Source of the DNA: Watersipora subatra
Taxonomy: Eukaryota; Bryozoa; Gymnolaemata; Cheilostomatida; Watersiporidae
Direction of reading: 5' to 3'
Assembly: GCF_963576615.1 (NCBI RefSeq)
Contig: NC_088711.1
Coordinates: forward strand, 21,856,182-21,920,181
Length of the DNA: 64,000 bases
Positions 1-64,000 of the stretch are shown in pieces. Below the pieces are notes generated by a model, which saw nothing but the letters and a program-made list of their open reading frames with translations, ran no database searches and was not told where the DNA came from. Positions within the stretch are counted from its first letter, which is position 1. The number at the start of each line of letters is the position of its first letter. Position numbers and translations under genes: made by a program.

Positions 1-1541
1 GACAAATAAATAGCGGAAAACTACACAAGATCTTACTTCACAATATAATTCGACCTTTTAATACAGATTTTAGTTTCTTTTATTTCATCATTTTTGTTGA
101 GAATTCTAATAAATAGTAATTTATTAAAGCACTTTTGTTTGTGAAATATTAGAATCAAGTCTTGAGTTCTTTACTAAATTCAAATACGATTAAAACTTTC
201 ATATACAGTCATATGCCAAAGTATGGAGTCACCCAGTTATTTTTCATATTCTTTCCTTTCCAGACTCAATAACTTCTCTCTAATTCGATAACCTTGTATA
301 TCAATCTAATCCTCAAAGTGCGCTCTTTCTTTTGATGCTAATCTCTTTGCTATGAAAAACATCACAATTTTGCTAACAGCTCAACTCTTCAAAGTCGAAA
401 TTATTTAAAAAAAAACTCAAAAGTCGACGCGGCCATATAAATCTGTCATAACATGAAAATTAATTGGAAAACTGAAAATTGCATCTTTTTCAGCACAAAA
501 TATCATTTCTAATGGTTTATAAAATAGCTAGCTTTACAAAATTCTTCTATTCCATAAAAATGGAAAAACAAAATGGTTTAGTGAAATAATTTCTAAATCA
601 ACCCTAAAGTGCAGGAGATTACTGACTATAAAACAAAAAAATAATGTTATACATGTTTTGCGACCTATTATGTTAGTCATATACATCATAGTGAGCACTG
701 AAACCTGTCATCTTATTAGCTTTATTATTTCACAATACAGAGGAAATGTTTCCATCAAGTACCACGGAGAGCTATGAGTAGGATTGTAGAAGTTGTCTGA
801 TCAATGCTCGTTTGTATTTGTTGAAGCTTAGATTTAGGAGGTTTTTTGAGAGTTTGTATAAAATAAAAGTGTTGACTTGGGCTAGTTCTATTTTAGCTAA
901 AAAAATGCGTTTCTAGACCTAATACTTACTGAGAAACTTCTGAAACTAAAAGCGCCTGTAAAAAAGGTAGTTGGGTAAGGGTAACTAACCAATCAGATCG
1001 GTTGATCAAAAACTTTGCTAAAATGCTTTTGATTGAAGGAAACAAAATCAGAAACTCCTGGAGATTTCACATAACAAAATTCATGTAGATTGTGTTACTC
1101 ATTTCATAGCAACAACAAAAATTAAACCAGACACTTGGCTCCAACAACTTTGCTTTCGTTTTTTATTACTAATTTTGTAAGAATAAAAAAACACTCAATT
1201 GGGGAAAATAGGGTTTCAAATAGAGTGTGTATCTAGTAGAGAGTTTGGTGGAGAACACAATTAAAAATTATTTAGCTATTGTTAGTGGTTGCCATAAAAC
1301 AACCAGATGAACGACGCAATGTTAACAAACCGGCGGGAGCGGCTTGCCAACTTTAAAGAGTTAATACCTCAGTCACCAGCAATCTTCAAAAATTATGGTT
1401 TTATCGCTGAGCTTTGAAATGTATATTTTTTGTCTGAATAAAACGTCAATCAAAGATATACAATAGAGATCCTAAAAATTAGCTCTATCGTATGCATGCT
1501 TGGATGCACATCAGACTAGCACAATGTATTTATTCAATTAC
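1..1541. other. AT-rich stretch with no visible exon
   Basis: No convincing exon on either strand. It is probably the next intron of the large minus-strand gene, since the exon ending at 1542 is in phase 1 and must continue to the left. Confidence 0.4.
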
Positions 1542-1711
1542 CTGCACCAAGTTTGGCGACACTAGCATCATTGAAAGCATCTTCACAAGATTCCACCTCA
1601 GAGATTGTCACGTCAAATACCACAACGATCTTGCAAGCGCCTAGAAATGTTGCCGATAGAATCTGCGGAGCAGGTGCAGTGAAGACAAGTTGTTGGGTCG
1701 TGTATACAGCT
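1542..1711 (-). CDS. Large secreted protein, exon 29 (REJ-like start); gene continues off the left edge
   Basis: Includes APAPQILSATFLGACKIVVV and VESCEDAFNDASVAKLG. A P-x-[LI]-x-SA-x-F...-[IV]-x-V-x-F-D...C...F...LG pattern after IPT domains resembles the REJ-type region of polycystin-1-like proteins; this is a judgement from memory. Acceptor GTGTTTTAG, donor GTAATT, phase 1 out, so at least one more exon must follow. Confidence 0.75.
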
Positions 1712-4700
1712 CTAAAACACAAGTGCAATGAGCAAACACCTACCGGTGTGAAAATGAAAAAATGGAAATGAGATTTTTACAGGCAAACGGGGCACACTTA
1801 CCGTTCCTCAGGAAATACAAATCGTGGGTCATTAATAGCAAAGGAGACATCGAGGGTTATTCCAAAGTCTAGCTGCTTACGTAAGGAAGTTGGAATGATG
1901 CAATGGACAGTCGTTGAGTCTATCACCTGCAAAAGAATAGCTAGTAGCTCAAAGGAGGTTTACGGAAACTGCGAATTAAAAATTATTTAAATAGCTTTGC
2001 GTATAACTTTGCTAACACATGGCATCTATGACTCGCCTACCTTTGCTTCAACAACCGCTACAGAGTCAGCGGTTCTACAATCTTTGCTAATTCTTGCAGG
2101 GCAGTTGGTGAAACAAACTTCATCACCCGTAGACACAAAGCCTGTACCAGTCATAACTACCTGGATAGAGCAAATAGCCAAGTTTGTCATCATAGGAGCT
2201 TTGAGAATAGTGAACAGAGTCTAGTCTAACAACATAACTAACAACAATTGTTAGTCTACTGTTTCATCAAACAGATATCACTATATCATGATTTAGAGAT
2301 AAATTAAGACTTAGAGATAAACTTAAACAAAATTTTAAAAGATTTTATGAGAAAGTATTGGTATTTTTAATCATTTGCAACTGTTTTTGATGTTTGAGGT
2401 GGTCTGACGACTAAGATGTTTCAAGATAGAAATTGACACAACTTGATCACTGTTTAAATGCTCAGATCAAACGAAAGTGTGATTATGACATCTACAGTTG
2501 CAAATAGACTGACAGAATAGAAACACGTAACACTTCAACGCAAAAACTGATATCAACTATAGCAAAGATAGCAATTAGTGATGACATTTCAAGAGCCATT
2601 TTTCTTCTGAGAATTTTAACCAGAATCAACCAATTTTAATTTTAAAACATCTTGGCAGTCAGATCACTTCAAACATCAAAAACAATCACAGATGGTAGAA
2701 AAATGCCGATAATTTCTGATAAAATCTACTAAAATTTTGTGCAGGTTCATCTTTAACGACTGCTAGTGCATCGGTCATACTTTGTTGACCTCATCTGACT
2801 GCACAAATGAAACCGTAATATTTACTATAGTAAGGGCTGCGTTTGTCAGACTGTCCGAAGCCATGCTTAGAGCTTGGAAAAAAAGATTGCTCTCTACTGG
2901 ATTAGAACTCATGTTTTTCATATTGTTATACCAACACTCTACTACTTGCACCAATCATCAGCCTTCCTATATTTCAGAATAACTGTGCTGTTACTTGTTA
3001 CACGCTCCCTCACAATTACTCATTGGACACCGGACTGCCAGAGTACTAGTGTCTGATAATGTACACTATTACACAAATGCTAACATTCGTATATACGCCA
3101 GCCATTGCTTGCTTTTCATAGAAATCACTTATGGTTTACACATCTGTATCAGCGGTACACAAATTACTCTGCATTTCAAAAAATATTTGATTACAGTTTC
3201 TTTAATATACAAATCATTCAACATGTGATTTTAAACTTGTGCAAATAGTTGACTCAACACATGAAGAAATTTCAAAGATGAGAAATTTTTAAATTTTTAA
3301 AGGAAGACAGTTTTGTCAGTGTAAAAAATTTAAATTATGAAAGTTAAAAAGCAATTAACAGGCTGAGATGGTTTCAAGCTGATATAGAGTATGAGTAAAT
3401 TACTAGGCCACATCTCTATTACCACCTCTACCTGCAAACTATATCTCTATCGACACCTCTACCTGCAAACTATAGCTCTATTACCACCTCTACCTGCAAA
3501 CTATAGCTCTATTACCACCCCTACCTGCAAACCATATCTCTATTACCACCTCAACCTGCAAACCATCTATTAACTTTATTGCCAAGACTACATCTCCAGT
3601 TGCCTTTAAAGTAAAAGTAAAGTGACAATAAAATATTTTTTTATTAATTATTACTTTAAAAATTTAGTTTTTAATTGTGCATGTATTTATGCTATCCATA
3701 TTAATGTTATATGAGCTGTTTATTGAAGGGTTACTGTAGCATTTGCATAGACGTAAGGAGTAATCTATCTTCCACTACTGCTCTCCTAATTCAACCAATG
3801 AAGTTGCGAGTGAAAACCACTAATACTTAGAGCTGGAGACCTTACCTCACCAGGAATATTTCCGATCTCAATCGTGCTTGGAGACAATGAGGTTACCTCA
3901 GGAAGGATGACATTAAACATTGCACTAGTGACTGTACTCTCTGACCCATCAATAACACACCTGTAAGTGAGAGACAAACCTGAATGCATAACAGTATTGT
4001 GATTAATGCAGCGTTAGTTGAACCCACATATCAGTTTTATACTGTCTTATTATATCAATATTACTTCAATCTGTTGATCTTCGGTGTGGCGAACTTACAG
4101 TCTGGTGAACTTACAGTCTGGCGAACTTACAGTCTGGCGAACTTACAGTCTGGCGAACTTACAGTAGTAGTGTCCGAAATAAACGGGACCTCTTGTTGGA
4201 AACTAAAATTCTCATTTACAAAATTGTTACTCATAGTGAATTTAGTCAATAACCATAAATTACATAGTAAATAAATCCTCATTTGATCATGATTTCAAAT
4301 ATTTAAAGCAAACAGCAGTAAAATTATGCTTTTTAATGATTATGTAGGCTAAATTCTGAACGTATCATTTTTAATGGTTAACAACCAGTTATGATCATAC
4401 CACATCCATTATAATTTGCTTTTTTTAAGTCATATACAGATACATGACTTAAAATAACAAAATGTACTAAAAAATTGGTGGTTAACTAGCGCCATTTTTA
4501 CATCATATGGTTTTTACTTACATAGCATATTCCCCTGGTTGAGTATCACAATCACCATTACTTACTTTACAGAGTAGGTGCCGACGTTGTCTATAGCTTC
4601 ATATGAGGTGTAGAGGATGGAGCGCCGTAGATTGGCTTCGTCAATTTGAAGGGGAACTGTAACCTGATCGCTCTCTAAAGAGCAGTCTATATCGACAGTG

Positions 4701-7700
4701 TCTAGCAGGTCAGCTCCATATATTGTTATGAAACCTCCAACATTCGGCACCGCGTATTCAGGTTCAAATGAGCCAACAACAGCAGCGCAGCCTAAATAGG
4801 AACATATAGGTACTTGGGCATCACTTCTTTTACAGACAAACCCGTAGCAGCAAAACCATTTTTATCACAGTGTAAGTGAAGAGAACTTACTATTTTTATG
4901 AGCCACAGGCTAATGCAGTTTGGGCTAGAGTCTAGTATCAGACTAGTGCATTGTTTTGCTGCATTCTTAGCAAAACGAACTGCAATTTTAATAACTTTAT
5001 TAAAAACAAACTCGACAACATTTCAAATTCTCTCTGTTAAATATAACCGCCTAAACTACTCTCCAAATAATTCACTGTAGAAGTAATAAAATATCTATCA
5101 GCGTAGAGGGATAAAAGTGGCACCCATGAGTTTACTTGTTGCTTGGCGTGTAAAAGTCTGCACCAAATTGCGTGATAAGTTATAGGCAACCACCTTTATT
5201 GAAAGAGGCATCATCGGTGAAAAGACAACTGCCACACATATCAGTTTCCTTGAGACCATTAGGAACATTCTCACAGTCCAAGCATGAGCTGCTATCTCCA
5301 TGACAGACGTCACACGCATCTTTTGCAAAATCTCGCTCCCTGCCACTAGTTCCTCCAGTACAGTTACCGCATCTGCAAAAATATATGTTAGGCAAATGCT
5401 TTAATCATAAGAGTCAGAACTCAAGAGTAAAATGACCTTCGCATAGGGGCAGCAATAGTCAAGACTAGATGGCAACGATAGAATATATCTCCTTCACAGA
5501 TCAATAAATTTGTTTGCATGGATTGTTTATTTATCTTTCAGCGAAGCTAATGAAACACCCTAAATGTCAATATACAGTCACATCTCGACATATGAGTGCC
5601 AAACATATGAGAAAAATGAAATACGAGGAAAATTCTGAGGAAGTTGTTGCCTTGAGATGCGAAACAAATTAGAAGTACGATCATAGGAGGCGGTTGTCGA
5701 TGTGGTTGCAAGGTGGCCGAGTAGGCGAGAGGCCGCTTACGAGAACACCATTGCTGTCTTTCTCGATCAGTTTGAAAAAGTTTTAAATAGGCTGGCTAAA
5801 AGTCAAGGCAAAAGCAAGCAGGAAGAAGAAACATAAAAAACTCTAAAAATAAAAACAAAATTAGAATTAAGTTTTAGTGTAACATAAGATTAAAACTTAT
5901 TTGTAAGTGTGCATGGTGAGCTAAAATCATTTAAGTTATATTTAAAGTTTATGTTATGTTACATAGTGTCACAAAAGTATAGTATAGTGAATGCATTCCC
6001 GTCAAGTCTCTCTCACCGCTATTAGAAGCTATGGTATGTCTTGAAGGAAAGAACTCCATACAGTATGGAGAATGTAACATAATAATGTTACATTCTATTG
6101 CAGTTCATAATTACTAGATAGGTATTTGTTACTTCGTGAGCGTAGGTACTGAATTACAACAATTAAAAACAGGTTTTTTTTAACTGTAACATCCTGTTTT
6201 TGGGTGGTTTTTAAGAGGATGCAAACGGAGTCATCTGTATTTAGTTATCTTGTATAGAAAAAATCGATTTGCGATACGAGAGTATTGACATATGAACTTG
6301 GCTCTAGAACGCAATAAGCCAGTATTGAGGTATCGTATTGAGCCCGTATCGAGGTATGACTGTACAGCAAGTATAGATATATAATGTATGCAATCTGTAA
6401 TAAGGTCAGATTTGACAGAGTGGTACTTACATGTTGGTACTTACAGTACTTACGTATTGACTAATTACGCTATGCGTACCAACCTAATGCAGTCAGTCCG
6501 TAAACTCTCCCTATTGCTGGTAAGTATTATTACCCTACAAATGCTATAATATTGCTTACGAATCAATCTTGGCTCCACTCCTCCATACTCCATCGCAATA
6601 GACCTCTTGAATTATGGCGTCTGCATCAATGTCAGCAGGAAGACAGGCTCCATCTAACTGATCAAATACCTCAAACACTCCAGAAGTGCAACCACCTTTG
6701 CAGTCCCTCCCGTGGTCAGGGTCGTTGATGCCGGTATTACCGAGAACACAATTGCCGCATTGATTCATTATTGCGTCTGGAAGAAAGTGGAGTTAATATG
6801 TTTTACATATTTCTAGAGCTAGTATAATAGACATAATTATTATTATAACTAGTATAATATACATATTATTAAGTTTCCATGCTTCTAGTAACATCTAGAA
6901 AGCGCTGACGGCAGGTCAAAGGTCAAACTCCATAATGCTGTTTACAAAAGAAAAATAACTAGACAACTAAAATAACTAAACTAACTACAATATATCGGCT
7001 TATATGTGGGGATATATGGTAGATAAACCTCGCAGGAATTTAAATGAGAATAAAGTACATTGTACAACCGCTTATAAGTAAGATGAAAAGATCTAAAGTC
7101 AGGTTTTTTCTATAAAATTCAGTAAAATGCCATATTTATCATAGACAGTTGCTATAAAATAATTCTAGTAGAGACTCTGTTAGTCGTCTAACAAGATATT
7201 GAAGAGGAGCAGGAAGGAATGAAGGGGAAGGAAAAAAGTGTTGTAACAAACATGGCGACCAAATGAGCTGCTCTTGTCATGAATAGCATGGAGCAATCAG
7301 GGAATAGCAATCTCTGAACTACTTCAAAAGTTATAAGCTTGTAGCCGCAGTGTCTTACCTCCATCTTGGTCGCCATTACAGTCAACACATTTTGAACCGT
7401 CTCCTCCACAATCATTACAGATATCAAAAACAAGTGGTACTGGGGAGGCTTTATCGTTGCATCCAAGTCGCATTGCATCTCCACTGATATACACATAGGA
7501 GAGGGCAGATGAATCCCTTGTGCAGTTCTGCGTATACATAAGTACAATCTAGAGACATTAAAAATAATTCAGAGAAATGTCAGTTTTCTGGACTGGTGTT
7601 CTGTAAATGAATCACTGATGACATTTTTAGTCTAAAGGCATTATGAACCAACTACAACTGCCCTCTTCAGGGCCACCAACTTATGCAAAAATTCTTCACA

Positions 7701-10700
7701 GCCAACTATAGCAAACATGATAAATTATAACCACAATAAACCTATAATATTACTTACCAAAACATCCTTGGTTTTCAGTTTCTGTACTAGTAAGCGGCAC
7801 AAGTCTGCATTTTGAGCAGTAAACTAATTCAAATGTGTTTTTAATAACATATTTCAAATAATTATATTTAGATAGATGAGACATTTTGAGACATGAGACA
7901 TAGATGAGACATAGATGAGCTTCATTTTGATATACAATAGGTAGAACTTCAAAGCAATGGCTAGCAACTACGGCAACATATTTATGGAAATTAGCCACAA
8001 TTCTAAGGTGGTCCATTATTTTTCACATTATTGTCTGTTTGAAAATTGTTCAATCTAATGCTCCTTACACCGTTTGTAATTGTTTGAACTATTAGGTTGA
8101 AAAAGATGTTTACTGGCCTCCAACTACAAACTTGAGTTTTAGTAAGGTCATGGGACTCAAAGAAAAGATCAACCAAATGCACAGATGTGTTCAATAAAGA
8201 AAACTGCAAATCTGTTCACCAAGCATGCAAACCTACTTTATGTATCTCTATAAAATGTCTCGTGTACTGTATGTAGTATAGCGTATCACATCTTCTCTAC
8301 ACGGGGAGTAAAACTGCACTTAACTTACTATTCTAGAAGTAATACTAAATGAAAAGCTAAAAAACTCACCAAGCAGAGTGGTAGGGATACGGGCATCATC
8401 TCCCCTTCTTCTCCTTCGACTGATTGATCCCACGCCATAGCATCCCATTTAGTGTCAGAATTATAAGGCCAGAAGGAATCACTAAGGAAATAATTATTGT
8501 GGAGCTTACAAGAAGAGAGATCTTTTAGAGTTACAACTTTATGCCGTACCATTTTATGTCAAACCATTTTATGTCAAACCATTTTATGTCAAACAATTTT
8601 ATATCAAACCATTTTATGTCAAACCATTTATTTGATTTCATTGGCTAACTGTTGCCTTTTTTGTTTTATGATTTTTGTATGGCATAATTTGAAAAACATT
8701 TCTGTTTAAAATGAAATTATTGTCAATAATGTAATACTTACTATGTATATTATACGATGAAAAAATTATATATAGCATATTTATTATATGATATATATTT
8801 ATCATATAATATATATATTATATAATAATATAATACTGTCTGTAGCATGAGTATTTTGCTCCCTTACTTCATTTTGGTTGAGCTCTCTATGAGAAGTGTG
8901 ACAATATTGTCCTTAGTGCAATGAGCTAAGGACAATATTGTCACAAAAATATTGGCCTTAAGAGTACAACAACATAGTTCACATTGTTACGCTCATCACC
9001 TTTGTGATTTGAGCAGTCTTGTGTCACACATTGACTTTCTTAAAGTCTGTGAGACAACTTAGTTGTTTCATGGCAGAAAGTCAATGCTAAATGACAATAG
9101 GAGTTATCTCCCGTGCCTACTCTGAGCTGCGCTAATGAGGCGTAAATAGCTGAAACAGTGCTGCCTGTGGCATGATATATGATGTATAGAATGCTGTATT
9201 TCATATATAGTCGACATATTATATTTAATATATATATATATATATATATATTGGTGATTATATATATATATATATATTGGTGATTATATATATAATCCCT
9301 GATATGATCATCAACAGCTAATTATGTAGTGTAGACAGGCAGCTTGCTATTCACAGACTCACCTGTCTGCAACATTGTGAACATGTAGTAGCAAGTATAT
9401 TGCATCATGGAGACACGTCAAGATTAATGCAACTTTCTTACAAAACCGAAACTGATGCAAACAATTCACGTTAGTAAAATGAATACGAGAGATACACCAA
9501 CTTCTTGTTTTTAAATCAAACAGGAGGAAAAAAGGAGCTGTTCTAAATAAGACATCATTTGAAAGCAATGTAAAGCTTTTATTTAGAATTATAAATATAG
9601 GAGACAATTGCAATTATGTCTCAGCAACAGAGCAACAAATGAGTTGCGTGAAAACATTATGCCAGCAAAGTGAGAGAATGGTTGGATCTACGTATCAACT
9701 ATGTAGCCTTAGCTTCTAAAACACGTTAAATAAAGATCTAGGTGAAAATTGATAATAATAGTGTTTCAACTTTCTCTGTTGCACCCACCAGTGCATTCAA
9801 ATGATGTGAGTGCTTTACTAAAAACTGAGGTCTTCAACACAATTAAACAAAACTGAGCAGGAGTTGTGTGCACATCTTACCTGTGTCTGTTAAAAGATAA
9901 ACATTAATAATGTTTGGCATCAAAGCTTGTGTTGAAATGAATTAATACCTAAACATACATTGCTACCTGATAATTCTTTAAAATTCTCTGAGTGTGTACA
10001 TGTCTTTTATGTGACAGAAGGTATTTACCAGCATGAACCGTGGGAATTGAAAGGTGAGCATACATCTACACCTCAGACCAGTAGGTGTCTATATAAACTA
10101 AATACATGTATTTTAATACGATACAAAAAATTGGGAAAAGTATTTAAAGAAAAAAGTAAACCTTCAAAAACAAAGCTTTTTACAGAATGACCTAGATGAA
10201 AGGAGATGTGTAACCAGCAAACTCAAAGCATTTTATGAAATTTGTTAAGGAACAGACAACTTCACAAGTGTAATTTTCTTGTGAAACGTGTATAGCAGTT
10301 AGGCATGAGCAGAAACTGAGATTAATTAAAAACACAACAAGCTGTCATTGTAATCATGTAGTCGACTGCCGACTCGACTAACTAACACATGCTCCAGGAT
10401 ATGTACTATGCCTGTGACAGGTTCTGGTACCCACAGCTTTTAGAAAATGATGTTTAGGATAGCCTAATATTCGTGAAGAAAAAAAATCTTGTAATTACAA
10501 GTGCATTGCCATTCCATCCGACTTCTAGGATGCAGAACTGCTAAAGAACTTTAGTCAATTGTGTGCCGCTGTCTATCGTAGGAGCAGCGTTATACCACCA
10601 CAACATTACAATAGCTCACAAGTCAGCAGAGAACTACAGTAGAAGCTTCTATGACACAAATTCTAAATGAAGTAAAAAATTTATGCAGATTTTGCTTCGT

Positions 10701-13700
10701 ACTACATAAAAAATTTCATATAACGTAATGTGATAAGTCGGAGCAACTTCTCAAATTAAATTTGAACGGTAACATATCTCACCGCACTTGTGAGAGAAAA
10801 AAAGTACGTATAGTATTATATATATTATGTATACAACTTCCATGATATTTTAGTTCATCGTAATATATTATCAGATGTGTCGACAAAATAGAGAATAAGT
10901 AGCCGCGCAATTATTAACAAATATTTAAAGGCGAACGATTGGTGCAGGTGTTACAGTGTCGGTCTATCAATTTAAATGCCACGAGTTGGAGTATTGTCGA
11001 AAGATATCTTTCATTTTAACCTTGACTTCTGGATATATATAAACAATGAACGGGTAGACACCGCTCTTTTAATAGTAAAAATATACTTTTGGTTTGCTTT
11101 ATTGAGGACATGTAAAATATTTATTATTAGCTTTACTTTGCAGAATAAACTTTGCTGTCTAAAAAAATTAAACAGATCATCATAAACGGGCGTCGAAGAT
11201 GTGCGCTCCCCATCGACTCATTGTAAAATTACTGAAAGCATAGTCTATAAAATCAGATAAATAACCAAATAAATTGATCATAAAAAAGAAAAGTTGTATG
11301 TATACTAATAATATTTCAGTTACGGTACAGCCAACAAATTAAAAATTTAGATCTAATTTTTCCTTTTTGTATGGCTAAAAGGGTGAGTTTAGGACGATCT
11401 TGGAACAGATCAGGCAATTTACATGAATTTCACTGTTTGTATAACGTAAAATCCCTATAATGTAAACATGTATGGAATGGATTATTCACCTTATAAGAGC
11501 ATCTACTGTTGCTGAATAGTTATTTTTACCACCTATTATATATTTCAAAAAAAATTTATCATGCAAAATCTCTCATGTTCAACTGCGGAAGACTTAAAAA
11601 ATCCCAATTTTCAAATTTTCATTATACAGGGGTACATCTAGTATCTAGTAAATACTCAGCAATTAAAATGCATGATCATCAGCATCTCAACATTGCACCC
11701 AAAGAAATAAACTGGCATTGTCATGAATCCAAGCATAAAGCAGTGAGTTATGCATAAAGTTGTTAAACTATTGTGTCAGTCCTCCTCTAAAGAGAATTTA
11801 CTAATGTTTAAATATATATAAATTGGAAACTTTCAGATTTGTAAGCAATTGGTAATTGTAGGTAATTGTAGGTAATTAATCATTGGGCAACAGAGAATTG
11901 ACAACTTCATGTAAAATAGATGTGAATAGAATAGAAATGATACAGCGACAACATATAGCAATAAAAACATACGCATTCTTCAGCTTGAAACGAAGACGAC
12001 TTGAATCTTTGACAGCCTGACATTCATGTGCGAAGTCTCCTTCATAAGCCGGTAAAGTCCCTTCCTGTAGAGCGCTCAATACTTCCTCAAACTTGTTTAA
12101 GTTGTACGCCTGTAATGGCAGTGAACACATTGAATTCTCAAACTGCTCAGTAACTCATGCCAGCATATCTAACAAGTCGTACACAAACACAGCTGTTCAA
12201 TTGCTACAAAACTTTTCTCAATCTTTTCAAAACTTGTTAATTCTTCGTTGTTAGTAACATTAGAAGAAAAATACACTAGCCATGGGAGCCATATAGCAGA
12301 CAGTAATCGAAGCGTGTGTAACACATATGTGGGCTACAAGCAATGCCTATACTCTTTCAGCATAGTTGTTGATGGTATGACCTTGATGATACGACCATGA
12401 CGGTAAGACTTTGTGGCCAACATTTAAACTCATGTAAACCAATTACAATTAGCCATATTCATGTGAACTCCTTTCACGTTACAACACGTTACATACTGGC
12501 AAAATCGAGATAAAAGAACCATAAATGATAGACTTCATTGTCTAAAATGCAGTTAACGCTAAACCAAACAATGAGATGGTATAAAGAAGGGAACATTGAC
12601 AGTATTTGCATATGTAGCCATTTGAGACTTGGCAAGATGCCCATTATTGAACAATATTGATACTCCTGCAACTAGTGTAAGCTTGTAACAAGCTTCAAAT
12701 AAATCTGTAGCAAGTAGAAAAGCACAGGAAATGATTACCCGAGCGATTTGCTTTGGACTAAATGTTGTCATGACACCTTCTGCGAAATTCGCAGAGGGAT
12801 CGGCAACAGAAAGAGCGAACCATGTGTCAGAACCTTCTGGCTTGTACTGGTACACTCCCAGATCTACAAAAAACTCAATTGATAATATGAAATGTTCAAA
12901 ATTATGGAAAGGAGAACTCAGCAGTGCCATAATTTTTTTCAACGCTGTTATAGGTCTACTATCCAGCTACTGGGTTCATCCACTATTTTCGCATTTTATG
13001 GTAAATGAAAAGTAGCACATTCACCGCTAACAACTTTGATATATGACATGACTAGTTGACTACACATCTACTCACCACTATCACTAGCTACTAGTATACA
13101 TGACACGACTAACTGACTACACATCTACTCACCACTATTACTAGCTACTAGTATCTATGATATGACTAGTTGACTACACATCTACTCACCACTATTACTA
13201 GCTACTAGTATATATGACATGACTAGTTGACTACACATCTACTCACGACTATCACTAGCTACTATTATATATGACATGACTAGTTGACTACACATCTACT
13301 CAACACTATCACTAGCTACTAGTATATATGACACAACTAGTTGACTACACATCTACTCATCACTATCACTAGCTACTAGTATATATGACACAACTAGTTG
13401 ACTACACATCTACTCATTACTATCACTAGCTACTAGTACATATGACATGACCAGTTGACCACACAAGCAACCTCGCCACTATCACTCACCGCTGTCTGCA
13501 GCACGCAGGAAGCACAGACCGAGCTTTCCTCCATCAGGGTCAGTAAAGAACTTAGACACTATTTCAGATATCAAGATTCCCTCATTGGTATCCAAGTCGA
13601 GAGGCACCAGTAGTTGAGTCCACATTTTCCGAGGAGAAAATTGTAGATCGTCGAGACCTGACTCGGGCAGTTTTGGAGCGTCGTTTACATTGATGATCTA

Positions 13701-16700
13701 AAGGTGAGTAGGTGAATCATATATGATCGATCGCACAAGGTCCACATATAGCTACATGTACGATAGACAGACTATATAACAAGACTACGCCATTCTATTA
13801 GAAATACATGTATATCACAATCAATTTTGATATAATGATATTGGGAGTTTTTTCCTCTACCTTATGAGTTTTAAGTTATAGCAGCATGCTGCCAGAGATT
13901 GGAGATATCACAAAGAAATCAAAAATATTGTGACATTCCTTAGACGATGTTGACTCAGCAGAGATACGTATTAGATCATATACGATCAAAATAAATCCAT
14001 CTACTGGCAAAAATGCTTGTGAATATATCTACCTCTATGTTAAAGGTGACATTTTCTTTAGACAAATCTTTTGCCTTGGCTGGAAGAGAGCCGCTCCAAG
14101 CAAACAAAGCCAAAGAGAAGGTTCCGGTGAAATCTTTTTTGGGTTCATAGTTGATAATAGGCAGTCCATAACCTCCTGATTTTAAACTTATCGCTGTATC
14201 CTTCTTATCTGAAATATGACACCAGTGGTTATGAGTATACTGAGACGCTGTCTCGTCATGACTAGGAGCAAACAACTCTCAAAGAAAAGCTGTACAATTT
14301 GACTCCTATTTGAAAATAGTCAAATGTGTAAGACCAAGTTCTTTCTATTACACATTGCCGATCTCTAAAGTATATCAGAGCAAATTTTGGCCCTTTTAAG
14401 TATAGCATAGCAAATAGCCAGCTCTCTGGGATATATCATAGCAAATAGCAGCTCTCTGAGGTATAACATAGCAAATACTAGCTCTCTGAGGTATAGCATA
14501 GCAAATATCAGGTCCCAGAGGTAAATCTTTGCAAAGAGCAGCTCTCTGAAAGTATTGCACAGTGAATAGCCAAGCAGCTATACCACAGTGGTTTTAGCGA
14601 AGAGTGCCGCTATATGTCGGTAGGCTAATCAATGTCTGTAATAATAGACATCTATAATTATACATGTAAATTTAGATTTTAGTATTTTTATCATAATAAT
14701 AAAAACATCAACATATTAAAGCCACAACAATAGCGCACTAAAATAAATAACATAAATAATATCCATCCCATAAAATGATACCACCATAGAATCTATACCA
14801 TAGCAATGATATCAACATAACAATAATAACATCATAAGAAAAATAATTGATAACAAAAATAACAAAAGAAAGTTATTACACACTAGCGATAATAACATAA
14901 ATATAAGCTGAAGAGCAGTGCACAAGGCTTGGCAAGCAATCCGCACTTCTCCACTCACCGAGTGTAGAAGAATTAGACAGCAGACTGATTGTTCCAAACT
15001 CTTTTTGTACGTTGCGCAGTTTAACATGAACTCCCAGGGATCCTGCTACATTTTTGCGCAAATCTTCCATACGCTTCTTGTAGCCCTCATATATCTCGTT
15101 TCCCTTGTCACTCATCTGTACACCAATCATATCTTCTGTAGACATCTTGACTGCAATATTAGTTCATTTACCTCAATTAAAAGGACTGCAACGCAATAGC
15201 TAGATAGTTTTTACTTTGTGAAGCTTTACAATATTTGTGGAGTTGTCTATTGACAGTTTGAGGGCCCAAAAGAAGAGAATAACTCCACAAAAAGGAATTC
15301 TTAAAACGAACGATATCATAAATGCCATTTAAATTTCACACTTTGCAGTGTCCGGGTATGATTTAAGAATGAGTTGACTGACACACTAACAAATTTACCT
15401 TGAGCTAACAGAAAAGCACCACTCAAATTCAGGAGAACTTACGCAGAAACTGTTTCAAACGTAAAGCCGAACCAGTCACATCTTCAATGAAAATGTTTCG
15501 AATTCAAAAAATAAACAATATACAGAAGGTATATTATGTCGATACCTCGTGTGAGAGACATGGGAGAGCTGATGTTAACAGGAAGTGTAAAATTGACCAC
15601 TAGTTCATCCTCTCGTAGCACAATATTAGTGCTGTAGTTGGCTAAGAGTGAGATGTTTGGCGGGAGGTTGGCAGGGAGAATTATGACCGCTAGGGTGTAG
15701 TTCTTATTTCCTGTAAGGCAATGCAACAATGAGGTCAAGGCCAACTAGCTTTGTTAGCAATACCAACAAGCAGCTGTCACATCAGTTCATACAGTCCTTG
15801 ACCTTCATACAGTCAATCAACCTCCAATATAGTTTTACGTGTTTTCTTTATCACGTGTCCCACAATTCCAAACTGCTCTGCGGCGGTTCGTGCACAGAGT
15901 AATCCCAACCATATAACATTTTGTTCTTGACTTTTAGTTCATTTTATTTAGTGAAAGGGTATTCTCATACTCTTGGCTATGATTTGAAAGTTTACTCACT
16001 ATATATATTCATATACCACATTTTCTGGACTGTAATCAATCTAGAGTATTATTTGCATTTTTTGAGGAAATCTACTTGATAAAATTGAACACCAAGAACA
16101 GACATGTCATTTAAAATTTAATCGACGAACAATTTAATAATATAATGAAGGCGACAACAGACTAAATAACTATTATGCTAGATGACTATTCTAATAAGTA
16201 TAGCTTAAATAACATGCTAAGAAATTCACCAAAACCATCTGTCAGTCTAGAAAACCTATAATTAACATTCAATGAAATCTTAACAGCGTTACTTTTCAAG
16301 TACACTGATATCGGAGGTAGGAGAATCGGGCACCCTAAGGGTGTTTGAGTCCATGATTGACATTTATGTTTTCTTTGTTTCAATAAGAGTAGCCTCCACC
16401 TTTTGTCAGCTCCTTATAAGTTTCTCACCAACTCCAACTTTTTTTTTTACTGCTCACCGATTATATTTATATATTGATGATTATTTATATAATCCCTTAT
16501 ATATATAGATTTTCTTCCATAGCTAGTATATATCATACTAGTATATATCACAACTAGTATATATCATATGAGTTATAAAAAATAGTTGTACTTATCTAGT
16601 TGTAGCTCTGTTATCTTAGTATTACTGCACTTTACTGTATTAGCCTATAATACAGTAGAACCTTAAATTATATTATAGATATATTGAGTCAATAATTTCA

Positions 16701-19700
16701 CGTATAAGTCGCCCCGGAGTATAAAGCGCACCCCGGACCAGAACGATGAAAAAACCGCAACTTTTAGTCCGAAAAATACAGTGCATTAATACGGGAAATA
16801 TATTTTGAGAAATTTTATGCCATAGTTACCTTCAACGTCATTAACTATGACCTTGGTGAGCCCATGAAAACTGATGTCAGAAGGCATAGAGGCTATAGGG
16901 GTACCAATATCCAACACTTCACCTTCAGTAATAGCTGTCCACTTTCTAATCACTTCGGAGCCACCTAAAATATAACGTAGACCTCATCAAACATCACTAT
17001 CATTCCCACTGAAGATTACCATTGCTATAGGTATGATTACCATTGCTGTAGGTAAGATTACATTGCTGTAGGTATGATTACCATTGCTGTAGGTAAGATT
17101 ACCATTGATGTAGGTAAGATTACCATTGCTGTAGGTATGATTACCATTGCTGTAGGTATGATTACCCTTGCTGTAGAGATTACCCTTGCTGTAGGTATGA
17201 TAACCATTGCTGTAGGTAAGATTACCCTTGCTGTAGAGATTACCCTTGCTGTAGGTATGATAACCATTGCTGTAGGTAAAATTACCATTGCTGTAGGTAA
17301 GATAACCATTGCTGTAGGTAAGATTACCATTGATGTAGGTAATATTACATTGCTGTAGGTATGATTACTGTTGCTGTAGGTATGATAACCATTGCTGTAG
17401 GTATGATTACCATTGCTGTAGGTATGATTACCATTGCTGTAGGTAAGATTACCATTGCTGTAGGTAAGATTACATTGCTGTAGGTATGATAACCATTGCT
17501 GTAGGTAAGATTACTATTGCTGTAGGTAAGATTACCATTGCTGTAGGTAAGATTACCATTGCTGTAGATAAGATAACCATTGCTGTAGGTAAGATTACCA
17601 TTGCTGTAGGTAAGATTACCATTGCTGTAGGTAAAATTACCATTGCTGTAGGTAAGATAACCATTGCTGTAGGTAAAATTACCATTGCTGTAGGTAAGAT
17701 AACCATTGCTGTAGGTAAGATTACCATTGCTGTAGGTATGGTAATTGGTATTTGAGCAGAAAAAATCATAAAGTTAGCTGAAGCCATCACAACTGCTCAC
17801 CAACCAAGATGTTCATACAATTCGAAAAAAGAAGCTAGGCTAAACTTAGCTTCTCCGACTACCTTTTATGACAAAAAATGAATTAGCACTTTTTATATTG
17901 GGACTTTGGTGACCATTCCAAAGTCGAACCACATTCTTACCATCAGCATCTTGTATCATCTCTTCACTCTCTACCTTCTTCCAACTGCAGCCTGCGGAAG
18001 CTGTGCTCACATAGAATTTGAGCCTGTTTGGAGCATCATTTCCAAATATGCCCTGACCACCAGTCATCCTAATAGGCTCAGGATCAAGACTCGCTAGGTA
18101 GGCTGTCACTTTGTATGGTTCCTTTTCATAACCTTCCTCTCCCGGATCAGGCAGGACTGAAGAAAAGAGAGACCAAGGCTATAGAAAACATAAAAAAATG
18201 TTATTCTAAGTTGTAAGATCAAACTGTTGCAAGTACAAACCCCCAAGATTTGCGTATGGTTTGACAGAGCATTCTGAGATTTGTATCGTAACTCTATAAC
18301 ATACCTAACATATTAAAAAAAATTTAGTACATGTCCTTCTAATAAACATAATTCACACGCTCCTCCTTTCAAAAGGTATCATTGAGCTCTGATTAGCACA
18401 GATAAAGTGCAGTGACATTTTGTTACTTGCTAAAAAGCTCATAACCTGAAGATAACATTGGTATGCAAGATGTATAGCCTAAGGACCAGTGTACAGTGGA
18501 ACCTCACTTACAAAAGACTCTACATGTGATATACATGTATAAAAGTTACAACACGTTTTTTGGTAAAAATTATGTTATGACTTGTTTTTGACACATTTGT
18601 TCATTTTATATTATGGCCCCTTTGCATCCCATGGGTACGATGTACAACATGTCTCACTCGATTTCATTTCCTAACAAAATCTATAGCCAAAGGGTTTTGT
18701 TTTAATCGTTGTATAATTTGGAGTTATTATAAACCACATACATAAGAGGATAGCTATCTTTTCTAGAAACTTTAGTCATGTGTTTTCTTGTACTGCTTTT
18801 GTTTCGTTAGACTTTTAGTCGGTTTAGTTAGTTGTTTGTTTAGTTATGTGTTTTTTAGTTCGAGCTGAAGTGAATAAATCTCTCTACTTGTGTTCTTAGA
18901 ACATCTATTTTGCGCAAAACAAAACAAATAAAACAATACTACACCCACCTCCTCTAACAATACCACACCCACCTTCTCTAACAATACCACACCCACCTCC
19001 TCTAACAATACCACACCCACACCCTCTAACAATACCACACCCACCTCCTCTAACAATACCGCACCCACCTCCTCTGACCGCTCTAATATGATTTTAACGC
19101 CCGTTTGTAACTAGTTTTAATCAATGTACATGTGTTTATAATTTTATACAAATATTATGTCGGAGTTTTGCGAGGCTCGACATGGATTAGGAAAATAACA
19201 TGACACAATGCGTTTCTACTTACAATATTTTCTACTTACGAAACAGTTTCCAGCACGAATTAATTTTGTAAGAAGAGGTTCCACTATTTAAGACTATTAA
19301 AAATCGCAACATTAAATTTTGGCTAAAATTATACTACGTTGATCAAGAGATAAACCGCATAGAAAGTTGTGCCTTTATAAGACAGTAGAAACACAAAGAC
19401 GCACAAAGTGGCTCAAATTTTAATTTATTCCAAATGTAAATGAGTCATTAATCACTTACTGATTTCTGGAGAAACGCAAGACGAACCGCCACAAGAATTA
19501 GGACAGCACTTGTCATTTCCTTCACAGCCCTCCGAGTCACTCAAACACTCCTGTTCTATCGAACAGATTCCGACATCGGCAAGATCAGGGCATTCGCCGT
19601 AGTTATCAATGGTTCGACTGCAGCTAGGCGACACACAGGCGTCCCAACTGGTGCAGTAAACCTGAGCATAGACATCCAAGGTTAGCCAGCAACACAAATC

Positions 19701-22700
19701 TATACTATGCACACAATAGTCCATTGAAATAAGCAGGATTATCATATCAACCAAAGAGTTTCCTAATGGAATACTTGACTAGCCCATGGCCCTTTTCTAT
19801 TATCAGTTACCTGAATATGAAATGTTCTTTATATTGGAAACCTTTGGCAAAATATTATTTCCAGAAACTAGATTGAAGTCACATAGCTTTATTTTAGAGT
19901 GATTGTTCAATCTTTAACGATTTGTTAGTTAAAGAACGATTATCAGCTTCATTGTTAATTATATATATTTTACGTATTATATAGTATTCTATTTTTTATT
20001 AAATATCAACGTCATTTCAATACAATCATTGCGATACACTACACGCCCTTCCTGAACAGCATATCACTCTCAATGCCTCTAATGCAGCGGTCTCTTATTA
20101 AAATGATCGGCAATAGCAAGTTTATCATCAATTATCAGAGGGATGACATTACTAATAAACCTAAAGACTATTGAATCCTTTTTTAAATATTACAGTATTT
20201 TATAAAGCAATTTTATAACATTCTCAATATACTGACCAGCCCTTCACCACAGACGTTCTCATCAGTCTGAGAACCAAAGAAGCTATTAACTTTGTGCTCA
20301 AGCTCCCTGCTGATATCTTCCACTGTAAAAGAGTTGTGTGCCATATGTTTTAGTCATAGGATTACAAGCTAGACTTAAGTACAGTAATTGCCCAAATAAA
20401 AATAGATATGACTCCGGTACTATAAGCAAACAATCCTAATGACTTTAGCTAACCTTCTCAAGTACCGTAAAACTTTTATTTAAACCTCTAATAAAGCGCC
20501 ACTATAGGGAAAGGGTTAAAAAAATAGAGTGCCATGACGTTCACATAACGGTTTGATGATATATTTAAAAAATAAACAACTTATTAAATTAGGTTAAAGC
20601 ACAGGTAGCAAAAATTCAGCACAAGTTTAGTGGTTCTGATACACATGATCTCAGGCCATGCAGATAGTCATGGACACAGATAGATGATGTCATGTACAGC
20701 AGGGAGCATGCCAAAAACCTATGGCAGTATTATTATGATGCTGCCTCCATCATAATATGATATTACCTTATACGGGCTACAAATAAAAGCCTTACGTGTG
20801 GGTCCATAGTTGTCATAGTTGCCATAGTTTTCGTCCTCTTTACAATCGATCCTCACACACTGAAAACTGTAGAGGCAGAAGACCTAAAAGACAACTTATA
20901 TTTAACAAAACTCATAAATTACTAACTATATAAACCCTGTTTCAAGCCTGATAAGGCTCTGTGTGATATCACTATATTGTAGGAGGTTTGCTGCAAACAA
21001 AAACTTGTAGAAGTCACACATTTAGTAGTAAGAAAGATTACCTTGAGAGGAAAGCCTATGCAAAAGTATGGATAACATAGGAATAGATAACATTAGAAAA
21101 CACATCTATAGCTTGAAGAGCAAGAATACTTCAAAGTAAACACGCCTAACACCTCATTGGAATCCTGTTAAAAATTGAGACAACATAAAGTGTTTTACGA
21201 CAAAAACATAGGCTACTGATTTATCACATGAAGTCTGGACTGCTGTGACACCATCAGCAGTTATACCTCCATTAGGTGCACTGAGTTTAGAGTGCAACTC
21301 CCAACATTCCACTAAGAAAAACCTCCACAATAACAACAGATGATGCCGGAAGAGCCAAAAAAGAAAACACACAGTCACAACAGATACTCTGTACCATTCC
21401 AAGTGGACAAGCATCACGCTTGTCCATCTTTCTCCCCATAAGTCTGTTGACAGTTCTCTCAAGTTGAGTTCTGAGCCTGTGGCGAGGTACCCCGCTATCT
21501 TTAGCAGTTGACTTGCACTGCAGTCTGACGCACTTATGGGTCTCCACACAAAACGTCTGTTACCGGTATATACAACAAACGCCTTCAACTTATTCATTGA
21601 AATCAAAGCCTGTAATACCCAATTCAATAAAAGCACCAACATGTTCCATGACCGAATGAAGCAATGTTCTAACAGATCGTTTGATACTGTTAGTAGAGAA
21701 ACGCTCACACCTGATAAATAAGACACATTTGAAAAATGAAAATAAGCAGCACAACTACTTGACTGTGAGCAGAGATAGCAACAAGAACAGACGATTACAA
21801 CAAACGATTACAACAGGCGATTACAACAGACGATTACAACAGACAATTACAACAGACTACTACAACAGACGATTACAACAGACGATTATAACAGATGATA
21901 CAACAGACCATTACAACAGACGATTACAACAGACGATTACAACAGGCAATTACAACAGACGATTGCAACAGACGACCACAACAGACGATTATAATAGATG
22001 ACTACAAAGGACGATTACAACAGACGACTACAACAGACGATTACAACAGACGATTACAACAGACGACCACAACAGACGATTATAACAGATGATACAACAG
22101 ACCATTACAACAGACGATTACAACAGACGATTACAACAGACGATTACAACAGACGATTACAACAGACAACCACAACAGACGATTATAACAGATGACTAAA
22201 AAAGACGATTACAACAGACGACTACAACAGGCGATTGCAACAGACAATTACAACAGACGATTACAACAGATGACCACAACAGACGATTATAACAGATGAC
22301 CACAACAGATGATTACAACAGGCGATTACAACAGACGATTACAACAGACGATTACAACAGACGATTACAACAGACGATACAACAGACACTCTGTACCATT
22401 CCAAGTGGACAAGCATCACGCTTGTCCATCTTTCTCTCCATAAGTCTGTTGACAGTTCTCTCAAGTTGAGTTCTGAGCGTGTCGTGAGGTACCCCGCTAT
22501 CTTTAGCAGTTGACTTGCACTGCAGTCTGACGCACTTATGGGTCTCCACACAAAACGTCTGTTACCGGTATATACAACAAACGCCTTCAACTTATTCATT
22601 GAAATCAAAGCCTGTAATATCTATTTCAATAAAAGCACCAACATGTTCCATGACCGAATGAAGCAATGTTCTAACAGATCGTTTGATACTGTTAGTAGAG

Positions 22701-25700
22701 AAACGCTCACACCTGATAAATAAGACACATATGAAAAATGGCAATAAGCAGCACAACTACTTGACTGTGAGCAGAGATAGCAACAAGAACAGACGATTAC
22801 AACAGGCGATTACAACAGGCGATTACAACAGACAATTACAACAGACTACTACAACAGACGATTACAACAGACGATTATAACAGATGATACAACAGACCAT
22901 TACAACAGACCATTACAACAGACGATTACAACAGACGATTATAACAGACGACTACAACAGACAATTACAAAAGACGATTACAACAGACGATTACAACAGA
23001 CGATTATAACAGACGACTACAACAGACAATTAAAAAAGACGATTACAACAGACGATTACAACAGATGACTACAACAGACGATTACAACAGAGAATTACAA
23101 CAGACGATTACAACAGACGATTACAACAGACGATACAACAGACAAGCTGTACCATTCCACGGGGGCAAAAATCTTGACTCGCAGTTTTTTTAGTAATCAA
23201 TTTCTCAATAGTTTGCTGAAGAGTATCTTTCAAATTGTCACGAATCATGCTGCCATCTCCATCCTTCACACTATTGCAGTATGTCTTGACACATTGGTTG
23301 TTTTCCAGACAAAATGTCTGAAGCATACAGTGAAAGCCTTAGATTAATACAACTAGTTACTGCCCAGACAGACAAAATTTCTGAAGCATACAGTGAAAGA
23401 CTTAAATTAATAGTTTTGGTTATTGCTAGACAAAATGCTTGAAGCCTTAAATTCATACATCAGTTATCTAGACAGAATGTCTAAATCATACAGTGAAAAC
23501 TTTAAACCAGTCGCACATCGTATCACAACTACGTGCACTTGAATTTAGTAAACCTCAACATTGCCGTGATAATTTAAACAAAGGCTCTGCAAAGAATATT
23601 GTTATAGAAAGAGACATATTGGTCAAATTGGCAAAAGGCAAAAAGTTGTCATGACATACTATATTTCATTCAAGATGACAAACTAACATTATATAAATAC
23701 TCAGAAGAAGTAAACACACTAAATCATAGAGGCAGTTTTTTCTGAAGTACGGGGCAAAGACATACAGGGGGTTTAGCTATAGGAAATTATGAACTGTATG
23801 CCCTGCTGGTCAAATAAGATCTCAAGCAACAAACAGAGAACATTAAAACAAGATGAGCGAAACAGTAATCAATTATCAGACTACTGGGCCAACTAAATAG
23901 TGATAATTCAAAGCACCCTCAAATGGTCTCACCCAAGAGTTGTCTTACCATAAAAAATAGATTCTATTCATGCTTAGAGTTGAAACAAGAGTGAGAGTAC
24001 ATAGAAGGCTTTTGAAAGGCACAAGTTGACAACAGTGAATATACCATGCCAGCTGAACAAGGTTCCTTTTTCTGACTCCTTCTATACATTAAAGCAGCAA
24101 GTGTACGTTTTACATCTGCTTTCAAGGAGCGATACTCATGCGTACAGAGATCTTGGACGCAACGCGACGAGCTCATGCAAAAAGTCTGTGAAAGAAACGA
24201 TGCTAAATATAAATACAGGTGATTTGAAATAACAGTATATTGCTGGGTTGTCAAATGAATATCAATGAAACAGAAAAGAATCGATATGTTGATGCAACAC
24301 CAGAAAAAACTTTTCATAGACATAGATCAGTAGACAATTATTCGGCAAAAAGACATTGGCAATTCGCAAACCAGTATTGCTGTCAATGCAAAGCCTTAAG
24401 CGAATCAATCTTCAACTGTTATAGAATTGATGGAAAGATATAACGTAGAGCTGTACAAAGATTTGTTACTACAATCAGTCTGAATGAATAGAGCTGTCCA
24501 GAATTGAAGAGAAGACAACTTTAAAGACGAACGAAGAAACCCACAAGAGAATGGCAATAGATAACATCTTTCCAATCAAGTTGAGTACGTGCATGCAGAC
24601 TACCAAAAGACACGTCCAGATTTTGAGTACAAACAAAAGACAGCAGCACAACCAGCATGGAGGTTACTATACTCATAATCTGGTTCAGACAGATGAGAAC
24701 AGGTAGTGCTATACCATGTTGGTTGGACAGAGATCATCATAAGGCAAGTGCTTCAAATCTAGCGTGTGATCCACAGCTTTGCTAAGAATAGTAGGAGTAA
24801 TTTTGTAAGGGAGATCAACTGTTGTTTGTCTAGCCATGTCGCATACAGCGGGTATACACTTGCGTGCTTTAACGCAATAGATCTGTGGTGAACAGATATA
24901 AATTGTATGCGGTAAACAATGGGTTAAATTGTTGAGTTGTTTGATATAGCAGAAGAGTTTTGGAGGAACTATAACATAACAAGGAAGAGACCACAAGCTC
25001 CAACAGCTGTACAAGTGCGAATAAATAACACAAACTAGTTATAGTGTGGGAGTTGTCAGCTCAACCCATGTGATGTCATATAGAGCCACTACGAGCAAAT
25101 CTCTACATATCTTTGGTAACTAAGTTAACACTTCAGACTTGCTCAGCTAAATTTGTTCGAGGAAAAACAAAATTCAGTGTTTGCCATAATATGGCTGAAG
25201 CAGAACATGGTTGGCATGACAAAAGGTTAACAGTTGATAGAGATCATTTACCTGCACTTGACGCATCTATAAAAATGAGCCAATACCTCGATAGCAAACT
25301 AAGTTATCAAAACTGTGGAAGAACACGCAATGCAAGAAAGAGCTCAAGCTTGAACAGCAAACTGAGAAGAAAATCTTTCTTTCTTAAACATGTGAACATT
25401 ATGATAAATGTCAGCTGAACAGCAACGAGGAGACAATAAGCACCCCAAAAAAACTGTACCCTGTTCTCTGGACAGAATGTAGCTATTGCCCTCTCTCGCC
25501 TATTTAGCATGAGATTAGCAGCCTCTCCTAGTGCGGTGCGTATGGGGCTTGTTGCAGATTGCCCAGGATTTCTACACTTTACAGAAGTACACTTACTTGC
25601 TGATAAGCAGTATGCCTATAGCCAACATATTATTACTGTGTATAAGAATAGCTGCCATACGAAAGGTAAGAATAAAAGGTATTTTCATTGGTGTTAGACC

Positions 25701-28270
25701 TATCAGAATTTCATTCTTAGTCATTGGAAAAAAACACAGAAGTTGATGTCACAGAGAAGAGTAAAATATAGCCCTAAAACGCCACAACATAACCACTCCA
25801 AGAAGGGGCATTTTGTTTGTTTTAGGAAGACTTGCATGGTAAAAGACCAAAAAGAAGGGAAACACATTGGTTTGGCATATGCCACAGAGTGAAGAAGTGG
25901 GAACAATACAGGCACTGTTATACCAAATTATCTGGACAAAGTTATTAAAGTTCCTTATATCCAGCCGGTTTTTCACAAGCCTCCAAGATCAGGCTGACAA
26001 ACATTTGCACCCGCCCACTTCTTGTACCATTAAGCTTGCTGTAACAACAACTGATAGCTGGTGTTGGCCTCTGCATGATGTCTCTATATATAAATGACTG
26101 TCAACCTTTATTAGACTGTCGAGACATCATTACAGAGGTCCACATACAATGATTAATGTCTAACCAATCTCGACTGGTTACAGAGAAGCAGGACTATATG
26201 TTATCAATTTAAAGCTAAAACTACAAAGCCTTTATAAAAGGTCAATAACTCATAACAAGTCATTGTCACTATTGCGCTGTTAAGAAACAAAAGCTTGTCA
26301 GTATAATGACACTAACAAAGGTGGAAATGAAAGTGAAAACTTTTCCATTTCAATCTACCAGCGATGAAAAACCTTCAGTAAAGAATCAATGAGTAATATT
26401 GATCCACAAGGCTTGAAAAACACTTGGTCTGCGGTGTCGTGAGGCAACAAGAAATATTATGAAACAATCGAATGTAACCGAGGAGCGCCATTGTTCAAGG
26501 ACAATAGAAGTATGGTCTCCGCACGTTATTGATTTTTACTGCTAATAACCTGAGAGCTCATCCGATGGTGCAGGAGACCAACATTTGCCTGTTGCTCAGC
26601 TCTAGAAAACACTGAGTGTTTCTGCTAGTTAAAAATAATGCAAAACTATATGAGATGGCTTGATGAGCTGCTCACCATTCCCTTCGGACAATTGTTTGGT
26701 CGACCACCAACTACCATTTCATGCACAGCGTCCCTCAGCTCTGACCTCAGATCTGCAGCAAATATATGCATAGTTTTATTCACTAAGCATTGAATAGATA
26801 CCAGAGTAAGCGGCAGGATGGTAAACTGAATTCCAATAATAAAAAATAAAGTAATTTTGAGAAATTATAAATCTATATTAACCTCAGCGTCTGTCTTTTT
26901 GTTAAACCGTGTGTCCAGTTACAGCAATTAAAGTCTAGCAATGAAAAAACCGCACTGCACTAGATTTGATCTCGGGGCCTCCAGATCTAAAGGCAGCAAA
27001 CTTGATACTCACTCCTAAAGCACTTGCTTGGGATTAATAACTAGCACTGTTGATCATTACGCGTAACGATTAAACTGGCCCAAAACCCGGCTATAATTTT
27101 AGTACAGGTTTAGCTTTCCAGATAAGTTACTCAAATTTATTAGGTAATTATTTTATTATTCGTGCAATGCTGGGTATTCCGCTAGTCTAAATATAAATCT
27201 CACTGTTTGTTGTTTTTGTACACCGTATGTCCAGCTATGGCGATTAAATCTAGCAATGAAAAATTCGCATAGCAGAAAAGTTGATCTCAGAACCTCCCAT
27301 TCACAAGGTGACAAGCTAACCTATTAGGCTGCATGGGATACAATAGTTATATGAAGCAGATAGTCATCATTTGGGTTACAATACGCATAGTGACTCTGCA
27401 TTATGCGCAACGTCACTAAAGCTTGCTATCACAGTTTTTATTAATAAGTTTAGCAATACGTATACTAACTTAAACTAACCGATGGCAACTACATTACCTA
27501 CCACTGTTTATAAGCTGTTTTTAATACCCGTGCAACACCAAGCATTTGGCTAGTATAATATACAAGACAGTGCTGCATTCCATTTGTCCAGACCGATCAA
27601 CAAAGATGACATCAGATGTCACTATATATCGCTTGCTCTTATAGGATTTCCTTATTAAGGTTGAAACGCTTTCATGAGACGAAAAGGCTCAGTTGTAGTT
27701 GTCACAAGTTTTTCTTGAATTGGCTCATCTTGGTTTAATGCTAACGAGCAGGATTCAAAAAAGCATCATATTCATACAATGTATGTAATACCGACCGTAA
27801 GGAATGTACTGCACACAATAAGGTGTTCACTGTACTCAATACGGTGTGAACTGAGTACCATAAGGAATGTAGTGCATGCAGTATGATGCTTACTGTACTA
27901 AATATGATGTGTACTGAATACTATGAAGAATGTACTGCATACAATAATTTGTGCTGAATGCAATGTGCATGGAGTGCAGCAGAGACTGCACCGCAGGCAA
28001 AAAGGTGCAAGCTGAATGCAATCAGCTGTGTACTGTATATAGTGAACAACGTGCTGAATGCAATATATTGCATGTAGGACGCACAGTAGATTTGTATCGC
28101 TACCACGATGGAGAGAAATGAAACTAACCATGAAGAGTTAGTTCGTAGTCGTCGTAGTCGTACCCCTGGTCAGATACAGTCAAATAACGAGATGTGGTCG
28201 TCTCATAAAAGGCTGAGCAGCAACCAATTAGCATCAAGAGGGTTGCAATCCGATCTGTCCTCGGGGCCAT
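1542..28270 (-). CDS. Large modular secreted/receptor-type protein, 29 traced exons, 3' end off the window
   Basis: I traced 29 coding exons (listed separately) with AG/GT borders and fully consistent phases, 4,375 coding bases or about 1,458 residues. Order: signal peptide; 4-Cys modules with [FY]C-x5-C-x3-C at the start and C-x3-M or C-x3-L at the end (seven complete); a WAP four-disulfide core; a poorly recognised region; two Ig/cadherin-like stretches marked by VNDAP and DPDGG; a Cys-rich CGGDGSxC/CHGDSSSC region; IPT/TIG-like domains; then a segment reminiscent of the REJ region of polycystin-1-like proteins. Many N-x-S/T sites fit an extracellular protein. Transmembrane helices, if present, must lie beyond the left edge. 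The introns carry many minisatellites and MITEs. Seen: exons, phases, motifs. Known: WAP and IPT domains are extracellular. Inferred: a giant surface or matrix protein, possibly a polycystin-1/REJ relative. No gene name can be assigned. Confidence 0.85.
1802..1926 (-). CDS. Large secreted protein, exon 28 (end of IPT domain)
   Basis: Includes VIDSTTVHCIIPTSLRKQLD, giving the usual IPT ending (V-x-S-x-T-x-x-x-C-x-x-P), and ITLDVSFAINDPRFVFPEE. Acceptor CTTTTGCAG, donor GTAAGT, phase 2 out. Confidence 0.8.
2041..2160 (-). CDS. Large secreted protein, exon 27 (IPT domain)
   Basis: Includes VVMTGTGFVSTGDEVCFTNC and CRTADSVAVVEAK. VVMTGTGF is the IPT core strand. A 120-base symmetric phase-0 exon with acceptor CTATCCAG and donor GTAGGC. 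Confidence 0.8.
3413..3567. repeat. 31-bp minisatellite, about 5 copies
   Basis: Tandem units with the core CCACCTCTACCTGCAAACTA. They lie in the intron between exons 27 and 26 of the large gene. The continuous plus-strand reading frame through them is a by-product of the repeat. Confidence 0.85.
3846..3960 (-). CDS. Large secreted protein, exon 26 (IPT domain boundary)
   Basis: Includes VIDGSESTVTSAMFNVILPE then VTSLSPSTIEIGN. 'P.VTSLSPST...G' is the classic start of an IPT/TIG domain. Acceptor CACTTACAG, donor GTAAGG, phase 0 out. Confidence 0.8.
4085..4166. repeat. 16-bp minisatellite, 5 copies
   Basis: Units of TCTGGCGAACTTACAG in tandem, with one T variant in the second copy, inside the intron between exons 26 and 25. 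Confidence 0.9.
4566..4791 (-). CDS. Large secreted protein, exon 25 (IPT/TIG-like)
   Basis: Includes VPNVGGFITIYGADLLDTVD, which fits the G-G-x-x-x-x-I-x-G strand-turn of IPT/TIG domains, then a predicted beta-rich stretch and GTYSVKC. Acceptor CCTATTTAG, donor GTAAGT, phase 1 in, phase 2 out. Confidence 0.8.
5194..5372 (-). CDS. Large secreted protein, exon 24 (CHGDSSSC repeat)
   Basis: Includes DACDVCHGDSSSCLDCENVP and DMCGSCLFTDDASFNK. This is the second clear DxCxxCxGDxSxCxDCxxxPNG unit. Acceptor TTTTTGCAG. I end the exon at AAAG|GTGGTT because only this phase joins exon 25 in frame and keeps the next Cys. Confidence 0.8.
5575..6362. mobile_element. Tigger/pogo-type MITE, 788 bp, TA target
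   Basis: Starts TA-CAGTCACATCTCGACATA and ends with the inverted form (GAGGTATGACTG-TA). TA dinucleotides flank both ends, as expected for the pogo/mariner superfamily. No transposase frame is present. The right end strongly resembles the end of the decayed Tigger at 47.97 kb, so both probably belong to the same family. It lies in the intron between exons 24 and 23. Confidence 0.75.
6560..6776 (-). CDS. Large secreted protein, exon 23 (Cys-rich)
   Basis: Includes NQCGNCVLGNTGINDPDHGR, DCKGGC and VYCDGVWRSGAKIDS, with seven cysteines in 72 residues. It lies between two CGxC/GDxSxC exons and continues that domain. Acceptor CTTCCAG, donor GTAAGC, phase 1 in, phase 2 out. Confidence 0.8.
7359..7527 (-). 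CDS. Large secreted protein, exon 22 (CGGDGSxC repeat)
   Basis: Includes YVYISGDAMRLGCND and DICNDCGGDGSKCVDCNGDQ. The C..CGGDGS.C.DC.G pattern is a short Cys-rich calcium-loop-like repeat seen in many eukaryotic surface proteins. Acceptor ATACGCAG, donor GTAAGA, phase 1 out. Confidence 0.85.
8370..8481 (-). CDS. Large secreted protein, exon 21
   Basis: Includes DSFWPYNSDTKWDAMAWDQS; the AWDQS end closes the Ig-like fold started in exon 18. It joins exon 20 across a 3.5-kb intron in matching phase 2. Acceptor TTTCCTTAG, donor GTGAGT, phase 0 out. Confidence 0.8.
8548..8632. repeat. 15-bp minisatellite, about 6 copies
   Basis: Tandem ACCATTTTATGTCAA units with few changes, just 5' (minus-strand sense) of exon 21. 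Confidence 0.85.
8897..8945. repeat. Perfect 20-bp inverted repeat (hairpin)
   Basis: Left arm 8897-8916 (TGTGACAATATTGTCCTTAG) and right arm 8926-8945 are exact reverse complements around a 9-base loop. A second, weaker inverted pair (CATTGACTTTCT / AGAAAGTCAATG) lies at about 9,028-9,090. It could be the core of a foldback element; I see no terminal target duplication. Confidence 0.8.
9217..9295. repeat. TA dinucleotide microsatellite
   Basis: Long (TA)n runs interrupted by TTGGTGAT in an intron of the large gene. A similar AT block lies at about 8,750-8,830. Confidence 0.8.
11973..12109 (-). CDS. Large secreted protein, exon 20
   Basis: Includes AYNLNKFEEVLSALQEGTLP and SSRLRFKLKN. The LRFKLKNA end corresponds to the LRFVPNA strand of VCBS-like domains. 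Acceptor CATTACAG, donor GTATGT, phase 2 out. Confidence 0.8.
12739..12863 (-). CDS. Large secreted protein, exon 19
   Basis: Includes DLGVYQYKPEGSDTWFALSV. Together with exon 18 this gives the order DPDGG...AADS.LGVYQY......W, the usual middle of the VCBS-like fold. Acceptor TTTTGTAG, donor GTAATC, phase 0 out. Confidence 0.8.
13040..13475. repeat. 57-bp minisatellite, about 7.5 copies
   Basis: Units with core CTAGTTGACTACACATCTAC repeat every 57 bases, ending about 15 bases before exon 18. The array could affect use of the exon 18 donor. Confidence 0.9.
13490..13697 (-). CDS. Large secreted protein, exon 18 (VNDAP / DPDGG motifs)
   Basis: Starts IINVNDAPKLPESGLDDLQF and later has FFTDPDGGKLGLCFLRAADS. 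VNDAP linkers and DPDGG loops are typical of tandem VCBS/cadherin-like domains, best known from large bacterial adhesins and some metazoan surface proteins. Acceptor CCTTTAG, donor GTGAGT. A 57-bp minisatellite begins just 3' of it. Confidence 0.85.
14033..14208 (-). CDS. Large secreted protein, exon 17 (end of an Ig/cadherin-like repeat)
   Basis: Includes LPIINYEPKKDFTGTFSLAL and ends NVTFNIE. The pattern YEP.KDF.GTF....A....NVTF is that of the C-terminal half of VCBS/cadherin-like Ig folds. The typical VNDAP linker follows in the next exon. Phase 1 in, phase 0 out. Confidence 0.8.
14371..14555. repeat. 30-bp minisatellite, about 6 diverged copies
   Basis: Core ATAGCAAATA..AGCTCTCTGAG repeated with substitutions, in the intron between exons 17 and 16. 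Confidence 0.75.
14959..15150 (-). CDS. Large secreted protein, exon 16
   Basis: Includes YEGYKKRMEDLRKNVAGSLG and VHVKLRNVQKEFGTISLLSN. This is the most helical, charged part of the protein. Acceptor ATATTGCAG, donor GTGAGT, phase 1 both sides. Confidence 0.8.
15443..15481 (-). CDS. Large secreted protein, exon 15 (39-base microexon)
   Basis: Encodes DVTGSALRLKQFL between an AG acceptor (TTCATTGAAG) and a strong GTAAGT donor. It keeps the phase-1 reading frame. The case for it is the splice sites plus phase agreement, because the exon is too short to judge by coding content. Confidence 0.6.
15546..15710 (-). CDS. Large secreted protein, exon 14
   Basis: Includes NKNYTLAVIILPANLPPNIS and ELVVNFTLPVNISSPMSL, with several N-x-S/T glycosylation sites. 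The sequence fits a beta-sandwich edge. Acceptor CCTTACAG, donor GTATCG, phase 1 both sides. Confidence 0.8.
16010..16792. mobile_element. Diverged MITE with 'TTTTCGGACT'-type terminal repeats
   Basis: The left end (ACCACATTTTCTGGACTGTA) and right end (CTTTTAGTCCGAAAAATACAG) are inverted relatives, and the right part holds the CCCCGGAGTATAAAGCGCAC motif typical of this widespread MITE type. It is a diverged cousin of the element at 43,620-44,040. The borders are approximate. Confidence 0.5.
16830..16964 (-). CDS. Large secreted protein, exon 13
   Basis: Includes SEVIRKWTAITEGEVLDIGT and a predicted strand LTKVIVNDVE. Acceptor ATATTTTAG, donor GTAACT, phase 1 both sides. It is separated from exon 12 by an intron almost filled by a 21-bp minisatellite. 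Confidence 0.8.
17015..17742. repeat. 21-bp minisatellite, about 35 copies
   Basis: Units of ATTACCATTGCTGTAGGTA plus two bases, filling most of the intron between exons 13 and 12. Because 21 is a multiple of three, long open frames appear on both strands (7-residue repeats such as MVILPTA on the minus strand). They have no start context, splice sites or flanking coding and are not genes. Confidence 0.95.
17941..18156 (-). CDS. Large secreted protein, exon 12
   Basis: Includes YKVTAYLASLDPEPIRMTGG and NRLKFYVSTASAGCSWKKVE. The alternating polar/apolar pattern suggests beta structure, but I do not recognise the domain. Acceptor CTTCTTCAG, donor GTAAGA, phase 1 both sides. Confidence 0.8.
18494..19286. 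mobile_element. MITE with CAGTGGAACCTC terminal repeats, TA-flanked on the left
   Basis: The left end TA-CAGTGGAACCTCACTTACA is matched by an inverted right end (TAAGAAGAGGTTCCACTA). The type is common for mariner/pogo non-autonomous elements. It carries a 24-bp minisatellite (18,941-19,076) inside and has no transposase frame. It lies in the intron between exons 12 and 11. Confidence 0.6.
18941..19076. repeat. 24-bp minisatellite, about 5.5 copies
   Basis: Tandem AATACCACACCCACCTCCTC units followed by TAAC, inside the MITE at 18,494-19,286. Confidence 0.9.
19460..19661 (-). CDS. Large secreted protein, exon 11 (module start plus WAP domain)
   Basis: Begins VYCTSWDACVSPSC, the module signature, then runs into a WAP four-disulfide core: CPDLADVGICSIEQEC, then KCCPNSCGGSSC. 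The CP..G.C....C and KCC.N.CG spacing is diagnostic of WAP domains, which are often protease inhibitors or matrix modules. Acceptor GCTCAG, donor GTAAGT, phase 1 out. Confidence 0.85.
20237..20322 (-). CDS. Large secreted protein, exon 10 (second part of the split module)
   Basis: Encodes LEDISRELEHKVNSFFGSQT then VCGEGL, completing the module begun in exon 9. Acceptor CTTTTACAG, donor GTCAGT; phase 1 in, phase 0 out. Confidence 0.75.
20465..20560. mobile_element. Terminal fragment of a pogo-type element
   Basis: TACCGTAAAACTTTTATTTA and the AAAGCGCCACTATAGGGAAA block resemble the terminal region at 41,713-41,815, which adjoins a pogo transposase fragment. The other end was not located. Confidence 0.35.
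20796..20883 (-). CDS. Large secreted protein, exon 9 (first part of a split 4-Cys module)
   Basis: Encodes VFCLYSFQCVRIDC followed by an Asp/Asn/Tyr/Gly-rich stretch (EDENYGNYDNYG). Phase 0 in, phase 1 out, donor GTAAGG. This module, unlike the others, is divided over two exons. Confidence 0.8.
21372..21795. repeat. Segmental duplication, copy A (exon 8 plus flank)
   Basis: Matches 22,374-22,797 at an offset of 1,002 bases. I count 4 differences in the 162-base exon and about 6 in the 236 bases of intron on its acceptor side. Both copies are followed by the 13-bp satellite. Confidence 0.9.
21395..21556 (-). CDS. Large secreted protein, exon 8 (4-Cys module, duplicated copy)
   Basis: A 162-base symmetric phase-0 exon with acceptor GGTAACAG and donor GTACAG. 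It begins TFCVETHKCVRLQC and ends CPLGM. It is the near-identical partner of exon 7, offset by 1,002 bases. Longer open frames that run through it into flanking intron are not real. Confidence 0.85.
21786..22386. repeat. 13-bp satellite (GATTACAACAGAC), long array
   Basis: Dozens of GATTACAACAGAC-like units with variants (GATTATAACAGAT, GACTACAACAGAC) between exons 8 and 7. Several overlapping open frames rich in Arg-Leu-Gln-Gln-Thr-Ile result from it and are not coding. Confidence 0.95.
22374..22797. repeat. Segmental duplication, copy B (exon 7 plus flank)
   Basis: The partner of copy A, with a complete exon, identical splice sites and the same intron flank. Confidence 0.9.
22397..22558 (-). 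CDS. Large secreted protein, exon 7 (4-Cys module, duplicated copy)
   Basis: A 162-base symmetric phase-0 exon coding 54 residues. It begins TFCVETHKCVRLQC and ends CPLGM. It differs from exon 8 by four bases, all changing amino acids (HDT here against RHR, and E against G). Confidence 0.85.
22788..23146. repeat. 13-bp satellite, second array
   Basis: Same GATTACAACAGAC units as the first array. It reaches to within about 10 bases of the exon 6 donor. Confidence 0.95.
23153..23317 (-). CDS. Large secreted protein, exon 6 (4-Cys module)
   Basis: A 165-base symmetric phase-0 exon coding 55 residues. It begins TFCLENNQCVKTYC and ends FCPRGM. Acceptor GCTTCAG, donor GTACAG. The 13-bp satellite lies directly on its 3' side. 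Confidence 0.85.
24045..24185 (-). CDS. Large secreted protein, exon 5 (4-Cys module)
   Basis: A 141-base symmetric phase-0 exon coding 47 residues, the shortest module. It begins TFCMSSSRCVQDLC and ends PCSAGM. Acceptor TTTCACAG, donor GTATAT. Confidence 0.8.
24715..24882 (-). CDS. Large secreted protein, exon 4 (4-Cys module)
   Basis: A 168-base symmetric phase-0 exon coding 56 residues. It begins IYCVKARKCIPAVC and ends LCPTNM. Acceptor CACCACAG; donor GTATAG is weak but lies at the same module boundary as in the neighbouring exons. Confidence 0.8.
25460..25615 (-). CDS. Large secreted protein, exon 3 (4-Cys module)
   Basis: A 156-base symmetric phase-0 exon. It begins AYCLSASKCTSVKC and ends FCPENR, giving four cysteines in 52 residues. 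It differs from the other copies in ending with Asn-Arg instead of x-Met/Leu. Confidence 0.8.
26676..26752 (-). CDS. Large secreted protein, exon 2
   Basis: Encodes DLRSELRDAVHEMVVGGRPN followed by NCPKGM, which is the C-terminal half of the 4-Cys module seen in the following exons. Acceptor TGCTGCAG, donor GTGAGC; phase 1 in, phase 0 out. Confidence 0.75.
26872..27185. mobile_element. Helitron-like non-autonomous unit 1
   Basis: Begins A|TC at 26872, ends CTAG at 27182-27185 and is directly followed by unit 2. On the minus strand it carries a tRNA-like segment whose box-B-like part reads GAGATCAAATC. Helitrons begin TC, end CTRR and insert between A and T. Confidence 0.45.
27186..27553. mobile_element. 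Helitron-like non-autonomous unit 2
   Basis: Begins TCTAAATATAAATCTCACTG immediately after unit 1, ends GGCTAG before a T. A CCAA/TTGG inverted pair lies just before the end. It contains the same antisense tRNA-like segment. Confidence 0.5.
27780..28085. repeat. Imperfect tandem repeats around TACTGCATACAATA
   Basis: Diverged units of roughly 30-60 bases (GTACTGCATACAATAAGGTG, GTGTACTGAATAC variants), lying just 3' of the first coding exon of the large gene. Open frames here follow from the repeats. Confidence 0.6.
28129..28270 (-). CDS. Large secreted protein, exon 1 (start and signal peptide)
   Basis: Reading starts at the ATG at 28270-28268. The N terminus MAPRTDRIATLLMLIGCCSA has basic residues, a hydrophobic core and small residues suited to signal-peptidase cleavage. 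A Tyr/Asp-rich stretch (QGYDYDDYE) follows. The exon ends in phase 1 at a GTTAGT donor. An AG acceptor lies six bases before the ATG, so a 5' UTR intron is likely. Confidence 0.8.
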
Positions 28271-28957
28271 TTTTTTCTAAAAATTAAATGCATACAAAAT
28301 TATGTGATATTGTTGGAATACTCTACTAAAATAATCAAAGCGCTGTCGATGAGCCATGCTGGAGATTGGCATGCTTGTGCTTGATAGCTCACCTTGAGCC
28401 TTGCTAATTTTGATGGCGATGCTATTTTTACTTGTTAAAAAAGTTTCATTTTCATTAAAAATTGTAGCTTCCTGCCGCCTATTACTATCAAAAGGCTCAA
28501 TTTATTATCAAGAACTTATGTACATATTAGCATTGAGTCCAAAATATACATACAATTTTATTGGCAGTCCATAATCCTTCTTATAGAAAAGATGTTATAT
28601 ATGGTGCCACAAAAAATAAATAAAAAGTTATTGCCATTTGATATCATAAACACAAAAAAGAGTTTATACAAGAAAGACACATCTTAACACATAATTTTCA
28701 ACAAACAGTTTGAGTGGTTCACTAGTCACAACGGAAATATATCGTCTATTGCCAATAACTTTATAGCGTTCATAAATCTACAATAGAAATCTACAATAGA
28801 AATCTACAATAGAAATTTTAAAAAAAACCATATTTTAGAACACAAATAAAGAAAACAGACATGAAAAATTTTCTTGTCTGACTTTTACCATAAAATATAA
28901 ATAGTTAAACAAAGGAACGGACAAGAATGCTTGAGAATACAATGAAGTAGCACTTAC

Positions 28958-28985
28958 CATGCAGGCTGGCATCTACAAGGAGTTA
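28958..28985 (-). other. Possible 5' UTR exon end of the large secreted gene
   Basis: A strong donor (ATG|GTAAGTGC on the minus strand) lies at 28958/28957, upstream of the coding exon that itself has an AG acceptor six bases before its ATG. The 5' boundary of this exon cannot be seen, so the right coordinate is arbitrary. An ATG ends at the donor and would read into the next exon in a different context, so it may also be a short upstream frame. Confidence 0.3.
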
Positions 28986-30215
28986 CCAGTCAGAAATGAT
29001 TTCCACTTTCAGCTATCATCGACTGCAGTATTGATTCCCTGCGCTCTATTGAATGAATTATGCATGTGCCTGTTACGAGCAGACTTGGCAACTTCATTGA
29101 ATATTGGAAACTTTTGCTAAACATGGCTTATGATGGAAAATTGTATCTGCCGTTACAGAATATTATGTAAACATCATAATACATGTATATAACAATTATA
29201 ATATATATATAAACACAGAATGTTGGTATGGCCAAAGAAACAAGCTGCATGCGGCATGCAACACTAATAACTGTGTTAACAAAATGCGCCTAAACAGCAA
29301 AATATCTTTCCTTTTAATAAGTTCCTGTTCCATTTTTCTGCAAGTTCTGAGGCAGCAAGACGGACCGTTTAACTTCACGGCAAATAGACTTTATCTAAGT
29401 TGTCTCAGAACTGTAAATTAACTGTCGTTAAACTCAAAACAAACTTTTTTTTACTACACTCAATTTAGTAACTTTTAAAATGGAAGTGAATATATATGAG
29501 CCTATCGTTTCAGCAGTAGGATATTGACACATGCCTGAGTACCGACCTGCTTATGAAAGAAAACAACACTTTAATTGAAAAACTTTCCTACGCAACTTCA
29601 TCCAAGATTTTAAGTACTGAAGCCAGTTAGAAGAGGCAGCGTGTCAGCCGAGACAGCTACACTAAGTTCCAGAGACATAAAATTAGTTCATAACTTGAGG
29701 ATCAAACTGTAACAGAGCAAAAAAAAGATATACCGACAATCCAAACTAGAGAAATGTTCTTTTTAATTGTATTACATTAGTGGACTGCCTTAAAATGTGA
29801 TCGCAAGCCGTGCCAATGAATTCCAGTATGGGCAAGGTTGTGCTAGCTGATACAAAGTTGAAGTTACCAAACAGCCGCCTTATCCACTATCACTGCCTGA
29901 ATCTTATGCCAACAACCAATATTTAAGACTCCATGCTGGCAGCAGGTGAGATGTAGTTAATTGACATTTCAGTGAAGACAAAACTCGCCATCGAGTTCAA
30001 TATTGAATATGTCTGCCGGAATAGCGCCAGCTACGCACACGCTAGCAGTAGCAGAGCGCTTCTTTATTCTTTATCATCCCTACATTTATCACCCCCGACG
30101 ACTGCTGAGGGCAATCTCGCAACCCCTTGTTTAAATAAAACAAAAAAGCCTCAAACCTAATAAACAACAGACATATTCAGAATATATAAAAACAATATGT
30201 TATTAAAAAGTAATT
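28986..30215. other. Intergenic stretch upstream of the large minus-strand gene
   Basis: No supported coding exon. It probably contains the promoter of the large gene: AT-rich ATATATATATAAACAC lies near 29,200, but I cannot define a start site. Confidence 0.3.
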
Positions 30216-30229
30216 CTAAGAAGAATCTA

Positions 30230-30640
30230 ACACTAGCACAGCATCAACCAGTTCACAAACAACTGGCTTTATGGTCTTTAACTTGTTTCCTGCCTCTTCT
30301 CCGATTGAAATCTGGTTCTTTGTGAGTAAGTGAAATACACAGATCATTTTCAGAATCGATGACGTTATGATATTTAGTTTTGATGTTTTGATGAGATGAA
30401 TATCCGCATTCACACAGCCAAGTTGTTGAAAATAGAAAAATAATTTCACTGCTCTTTTTTGAGGGAATTGGATAATCAGCCTTCACAATTTATTCGTGCA
30501 ATCCTGTGAGCAACAGCTTGGACTCCTTAAAAAAGTTCTGCACTAACACCATCAATAAAAAGTCCTTCAGTATTTGAGGTAAAGACAACAGTGTTTTCAA
30601 ATAAAACTTGTCTATAAAATGACAGGCCTGTATTCTCTGG
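30230..30640 (-). pseudogene. hAT transposase relic (C-terminal dimerisation region)
   Basis: On the minus strand, SKKSSEIIFLFSTTWLCECG, then an IKTKYHN motif, then KEPDFNR and GKQVKDHK match the C-terminal end of hAT transposases of the ZBED/GTF2IRD2-like type (SKK...FSTTWLCESGFS..IKTKYRN). The N-terminal domains are missing. Non-functional. Confidence 0.55.
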
Positions 30641-30890
30641 TTGCAAGTTTGGGCGGCAAATGTTAGGCGACTAGTTATGAACACCTGGGGGTTTGGGGGC
30701 GGTGTAAGCCACCCCAACGGGGTTCGGGACATCATCCCGAAGCTCTGGACCTTTTAAGCATCAACAACCCTCAAAGTATGCATAAATGCAATCAAATGTA
30801 AGCATCGAAATATGCATAAATATGCTTGCTGTTTATGGTTCATGGCAGGCAAAACTTTCTTTATTCAATGAACAATAATCAAATTACGAT
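30640..30890. repeat. Dispersed repeat shared, inverted, with 46,014-46,258
   Basis: About 245 bases including CCCCAACGGGGTTCGGGACA, CAACAACCCTCAAAGTATGC and TTTATGGTTCATGGCAGGCA. The same order occurs on the opposite strand at 46.0-46.26 kb with moderate divergence. It is locally GC-rich against an AT-rich background. Confidence 0.75.
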
Positions 30891-31624
30891 ATAAAACCCA
30901 TGACACTACAGATTTTTGTAAGAAAAATTGACAGAACCAGAGATATTACTTTTTTATAGTAATAGCTCTTTTTCTGCCAATGTATCCATGGTAGAAATCT
31001 TTCACAACTGATCCTGTATCTATTTCACCATCTTGATATATGTGTAATATTAAATTATTTAGACGAGCATGCCCCATAGTGCTACTCATCGATGTTTTGA
31101 TTCGGTTATGTTAAGAAAAATGCAAGTTTAGGGTTTTCTTTACACCCCCACTATAAGCAATACAGTTTAGTCTCCAAGACTTAACAAAGTCTCACAAGAT
31201 CACTCATCTGGCGAGATCACCATGGAGTCATTATAGAACGCTAGTTGCTAGTAAATTAGTTGTCGGAAATTCCAAATGAGTGAGCTTAGACTGCGATTCG
31301 TAGTACTTAGCCGCCGAAAATCACTAAAAAGTTGGGGCGGCTCAGCCGGCCAGCCGTCCCAGGGAATACGGGCTTATAAAACGAGATGATGACGACTATG
31401 GAAGGTATCCACTGTATGCTCAAAAACTATCAATGAACTGCGTCCTAGAAATACTTCAAGTACAATGACTGTGTTTGTTACTATTTAAAACATTCACACA
31501 TTCATGGAGCTAATCACTTTGAGCACATCTGCAGACTCTTCTTTAATTCTAGCATAAGTCAGACCTTGTCTCACATGAGTCAGACTTCATCTCACTATGT
31601 AGACCCTTTTCAGCCATAACCTTA
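30891..31624. other. Intergenic, nothing recognised
   Basis: AT-rich sequence without a supported exon or clear repeat. A short (GT)n/CACGCG run sits at 31,650-31,672 within the next feature. Confidence 0.3.
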
Positions 31625-31838
31625 CTATATAAGTATATTATGAGTAGAGGTGTGTGTGTACGCACGCGTGTGTGACACTGTCTCTTGTAGACAGATTATA
31701 GTAATAAGAAGAAAGGCGAATGCTTTTTGAGCACATCTCCAAATATCTATGCATGGTTTTGCATCTTCTACAAAATTTGAAGTTGTTTTTTCTTTCATTC
31801 TAGCTAACAATTGCAAGAGCATACAATTCTTCATACAG
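31625..31838 (-). CDS. Candidate secreted peptide, last exon (4 Cys)
   Basis: From phase 2 it reads CMKNCMLLQLLARMKEKTTS, then FVEDAKPCIDIWRCAQKAF, and ends at the TAG at 31627-31625. Paired C-x3-C and C-x5-C could form a disulfide-linked helical hairpin. Confidence 0.35.
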
Positions 31839-34800
31839 CTGTCAGATATTTTATTAATTTTCATTAAACTTTCATGAATGCTTGTTTGAACTGATATTTT
31901 AAGGATAATTCAGCTGAACTATTAAGAGAAATAGAGATGAATTTCTCCAGTGTCAGTATTCAAGACAAAAGCTATGCTTGATTACAGCACATCTTGTAGT
32001 AAAACTCTATTTCTAGAATCAATTAATTTTGTTTTATAGGATTCTCTATTCTGTAGACTACCGACTATATTACTAACCGACTCTATTGATCACATCACAT
32101 TTTCTTTGCAAAAAAGCAACAAGCCCGTGCTGCAATTAGCTACATATTCGTCTATATTGATTATAAAACTGAATAACAGGGAATTTTATTATCTATTGTC
32201 AGAGAGGAAGCAGAAGAAATCGCTTGACATGATACGAGGTTGGCAGACATTGTCGTTAGACTAGATATTAGTACCAGTTTACATGAAAAAAGGCAGCTCA
32301 ATCTAATAACTGTCATTTGGCATAATTTGTGTGACTGGAATCAACAACATACCTTTCTGATAACAAAATAGGCAAGGTAATCAAACAGATAGCCATGATA
32401 ATAAATACAACATATTTACTAAGCGCTATCCTTCCTGTATCATATTTGTCTCAAATACAAATCTACCACGATGGCTGAACACATAAAAATTACTCCTGTT
32501 TCCAAAGGTCTCCCATGTCCTACAAAAAAGAATACGAGCTTGCAAAATTGCTTCAAATTCTGAATGCAGGAAAATTTTCTAAGAATATAGCTTTTAAAAA
32601 CCAAATGAAAAAAATTAAATAAGATTTGAATTGTAAAAAATTAATAGGTTATGTATATGAAAATAACTATATCTAGGTGGAAATGTAAAACCTGCCATTT
32701 TCCCATCATGAGGGATGTTGGGTTATGCTGTTAGCAAGCACAAAATCAGCTCAAAACTGAGAGAAATTCTAGCTTTAACCTACTGTAAATATGTCACTGC
32801 CAACCAAAAGAATGCGTAGCATACACTAAAAAAATTCACACAAAAACAATAGAAGAGTTGCATTCTCTCTTTTCATGAGCAAACAATTTCCAGTTCACAT
32901 TAGCCATCGCTTAGGATAAACTCTCGATTACATTATTATACTCTTAGTAAACAAATCGTTGAGAATACAGCTGTAGATAATTATCTGTCAATAATAATTC
33001 TATTGCAAGTCATGTAGAAAGGCCTCTTCAACTGAAGCAGTGGAGTGCCAGAGAGACAAGACAGCAAGCATTTGACCAGGAACTATTCTATGACCAACTA
33101 CGACCCGTGTATTACACAAATGTGATAACAAAAACAGGCCTGCACGCCATCTTCTAAAATGCCATTGCATTACCTACTTTGACTGATATACTAAATCGGC
33201 CTTCATTTTATAAAAAAGAAGACTCAAATGCAAAGGCAAAGACACGGGCATTCGATACAAAGTTACGGCCATGCGCAAAGATGCTACAAGATAAAATAAG
33301 CTTCAGACGTAGAATTTCCTGTGCTTAGACGTTAAATGTGCGAATTTCTCTCGATTCATCCAAATACTCTGGAGATTCCCTTAGTTTCAAACTGTCAGAC
33401 AATAGTTCTGGGAGCCAAAAGCATAGAGGACAAGAAGTATTATGACAAGCTGCTCTTATACGAAATCAAACACTAGATATTTACAGGAATGTAAACAGTG
33501 TGACACCTTATAATATGTATTTGAGCACATATGTGGAGATCAGCTTCTAGACAATCTCAGTTGTTTACGAGTCCGTGCTAGTAAAACAATAAATTTATAC
33601 TGTATTGAGAGTTACTTGCATTGTACTACACTAGGTACTATATGGCCCGGCAAACCAAATGAAAGGAGTTAGGAGTTACCTACTCGAAAGGCAATAACTG
33701 ATTACTTCGCATGATACCACTTAGGCAAATTATATGGAAGCCTAAAGGAATCTTAGCAGAGACTTTGGGCTAAACACAACTATTGAAAGTCATAACATTT
33801 CTAATATTTGCTTACTTGTGTTCGGTGTCAGCGTTAGCTCGTATCTCCCTCAAACTGTGTAATTTCCAGGCTATAACCCCGTAGCATATGAGAAATAGTG
33901 CAATAAAAGTTTGAATAAGAATCTGTAAATGGAAAGGTGAAAACCTGTGTGAAACCATAGAATAATTGTATTATACAAAAATATTTCATGTGACATTAAA
34001 TTTTCTGCATCCGACATTTAAATAGGTCAGTAAGCATGTTTCGTGATCATGTGAGTATGTGAACATTGAAAGACTACATCTGATAGAATTGCAGCGTTAC
34101 TTACATCTAATGGAAGGAGACGGTACTCCTGTTCAGTTATTCGTAGATATGTCCGATCTGAAACAACAAACCAAACATAACAGCATCGAAACTGAAAATC
34201 AGCGATAATGTATGCTGCTGTTACATACATCAAGCCTGCAGCTTGTCCGTTGTTAATTGGATATTTCAAATTTTAGTAGTTCGTCCTGCAAAGCTAAGCC
34301 TATCTATATATATATAAATATATATAAATATATATTATATATATATCTTAAAGTTTGTCGTTTGTAGGTCTGTAGTCTCTGTGTCTAGTTGATTAAAATT
34401 TAGTGACTAAAAATCTGCTTCAAATATGATTTGATCTCGGAACCTCCAAGGTCTACAGACCAGCGACCTAATCCCCTACACTAGGATGTCCAACTGACCC
34501 TAGCGATGAATGATTGTAATGACATTCATTATATTAGTTTAAGCAATCACTTGGGTTATTACCTAACAGTTTATTAATACTCAACAACCATTACTAGTTT
34601 ACTAGACAAGTTACTCAAACTCTTAGGGTAATTATTTCACTACCACAGGTAAACGGGCAATGGCGGGCATTCAACTAGTGTGGGTGTATATAAATCTCGG
34701 CGTTTGCTTGTGTTTGTCATTTGTTGGTCAGTGTGTACAATTATGATAACAAAGTTTTTGAAATGGAAAACCCACTGCGCACTGGATTTGAACTCGGAAC

Positions 34801-37742
34801 GTCCAGTTGTGCAGACACACATTTATTCAATACGCTACGCTGTCAGACTGGCTATACTATGGAATAAATTGTGCACATATTAATTACACGTACTAATCTT
34901 TCAGCTAGCATAATGGGCACATGGGCTGCAAGACTATTGGAATCAGCATAAAGCTGTAGAAGGCACTGTAGATGGTAAAGTAGGAATTACACAGAAATAA
35001 ACATAGTACATAAAAATAAACAAATACCTTCGTTGAAAAGTTAAAATAGTACATGTTGTATATGTTGATTAAAAGTAAACTTTCTATGCAAAAACCTTTT
35101 TAGTACACGGGCAACGCTGAGTGTTAAGCTAATCTATATGCGGTATATTAAGCTCAATGCTTGTCTGTCTGGTCAGTTACAGAAATAAGTTTAAGAATGA
35201 AAAATCCACTGCGCACTGGGTTTCAACTCAAAACCGCCAGTTCTGCAGGCATCCAATACACTACGCTATCCAATTGGCTATACTATAGAATAAATTGGGC
35301 ACATACTTATTACAGATGCCAATCTTCCATGGTTAACGCCCAACACTGCCGCTAGAGTTACACGTGAAGTCATACCAGAAAAAAATGCATGCCCATGCGT
35401 GAAGAAAAATGCTTAACCTCACATGGCCAATAAGACTGGCAATTAGTATAAAGCTGTAGTAGGTACTGCAGCTGGTACAGTATGAATTACACAGAAATAA
35501 ACACAGAACACAGAAATAAACATAGTACATAAAATAAACTGAACACCTTAATTTGAAAGTTAGAATGGTATATGTCGATTGTAGTCATATATATTGTTGG
35601 ACTTCTCTATCCTTTGGAGGGGCTATGGCTGGTTCAAAAAATGAAACTGAATAAAATCATTTCGCAGTTTGAAATTAATATGCAAAATGAGCAACTCAAA
35701 TGACCTATTATTGCTTCAAACTACAAATGCACCTTTCTAAAATTTCAGTCGTAGAGACTCAAGCTCAAGTCAGCTGCTAGTTGAAAACTCAAGTAATGAG
35801 CTACAGTAGATAGTCATGTAAGAATACCTAATAATAGTTGCTTGTGTAAATGCTATTACTACCGAAGTATATTGTTGATATTATAAATATTGTTACTAGT
35901 ACATGGCAGTTCGTGGCTAATACTGTCACTAAGGTATGACAGTTCATAGCTAATATTACTACCAATATATAAAGAATTCTAGCTGATATTGTTACCAGTA
36001 TATGGCAATTTGAAGTTGGGTGTTTTCTAAATTCCTACGTGTGCCCTACAGGAGTATGGATGACAAAACATTAAAAAATATCTATCGTAAATGGGTTGCA
36101 CAAATTATAAGCGTCTGTTTAGTCCTAACAAACAAGGAGTTATCCTCTCCATGTCATTTTTAGCTATAGATATGACCAACATGGTAATAACTCTATCAAT
36201 GACCAAGGAGGGAAACCAATAAAATAATTTCAACCATACACCAAATGTGTTTACTAACAGACAACGTTCAATTGTCGTGGTCTAAAACCATTAAAATATT
36301 GATAAAGATTTCAAACCATGTTTTTAATGATGCATTGCCACACATGCTTTTATCCATCGCCAAAACTAGTGTACAACACTCAGAGCTACCATAATTCTAA
36401 AACTGTGTGAGGCATGCGATAGGCCTATGTGTACCTGAATCACACCACACAAACTACACATAGAGAATGTATCTAAAACTGTTAGATACATGTGATAGGC
36501 CTCATGTGTATCTGAATCGCATACCACCTGCACATAGGGAATGTCTCTAAAACTGTGAGAGGCATGTGATATGCCTCATGTGTACCTGAATCGCATACCA
36601 CCTACACATAAGGAATTTAAATGGCTGAAGAGCAAAATGTTGACAGATAAATGAGAATGAACACACAAGCTAATTACTTGTTTAAAAGTAAATAGACTGA
36701 GACAACATTTATCGGTAATATATTGGAAAAATGTTTCTCAAGTTCCAAATTTTGCGTAATCAGTTATGGGGCGGTGCCCAGTGAACATTTTTAGAATTAG
36801 TGTAAATCGGACTTGTTAAAATAGGGCAAGCTAGCCCTAAAACCTCTTTGCAACCAAATTGTGACAAAACCATTTTATAAGTATGCTGTAACTGTTTCTC
36901 AATGACAGGGGTTTCATAGTAGGCCTATAGCCTATTGTGTATCAATGAATGACTCTCATCAAAGTATCCACGAGCAGTAAATTAAGTGAGAAATACTAAT
37001 CAACAAAAAAAATACAGCGATATAAACTTTCAGCATTATCTGGTAAAACCGACATTAGCTTCAACTAGTAGCCTAATACAAAAAATAATAAAATATACGC
37101 CACCTACAGGGTCTAGTATCGTTTTATCAGAGAGACTAGGTTAAAGAGAAGATGTAAGAGATTTAAAATTTACGTCAATTTACAAAATATTTCTTGGTTG
37201 CTGTAACTAGTAGTTACAAAATGTCTGGTTTTTGTGATCAAAGTTATAAAAATGGGATGCTCCGTATAGGAAAACCAACCCACCAGTTATCACATACTTT
37301 CTAGATATTAATGTTATTTCAGGTAATACTTACACCGTTTTTGATGAAAAAACGTCGTGAATAAAAATCTTTTTAGCTTCAAGTTAACAACAAGTGATAG
37401 GGTACTAGAAGGGAAATAGACCGAAAAGAATACCAAATGCTCTTTGAACGCACGCTATTCTGAAGCCTTGCAGATTCATCGACAAAAAGCCAAAACGAAT
37501 GCCTACCAAATCATTACTTTTACATTATTAATTATTGCCTAAAGCATAAGTATTAGATTCAATTTTAATATAGTAGCCTAATCACATGGATGATCGCTAT
37601 AAAAGATGTCAGACTTTCATTTTACACCAGTCTATGATTGCAGAAAACTTTATAAGCACTTACGTTGCGCAGCAGAATATGCTGCGTGTAATGAAAGAGC
37701 TATACCCATACACGCACAAAATCCTCCGATGCCAGATTTCAT
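31625..37742 (-). CDS. Candidate small secreted cysteine peptide gene (tentative)
   Basis: Three pieces join in phase. 37664-37742 gives MKSGIGGFCACMGIALSLHA then AYSAAQ, a convincing signal peptide with a GTAAGT donor. 33816-33870 gives WKLHSLREIRANADTEH, with acceptor TTATAG and donor GTAAGC. 31625-31838 gives CMKNCMLLQLLARMK, then PCIDIWRCAQKAF and a stop after HNILI. The product would be about 115 residues with a C-x3-C...C-x5-C pattern, like many secreted peptides or hormones, but I recognise no family. Weak points: the last acceptor (TATCTGACAG) has no pyrimidine tract, and the tail includes a hydrophobic run and a microsatellite-encoded end. An exon at 34105-34157 may belong to the same gene. 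Confidence 0.35.
33816..33870 (-). CDS. Candidate secreted peptide, middle exon
   Basis: Pyrimidine-rich region then TTATAG acceptor; donor CACAA|GTAAGC; phase 1 in, phase 2 out. Encodes WKLHSLREIRANADTEH. Confidence 0.35.
34105..34157 (-). CDS. Possible alternative exon of the candidate secreted peptide gene
   Basis: Acceptor TTGTTTCAG and donor GTAAGT are both strong. From phase 1 it reads HRTYLRITEQEYRLLPLD and ends in phase 0. That phase does not join the exon at 33816-33870. Using instead an AG at 33855 would give a stop after FEGDTS, a 50-residue product. It may be an alternative isoform or chance. Confidence 0.35.
34303..34678. mobile_element. Helitron-like non-autonomous unit 3
   Basis: A|TC start followed by an AT-rich tract, CTAG end at 34675-34678, and unit 4 follows directly. 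The minus strand contains TAGTGTAGGGGATTAGGTCG (box-A/D-loop-like) and GGTTCCGAGATCAAATC (box-B-like), spaced as in a tRNA. Confidence 0.5.
34679..35132. mobile_element. Helitron-like non-autonomous unit 4
   Basis: Directly abuts units 3 and 5. Ends CTAA (CTRR) after GGGCAACGCTGAGTGTTAAG. It contains the antisense tRNA-like part; box-B-like CCGAGTTCAAATCCAGTG is close to the B-box consensus. Confidence 0.5.
35133..35355. mobile_element. Helitron-like non-autonomous unit 5
   Basis: Begins TCTATATGCGG, ends CCGCTAG. It is the third unit of a head-to-tail tandem. The tRNA-like region resembles unit 4 (TAGCCAATTGGATAGCGTAG on the minus strand). An about 100-base segment after it repeats part of unit 4 (CACAGAAATAAACATAGTAC). 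Confidence 0.5.
35875..36010. repeat. Diverged ~55-bp tandem repeat, 3 copies
   Basis: Related units around 'GCTAATATT(A/G)TTACCAGTATATGGCA' with many changes. Confidence 0.5.
36390..36625. repeat. ~75-bp tandem repeat, 3 copies
   Basis: Units contain TGTGATAGGCCTCATGTGTA, TCTGAATCGCATACCACCTG and AATGTCTCTAAAACTGTGAG in the same order three times. Confidence 0.85.
37664..37742 (-). CDS. Candidate secreted peptide, exon 1 (signal peptide)
   Basis: ATG at 37742. MKSGIGGFCACMGIALSLHA then AYSAAQ, ending CAAC|GTAAGTGC in phase 1. A lysine followed by a hydrophobic core and small residues (AYSAA) is a textbook signal sequence. This is the best-supported piece of the candidate gene. Confidence 0.5.
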
Positions 37743-39849
37743 CGTGCTGTTAAATTGTATAATATAGCTAGATAAACAACAATGATAATTTTCTATCACG
37801 GCTTTGAAAACGTTGCCAATTAGTTAACCTGACGAATAAGCTGGCCAAGAGAGTCAGTCGATTCGCCATCAGTAAATATGCGCAGCGACGTTGAACAGAT
37901 AAATATCTACCTACAACCTGTGGAAACCTATGCCCTATGATGTAGCGTTTCGTCATTTGCAGCGGGCAACACACAATTTAGCAGAAAACATGAGCAACCA
38001 AAATTCTTATTGTAATTTTAAAGCAAGCTTCATACAAATTTACTCATAAATTATTTAAAGTGGCCTAATCTTATACATCATTCAAATAACAATGGCTCTA
38101 CATTTGTTAACGGAAAAACGTATTTAATCGATTTAAGCACTTTTTAGGTTAGGTAATTCATTTTGACTAAATAGCTTAAATACTAGAAGGATGGGTTTAT
38201 GATGATACTTTTCTCTAATATATTCATATTGTAATTACTGCATTGTATTACTACATAGCATTTGCAGAGCGACATCAACTCACTAAAATGAAACAAGTAT
38301 GCCTCAAACAGTTGAGTATAAACGCTAACAGCTGCAAAAAAATCTGCTAACAAAACAATTCAACTTAACCATTACTCCAAAATAATTGAGATTGTATAAC
38401 ACTGCAGATATAATAGGGTTTGCTGTTGGAATTTGTATTCAAAATTATTTGCATAAATTTATTGTACTTTTTCTTGTATACTTTACTTCTTCGATATAAA
38501 AATTTCTTTGAGTCACCAATGATATTTGGATCATATTTGATCCTTGGAGTCACGTACTCTGTAAGATGCTTGTTTTAGTTGTTTTTATTTTTTTAAATTT
38601 ATTTGAAACAAAATGGCAATGAAATTATTAGAGATTATACTACAAATGTATAGTACATATTTAAAAATTGCCTAAAATTTACACTGAATTTGCGTCTATT
38701 TTGAGGCGAGTCGTCTAACGTCTAAAATAAAGACAAACATTTTGTTGTACACGGGCGAGCCAACTAAAAGCCGCGTATTCATTTTTGAAACAGGTTGCGA
38801 AAACATTAAAATCGCACTCGCCGTCTTTAGCACGATATCGTTAAAGTGTGTTTTACTGGAAATGTACATCAATATTAAAGATCGTATCAATATATGTCAA
38901 ACGAACTACATCCGCTTTACAATTAACCCCTGAGTAAAAAGTTAGATACTACCCTGCGTTTAGTAAATCGATAGACGGGTGTGAATTGCCATATATTTCC
39001 TTGACCGACTTTTGAAACTTAACCGCGTTCTTTTAATATAATAAATTTGTACGTTCAAGTTTCATTGTTGTGCATCTTTGTATAAAAAAGTTTGTATTCT
39101 AAAAATATGTGCAAACTAAAAGAATATATTGACCTGAGCAATACATGTGATTTTTGTAGTGTAGGTAGGAGAATTATGGCTAAAATTGATGGTTTCAAAT
39201 ATTCCTTTGTTTTTTTGTTATGATTTTCAAAGCAAAGTTCACAAGAAAACATCTAGACTCAATTTGTGTAACCATTATAACATCCAACTATAGAATGGGC
39301 ATATCTCAGTAGAATAGAAAAACAAGCTCAACATCGACGTTGAAACTATAAATACGTTTGATCTCTGCTCCAATGTCGTTTAATTGCATCAGAACATTGA
39401 TATTTTTCATTTTATTATCTTAAATTACATTTTCTAATGAAGTCAAATTAATGTGTATTACCTATAATTATTTATAATAGGAACTCACATTGTTTGGCAT
39501 TAAGATGGCCCTGGATGGTGTAGGATTATTATAGTGAGGTATTCTTTACAGGGTGCATACAGATTTAAATGTGCAGATGAATTGAACTGTAATGTTTATT
39601 AAGCCATGTTACAAAATGGAAGAGAACTAGTTATGCCGATGATGCCATGAACCACAGTACACACAGAACGAGTAAATAGTGAACTACACTATTCCAACAT
39701 TATAACATTACGATAATGCTACATCTCCCTTTACATTTAGGTAGAAAAGTATTTTAACATGAATGAACAACAGGCTATTTAGGATTGTCACAAGCGGGCA
39801 AACTTTCCTAACTCACTTTACAAATCAAGTCTCTGAGGTGGCCGGTGGT
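37743..39849. other. Intergenic, with a CpG-richer patch at 38,690-38,900
   Basis: No supported exon. The patch at 38,690-38,900 has many CG dinucleotides (for example GAGGCGAGTCGTCTAACGTC) and opposed open frames of just over 60 codons on both strands. It might be a regulatory region or an old exon, but splice signals do not decide. Confidence 0.3.
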
Positions 39850-41160
39850 TGCGCTTACTACGATGGATGGGTTCTACCGACTCAGGTTCAGGAATGGCTG
39901 GGGCGTTCGGTTTGTCGGGTGTTGATGGGGTAACCGGGATGAAGTCATGGTTATTGCGACGCAATATTTTTCTCCAGATTTAATGTTGTATGAGCGTCCA
40001 AGTAATGGTTGGGTTCGGTCGAGGTCTGGTATGTAGACTTGGCCATCGACATGTAGACTGGGTTTCATTCTGGCGTTGTGACAGTCGTCATGATCCTGTT
40101 TTATGTTTTCCTTATAAAGGAGTTCGTGGAAAGCTATGTCAGCATGATCAGCGAGCTTCGGTTGTAGTGTCGAGGAGTAGACAGGTAACTCTGTTCGTAA
40201 TCGTCTACTCATGAGCAGTCCTACTGGGGATTTCCGATTGGGGTGTTATGTTATGCCAATAGACCTAGATACGGATATTCAGCTTTCTTCAGAATGTTCT
40301 TAATAGTCTGAACAGCTCTCTTGGCCTCCCCATTCGCTTTGGGATGATGTGGGGAGCTTGTCACGTGTGTGAAGTCATAGAGCTGGGCGAATTTGTTGAA
40401 TGCGTGGCTACTGTATTGTGGACCATTGTCAGATACAAGAATTTTGGGTATTCCGTGGCGAGCGAAGATGGACTTCAAATGAGTTTTAGCCATTCGCGAA
40501 TCTGTTGAGTCGAGTTTGGCGTTCTCTACGTATCTAAAATAGTAGTCAGTAAGAAGTAAATATTCATGGCCTTCTCATTGGAAGAGATCGGACACTGCTC
40601 GCTGCCAGGGTTGATTGGGTTAGGCGGTTGGTGATAGTGGCTTCGTTGTTTTGGGTAGGTGTCTCTGGCAAATGTTACATGATTTAATCATCTCAGCTAT
40701 TTCTATAGACAGTCCTGGTCACCAAACCGATTGTCGGGCTCTTTCTCGGCATTTCTCAATACCGAGGTGACTTTTTTGGTGTCGTCTCAACATGTCCATG
40801 CGTTCAGAGATATCGGGCAAATTGAGCATTCCAGTATGGTTTAAGGGCGGTATCAGTATCTGATAAATGCGTCGGCCATCTATTCCTGAGAAAATCGATA
40901 AGTTGATGACAAACGGTGTCGTTCGACTGTTGGATTTTTAGTTGTTGTAGGTGATTTTCTGTAATAGGTAGTTGAATAATGTCAGTTATCACGCTAACTT
41001 TGATGGCTTGTGACTACTCAACATCTTCATCGGTTGATACTCCTACTGGTTGTTGAGATAATAAGTCTGCTACGTAATTCGTTTTCTCAGGGATGTGGAC
41101 AGTGGTGAACGTATATTTCATCATACGTAGGCTTTGATGCTGTATACAGATGGTCAGATC
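39850..41160 (-). pseudogene. Ty3/Gypsy retrotransposon pol fragment (RNase H end and integrase), decayed
   Basis: On the minus strand, in order: VHIPEKTNYVADLLSQQPV (end of RNase H), an HHCC zinc-binding block (H..H, then CNICQRH), an integrase core with LLTDYY, SDNGPQYSS and a NGEA motif carrying the third acidic residue, then a C-terminal part ending with PFLNLSR. At least four in-frame stops interrupt it. No gag, protease, reverse transcriptase or LTRs were found, so it is a 5'-truncated dead copy. Integrases of this family join element DNA to the host genome. Confidence 0.85.
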
Positions 41161-41712
41161 GTTGACGACTTAGGAGTTGAGTGTTGATACTAAGGTTTAT
41201 GGTGTGTTTTGATTGATTCAGCTGTACCAGAATATGTTAGATATTTCAAAAAGCAAAATAGACCACTCCTCTGATACTTTTTTGTTCTTGTCAAGTCAGT
41301 ATCTTGATGGTATTTGTGGTATATTGGTGGTTGCATCTAGCATGTACACTGTCTCATACTGCTACATTTGACATGCAAAAGGTCAAAGAATAATGACTAT
41401 ATTACTCGCTATCCAGCCATTAGGTCTCCTTACTATGTTCTATAGGCTGAGCATCTCAAGCTGCTAGGGTATTGCTATTTCTAATAATGTTGTTCAAGTA
41501 GCCTTAATTCATTTTGCATTCTCAACATATTTTGCAAATTATCAACATTATTTAGGCTTGTTGTTACAAACATGTCATTCCACAAAATAGTGTTCATCAA
41601 TAAATGTTACACGTATTAATAAGACATTGATAAGGTCCAAACCAAATATTTACCAGACATCCACTTCTATACTTCCCATACATTTTTTTCGCAAAGAGCT
41701 AGTCATTGATAT

Positions 41713-42358
41713 ACGGTAAAACCTTTATTTTAACACGATGACATTCTATTTTTCAATCCTTCTTTTGTGATGACGTTTAACTAAAGGTGACTTTCAGGGA
41801 AAGGGTGGCGTTCATTTTTTCAACGAGCTGCTCAGGACATTGGGAAGCTAAATTTCCTGTAATGAATAATGAACGATAACATACAACATAAAGTTATAAT
41901 ATAAGATAATTCAGCGAACAACGAACGATAACATAACATGCAACATAAAATAATAATACAAAATAATTTAATCAAATTACGGATGATAAAATAGCAACCA
42001 ACATGCAATTATAATAAGAAATATGATGTAAGACAAAATAACATGGTGATTACTGGTAAGTAATAAAATGTTTACTGTGGAGAATCAAATAAAACATCGC
42101 TATTGCAACAGTGCTCGTCATTTTCTAGAACTTGCTCATCAGCATCGAATAGTTGAATGTCATTTTTATTGGTAATGCCACTATTGGTCCGCTCTTGCTG
42201 AAGACATTTTGGTCCAGTCTTAATCGGTCCGTCTGATCTGAAACAATGAATCTTATTATCCTCAGAGGCATCCAGAGCGTTGGTCAGCCCACATCCTTTG
42301 AATGATTTGATGACTAGATCCTTCGACAATTGACTCCAAGCATTGGCTATCTATTGTA
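41713..42358 (-). pseudogene. pogo/Tigger transposase C-terminal fragment with a terminal end
   Basis: On the minus strand IANAWSQLSKDLVIKSFKGC, then GLTNALDASEDNKIHC, matches the tail of pogo-type transposases (W......I.KSFK.CG.SN.LDG.ED). About 250 bases away, TACGGTAAAACCTTTATTTT at 41,713 looks like the element's end and has a relative at 20,465. The catalytic part is missing. Confidence 0.65.
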
Positions 42359-42371
42359 AATAAATGTTCAT

Positions 42372-42556
42372 TGATGGCGCTCAGGCTGTACTCAGACTAC
42401 AGCCGATGAGAGGAAAGACTGCATGCATCTTTTCCTCTCATCTGGCTGTACTCAGACTACAGCCGATGAAAAGAAAGATTGCATGCATCCTTTCCTCTCA
42501 TCAGGCTGTACTCAGACTACAGCCGATGAGAGGAAAGACTGCATGCATCCTAAAAA
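42372..42556. repeat. 60-bp minisatellite whose units form long hairpins, 3 copies
   Basis: Each unit holds GGCTGTACTCAGACTACAGC, itself an inverted repeat (GGCTGTA / TACAGCC), framed by TTTCCTCTCATC and its reverse complement GATGAGAGGAAA. The third copy (42,491-42,536) forms a 19-bp stem with one bulge and a 7-base loop. The second copy has a few mismatches and the first lacks the left outer arm. GCATGCA palindromes separate the hairpins. The array lies about 190 bases upstream of the ARL start codon. Confidence 0.9.
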
Positions 42557-42597
42557 CAGACAGTAGCTAAAAAATAAGGACGGCCTATTCTTTAAAC

Positions 42598-42695
42598 TAT
42601 GTACTTTATAGTCCATACTTTATATACTATATATACATACATATACACTATATATACTATATATACATATGTACTATATATACACTCACACACCG
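42598..42695. repeat. ATATAC/TATA-rich microsatellite upstream of the ARL gene
   Basis: ACTATATATACATACATATA-type repeats end about 50 bases before the ARL ATG. They could supply TATA-like elements, but no start site can be fixed. Confidence 0.6.
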
Positions 42696-42741
42696 CTTAC
42701 CATTTGCGTATTGTAGTTAAAACTTCTTTTGTTCAGGCCAT

Positions 42742-42871
42742 ATGACGACGACATACACCTCTCGCTATATCGCCCTTGGTTTAGGGATTTCCACTGCTGC
42801 TGCTGGTTTATGCTTTTTTTTGTACCGAAAATGGAGAGAGAATGACACAGATGAAGGATTCTCAGAGTTGA
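42742..42871 (+). CDS. ARL-like GTPase, exon 1 (membrane anchor)
   Basis: Starts MTTTYTSRYIALGLGISTAA and continues with RKWRENDTDEGFSEL. The donor is uncertain: A|GTTACC after 42871 or A|GTATAT after 42880. Both give phase 1, which suits an acceptor at 43050; neither is a strong donor. Confidence 0.7.
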
Positions 42872-45800
42872 GTTACCATAGTATATATCTTTAACATTGT
42901 TTCCATGGTTACAGTGTATGTCACAATTATTATTACTAGAGGCATTCGTTTCTGCTCTTTCTAAGAGTTATAATTTGTGCTATAAAAATACCTGTTGAAC
43001 ATGAAACTTTGTTATTTAATTTTTCACATAGTAATATTTTTAATAGAAAGGGGATGGTGAGCCTCTTCCAAAGAGGATTTTAGTTCTTGGACTGGATGGC
43101 TCTGGAAAAAGTAGTTTACTAACTTGCCTGTCAGGAGAGTGCGCATCAGCGACTCCTCGACCCACCGAAGGATTCAATGTTGTCAGCATACAGAGTTCCA
43201 CTCCTGTCAGCATGGATATCTGGGAAAGTGAGTTCCGTCGAACTTTTAAACTTGATGATAGTTCATAAGCTTAGCTAATCATGTGTGTGCCAGTCGATTT
43301 ACGCTTTCTGCCAGCATATCTAGATATCATAACTGGTTTTTTGCTGCTTTAAAAGACATGACAGCTCTTTGAACTTGAAGAAGCGAAGCCTTTTTCATAT
43401 TTCAAAATTAGCTTTTGGTTTTTATTCACTGGTTGCGTGTTGCTATGGTTAAAAGTATCTGTTTGCGCAATATTCATAAGTTTGTATTAGCTCCTATTAC
43501 AAAAGATATAAACGCTGGACTGTTTTATCCTTAATGCCTTTAAAATCAAAGATTCCATGTTTTGTTAGTATTTAAGTAAGTTTGATAAGAATTCCATAGC
43601 AATGCACATGGAAAGAAATTACCGTACTTTTCGGACTATTAGCTGCTACTTTTTTCTGATGTTTTGAGCCAAGCATCTTATATAAGGGTCAGCTCTTCTG
43701 TGGTTTTTTCTTTCACCGCCAGGGCGCATTAACCGGAATCTCCGGTTAGTGCGCTCCTAGCGGTGAAAGAAAAAACGAAACAATGCTAATGGTACGGTTC
43801 TGTCAGGCACTGGGTTAAAAAACGTCGATTGTTTAACCATCGATTGTTTTAAGCGTCGATTGTTTAAGCGTCGATGTTCCGTTTTAACCAGCAAAGTTGT
43901 TGCCGTGTTAAAAAGCACCGTCATGAGTTCTGCGGCCTATACAGAAGGTGTGGCCTATGTATTGTTTTATTATCGGTTCTTTAAAATAAAGCAGATGCGG
44001 CTTATATAGGGGTGCGGTTAATAGTCTGAAAAGTACGGTATGCTATTAACATATATTTATTACACTAAAAGTAAATTTTTTTATCGATGTTAGTCTATAT
44101 ATTGATAAATCTCTACAAAGGCATGGAATGAAGAAGTAACATATTAATAACACATTTAGCAACTGCATAAAGTTACTAGCTGGGTGATAATTGGTTTACA
44201 TATAAATAATAGTGGTAATTCTTGTCTGTTTTCAACCCACAATGATGCTCTTGAGCAAGTCACGCTAAATTACTAAACGTATTCCAAAAGGCAATCATAC
44301 TCCATTAAAATTCAATTATTTGTCCCTTAGGCATGTTTGTTAATTATCTGACCTTTATTCATGTTTGTTAGTTATCTGTCCCTTAATCATGTTAGTTATC
44401 TGTCCCTTGATCATGTTTGTTAGTTATCTGTCCCTTAATCATGTTTATTAGTTATCTGCCCCTTAACTGTGTTTGTTAGTTATCTGTCCCTTTATTGTGT
44501 TTGCACCGTTTGCTTGACTATCTAGATGCGCTATGACTGCAGTTGACTTCCAAGGTTTACAGCTGTAGGTTGTAAACTATTAAATTAGCTGGTGTTTGTT
44601 AAAGCAACATTTGCCAGCAGAAACTAACATTTCCAACTTATATCGAGTGATTGTTTCTGAGTACTATGAGAATTTTTTTCAACATCTTTTGCGAAAGTTT
44701 TATGTCAAATCTTTGTCCTTCCTGCTTCTACTGTTGTGAACTTCAGCCGGAGTGAGCCAGGCAATAGTCGCTATTATTGCTATTGGCAGTAGTGTCTAGT
44801 TACCATTGCTGCTGTGATGGTTATTAAATATGCGTAGCTGCCCTCTTTTATGCTTTTATAGTTCATTCTGTTTATTCATACAGCTGCCTCCATGGTCATA
44901 TTGCTAGTAGCTGCTATACAGCAATAACATTTTAAATAAAATAAATTAATAAGCTCTCTGTTTTTCAGTTTTAAAATTGTTTTGTTCGTGTTTACTTAAC
45001 TTTTTGCGACTCCTACTTTTGTAATCTTTATAAGTGCCTTGTTATTGGCAGTCGGTGGTGGGGAGAGCATAAGGAAATATTGGCCCAACTTTATCCAGGA
45101 CACGGAAGTTCTTGTGTTTGTAATTGACTCTGCAAATAAAGCACGATTCTCAGAAGCTTACACTGAGATGCACAAACTGTTAGGAGAGCCCCGACTTGTT
45201 GACAAACCCTTTGTTGTGGTGGCAAGTAAACAGGTAATTTCTCTTTTCTTTAGATATATTTTGCTACAAATTGCTTATACAGTTGCACAAATAGTATTTT
45301 AGGCATGTTAAGCATAGTGGGTAAGCCTGTTACAAGCAGTAAATTGCAGTAAGTAGTTGTTCTGGTCATCATACAGTTTTATGTTCAAAACTCTTTTAAA
45401 TAACTCAAATTTGAGCATTCCTACTTTATATAACACAAATTTGAGCATTGCTACTTTATATAAAAATGGAATTCTGTTGATATAAAAACCTCCAATTTTA
45501 GGTGAAGTGGTTTTAAAATGTTAAAGGGAGGTTTATTTCCACATCTGCCCCATTAGTCTAGTGCAATTAATTCACTATTTTGTAGTGTATGTAAATAAGA
45601 ATGCTTAATTCAAGTGAAGCTATCCCTTCCTAGTTAAAAAGATAAATGTAGACCTTATTTTATTCATAGAGGTATGAAATAATGTGAACTACATGCCTAT
45701 ACAACATTCCAAAGCTAAACGTATGAAATGTATTCTTGCTTTCTCCGGTTTGTTTCCATGACATGTTTGATCCTTTTCTGCATTGAAGCGAATCAAAACA

Positions 45801-48800
45801 TCGATGAGGTGCACTATGGGGCAGGCTCGTCTAAATAATCTTGTAATATTATACTTATATAAAGATGGTGAAATGGATACAGAATCAGTTGTGAAAGATT
45901 TCTGCCATGGACACATTGACAAGACAAGAGCTATTGCAATAAAGAAATAATAGCTCTTGTTCTGTCAATTTCCCTTACAGAAATCTTTAGTGTCATGAGT
46001 TTTATGTTGTTTATTGAATAAAGAAAAGGTTTTGCTTACCATGAACCATAAACAATATATTTATGTAGATTTTGATGCTTACAATTGATTGCATTTATGC
46101 ATACTTTGAGGGTTGTTGATGTTTAAAAGGTTCATAGCTTCGGGGCGCTGCCCCAAACCCCGTTGGGGGCTTACGTCGCCCTCCACACCCACAGGTGTTT
46201 ATAACCAGCTGCCTAACATTTGCAGCCCTAACTCGCAACCAGGGAATACAGGCCTGTGGGGAAGCATCAAGTTCCGACTCGAAAGCCTAAGCGGAATATA
46301 TCAACACATTTGCCTCAATAATAATGCAGCAAGGTTACACTCTCCCCAACAAGTGTTCAACTGCGACGGAACTGGCCTTTTTTGAAAAAAATGCTTAGGC
46401 GTACATTAAACACGGCCGAAGAGAAGAGTTTACCGGCCCATAAACTCATGAAAGACCACCTTATTTTAGCCTCATGCGCCAATGCCAGCGGTAACCGTAA
46501 AGTCAAACCTTTGTTGGTGTACCACTCGGGGAACCACTGTGCTTTTAAGAGACAGGATATCGAAAGAACAACTTCGAGTGAAGTGACGAGCTAATTCTAA
46601 GGCTTGAATTACACAGCAGTTTTTCACAGAATGGTTTAATCTGTGCTTTGGACCCGCAGTCAAAAAGTCTTTGATTGAAAAGAAGCTGTCGATAATATGT
46701 CTATTGGTCCTCGACAATGCTTCTGGTCATCCTCCTGGTATTGAAAAAAATATTTTTGATGAATACAGCTTTATCAAGGTGCTTTATCTTCCACCCAATA
46801 CCACCCCACTTCTCCAGCCCATGGATCAACAAGTAATTTTAAAAAACTATAGACTAAATATATATTAAACAAATACTTCGATGTTACAGATGACACAAAT
46901 CTCACACTTACAAAATTTTGGAAAGACCATTTTAACATTGCCCATTGTTTAAAAATCATTGACGATGCATGGCAGGGTGTTACACAATAAGCCCTTAATT
47001 CGGTGTGGAAGAAATTGTGGCCAGCTTTCGTTGCTGAAAGACGTTGCGGAGGGGTTGCAGCAGCACACTCTGATGAAACTGAACAGATGTTAACAGATGA
47101 AATCGTGTCACTCGGAACGTCCATGGAGCTGGAGGTTGACGAGGCGGATGTAACCGACCTTGCCGAGGAGCAACAAGAAGAACTCACGACACAGTAGTTA
47201 ATAGAGCTTCAGGAGACTAAATATTCTGAGGAATTACACGAGCTCGGTAGCGAGGAGAAAGATGAGAATGTAAAAGAGGACTGCATTTTTACTAAGGAAA
47301 TAAAAAATATGCTAGAAAAATGGCGAGAGTTTTCAGAATAAAAAAATAGGCATTCGGACAAGTTGGCTAGTGGTCGTGCATTAGCCCGTTGTGACGACAC
47401 CTGTGTTCATCCTGTTCGCAACATGTTGAAAGGGCGACAAAGGCAAATGTCCTTAGATAGGTTTATCTTAAAACGACTGGCTGATCGTGAGAGCGAAACA
47501 AAGGAAAAATTAGCTAAGCCGCGAGAAATTTGAAACTACGCCAAAGAAATTTTAATTACGTCAAGTTTAAAATAAAACTTTGATTCTAAGTCTGTACATC
47601 AAAATCCAAATTTATTCAAGTCAAATGTTGTAATGAAGGATAACTTTTTTCTTCTTCCTTCTCAAAGGCGAGTGTTATCTGCTATTGCATGTATTTAATT
47701 TTGCATTTCAATTAATCACATTTCTTTGAATTTTTTTATGTGTTGCTTTTTGAAAGCATGTGGTAAGTTAGGACAATTACCAACATGTTCTTTCTGTTAC
47801 AACATCTCGTTTTAAATGTTTTTGTTTGTGTTTTTCAAAGTATGGAAACTAATCAATATATATCTAATTGTTCTATATATACATGATGTAAAAACATTGC
47901 ATCAACCTGCGAGTAAATTGACATATGAGCTCCGTCCCAGAACGCATTAAGCTTGTAAGTCAAGGTATGACTGTATATAAATCTCAATGTTTGTCTGTAT
48001 GTCATTTGTCCGCCTGTCCAGTTATCGCTGGTAAAGCTTTGGCAATGAAAAATCACCTTTCTAGTAGATTTCGACACATGACATTCAAGTCACAAGTCTA
48101 CAAACCTGCATGTGTAACCACAAGGCTAAGCCATTTGTATCATTTCCATCGCTCTCACCATATACTGTATATCCTTTTCGCGATTGCACACGTCAAATGT
48201 GCATTTTTTATTACATGGTGCGCCCTCCTGTTATGATGACCCTGTTATACTATTTTTTGCCTTTCGATGTGAAACACGATGTTTTTTCTTGCCTTTGCCA
48301 TACGATATCAACCGAAATTTATTCCAAACTTCAAATTTTGCAGTCAGTGTGCTGGGTACGTCGGAATAACGAAGATTTCGATATGCTATTCACCGAAATC
48401 ACTCCCTCAATGCATGAAAGAGATATGATGCTCGTGCTCTCTCAGCTCAGCGTTATTCATTATTACCGGTAGTAATAGTGAAAATGAAACCGGAAACAGA
48501 TTGGTGATAAAATTTTAGCTGATGACAAAGTTGAAGTTTGGTAAAATAAATACAAAAACTTAGTTTTAACTTAAAACTTTCAAGTATGTGTTTAGTAAGC
48601 TAAATTCATTTAAGTTAAGTTCAACGCTTATGTTATATGTCTGTCTCGCAGGTAAGAACTCCCCACAGTACGTACTGCACATAGTACATTGTATTGTTAC
48701 ATTTTATTGCAGATCATAACCACTAAATACACTAAAGTTACTTTGGGTAATTATAGTTACTAAGGTTAAGATATTATTTTGTTACTAGTTTTTAATATGT

Positions 48801-49903
48801 AAAGTACGTATATAAGATTTTGATGATTTTACTAGGGGATGTTTGCATTAGATAACTGCTATGGGTTTCTATACTCCTCTATACAATATTTTCACCTTAC
48901 AAAGCCAACACTGAAATGAATTAAAGTCGTATGGCGAGGCTCTACACATGCACTAATTAATATTGCGTTAGTTATTTTTTAAAAACCTTCTTAAAAGCTA
49001 ATTTTCTTTACTATTTCATCCTATATTTTTGTAATCTTCAAATGTGCCGTTACACTCATATTTCCAGTTTCAGTAAATCTGTAAAAGCTGAATGCTTTTC
49101 ACGTGGGAAATTATATTCTCTGGAGTAGGAATTGCCTCCTCACTCTTTCTCCACTTGGGCAGACAAAGTATCAGAGCAAAGAAAGTCAATATTTCATTTT
49201 TGCATTTGTACCAGTTTCGGCAGGTACCAATATCATCCATCAAAACTTGGAATACGACAAGCTTCTGTTGTAACAGTAACCTTTTTTATTCACACAATTC
49301 CATGTAGTCATTGTTATTTTTTTTCACTCAATTTATTTGATCTGCACAAAGACACTTTTCTTATGATATGCAGTTTAAAATTTAAATGGTAAATGTTGTA
49401 TACGCCGTTAAGTCGTTAACTAAAGTGATAAGTTAACATGGCTTAATCAGAGAGCTTAATGGTTGTTTAAGGGGTCGTCTTCCCATTCTATACTATTGCG
49501 CTACAAATTCTAACCAAGATAACTGGTGTACATATAGTTGGATTGTATTTTTAAGGTTCTGATTTTTTTTGGAAATAAAGGAGAGTTTTGTTCAAATGCA
49601 TTAGTCCTGTGCAAATGCATTAGTCCTGTGCAAATGCATTAGTCCTGTGCAAATGCAAATCCATGAGTCCTGTGCAAATGCAAATCTATAAGTCCACAGT
49701 TGTTTACGAGTCCGCATGGAATTTACTTTTTTATCCGTCTTTACCACCAGGATTTACAGGGTGCTGCTAAAAGAGATGAAATTAAAGAAGCCCTTGGATT
49801 AGAGGACGTCAAACATCATAGAGTTAAAATTATTGAAGCGACGCTCACGGCTTCATCAACCAATCACATTACAGATATTAAGGACCTTCTCATATCTCTT
49901 TAG
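42742..49903 (+). CDS. ARL10-like: ARL9/ARL10-like small GTPase, 4 exons
   Basis: Four exons join in phase to about 213-216 residues. The N terminus lacks the Gly2 needed for myristoylation of classical ARFs; instead residues 9-28 (YIALGLGISTAAAGLCFFLY) form a membrane-type helix followed by basic residues, as in ARL10. Boxes: P-loop GLDGSGKSS; switch I PTEGFN; G3 WEIGGGES, with Glu in place of the usual Asp and Gly at the catalytic Gln position; G4 SKQD in place of NKQD; G5 region ATLTAS. GTP binding is likely but hydrolysis may be impaired. Known: ARF/ARL proteins regulate membrane traffic and organelle function; ARL9/10 are poorly characterised. Intron 3 (4.5 kb) contains a Tigger relic. 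The gene is the upstream plus-strand neighbour of an unrecognised gene. Confidence 0.88.
43051..43227 (+). CDS. ARL-like GTPase, exon 2 (P-loop and switch I)
   Basis: Encodes DGEPLPKRILVLGLDGSGKS then PTEGFNVVSIQ and DIWE. Donor GTGAGT after 43227, phase 1. Acceptor AATAGAAAG is chosen for phase agreement with exon 1. Confidence 0.85.
43620..44040. mobile_element. MITE with TACCGTACTTTTC terminal inverted repeats, 421 bp
   Basis: The left end TACCGTACTTTTCGGACTAT and right end ATAGTCTGAAAAGTACGGTA are near-perfect inverted repeats of about 24 bases. Inside, 43,710-43,773 form another hairpin (TTCTTTCACCGC ... GCGGTGAAAGAA). It lies in intron 2 of the ARL gene and has no transposase. Confidence 0.85.
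44330..44510. repeat. ~25-28-bp minisatellite, about 7 copies
   Basis: Units GTTAGTTATCTGTCCCTTAA plus TCATGTTT, in intron 2 of the ARL gene. Confidence 0.85.
45052..45233 (+). CDS. ARL-like GTPase, exon 3 (G3 to G4)
   Basis: Encodes IGGGESIRKYWPNFIQDTEV, then LVFVIDSANKARFSEAY and PFVVVASKQ. Acceptor TTGGCAG, donor CAG|GTAATT; the intron falls between Gln and Asp of the G4 motif. Confidence 0.92.
46014..46258. repeat. Dispersed repeat, inverted copy of 30,640-30,890
   Basis: TTTGCTTACCATGAACCATA, TTTATGCATACTTTGAGGGT and CCCCAAACCCCGTTGGGG occur in the same order as the reverse complement of the 30.6-kb copy. It runs directly into the Tigger relic, whose left end it has replaced or joined. 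Confidence 0.75.
46260..47533 (+). pseudogene. Tigger/pogo transposase relic in ARL intron 3
   Basis: Blocks in order: SPQQVFNCDGTGLF (the first catalytic Asp region, with Gly where DET is usual), TAEEKSLPAHKLMKD, KVKPLLVYHS, LVLDNASGHPPGIEKN (second Asp), LPPNTTPLLQPMDQ (third Asp), then the acidic tail ending ARCDDTCVHPVRNMLKGRQR and a final stop at 47533. At least one frameshift (after GTGLF) and several stops break it. The N-terminal CENP-B-type DNA-binding region is missing. Known: Tigger elements are TA-targeting DNA transposons. Not a working gene. Confidence 0.85.
47905..47973. mobile_element. Right terminal inverted repeat of the Tigger relic
   Basis: GTAAGTCAAGGTATGACTG followed by TA matches the end of the MITE at 5,575-6,362 (GAGGTATGACTG-TA), as does the preceding ACATATGAGCT..AGAACGCATTAAGC block. 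This fixes the element's 3' border at 47973. No left terminal repeat was found. Confidence 0.7.
47974..48213. mobile_element. Helitron-like/tRNA-like repeat, copy at 48 kb
   Basis: Starts TATATAAATCTCAATGTTTG like units 2 and 4 and holds the diverged antisense tRNA-like segment (minus strand GGCTTAGCCTTGTGGTTACA). Its far end is interrupted by a MITE at the same point as the copy at 63.5 kb. Confidence 0.55.
48214..48945. mobile_element. MITE of the CAGTGCGCC family, copy at 48 kb
   Basis: Shares long collinear blocks with 58,267-59,379: TGCGCCCTC at the left, CAGATCATAACCACTA and GGGGATGTTTGCATTA inside, TCGTATGGCG at the right. Open frames here (up to 120 codons) are not supported as genes. 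Confidence 0.7.
49594..49690. repeat. 18-19-bp minisatellite, about 5 copies
   Basis: GTGCAAATGCATTAGTCCT units in ARL intron 3, ending about 60 bases before exon 4. The ATGCAAAT octamer occurs repeatedly as a consequence. Confidence 0.9.
49751..49903 (+). CDS. ARL-like GTPase, exon 4 (C terminus)
   Basis: Encodes DLQGAAKRDEIKEALGLEDV, then KIIEATLTASS and DIKDLLISL before TAG. The Asp completes G4. Acceptor CCACCAG. It is preceded by an 18-19-bp minisatellite (49,594-49,690). Confidence 0.92.
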   Translation, partial: DLQGAAKRDEIKEALGLEDVKHHRVKIIEATLTASSTNHITDIKDLLISL

Positions 49904-51319
49904 ACTAATAATATCTATTTATATTTGGGTCCAGCATATTGTTTAATCGCATTTGGCTACTTACAAATGATAGTATTGATTGAATAGTATTTTAGCTCTT
50001 TCAGTGCCACAATCAGTGTTTGGTAGTTCTTTTTTCAGTTATGTGTAATCACAGTTTTTTCTCATATCTTCCAATCTCTTTGTAACACGGAGAACCGCAG
50101 CTAACAAACTCAGCTCAGCTCGCATTCTTCAAGCCTTTTTGCAAGTTTTTGTTCATTTTATTAGATACATTTTTGAATATTCCCTATTATTCCTAAGACT
50201 TCAAATACATGGTATTTATTTGTTTGTTTTAAATATCATACTACTTTTCGTAAATTTTATGGCATTTCAAAAATCGGTTCAATATTAGTTTGACAAGGTT
50301 AATTTTCATAGTCAATGTGGGCAGCTGGTAGCAAGGTATGGAAAATGGAGGGTTGAAGCTGTCGGCTCGGCAGTGAGTTTAAGCAAAGCAAACAAGCTGG
50401 TCTGGTTGATAAATCAACTGGTGCATACCAACGATTAGAAGAATAAACTAAATCATGTAAATGAATATGAAATATGCATTGTGACAGGTTACGCGCTAGA
50501 CGAGTCGCTGACAATAGAAAAGGCAGCGTATTAAAATGTTACAGTTACTATAGGGAGTATGCGAGGGTAATTAAACAAGCACTCTCAGCAAAGGGGAGCA
50601 CCTACTACCTTTGCTAGAAAATGTGCCAGAAGATACAAGAATGATAAGCCATTTTTGCCAAACTGTGATAACTTTGGTGTCACTCGATAAGCGAAGTTTA
50701 CCGATTGCGGAGCTCTGTTTGATTGGTGGGTTACCGAATAAAGCTGGGATTTACAATGTATCTAACAATAACAAACTTTCTTCTAGTGGGGCTTATTAGA
50801 ACATTTGAAAGCTGCCCAAAGTTAGACGCACTCACGAGCGAAGTCAGCAGGAGAATAACACGAATGATGAAATTTGTATTACGCAAACTTAACAAATTCT
50901 AGCAATATATGGACTGTATTGCCTCATGCTCTATACTACAGGTAAGCAGGCACATTCACTCGCTCTATAGGTTTACAGTAAGCAGAGCTTGTATATAACA
51001 GTTGTATACTAATATAGTCTTCTCAACTAGAGAATGATCAATTTTTCACTGAACTCAAGCAAACCGAAGGCTGTACTCCAGCAGAAATCAACACAAGAAA
51101 TATGCTTCAGCTTTTGAGTGCTTATAGCATGGATAGCTTTGAAAATATCTCATTTGCATTTAATTAGCAAGAAACATGCTCTCACTATAAATAAGTAGAT
51201 AACTACATTATGGCTAGCCAAATGCTTTATAGCTAACTACGATACGGCTAGATAGCTACAACTATACACATCAAGCTTAACTTTGTAGCTGAGAGTGAGA
51301 TTACACCACCTACACAAAC
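49904..51319. other. Region between the ARL gene and the unrecognised basic gene
   Basis: No supported exon. AATAAA at 50,442-50,447 could end the ARL transcript. Open frames of about 60-70 codons lack splice or homology support. The promoter of the next gene should lie near its right end. Confidence 0.3.
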
Positions 51320-51414
51320 ATGTTTATCAGCGCAGGAGGTAAAACCGCTCCCGTGCGCTTAACGGCCTCCGCGGGTGGACCGAAGCCAACCAAACAGAAT
51401 ACTAACAAGAGCAG
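51320..51414 (+). CDS. Basic protein, exon 1
   Basis: MFISAGGKTAPVRLTASAGG then PKPTKQNTNKS. ATG is the first in the exon; donor CAG|GTAAAT, phase 2. It is the most GC-rich local stretch (CTTAACGGCCTCCGCGGGTG), as often at first exons. Confidence 0.7.
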
Positions 51415-54400
51415 GTAAATCTTTCTAGCTTAAAATATATACTGCTTTAGCGAATGAAAGGTCTGCCTACTGAACATGCCGATGTGTTTGAGATATTGGG
51501 TGTTAAATGCCAGTCCTAAAACAATCAACGGCACTGAATAAATTTCAATCTACGATCCTTAACAAACTTCCAATCCTTCATATACTCTCATATATGCTTG
51601 TGCCATATTTTGTATACATAGAAATGAGAAATATAGCCAAATGTGATTCAAATAGGAGCAAGCAATGTGTTAAAGGAAAAAACTGTTACTAGTCATACCA
51701 GATTCTCTCACTCACAGTTGTAGAAGCTACACACAAAACAAAAAGTTTTGTTTTAGATTGAGAGGTTCTAGCTCCGCAAAGCCAGGGCTTCTGAGTGTCA
51801 CCCCTAAGTTAACTACAGGAGAGTCCGCAAAACATGCTAGGAGATTACGACAAGAAAGGTCATCACCTCCAGAGCCAGAGGAAGAAGTTCAGGTTGTTAT
51901 GCCCCCTCCCAAACCAGGTGAATGTTCTATCTTCATATTCGACTGACCCTAAGATATTATCATGTTTGTGATATTCTAAGGGCTACTACATTTTTGCCAG
52001 GCTTCGTTCTTTTTTAAAATGCCTTAGTCCTCCTACAGACCTATCTATTATTCCACAGTACTATTCATTATACCACAGACCTATCCATTATACCACAGAC
52101 CTATCCATTATTCCACAGTACTATTCATCATTCCACATTATACTCACGTCATACAAAGGCATTATGTCTTTAGTAGCGACGGGCACACACTGTAAGCAGT
52201 CGGAACACAGAGTCGCGCATTATGAAACATAAACAAATACTTCACTTTGATGTATTGCACATTTGATGGTGCCTACTGGTGCATTGACACAACCATTTGA
52301 GTGTTGAATATGAAAGAATCAAAGCTGTATTATCTCTGTTTGTGTACTATAAACAGAAGTGCTGTGTTCACTGTTATGCGCTAGATTATGAACTCAGCTA
52401 GGAAACAGCGTCCTGATGCCTGAAAAAAAACTTTTACTCTTTGATGTGAGTCATCAGGGTTTGAACCATCACTTACACAAGGGTCAGAGCTATATGCTGT
52501 ACCTACTGTATAACTAAATGCGTGTCAAACAAGGGTCAGAGCTGTATGCTGTAACTACTGCACAACTCAACACCTGTCATACCAGGGTCACAGCGGTGTG
52601 CTGTACTTACTGCACAACTAAAAAGACAGTTGTATGTTATGAATTTATTCGAAGGGAAACAATATTTCTGCTATGTTTCCTGGAACACAATATAATAGGA
52701 TATCAACTTTTATCCATTTTTGACACTCCATGTCATCATACTAATTGAAAATAATTATTTTTGCATTTTGCAGGTAACTTTCATGTTATATCGAAAATGA
52801 CATAGCTCCCTCCGTGTTACAATTTACAGCAGCAAAAAACTTTCTAGTAAAACTTCCACTTCAACTAGCATAAATAACTAACTCAATTTATATTTACTCA
52901 ACAAAACATTTCCTGACTAAACCTGACATTGTAACGCTGTGGTCCACAAAGAAATCTTCATGTTAGTCGATCATGGCTCACTCACTCTCCTCACCATGCC
53001 AGACTATTCATCGTAAGATGATTATATCAAAGCTACAAGTAACACGATAAATAAGTAGTTTGCTAAAGTATTTTTTTAACAATAGATACAATATCGAACA
53101 GTAATATTTAGTATAATAAGAGTTGTATCTATCCGAACCCATGGTTGAAGATTGGAAAAAAGATCACATCATAACAAGATTTGAACTCGTAACACTTAGC
53201 TTGGTAGATACACAATTTAACAACTGCGGTGATCAACTACGTATTGGCGTTACACCTCATCTCTCACAGCACCCTAGACTGCCAGTGTACTTGTTATAAT
53301 AATAGATGATATTACTACAGTTTTACAGCTTCACACTAAATGCTCTTCCACAAGTTTGTCTAACCTCACTTTAAACATATTTTAGTCGAGCAATCTCGCT
53401 GCTGGTTAACTTCTGGTAGATAAAATCTCTCTCAAGTCTTGTAAAAAATATAACAGTCTGGTCTGTGAAAATTTATTAGAATAAGAGAAGACTCACAGTT
53501 CAACCTTGTTTACCCTTCGAGTCACCAACAAGTCACCTTCGAGCCCAAGCAACTACTTACTTTTCTTCATGCCCTCAAACTGGTGCTTATAAATAACTGA
53601 TTTAAATTGTAACATGTCGGATTAGTTTAATATAGCCTATATAATTTCATTTTAGCTTGGTCACAGTTTGAAGATCATGTCAAGGTTGTAGCGCGGTCTG
53701 ACTTGTTCTTGGGTGAGAAGAAGGAGGCCTACTCAAAGATGTGCAGTCAAGACCATCAAAAGACAATGACAGGTGATAAGATCAAGCAACAACATGTGCG
53801 CACACAATTCACTTTCAGCAACATTTTTTCATTTCCAAAAGTTTTTCAGTAGTGCTTTTTTTATTTCAAAATTTTTCTGTGGTCAGATGTTATTAGGGCT
53901 TCTTAGCAATGAGCAAATACCATGTTATGCTTGATTTTCAAAAGCACCTTCACATTATTTCTATTATAGTATTTGTAGATTATCTGATTTATGTGGCCAA
54001 AGGCAACCAGATGTGTAGGATCTAATTCTAAATTTTAATTAATGATTTTTATTACTTTCAAAACCTAATGAGTTGGAACCACTTTTAGTAAAACGTTTAC
54101 CTGTCAACTTCAGTTCCATAGACATAGAAGTCTGAATTATTTAGTCTTTGATGTAGGTTATTAATTTACGTGATTGGCATGGAAAAGAAAAGTATGTTTA
54201 AGTTTTTTTGTAGAAATAAGAAAACTTAGTTTGAAAAGGCAAGTAAAAAAAGTAAAGGCAAAGGTGAGCACAGTTAACAGTCTGAAAACTGTCAAGACTT
54301 CAGATGAGTCTACAGATGAGATAGACAAGGAAAGAGAGACGTCTGAGGTTGAAGAAGAGAGCGAGGTAAGACAATGCGATTCAGATTTATCTTATCGTTA

Positions 54401-56724
54401 TTTATATACTTTGAAGTAACGATTCAAATTGTAAGATTGTGATAATTTGGTTATTAGTGTACTAATTCCTTCTAAATCTCACTTGTGATGCAACTTTGGC
54501 CTCAGAAAACAGTTTAGCACAAATCAACATTTTGCATGTTGCTCCACATACTGCTTCTGACATATGCAAAAGGTACAGAGGGAAAAAGTATAAAGGTAGT
54601 AAGGTACCAAGACTACTCTGGTTAGCACACGTATCCTTGTACCTGTACTAGCATCAGTATGTATGATGGAAAAGTATGATGCAAACATATCGATATTTTA
54701 TTTATCTATGAAAATATGTCATAATCATGTTATAGTCTGGAGGGACAGGAAGAGTGAGAGAGCCATAACCAACCAACATGGATTTATTTGCGAACTATGT
54801 CACAAAATCAGTTTTTTAGTCAGGAAACTTTTTTGATGACTGAATATACATCGAGTTACTCATTCATGTTAGAGTGGAAGTTTTATTAGGAAAGTTTTTC
54901 TTATATATTGTGACAATGCCCTTTTATAATGCATTTAATTCTTTTTTTGCAGATTCTAATCAAAGTTCTGCAACTTGGGCTTTCCCGAATTTGTTTATAT
55001 GTAGTCAGCAGGTTTATATGTAGTCAGCAGGTATATATGCAGTCAGCAGGTTTATATGTAGCCAGTAGGTTTATATGTAGTCAGCAGGTTTATGCATTTC
55101 AAGCATTCAGCTGAAGATTCATGCAGCACACCGACTCTATCTAATTGATATTTACATGGTGATACATGTTGATACATTTAGACAGACTGTGCAACTAGTA
55201 CTCTTCCCGCAACATCTTAGCACATTTGAAATTTTCAACATAATGTACAAAATATCGCTCACCAGCTTCCTATGTTTAGTGTACAGGTAAAACATTCTTT
55301 ACAGCAGTTTCCTACCTTTAGTGTACAGGTAACACATTATTCATCACAGTTTCCTATCTTTAGAGTACAGGTAACACATTATTCACCACAGTTTCCTATC
55401 TTTAGTGTACAGGTAAAACATTCTTCACCACAGTTTCCCATCTTTAGTCTACAGGTAACACATTATTCACCACGGTTTTCTATCTTTAGTGTACAGGTAA
55501 AACATTATTCACCACGGTTTCCTATCTTTAGTCTACAGGTAAAACATTCTTCACCACAGTTTCCTATCTTTAGTGTACAGGTAACACATTATTCACCACA
55601 GTTTCCTATCTTTAGTGTACAGGTAAAAAATTCTTCACCCCAGTTTCCTATCTTTAGTGTACAGCTAACACATTATTCACCACAGTTTCCTATCTTTAGT
55701 GTACAGGTAACACATTCTTCACCACAGTTTCCTACCTTGAGTGTACAGGTAGCACATTATTCACCATGGTTTCCTATCTTTAGTGTACAGGTAATATGTT
55801 CTTCACTACATTTTTAATCCTTTTTTAACTTTTTACGCATACATGTAACTATGTGAGTTGAAGTCTTGCATGCCTCAGACACACAGACAGACAAACCATT
55901 CCACACAGCTATTAGCCAGCCAAGAGTTAGTTTTACATCATGTCATGTGATCATAATGTATTTGTGATGCTGTATACTGTATCCTTTATTCAGTAAGACA
56001 TGGGACAATAAAATCAACCCTGACAGCACATGTCATTGTGTCACAGGATGAGGAGACAAAAGAGAAAGGAGAGAAGAACCGTGAGCGAGCAAGATACCAC
56101 TGGGAGATATTGCGAAGGTACATTGACGATAGGATAAGAGAAAGGAGGAAGAAAAAAGGAGGGTTTAACACCGGCAAAGCATTTAATAAATTGAGAGCTC
56201 AGGCTAAAGTCACACTCAACCCAGATCAAACGAGAAGGGATATTTTTTATAGGTAATATAGTGAAAAAGTGGTCTTTTATAGTGTTTAATTCATAAATAT
56301 ATGGATATCATATGTACGATTCGTACCGAAGTTGACTAGCCTGATTCCAGTTTTTATCAAAAACAGTAAATACTGTCCTGATGTTATCCCAATGAAACAG
56401 ATTGATGACTTGAGAAATTATAATATTATCTAGGTGATACAATAAATCTAATCCAATATGCTGTGCAAATAGTCAATATTTTCTGTTTATAGGTATGGAA
56501 TCATAGCAAGGCCAGGAAAATTATATCCGGAGAACATTATGAAGCCCGTGTTCTCGACGCGAGCTCGTGACATTATAGCTAAGTTTGAACAAGTTCGAGT
56601 GATAAGCATAGTGCCTATGGAGATCAAGCATCATGGCTACTCTCACATGAGACAAAAAGAGAAAATTTTGCCGAGGTCAAGGCCAGCTACCACCAGCCCT
56701 ACACGGAGGCGTCGCTTCTTTTGA
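51320..56724 (+). CDS. Unrecognised basic protein, 320 residues, 6 exons
   Basis: Six exons with AG/GT borders and agreeing phases give 963 bases including TGA. The N terminus (MFISAGGKTAPVRLTASAGG) and residues 30-80 are low-complexity, Lys/Arg/Pro-rich. Residues about 86-124 (WSQFEDHVKVVARSDLFLGE) look folded. Residues 125-175 are Lys-rich, then acidic (SDESTDEIDKERETSEVEEE). The C-terminal 145 residues are helical and basic, with RARYHWEILRRYIDDRIRER, FNTGKAFNKLRAQAKVTLNP and YGIIARPGKLYPENIMKPVF, ending RRRRFF. No signal peptide or membrane segment. I do not recognise the family; an intracellular, perhaps nuclear or cytoskeletal, protein is only a guess from composition. Confidence 0.8.
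51757..51917 (+). CDS. Basic protein, exon 2
   Basis: GLLSVTPKLTTGESAKHARR then SPPEPEEEVQVVMPPPKP. Acceptor GTTTTAG, donor GTGAAT; phase 2 in, phase 1 out. Confidence 0.8.
52040..52130. repeat. Short tandem repeat (CTATCCATTATACCACAGAC)
   Basis: About four 20-22-bp units with variants in the intron between exons 2 and 3 of the basic gene. Confidence 0.75.
52455..52625. repeat. ~50-bp tandem repeat, 3 copies
   Basis: Units with AAGGGTCAGAGCTGTATGCT and ACTGCACAACTAA, in the same intron. Confidence 0.8.
53120..53265. mobile_element. Diverged copy of the tRNA-like repeat segment
   Basis: AACAAGATTTGAACTCGTAA, then CTTAGC and GATACAC, resembles the antisense tRNA-like part of the Helitron-like units (box-B-like TACGAGTTCAAATC on the minus strand). 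The ends are not identified. Confidence 0.35.
53656..53772 (+). CDS. Basic protein, exon 3
   Basis: WSQFEDHVKVVARSDLFLGE then YSKMCSQDHQKTMT. Acceptor CATTTTAG, donor GTGATA, phase 1 both sides. Confidence 0.8.
54214..54365 (+). CDS. Basic protein, exon 4
   Basis: EIRKLSLKRQVKKVKAKVST then an acidic Ser/Glu-rich stretch ending VEEESE. Acceptor TTTTTTGTAG, donor GTAAGA; phase 1 in, phase 0 out. Confidence 0.8.
55000..55092. repeat. 17-19-bp minisatellite, 5 copies
   Basis: GGTTTATATGTAGTCAGCA units in the intron between exons 4 and 5 of the basic gene. Confidence 0.9.
55262..55806. repeat. 42-bp minisatellite, 13 copies, each with splice-like signals
   Basis: Unit: GTGTACAGGTAACACATTAT, then TCACCACAGTTTCCTATCTT and TA. 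Twelve of 13 units carry CAG|GTA, a near-ideal donor, preceded by the pyrimidine-rich TTTCCTATCTTTAG acceptor-like motif. The array lies in the intron between exons 4 and 5. The 181-codon open frame with a 14-residue repeat is a consequence of 42 being divisible by three. Confidence 0.95.
56047..56252 (+). CDS. Basic protein, exon 5
   Basis: NRERARYHWEILRRYIDDRI and FNTGKAFNKLRAQAKVTLNP. Acceptor GTGTCACAG, donor AG|GTAATA; reading straight on would hit the TAA in the intron. Confidence 0.85.
56493..56724 (+). CDS. Basic protein, exon 6 (C terminus)
   Basis: YGIIARPGKLYPENIMKPVF, FEQVRVISIVPMEIKHHGYS and a final RRRRFF before TGA. Acceptor GTTTATAG, phase 2 in. Confidence 0.85.
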
Positions 56725-57109
56725 AAGAAGATAGTTAAGCGCAGAAAAACTATTTGTCAAACCCGGTGACAAAACAGCACCTCCGTTCCCGGCAACCCAT
56801 CTACGCACTTGACAAGACAGTTGCACCCAAGGTCAGCGCAAGGTCAGCGTAAGCAGATCTTAACAGAGGATATCAGCTTGACGAAAAGTCTAACTAGAAG
56901 AATGTTGGCAGCTGATGATCAACACTGACACTTGTTAACCAGTAACATGTAGTTAAGCAGCATTGTTAATTTTCACAATCACAAATTTATATTGAAAGAA
57001 ATAGAAATCATGGCAGCAATATTACACCACAAAAACCCTAAGAAACAGCTCAGTGTAACTACAAATGGAAGAAATGAATGAGCTACAAGAAGTACTCGAG
57101 ACATCAATG

Positions 57110-57115
57110 TTTATT
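57110..57115 (-). promoter_or_regulatory. Likely polyadenylation signal of TECR
   Basis: AATAAA on the minus strand, about 65 bases after the TECR stop codon. Confidence 0.5.
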
Positions 57116-57180
57116 ACCAGTTTATGGGTAGTCAGTGATTTGATACAGTAAGGCATTGCAAGTAAATGATAGCAAAAGAT

Positions 57181-57308
57181 CTACAATAAAAATGGGATAA
57201 TCGCTTTGCGTGATCGTGGGTAGTTGCTGAACTCTTTCCGGTAGTTTCTATGTTTTCCAAGTGCCCAGACCGTCATTTGATATACGCCAGCCAACGTGAA
57301 CAAGCAGG
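57181..57308 (-). CDS. TECR: TECR last exon
   Basis: CLFTLAGVYQMTVWALGKHR, then NYRKEFSNYPRSRKAIIPFL and L before TAG (57183-57181). Acceptor TTTTTTTTTGCAG, phase 1 in. Confidence 0.93.
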
Positions 57309-60300
57309 CTGCAAAAAAAAACATGATAATTTCTGATTGATATTTGGGGTTACTATGGTTACTATGGCCTCCTGTCTGTTGAGATCAAGCAACTAGAAGG
57401 ATGTACGTTGCGCTTGTAAGATAAAGGCATGATTGCATTCTAGATTTTACCTGCTGACAAACCTCTGCTATACTGGTGTTTGTATACAAGATGTTTAATA
57501 AAAATGTAGATTCCTGTGAAATAAGTTTAAAACTCCTTGACTACCATAATTCTTTTCAATTTCATTTTTGGCTTAAATTTTTAAGAAATTGTTAGAAATT
57601 GTACATGCAGCCTTAAATAGATTTATTTGAATGATATCAAGTTATTGGGCCTGATATTCATAGCGTCGCATTAAGGGCTGGTCAGTTCGATTTTCGAATC
57701 AACAGGAAATTGTGTGTTCTGTTTGAAGTGTAGTTCAATCATAAGAAATGTCCTAATGTATAGCTCTAGCAATAGCAATGCAGGAATATCAACGAGTGTA
57801 CCTAGCAGCTACAGATAAGGTCAAGGACTCATAATACTGTATAAGGCATGAGTTCAACTATACATGGAATGCGCTGGGTTATAATTGCCTCAGCTAAACT
57901 AGTGAACTTCTCGAGTGAATGACCAAAGATGCTGTTACCCACATATTCTTCAAGGAGACTTATAACCAATCATCAAGCAAGTTATATTAAACCCTGGCTC
58001 AAATAAAGTGCCATTCGAATGCAAAGACTTTGGCATGAACATTGGTACATTAGACATACAATGTTACTAGTATCAAAGCAATTTGAGTTTCTGATATTCC
58101 ACTCTACTGTAATTAAAATGTATTCGACAAATTAATATACATGACGATGTTACAACTACATCTGAAATATTCTTTCTATCTATAAATCTCACAGATGTGT
58201 ATATTGAGTAAAATTGGTTACGCCCCCTATTAAAATGTCGGTTTTGGATATGAGCAAAGAGTACTACAGTGCGCCCTCAGGTTACAATGTTCTTGTTATA
58301 CGTTTTTTTTCCGCATTACTAGGTGGAACAAAATGGTTTTTCGTCCTTGCCATACGAATCTTATTTTACCATCTCATAAGAATTCAACAATAAATTTCGT
58401 TCAAAATTCAAATTTGGAAATTGAAATAACACAAATACCAATATGCCATTTGCCAAAAACCTTCTCACAACGCCCGAAAGAGATAAGATGACTGATTTCT
58501 CTCAGTTCAGCATTCCTCATGTGAAAAGTGGTAATCTTTTCCCTAGTTTAGTAACCAGTAGCAAAGTCGGAGTTGCGATTTCTTCAAACAGCGGGCCAAG
58601 AATCAGACAACTTCCCTTAGCCTGCTAACAACAATCCACTTCATTACGCATCAAATTTATTATAAAGTGTACAGTAACACAATTAGCATTGATACGCTTT
58701 TTGCCTCCCCTCCGCTCTACTCACTACATGCACTGGCTCAAGTCACCTCACTCCATAGATACAGCATTAAAATTTCATTTTCCTACTCGGTGGCCATTAA
58801 ATGGTCAGGTATGTGAGAGGCTGCTTTCGAGAACAGCGTCGCTCAGGCTTTTTTGTGAAATTAGGTTAAAAAATGTTTTAATGAGGTCAGCTAAATTTTT
58901 TAGTAAAGATGAAGCCGCAAACCGAGTGGTGATAAAATTTTAGCGATGAAAAAGTTGAAGTTCAGTAAAATAGTTAAAAGCTTATACTAAAACTATACTA
59001 AAACTTAGCTGTAAGTGTTTAGTAAGCTAAACACATTTTAATTAAATTTAAAGTTTGTCATACATCTGTCTCGAATGTAAAAACTCCCTACAGTACATAC
59101 TGCTGCTACTGCACATACACATTGTACATTGTAACGTTACATTTGATTGCAGATCATAACCACTACAGTTACTGTAGGTAACTATAGTTACTAAGGTTAA
59201 TATACTATTTTGTAACTAATTTTCAATACGTACAGCACTTATATAAAATTTTGATGATTTTTACCAGGGGATGTTTGCATTATATAATTACTATGGGTTT
59301 CTATACCCTTCTACACGACACTTTCGCTATACGATGCCAGCACTGAAATGAATTAAAATCGTATGGCGCAGGCGCACTGTACTCCTAGAAAATGGGTTTG
59401 TTTGATGACCTTGACCTAAACAATTTAGGCTGAATCTGCTACTATAGGCAGAGTTTGTTAGCGCTAAGACTGAACTTAGTTCAACTCAACATAAGTGAGT
59501 ATAACACCATTGGAATTGACCAGCATTTAAACGGTGTCTGGAGTGAGTCTGGGTTTGTGGGCTTACAATATGTACGCTCTCCAACACACAGCCAACAAAC
59601 CCAAAATGAATAAATCAGGAGTTATCCCGAACAGTGAACTATGACATAAGCTTGCTTCGGCTGCTTATGAATACGCCAAAAATCCAATAGCCACGTTGTT
59701 TCATAAGCAGTCTGTTGAAAATCAGAGAAACAAAAAGACAGCTAGCAGGAGGTCACAGACCAACAATGTACTTACACGTAACTGTTCCAGTCATAAGACT
59801 AAAAGATAGCCAGGCTCCAAACTCATAAGTGTAGTTGGGGCAGGAGACGAGACCAAACAGCCATGTGTATGGGTTTATACCAGGCTTTGGGATTGCCCGC
59901 ACCCTTGTTCCAGGTGGTCGCAGGTTTCGCAAGGCCACATGGATTGACAGGTTTCCGAGTTCGCAAAACTAAATCGTAAAAAATATACTAAAATACAGCA
60001 ATTACATGTATTCAATTTTTGAATACTTTTTAAAGATGATGCAAAACACATTGATAACACTGGTTAGTAGCTGGTGCTCATGGTGACATGAGTCACAGAA
60101 AAGGCACCCCAGTCACAATTATGACACATGATGCATGAACCATAGATGCATGAACCATAGATGCATGACACATGATGCATGAACCATAGATGGTGTGCAG
60201 AGCAAAACAATAAAGATTAACTAGTAAATTTCATGTTAGATCTAATTTGAAAAATTTTATAGATACCGCACTATAACTGCTAAAAATCACCTTACAAGAA

Positions 60301-63300
60301 ATGAAGTACTCAGATGTATCAAATCTCATGAGCTTATGCTTTTATGCACTAGACAGACAGAAGTCTATTACTACTGCTAAGAAACCTTGATATACATAGT
60401 TAATACATTTTAATATTTGGCGTGTGAGTCAAAACCATTAGATAGAGCAAATAACTGATAAGAATGTATCTTACTGTTTCAATTCGTTCCTCCCAAAAAG
60501 TCTAACAGTAAATACTCGAGGTTATTACATTAAAACAAATACATTTTACCAAACAAAAAAAACTAAATCCAAAAACCTAAATTGTATGTAAAAATACTAA
60601 AACAATAATAAAACTATTACTTTTGTCCCTCTGCCTTTATGTAAATGAGAGATGAATGGAGGCGCAGCCTCAGCACTACAGTGAACAGACACATCTAGGA
60701 GGTAAAGGCTGATATATAGCTATAGATAATTCAACTGTAAATTCACATAATTTATAATAACAAACAACATATATAAATTATAACAATATATATAAATATT
60801 GCCAATATATATAAATGTATTTCATTACTCTCGCCATCTCCACCAATTTCAGACATTTTATTTTTCCACCTTTTACTTTTTCCTCGCTGCAACTATTAGA
60901 TGACTTGAAAGATGTTGTAAAGAACTCATCCAAAGATCCTTCCTTCTATGATTTTTATTCTAATTAGAACGAAAGCATTACCGTTTTACCAGTACTATCA
61001 CTCACACTACTTTATCAGTAGTACCACTCATACTACTTTATTAGTACTATCACTCACACTAGTTTACCAGTACTATCACTCACACTAGTTTACCAGTACT
61101 ATCACTCACACTAGTTTATCAGTACTATCACTAACACTAGTTTACCAGTACTATCACTCACACTAGTTTATCAGTACTATCACTCACACTAGCTTTTTAT
61201 GTAATTACATCTACGTGGCATCATTAAATTCACAGAATCTAACCGAAATTGAGCAGATACCATGAAATATTTTTGTAAAACAAATGCATTTAGAGGTTGA
61301 CTTTAAACAAAATTCACATTACAGTTATTTGGTTTTAAAAGGTTCCCCATGTCTTACTCTGCTGTGTTGTTGGTTCAAAATATGTGGAAATGTGGTTACA
61401 AGCTCTTAAAAACTCAAAAACGAACAGTTAATCGCATCATCATGAAAATGGCCGTAGGCTAAAATCCCTCTCAAAACGGCTCAATTGTGACATAGTTGAA
61501 CGTGATGTGTTTCTGTTTACACTTTCATGCAACCTCATTCGTCGAAATATTTTCCCAAATAAACTTCACGCATTCAATAAAACCATGTCTATTGTCTTTA
61601 CGCGTCTATCTCATTATCCTTGTAATGCTACTTTGAGTACTGATATCTCAAAACCTAACCTAAAAATCAGTTTAATTCTTTAACCTTAGCTCAAGGGGTG
61701 CATATCATCTTCTGATAAACATGAGGATCCTGTTGGTAACCTGTGTTGGTAAAAAAATGCTGCAGAAATTGTCGCGCTAATTGGCAGGAAGTATGGGTCA
61801 CATGATCAAATTATGTTAGTTTCAGTTCAAGTTTTATCTATTGCTAATTGCAGACGCGCTCTCTCGTACTAAACTTGTTAATTTCAGTTCATCATGTTTA
61901 ACAATTGTAAATATTTTTCTATTTCACATTGTAAATTTGAGATGGAGCATTAGACTTGAAACGTCAGGATTTTAACTCTTCATAATTTGACATTTTTATG
62001 ATCGCAACTCGTACATGCACTTCGAATTGTCGACATGGAATGACCAAGTTGAAACGAAACAGTAAAGTAGCGAGCTTCTATATTTGATAAGGGCTTTCCG
62101 GTAAAACCCGAAGTGTTTGTCATAAACTAGTGCTCCAAGAGGTTTTATATTGAGCCTTTTATTGGCCTTTCAATTCACGTGACAACATCACGTGTCAAAA
62201 CAATAACCGCATTGAGCTGAATACGTCATCAAAATAAGAGATTCCAACTTACAGCCATTTTCGTTATGGCGGCGACTAACTGTTCGTTTTTGAGCTTTTA
62301 AGAGCTTGTAATCACATTTCTACATACAGTCAAACATGGATAACTCGAACTTCACGGGACCGAGCGAAAGTGTTCGAATTATCAGAGCGTTCAAGTTATC
62401 AAAGCACTGTCACAAGTCCATGTATTTACTTATTTATTAGTAGATACATGTACATATACAAACTATAATATAAATCAAAAGCACAAATGGCTTGTTTCGA
62501 ATTAAATGCTTCTAATGTAAAGTTTAAAACGTTTTTATCAAAAAGTATAGAGATTTTTCTATCACTTGAGATTGGTTTGTTGTTTGAGGTGATGTTATTG
62601 CCAGGACGTTTTTTTAGATTGACATTAGCAAAACTTGATCGTTGTTGAAATGCTCAAAAGAAAAGACATCTTTTTCTTTTGAGCGTTTTACCCACGATCA
62701 ATTTTGCCAATTTTTCTTGAAGTTTATGCAAAGATTACCTCACTTTACCTCGCTTCCGAAGGGCGATCGCTAAGCGGATGTTTGGTATAAATCAAATTTC
62801 ACCAAACCTTTAGAAAAGTCGTTGACATAAATATTTTGCCGATGGTGGTAATAACGACGCTTATGAATTACGAAAAGTTGAGGTTTACCTCTATGGCTTG
62901 GAATAAAGTGATTTTCTAAAGCGATAACAACCGCTTCGGTAGCCGGTGGGCAAAAAACAGTTCGAGTTAACAGTGTTGAGTTCAAGTTATCTATAGTAAT
63001 TTATCATTACGTGGGAACGGACCAAAGAAACCGTTCGAGTTAACCATGTGTTCGAGCTATCCGTGGGCGAGTTATCCATGTTTGACTGTATTTTGAACCT
63101 GCAATACAACGGAAGAAAACATGGTGAACTTTTTGATACCAAATAACTGTAATATAATTTTTGTTTCAAGTCAACCTTTAACCAATGCGTTTCATATAAA
63201 ATCCAACAGCCAACCAATGATTAGAAGCATTCAATGAAGTAAAGTGCAACAGAAATATAATGGATTAATACTTACAGCAAAGGCAGCAAGTGCCGGATAA

Positions 63301-63386
63301 AAGATACTCGCTGGGACAGGAGTGTACAAAGGGTGGTTCACATAGTATGACATCCAGGCTGCAAAGCCCCAGTAGTAGAAAGAGTT
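57181..63386 (-). CDS. TECR: Very-long-chain trans-2,3-enoyl-CoA reductase, last three exons (5' part off window)
   Basis: Three exons join in phase to the last 143 residues. SFYYWGFAAWMSYYVNHPLY, LRNLRPPGTRVRAIPKPGIN, NPYTWLFGLVSCPNYTYEFG and the end RKAIIPFLL match animal TECR closely. TECR is an ER membrane enzyme of the steroid 5-alpha-reductase-like fold that performs the last step of very-long-chain fatty-acid elongation (NADPH reduction of the trans-2-enoyl-CoA) and acts in sphingosine-1-phosphate degradation. The conserved PNYTYE and GKHRNYRKEF segments are present, so the visible part looks functional. The first part should lie to the right of 64,000. The gene is convergent with the basic gene; introns carry several MITEs. 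Confidence 0.93.
57185..57190 (+). promoter_or_regulatory. Possible polyadenylation signal of the basic gene
   Basis: AATAAA on the plus strand, 460 bases after the TGA of the basic gene. It overlaps the antisense of the last TECR codons, so the two transcripts would overlap at their 3' ends if it is used. Confidence 0.3.
58267..59379. mobile_element. MITE of the CAGTGCGCC family, 1,113 bp, TA target
   Basis: TA-CAGTGCGCCCTCAGGTTA at the left and the inverted CGTATGGCGCAGGCGCACTG-TA at the right. TA flanks both ends. It lies in the last TECR intron. Diverged copies occur at 48.2 kb and from 63.7 kb to the window edge. Confidence 0.8.
59776..59968 (-). CDS. TECR: TECR penultimate exon
   Basis: FCELGNLSIHVALRNLRPPG, then INPYTWLFGLVSCPNYTYEF and SFSLMTGTVT. 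Acceptor CGATTTAG, donor GTAAGT, phase 0 in and 1 out. Confidence 0.95.
60115..60195. repeat. Short tandem repeat (GATGCATGAACCATA)
   Basis: About five imperfect units in the TECR intron. Confidence 0.8.
60985..61195. repeat. 25-bp minisatellite, about 8 copies
   Basis: CAGTACTATCACTCACACTA plus GTTTAC units in the TECR intron. Confidence 0.9.
61280..63190. mobile_element. Foldback-type element with long terminal inverted repeats, interrupted
   Basis: 61,280-61,480 (CATTACAGTTATTTGG, TGGTTCAAAATATGTGG, AAAAACGAACAGTTA, GAAAATGGCCGTA) recurs as the reverse complement at 62,250-63,190. The right arm is split by a 762-bp MITE. Without the MITE the element is about 1.15 kb. The outer borders are approximate. 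No transposase frame. Confidence 0.8.
62327..63088. mobile_element. Tigger/pogo-type MITE, 762 bp, inserted in the foldback element
   Basis: Ends are CAGTCAAACATGGATAACTC and its exact inverse. TA flanks at 62,325-62,326 and 63,089-63,090. The uninterrupted partner arm at 61.37 kb shows the empty site with a single TA, which proves the insertion and the target duplication. Confidence 0.92.
63276..63386 (-). CDS. TECR: TECR exon (WGFAAW...NHPLYTP)
   Basis: NSFYYWGFAAWMSYYVNHPL then YTPVPASIFYPALAAFA. A symmetric phase-0 exon of 111 bases, acceptor GTTGTAG, donor GTAAGT. Confidence 0.95.
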
Positions 63387-63487
63387 CTACAACAATATCT
63401 CACACTGGTTAATTACTAACTCCGTGGTGCACAGACAGCTAGCACTGAAGATATCTATGCTCCATATCATTGCCAATCTATACACAA

Positions 63488-63731
63488 GTATATAAATCTC
63501 AAAGTTTATCCGTCGTTTGGCTGTCCAATTATATCGATGATATTTTAGCCACGAAAAATTCCCTTTTACTAGATTTGAACTCACGACATTCAAAGACATT
63601 CAAATAACAAGTCTACTAACAATCGTGCATAATCAGAAGGCTAAGCCGCTCTTATCACACCCATCGCTCTTACCATATACTCACATACTGCATGTCTTTT
63701 TCGTGATTGCATACGGTACTTTTTTAATTAA
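63488..63731. mobile_element. Helitron-like/tRNA-like repeat, copy at 63.5 kb
   Basis: TATATAAATCTCAAAGTTTA start and box-B-like GTGAGTTCAAATCTAG on the minus strand. It is collinear with 47,974-48,213, including the tail CATCGCTCTTACCATATACT, up to the MITE junction. Confidence 0.6.
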
Positions 63732-64000
63732 TACAATGCTCCTTTGGGTTATGAGGCCCGTTATGATATTTTTTCGCTTTACCTTATGGAACACGATGTT
63801 TTTTTCCAGAATTTCTTTTGACTTTTTACCACCATATATCGACAAAAACTTTTCTCGAAATTAAAATTTGGCAGTTGGTGTACTGATTACAACGAAATAA
63901 TGAAAATGCCGATATGCTGTTCACCGAAATCCCTCCCGTAATGTCAAAAAGAGATGTACGATGCTCGTTATCTTAGTTCATCATTATCCATTCTAAGTTA
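63732..64000. mobile_element. MITE of the CAGTGCGCC family, truncated by the window edge
   Basis: Matches the left part of the 48.2-kb copy (GTTATGATATTTTTTCGC-like, then AACACGATGTTTTTTTCC, then TATGCTGTTCACCGAAATC). Confidence 0.65.

Follow-up and report, generated by a model that had tools for sequence, protein, structure and literature searches.

A four-cysteine repeat array whose units span introns in a predicted REJ-type receptor gene of the bryozoan Watersipora subatra

On the minus strand of the 64,000-nucleotide stretch of Watersipora subatra DNA analyzed here (the window), predicted exons encode an array of eight complete four-cysteine units, each interrupted by an intron at one common point, with no partial modules in the predicted product. 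The array probably makes up the distal end of the extracellular region of an REJ-family (polycystin-1/receptor for egg jelly) receptor, likely a single-pass protein, in which eight linker-plus-cluster units carry a WAP domain as a cap. Our best reading is that the array is an undescribed, length-adjustable ectodomain arm, whose ligand and function we infer. What the analysis establishes at the level of sequence is the units, their spacing, their splice phases, the duplication of one exon, and, downstream of the array and also on the minus strand, an REJ domain.

Register of the repeat unit

A sequence-only reading of the window had described a module encoded by a single exon, starting with x[FY]-C-x5-C-x3-C, ending with C-x3-M or similar, and having a middle predicted to be helical and charged. 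Its exon inventory holds: there are six minus-strand array exons of 141 to 168 bases with phase 0-0 and GT-AG borders, a seventh copy split by a phase-1 intron between 20883-20796 (0-1) and 20322-20237 (1-0), a module end in the translation of exon 2 (26752-26676), and a module start fused to a WAP domain in exon 11 (19661-19460) (Table 1). The WAP domain matched PF00095 with an E value of 4.9e-6 and 27.2 bits, which passes the Pfam cut-off of 20.8, and its eight cysteines are present in the translated exon. The motif itself needed revision. The start spacing in the translation is [FY]-C-x5-C-x4-C in all eight starts, and the end motif stands in six of eight copies, the M position being occupied by R in the exon at 25460 and by L in the exon at 20237.

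When the translation is read across the splice junctions, all eight units follow the pattern C-x6-C-x5-C-x4-C, or CPxGM/x[FY]Cx5C[VI]x3C with the slash marking the intron. Cysteines fall at positions 0, 7, 13, and 18 of each junction-spanning unit, and the spliced reading contains no insertion or deletion. All 32 cysteines (four columns in eight units) are kept, with their codons alternating between TGT and TGC. Every cluster is cut by its phase-0 intron at the identical position, after CPxGM and ahead of x[FY]C. The linkers between the clusters differ in length, and the units range from 40 to 58 residues. Since the cysteine spacing is rigid over the splice junction in every unit, whereas the exon-internal part is variable, we conclude that the unit straddles the intron, and the proposal of one exon per module falls. 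The unpaired end in exon 2 and the unpaired start before the WAP domain are then two halves that bring the count to exactly eight. Each unit is ordered with its linker first, and the last complete cluster directly precedes the WAP domain.

The helical middle proposed by the earlier reading is weakly supported. AlphaFold2, run on one exon with the six window exons as the alignment, placed a helix at residues 25 to 45 with low confidence (mean pLDDT, 64.7; pTM, 0.29), in a model that covers the out-of-register exon and is uninformative on the spliced cluster; the amphipathicity of the linker helices was clearly above that of shuffles in none of eight hand-chosen segments.

These features suggest how the array might be built. 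In each unit a helix-prone linker leads into a rigid four-cysteine cluster of 19 residues, and the WAP domain caps the array. Each cluster would close two disulfides internally, and the array would form an extended, disulfide-stapled arm. Because a phase-0 intron interrupts every cluster at the same point (CPxGM/x[FY]C), gain, loss, or skipping of a 0-0 exon should restore a whole cluster. Duplication or skipping of any whole 0-0 exon would bring compatible halves together and rebuild a complete cluster, and array length could rise or fall without partial units arising. Such a gene design would be economical, in that introns within rather than between conserved units should make whole-exon gain, loss, or skipping always yield whole units. 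It also cautions that symmetric exons need not equal modules.

Table 1. Predicted exons of the array gene and the minisatellites adjoining exons 6 and 7, in window coordinates
Feature	Position	Strand	Phase	Content
Exon 1	28129..28270	-	0-1	Start codon, N-terminus signal-peptide-like by eye, then acidic/tyrosine-rich part
Exon 2	26676..26752	-		Linker, then cluster 1 first half (CPKGM)
Exon 3	25460..25615	-	0-0	156 bases; cluster 1 second half, linker, cluster 2 first half
Exon 4	24715..24882	-	0-0	168 bases; cluster 2 second half, linker, cluster 3 first half
Exon 5	24045..24185	-	0-0	141 bases; cluster 3 second half, linker, cluster 4 first half
Exon 6	23153..23317	-	0-0	165 bases; cluster 4 second half, linker, cluster 5 first half
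Exon 7	22397..22558	-	0-0	162 bases; cluster 5 second half, linker, cluster 6 first half
Exon 8	21395..21556	-	0-0	162 bases; cluster 6 second half, linker, cluster 7 first half
Exon 9	20796..20883	-	0-1	Cluster 7 second half, beginning of last linker
Exon 10	20237..20322	-	1-0	Remainder of last linker, cluster 8 first half
Exon 11	19460..19661	-	0-1	Cluster 8 second half, then WAP four-disulfide-core domain
Exons 12-19	11973..18156	-		Extracellular region; nothing in Pfam at E ≤ 1, only a cadherin-like look by eye
Exons 20-28	1542..8481	-		Cys-rich CGGD-type segment (by eye), TIG-like region
13-bp minisatellite	22788..23143			27.5 copies; starts at tenth intron base after exon 6
13-bp minisatellite	21786..22387			46.5 copies; starts at tenth intron base after exon 7

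Homology of the units and growth of the array

Similarity among the predicted array segments exceeds chance. In leave-one-out HMM tests, from which the near-identical copies in exons 7 and 8 were always removed together, all seven exon segments scored above 2000 shuffles each. The same held for all eight splice-spanning units, each set against 2000 full shuffles and as many cysteine-fixed ones, and the first unit (exons 2 and 3) and the last (exons 10 and 11) likewise outscored every shuffle when left out. A six-frame scan of the window with HMMs of the six 0-0 exons recovered each left-out exon (6/6; E = 1.3e-10 to 0.0064), and the full exon HMM placed eight open reading frames (ORFs) above the HMMER inclusion threshold, every one of them from the array. 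As half-units in the exon HMM scan of the window, exon 2 reached only an E value of 0.79 and exon 11 was absent at E ≤ 10; both half-units score once joined to their neighboring exons.

Exons 7 and 8 are identical at 158 of 162 bases, and the introns upstream of them at 242 of 250. The introns just 3' of the two exons, compared over 150 bases each, gave 93 matches, 38 mismatches, and 38 gap columns. Since these downstream introns do not match, the duplication ends shortly past the exon 8 donor. Judged by these comparisons, exon 8 is a recent tandem duplicate of exon 7 and the array grew lately by exon duplication, although misassembly of this repeat-rich stretch may be the cause instead. We also considered positive selection on the pair and set it aside, since the four differences, all replacements (dS = 0), are too few to carry meaning.

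The earlier reading proposed that symmetric exons let the array expand by exon shuffling. Growth by whole exons is borne out by the exon 7/8 duplication. Copies spread into other genes were looked for and not found: when the host's own genome (784 Mb, 239 contigs) was searched with the array protein, all 10 matches at E ≤ 10 lay at the array locus, a search that strongly diverged copies could escape. At the sequence level, the growth mechanism demonstrated is tandem duplication inside one gene.

The introns of the array gene carry further minisatellites at 17012-17738 (21-base unit), 13039-13486 (57-base unit), and 18932-19075 (24-base unit). Both copies of the 1-kb duplication hold, in the intron preceding exon 7 or 8, a minus-strand ORF (22592-22756 and 21590-21754) that has several cysteines and ends in a helix-like stretch. 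We do not claim these ORFs as the remains of a module, since 176 and 40 of 3000 shuffles, respectively, scored at least as high against the module HMM.

The predicted host gene

The host gene model extends past the left edge of the window on the minus strand, and ~57 kb to the left was added for gene modeling. The model comprises 52 exons and 2,690 residues and runs to a stop codon. Exons 1 to 28 were placed by hand; their phases match, and together they encode 1478 residues uninterrupted by a stop. The last 24 exons were placed by a simple dynamic program for which few exons served as training data. Exon penalties of 14 and 16 yielded an identical chain, whereas at a lower penalty the program built another chain, rich in tiny exons and indicative of over-prediction. 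The model leaves out candidate exons at 7804-7758 and near 4980 because of phase misfit. The firm parts of the predicted model are the chain of exons 1 to 19 and the presence of the REJ domain; any one of the last 24 exons could be in error, and every exon join is a prediction.

The domain order in the model is a signal peptide (by eye), the array, the WAP domain, a borderline TIG domain, the REJ domain, a weakly scoring GPS-like motif, and a single putative membrane helix. The elements from the REJ domain through the tail are encoded left of the window, on the minus strand like the array. The REJ match (PF02010; cut-off, 25 bits) reached an E value of 7.6e-44 and 150.5 bits on ORF pieces chosen by eye and an E value of 2.6e-43 and 148.7 bits on the gene model, where it covers profile positions 35 to 420 of 452. 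The TIG domain scored 23.3 bits (cut-off, 20.9) in an earlier chain that included one later-dropped exon and 20.3 bits in the final model. The GPS match, at about G000:C4:21834980-21835101, is weak and below its cut-off of 22.5 (PF01825, 16.2 bits, E = 0.016, positions 2 to 44 of 45). The GPS cleavage triad is usually H-L-S/T; the host protein shows S-T-G there by eye, which makes cleavage doubtful, and autoproteolysis at this motif may have been lost.

Near the protein end, a single long hydrophobic segment is followed by a short tail and the stop codon (by eye), which suggests a single-pass protein; the model thus has, by eye, one such segment rather than the 11 transmembrane (TM) segments of the polycystin type. 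PLAT was not among the Pfam matches of the host model at E ≤ 1. A SEA-like stretch is visible by eye between the GPS-like motif and the apparent membrane helix, and an RKKR run with the look of a furin site (by eye) lies between the REJ domain and the GPS-like motif, at ~G000:C4:21838857-21838930 on the minus strand. The window also holds an ARF-like small GTPase exon (45000-45299, plus strand; PF00025, E = 1.6e-15) and two mobile-element pieces, an integrase core (40254-40574, minus strand; PF00665, E = 4.3e-12) and a DDE transposase (46608-46865, plus strand; PF03184, E = 7e-12).

Relatives, alternative readings, and known systems

The sequence-only reading had not recognized the module as a named family, and our searches of Pfam, NCBIfam, and PDB, by sequence and by profile, likewise returned no convincing match. 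The spliced array matched seven Pfam families at E ≤ 10, of which WAP alone passes its cut-off; the next best, NLE (E = 0.0038), scored 18.1 bits against a cut-off of 23.4 over 23 residues, with no stretch passing singly. Searched one at a time at E ≤ 1, the eight units gave only NLE, in one unit (E = 0.2), and they had no match in NCBIfam. The PDB sequence search returned one chain (E = 0.1), and the PDB profile searches returned two at E ≤ 10, namely, 8etq (k-cTRP5), by its name a designed repeat protein, and a kinetochore NDC80 homologue (E = 0.51). The 8etq match (E = 4.4e-4 to 4.6e-4) adds up five stretches of 5 bits each, located in the linker helix.

Within the host genome, a 689-residue downstream query hit 12 places at E ≤ 1, all at the array gene locus, and an exon 12 query matched only itself. 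Five REJ matches lie at other loci, the array gene's own split REJ exons not being among them. No array was found in the ~3-kb loci of all five or in the 50 kb upstream of the C2 locus (best E = 0.61), and the 20-kb stretches preceding both C9 loci were likewise free of it (best E = 0.64); for the two C1 loci, coverage was ~3 kb. The 54 WAP matches genome-wide include one in the array gene, and no array was found beside other WAP domains in nine stretches of ~1.1 to 1.3 kb, on the WAP strand, that cover 10 of the 54 (best E = 0.33). One WAP locus, G000:C9:18121131-18122381, holds nine WAP matches at ~141-base steps in a single open frame of 435 residues, and WAP places are densely clustered at C4:54.55-55.95 Mb. 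At the level of titles and abstract openings, the literature matches listed contain no account of such a four-cysteine array. By "undescribed" we therefore mean not convincingly matched in Pfam, NCBIfam, or PDB and not found in the literature searched. Lineage-restricted small cysteine-rich repeats are common in animal surface proteins.

Three other explanations bear on these data. The units could descend, with strong divergence, from a small disulfide-rich module that is already known, rather than being a new domain family, which we regard as unlikely, if still worth serious attention. Small cysteine-rich domains drift past the reach of HMMs, and the stretches CPxGxx[FY]...C and C-[VI]-x3-C broadly resemble such modules, candidate parents being LDL-receptor class A, TIL, and peritrophin-type chitin binding. 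None of these three, however, is among the seven Pfam families matched by the spliced array or turned up in the single-unit searches, which gave one family, and the PDB profile searches gave the two chains named above. Since HMMER filters discard most weak matches, this exclusion of known modules is not strong. It is less probable that the exon is itself the folding unit, with the three start cysteines pairing with the end cysteine across the helix and the partial copies at the array ends being degenerate. Exon and segment do coincide in six copies, every 0-0 exon holds four cysteines, and exons 7 and 8 are duplicates. Nonetheless, the spacing holds constant over the junction and varies within the exon, and on this ground we rejected the exon-as-module register, which would also leave odd cysteine numbers at the ends (one in exon 2, three before the WAP domain), where the shifted register leaves no partial unit.

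Less probable again is that two neighboring genes have been joined, with the array forming part of a secreted WAP protein and the REJ receptor being separate. The long introns, exon joins predicted from sequence alone, and derivation of the 3' part of the chain from a simple program would all allow this; against it, exons 1 to 28 are phase consistent and stop free, the model continues into REJ exons on the same strand, and no second start was noticed in an unsystematic look. 

Most safely put, the array is a predicted extracellular repeat arm, stapled by disulfides, that forms the distal end of a receptor of the REJ family. Such an arm might bind a ligand or set the reach of the receptor, as in gamete or epithelial-surface recognition. 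A bolder proposal, which we hold to be a long shot, is that the units are an undescribed disulfide-stapled repeat family forming a length-variable recognition arm. Given the shared intron position within the clusters, alternative splicing and copy-number change, helped by the minisatellites by the exon 6 and 7 donors, would produce many arm lengths with no unit broken, and the arm would perhaps serve as a fast-evolving gamete or self-recognition surface. Length variation of the receptor arm is directly testable by RNA sequencing and population sequencing.

Compared with known systems, the domain after cluster 8 passes the WAP cut-off (PF00095), whereas the array units have four cysteines and no match to the WAP profile. 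The REJ skeletal matrix protein of Acropora digitifera is, like the host protein, an REJ-domain membrane protein of a marine invertebrate; unlike it, the coral protein is described as multi-pass and with WSC, PKD, REJ, GPS, and PLAT domains, and the passages on it mention no such array (PMC4890752). A further likeness is to the sea urchin SpREJ proteins and the PKD1 family, with which the host protein shares an REJ domain and perhaps a GPS motif before the apparent membrane helix (PMC1934368, in part). According to the same partial account, SpREJ modules comprise C-type lectin, EGF, SUEL, PKD, WSC, and serine-rich regions; that excerpt names no four-cysteine array combined with WAP and TIG-like regions, and the host model differs further in having no PLAT match (PMC1934368). 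SpREJ1, 8, and 9 are described there as single-TM REJ proteins, and REJ N-terminal modules as varied (PMC1934368); the host protein resembles these three in its one TM segment (by eye) and the family in its large extracellular N-terminus of varied modules. Given the varied N-terminal modules of sea urchin REJ proteins and the single TM segment of SpREJ1, 8, and 9, a new arm on an REJ/single-TM core fits the family.
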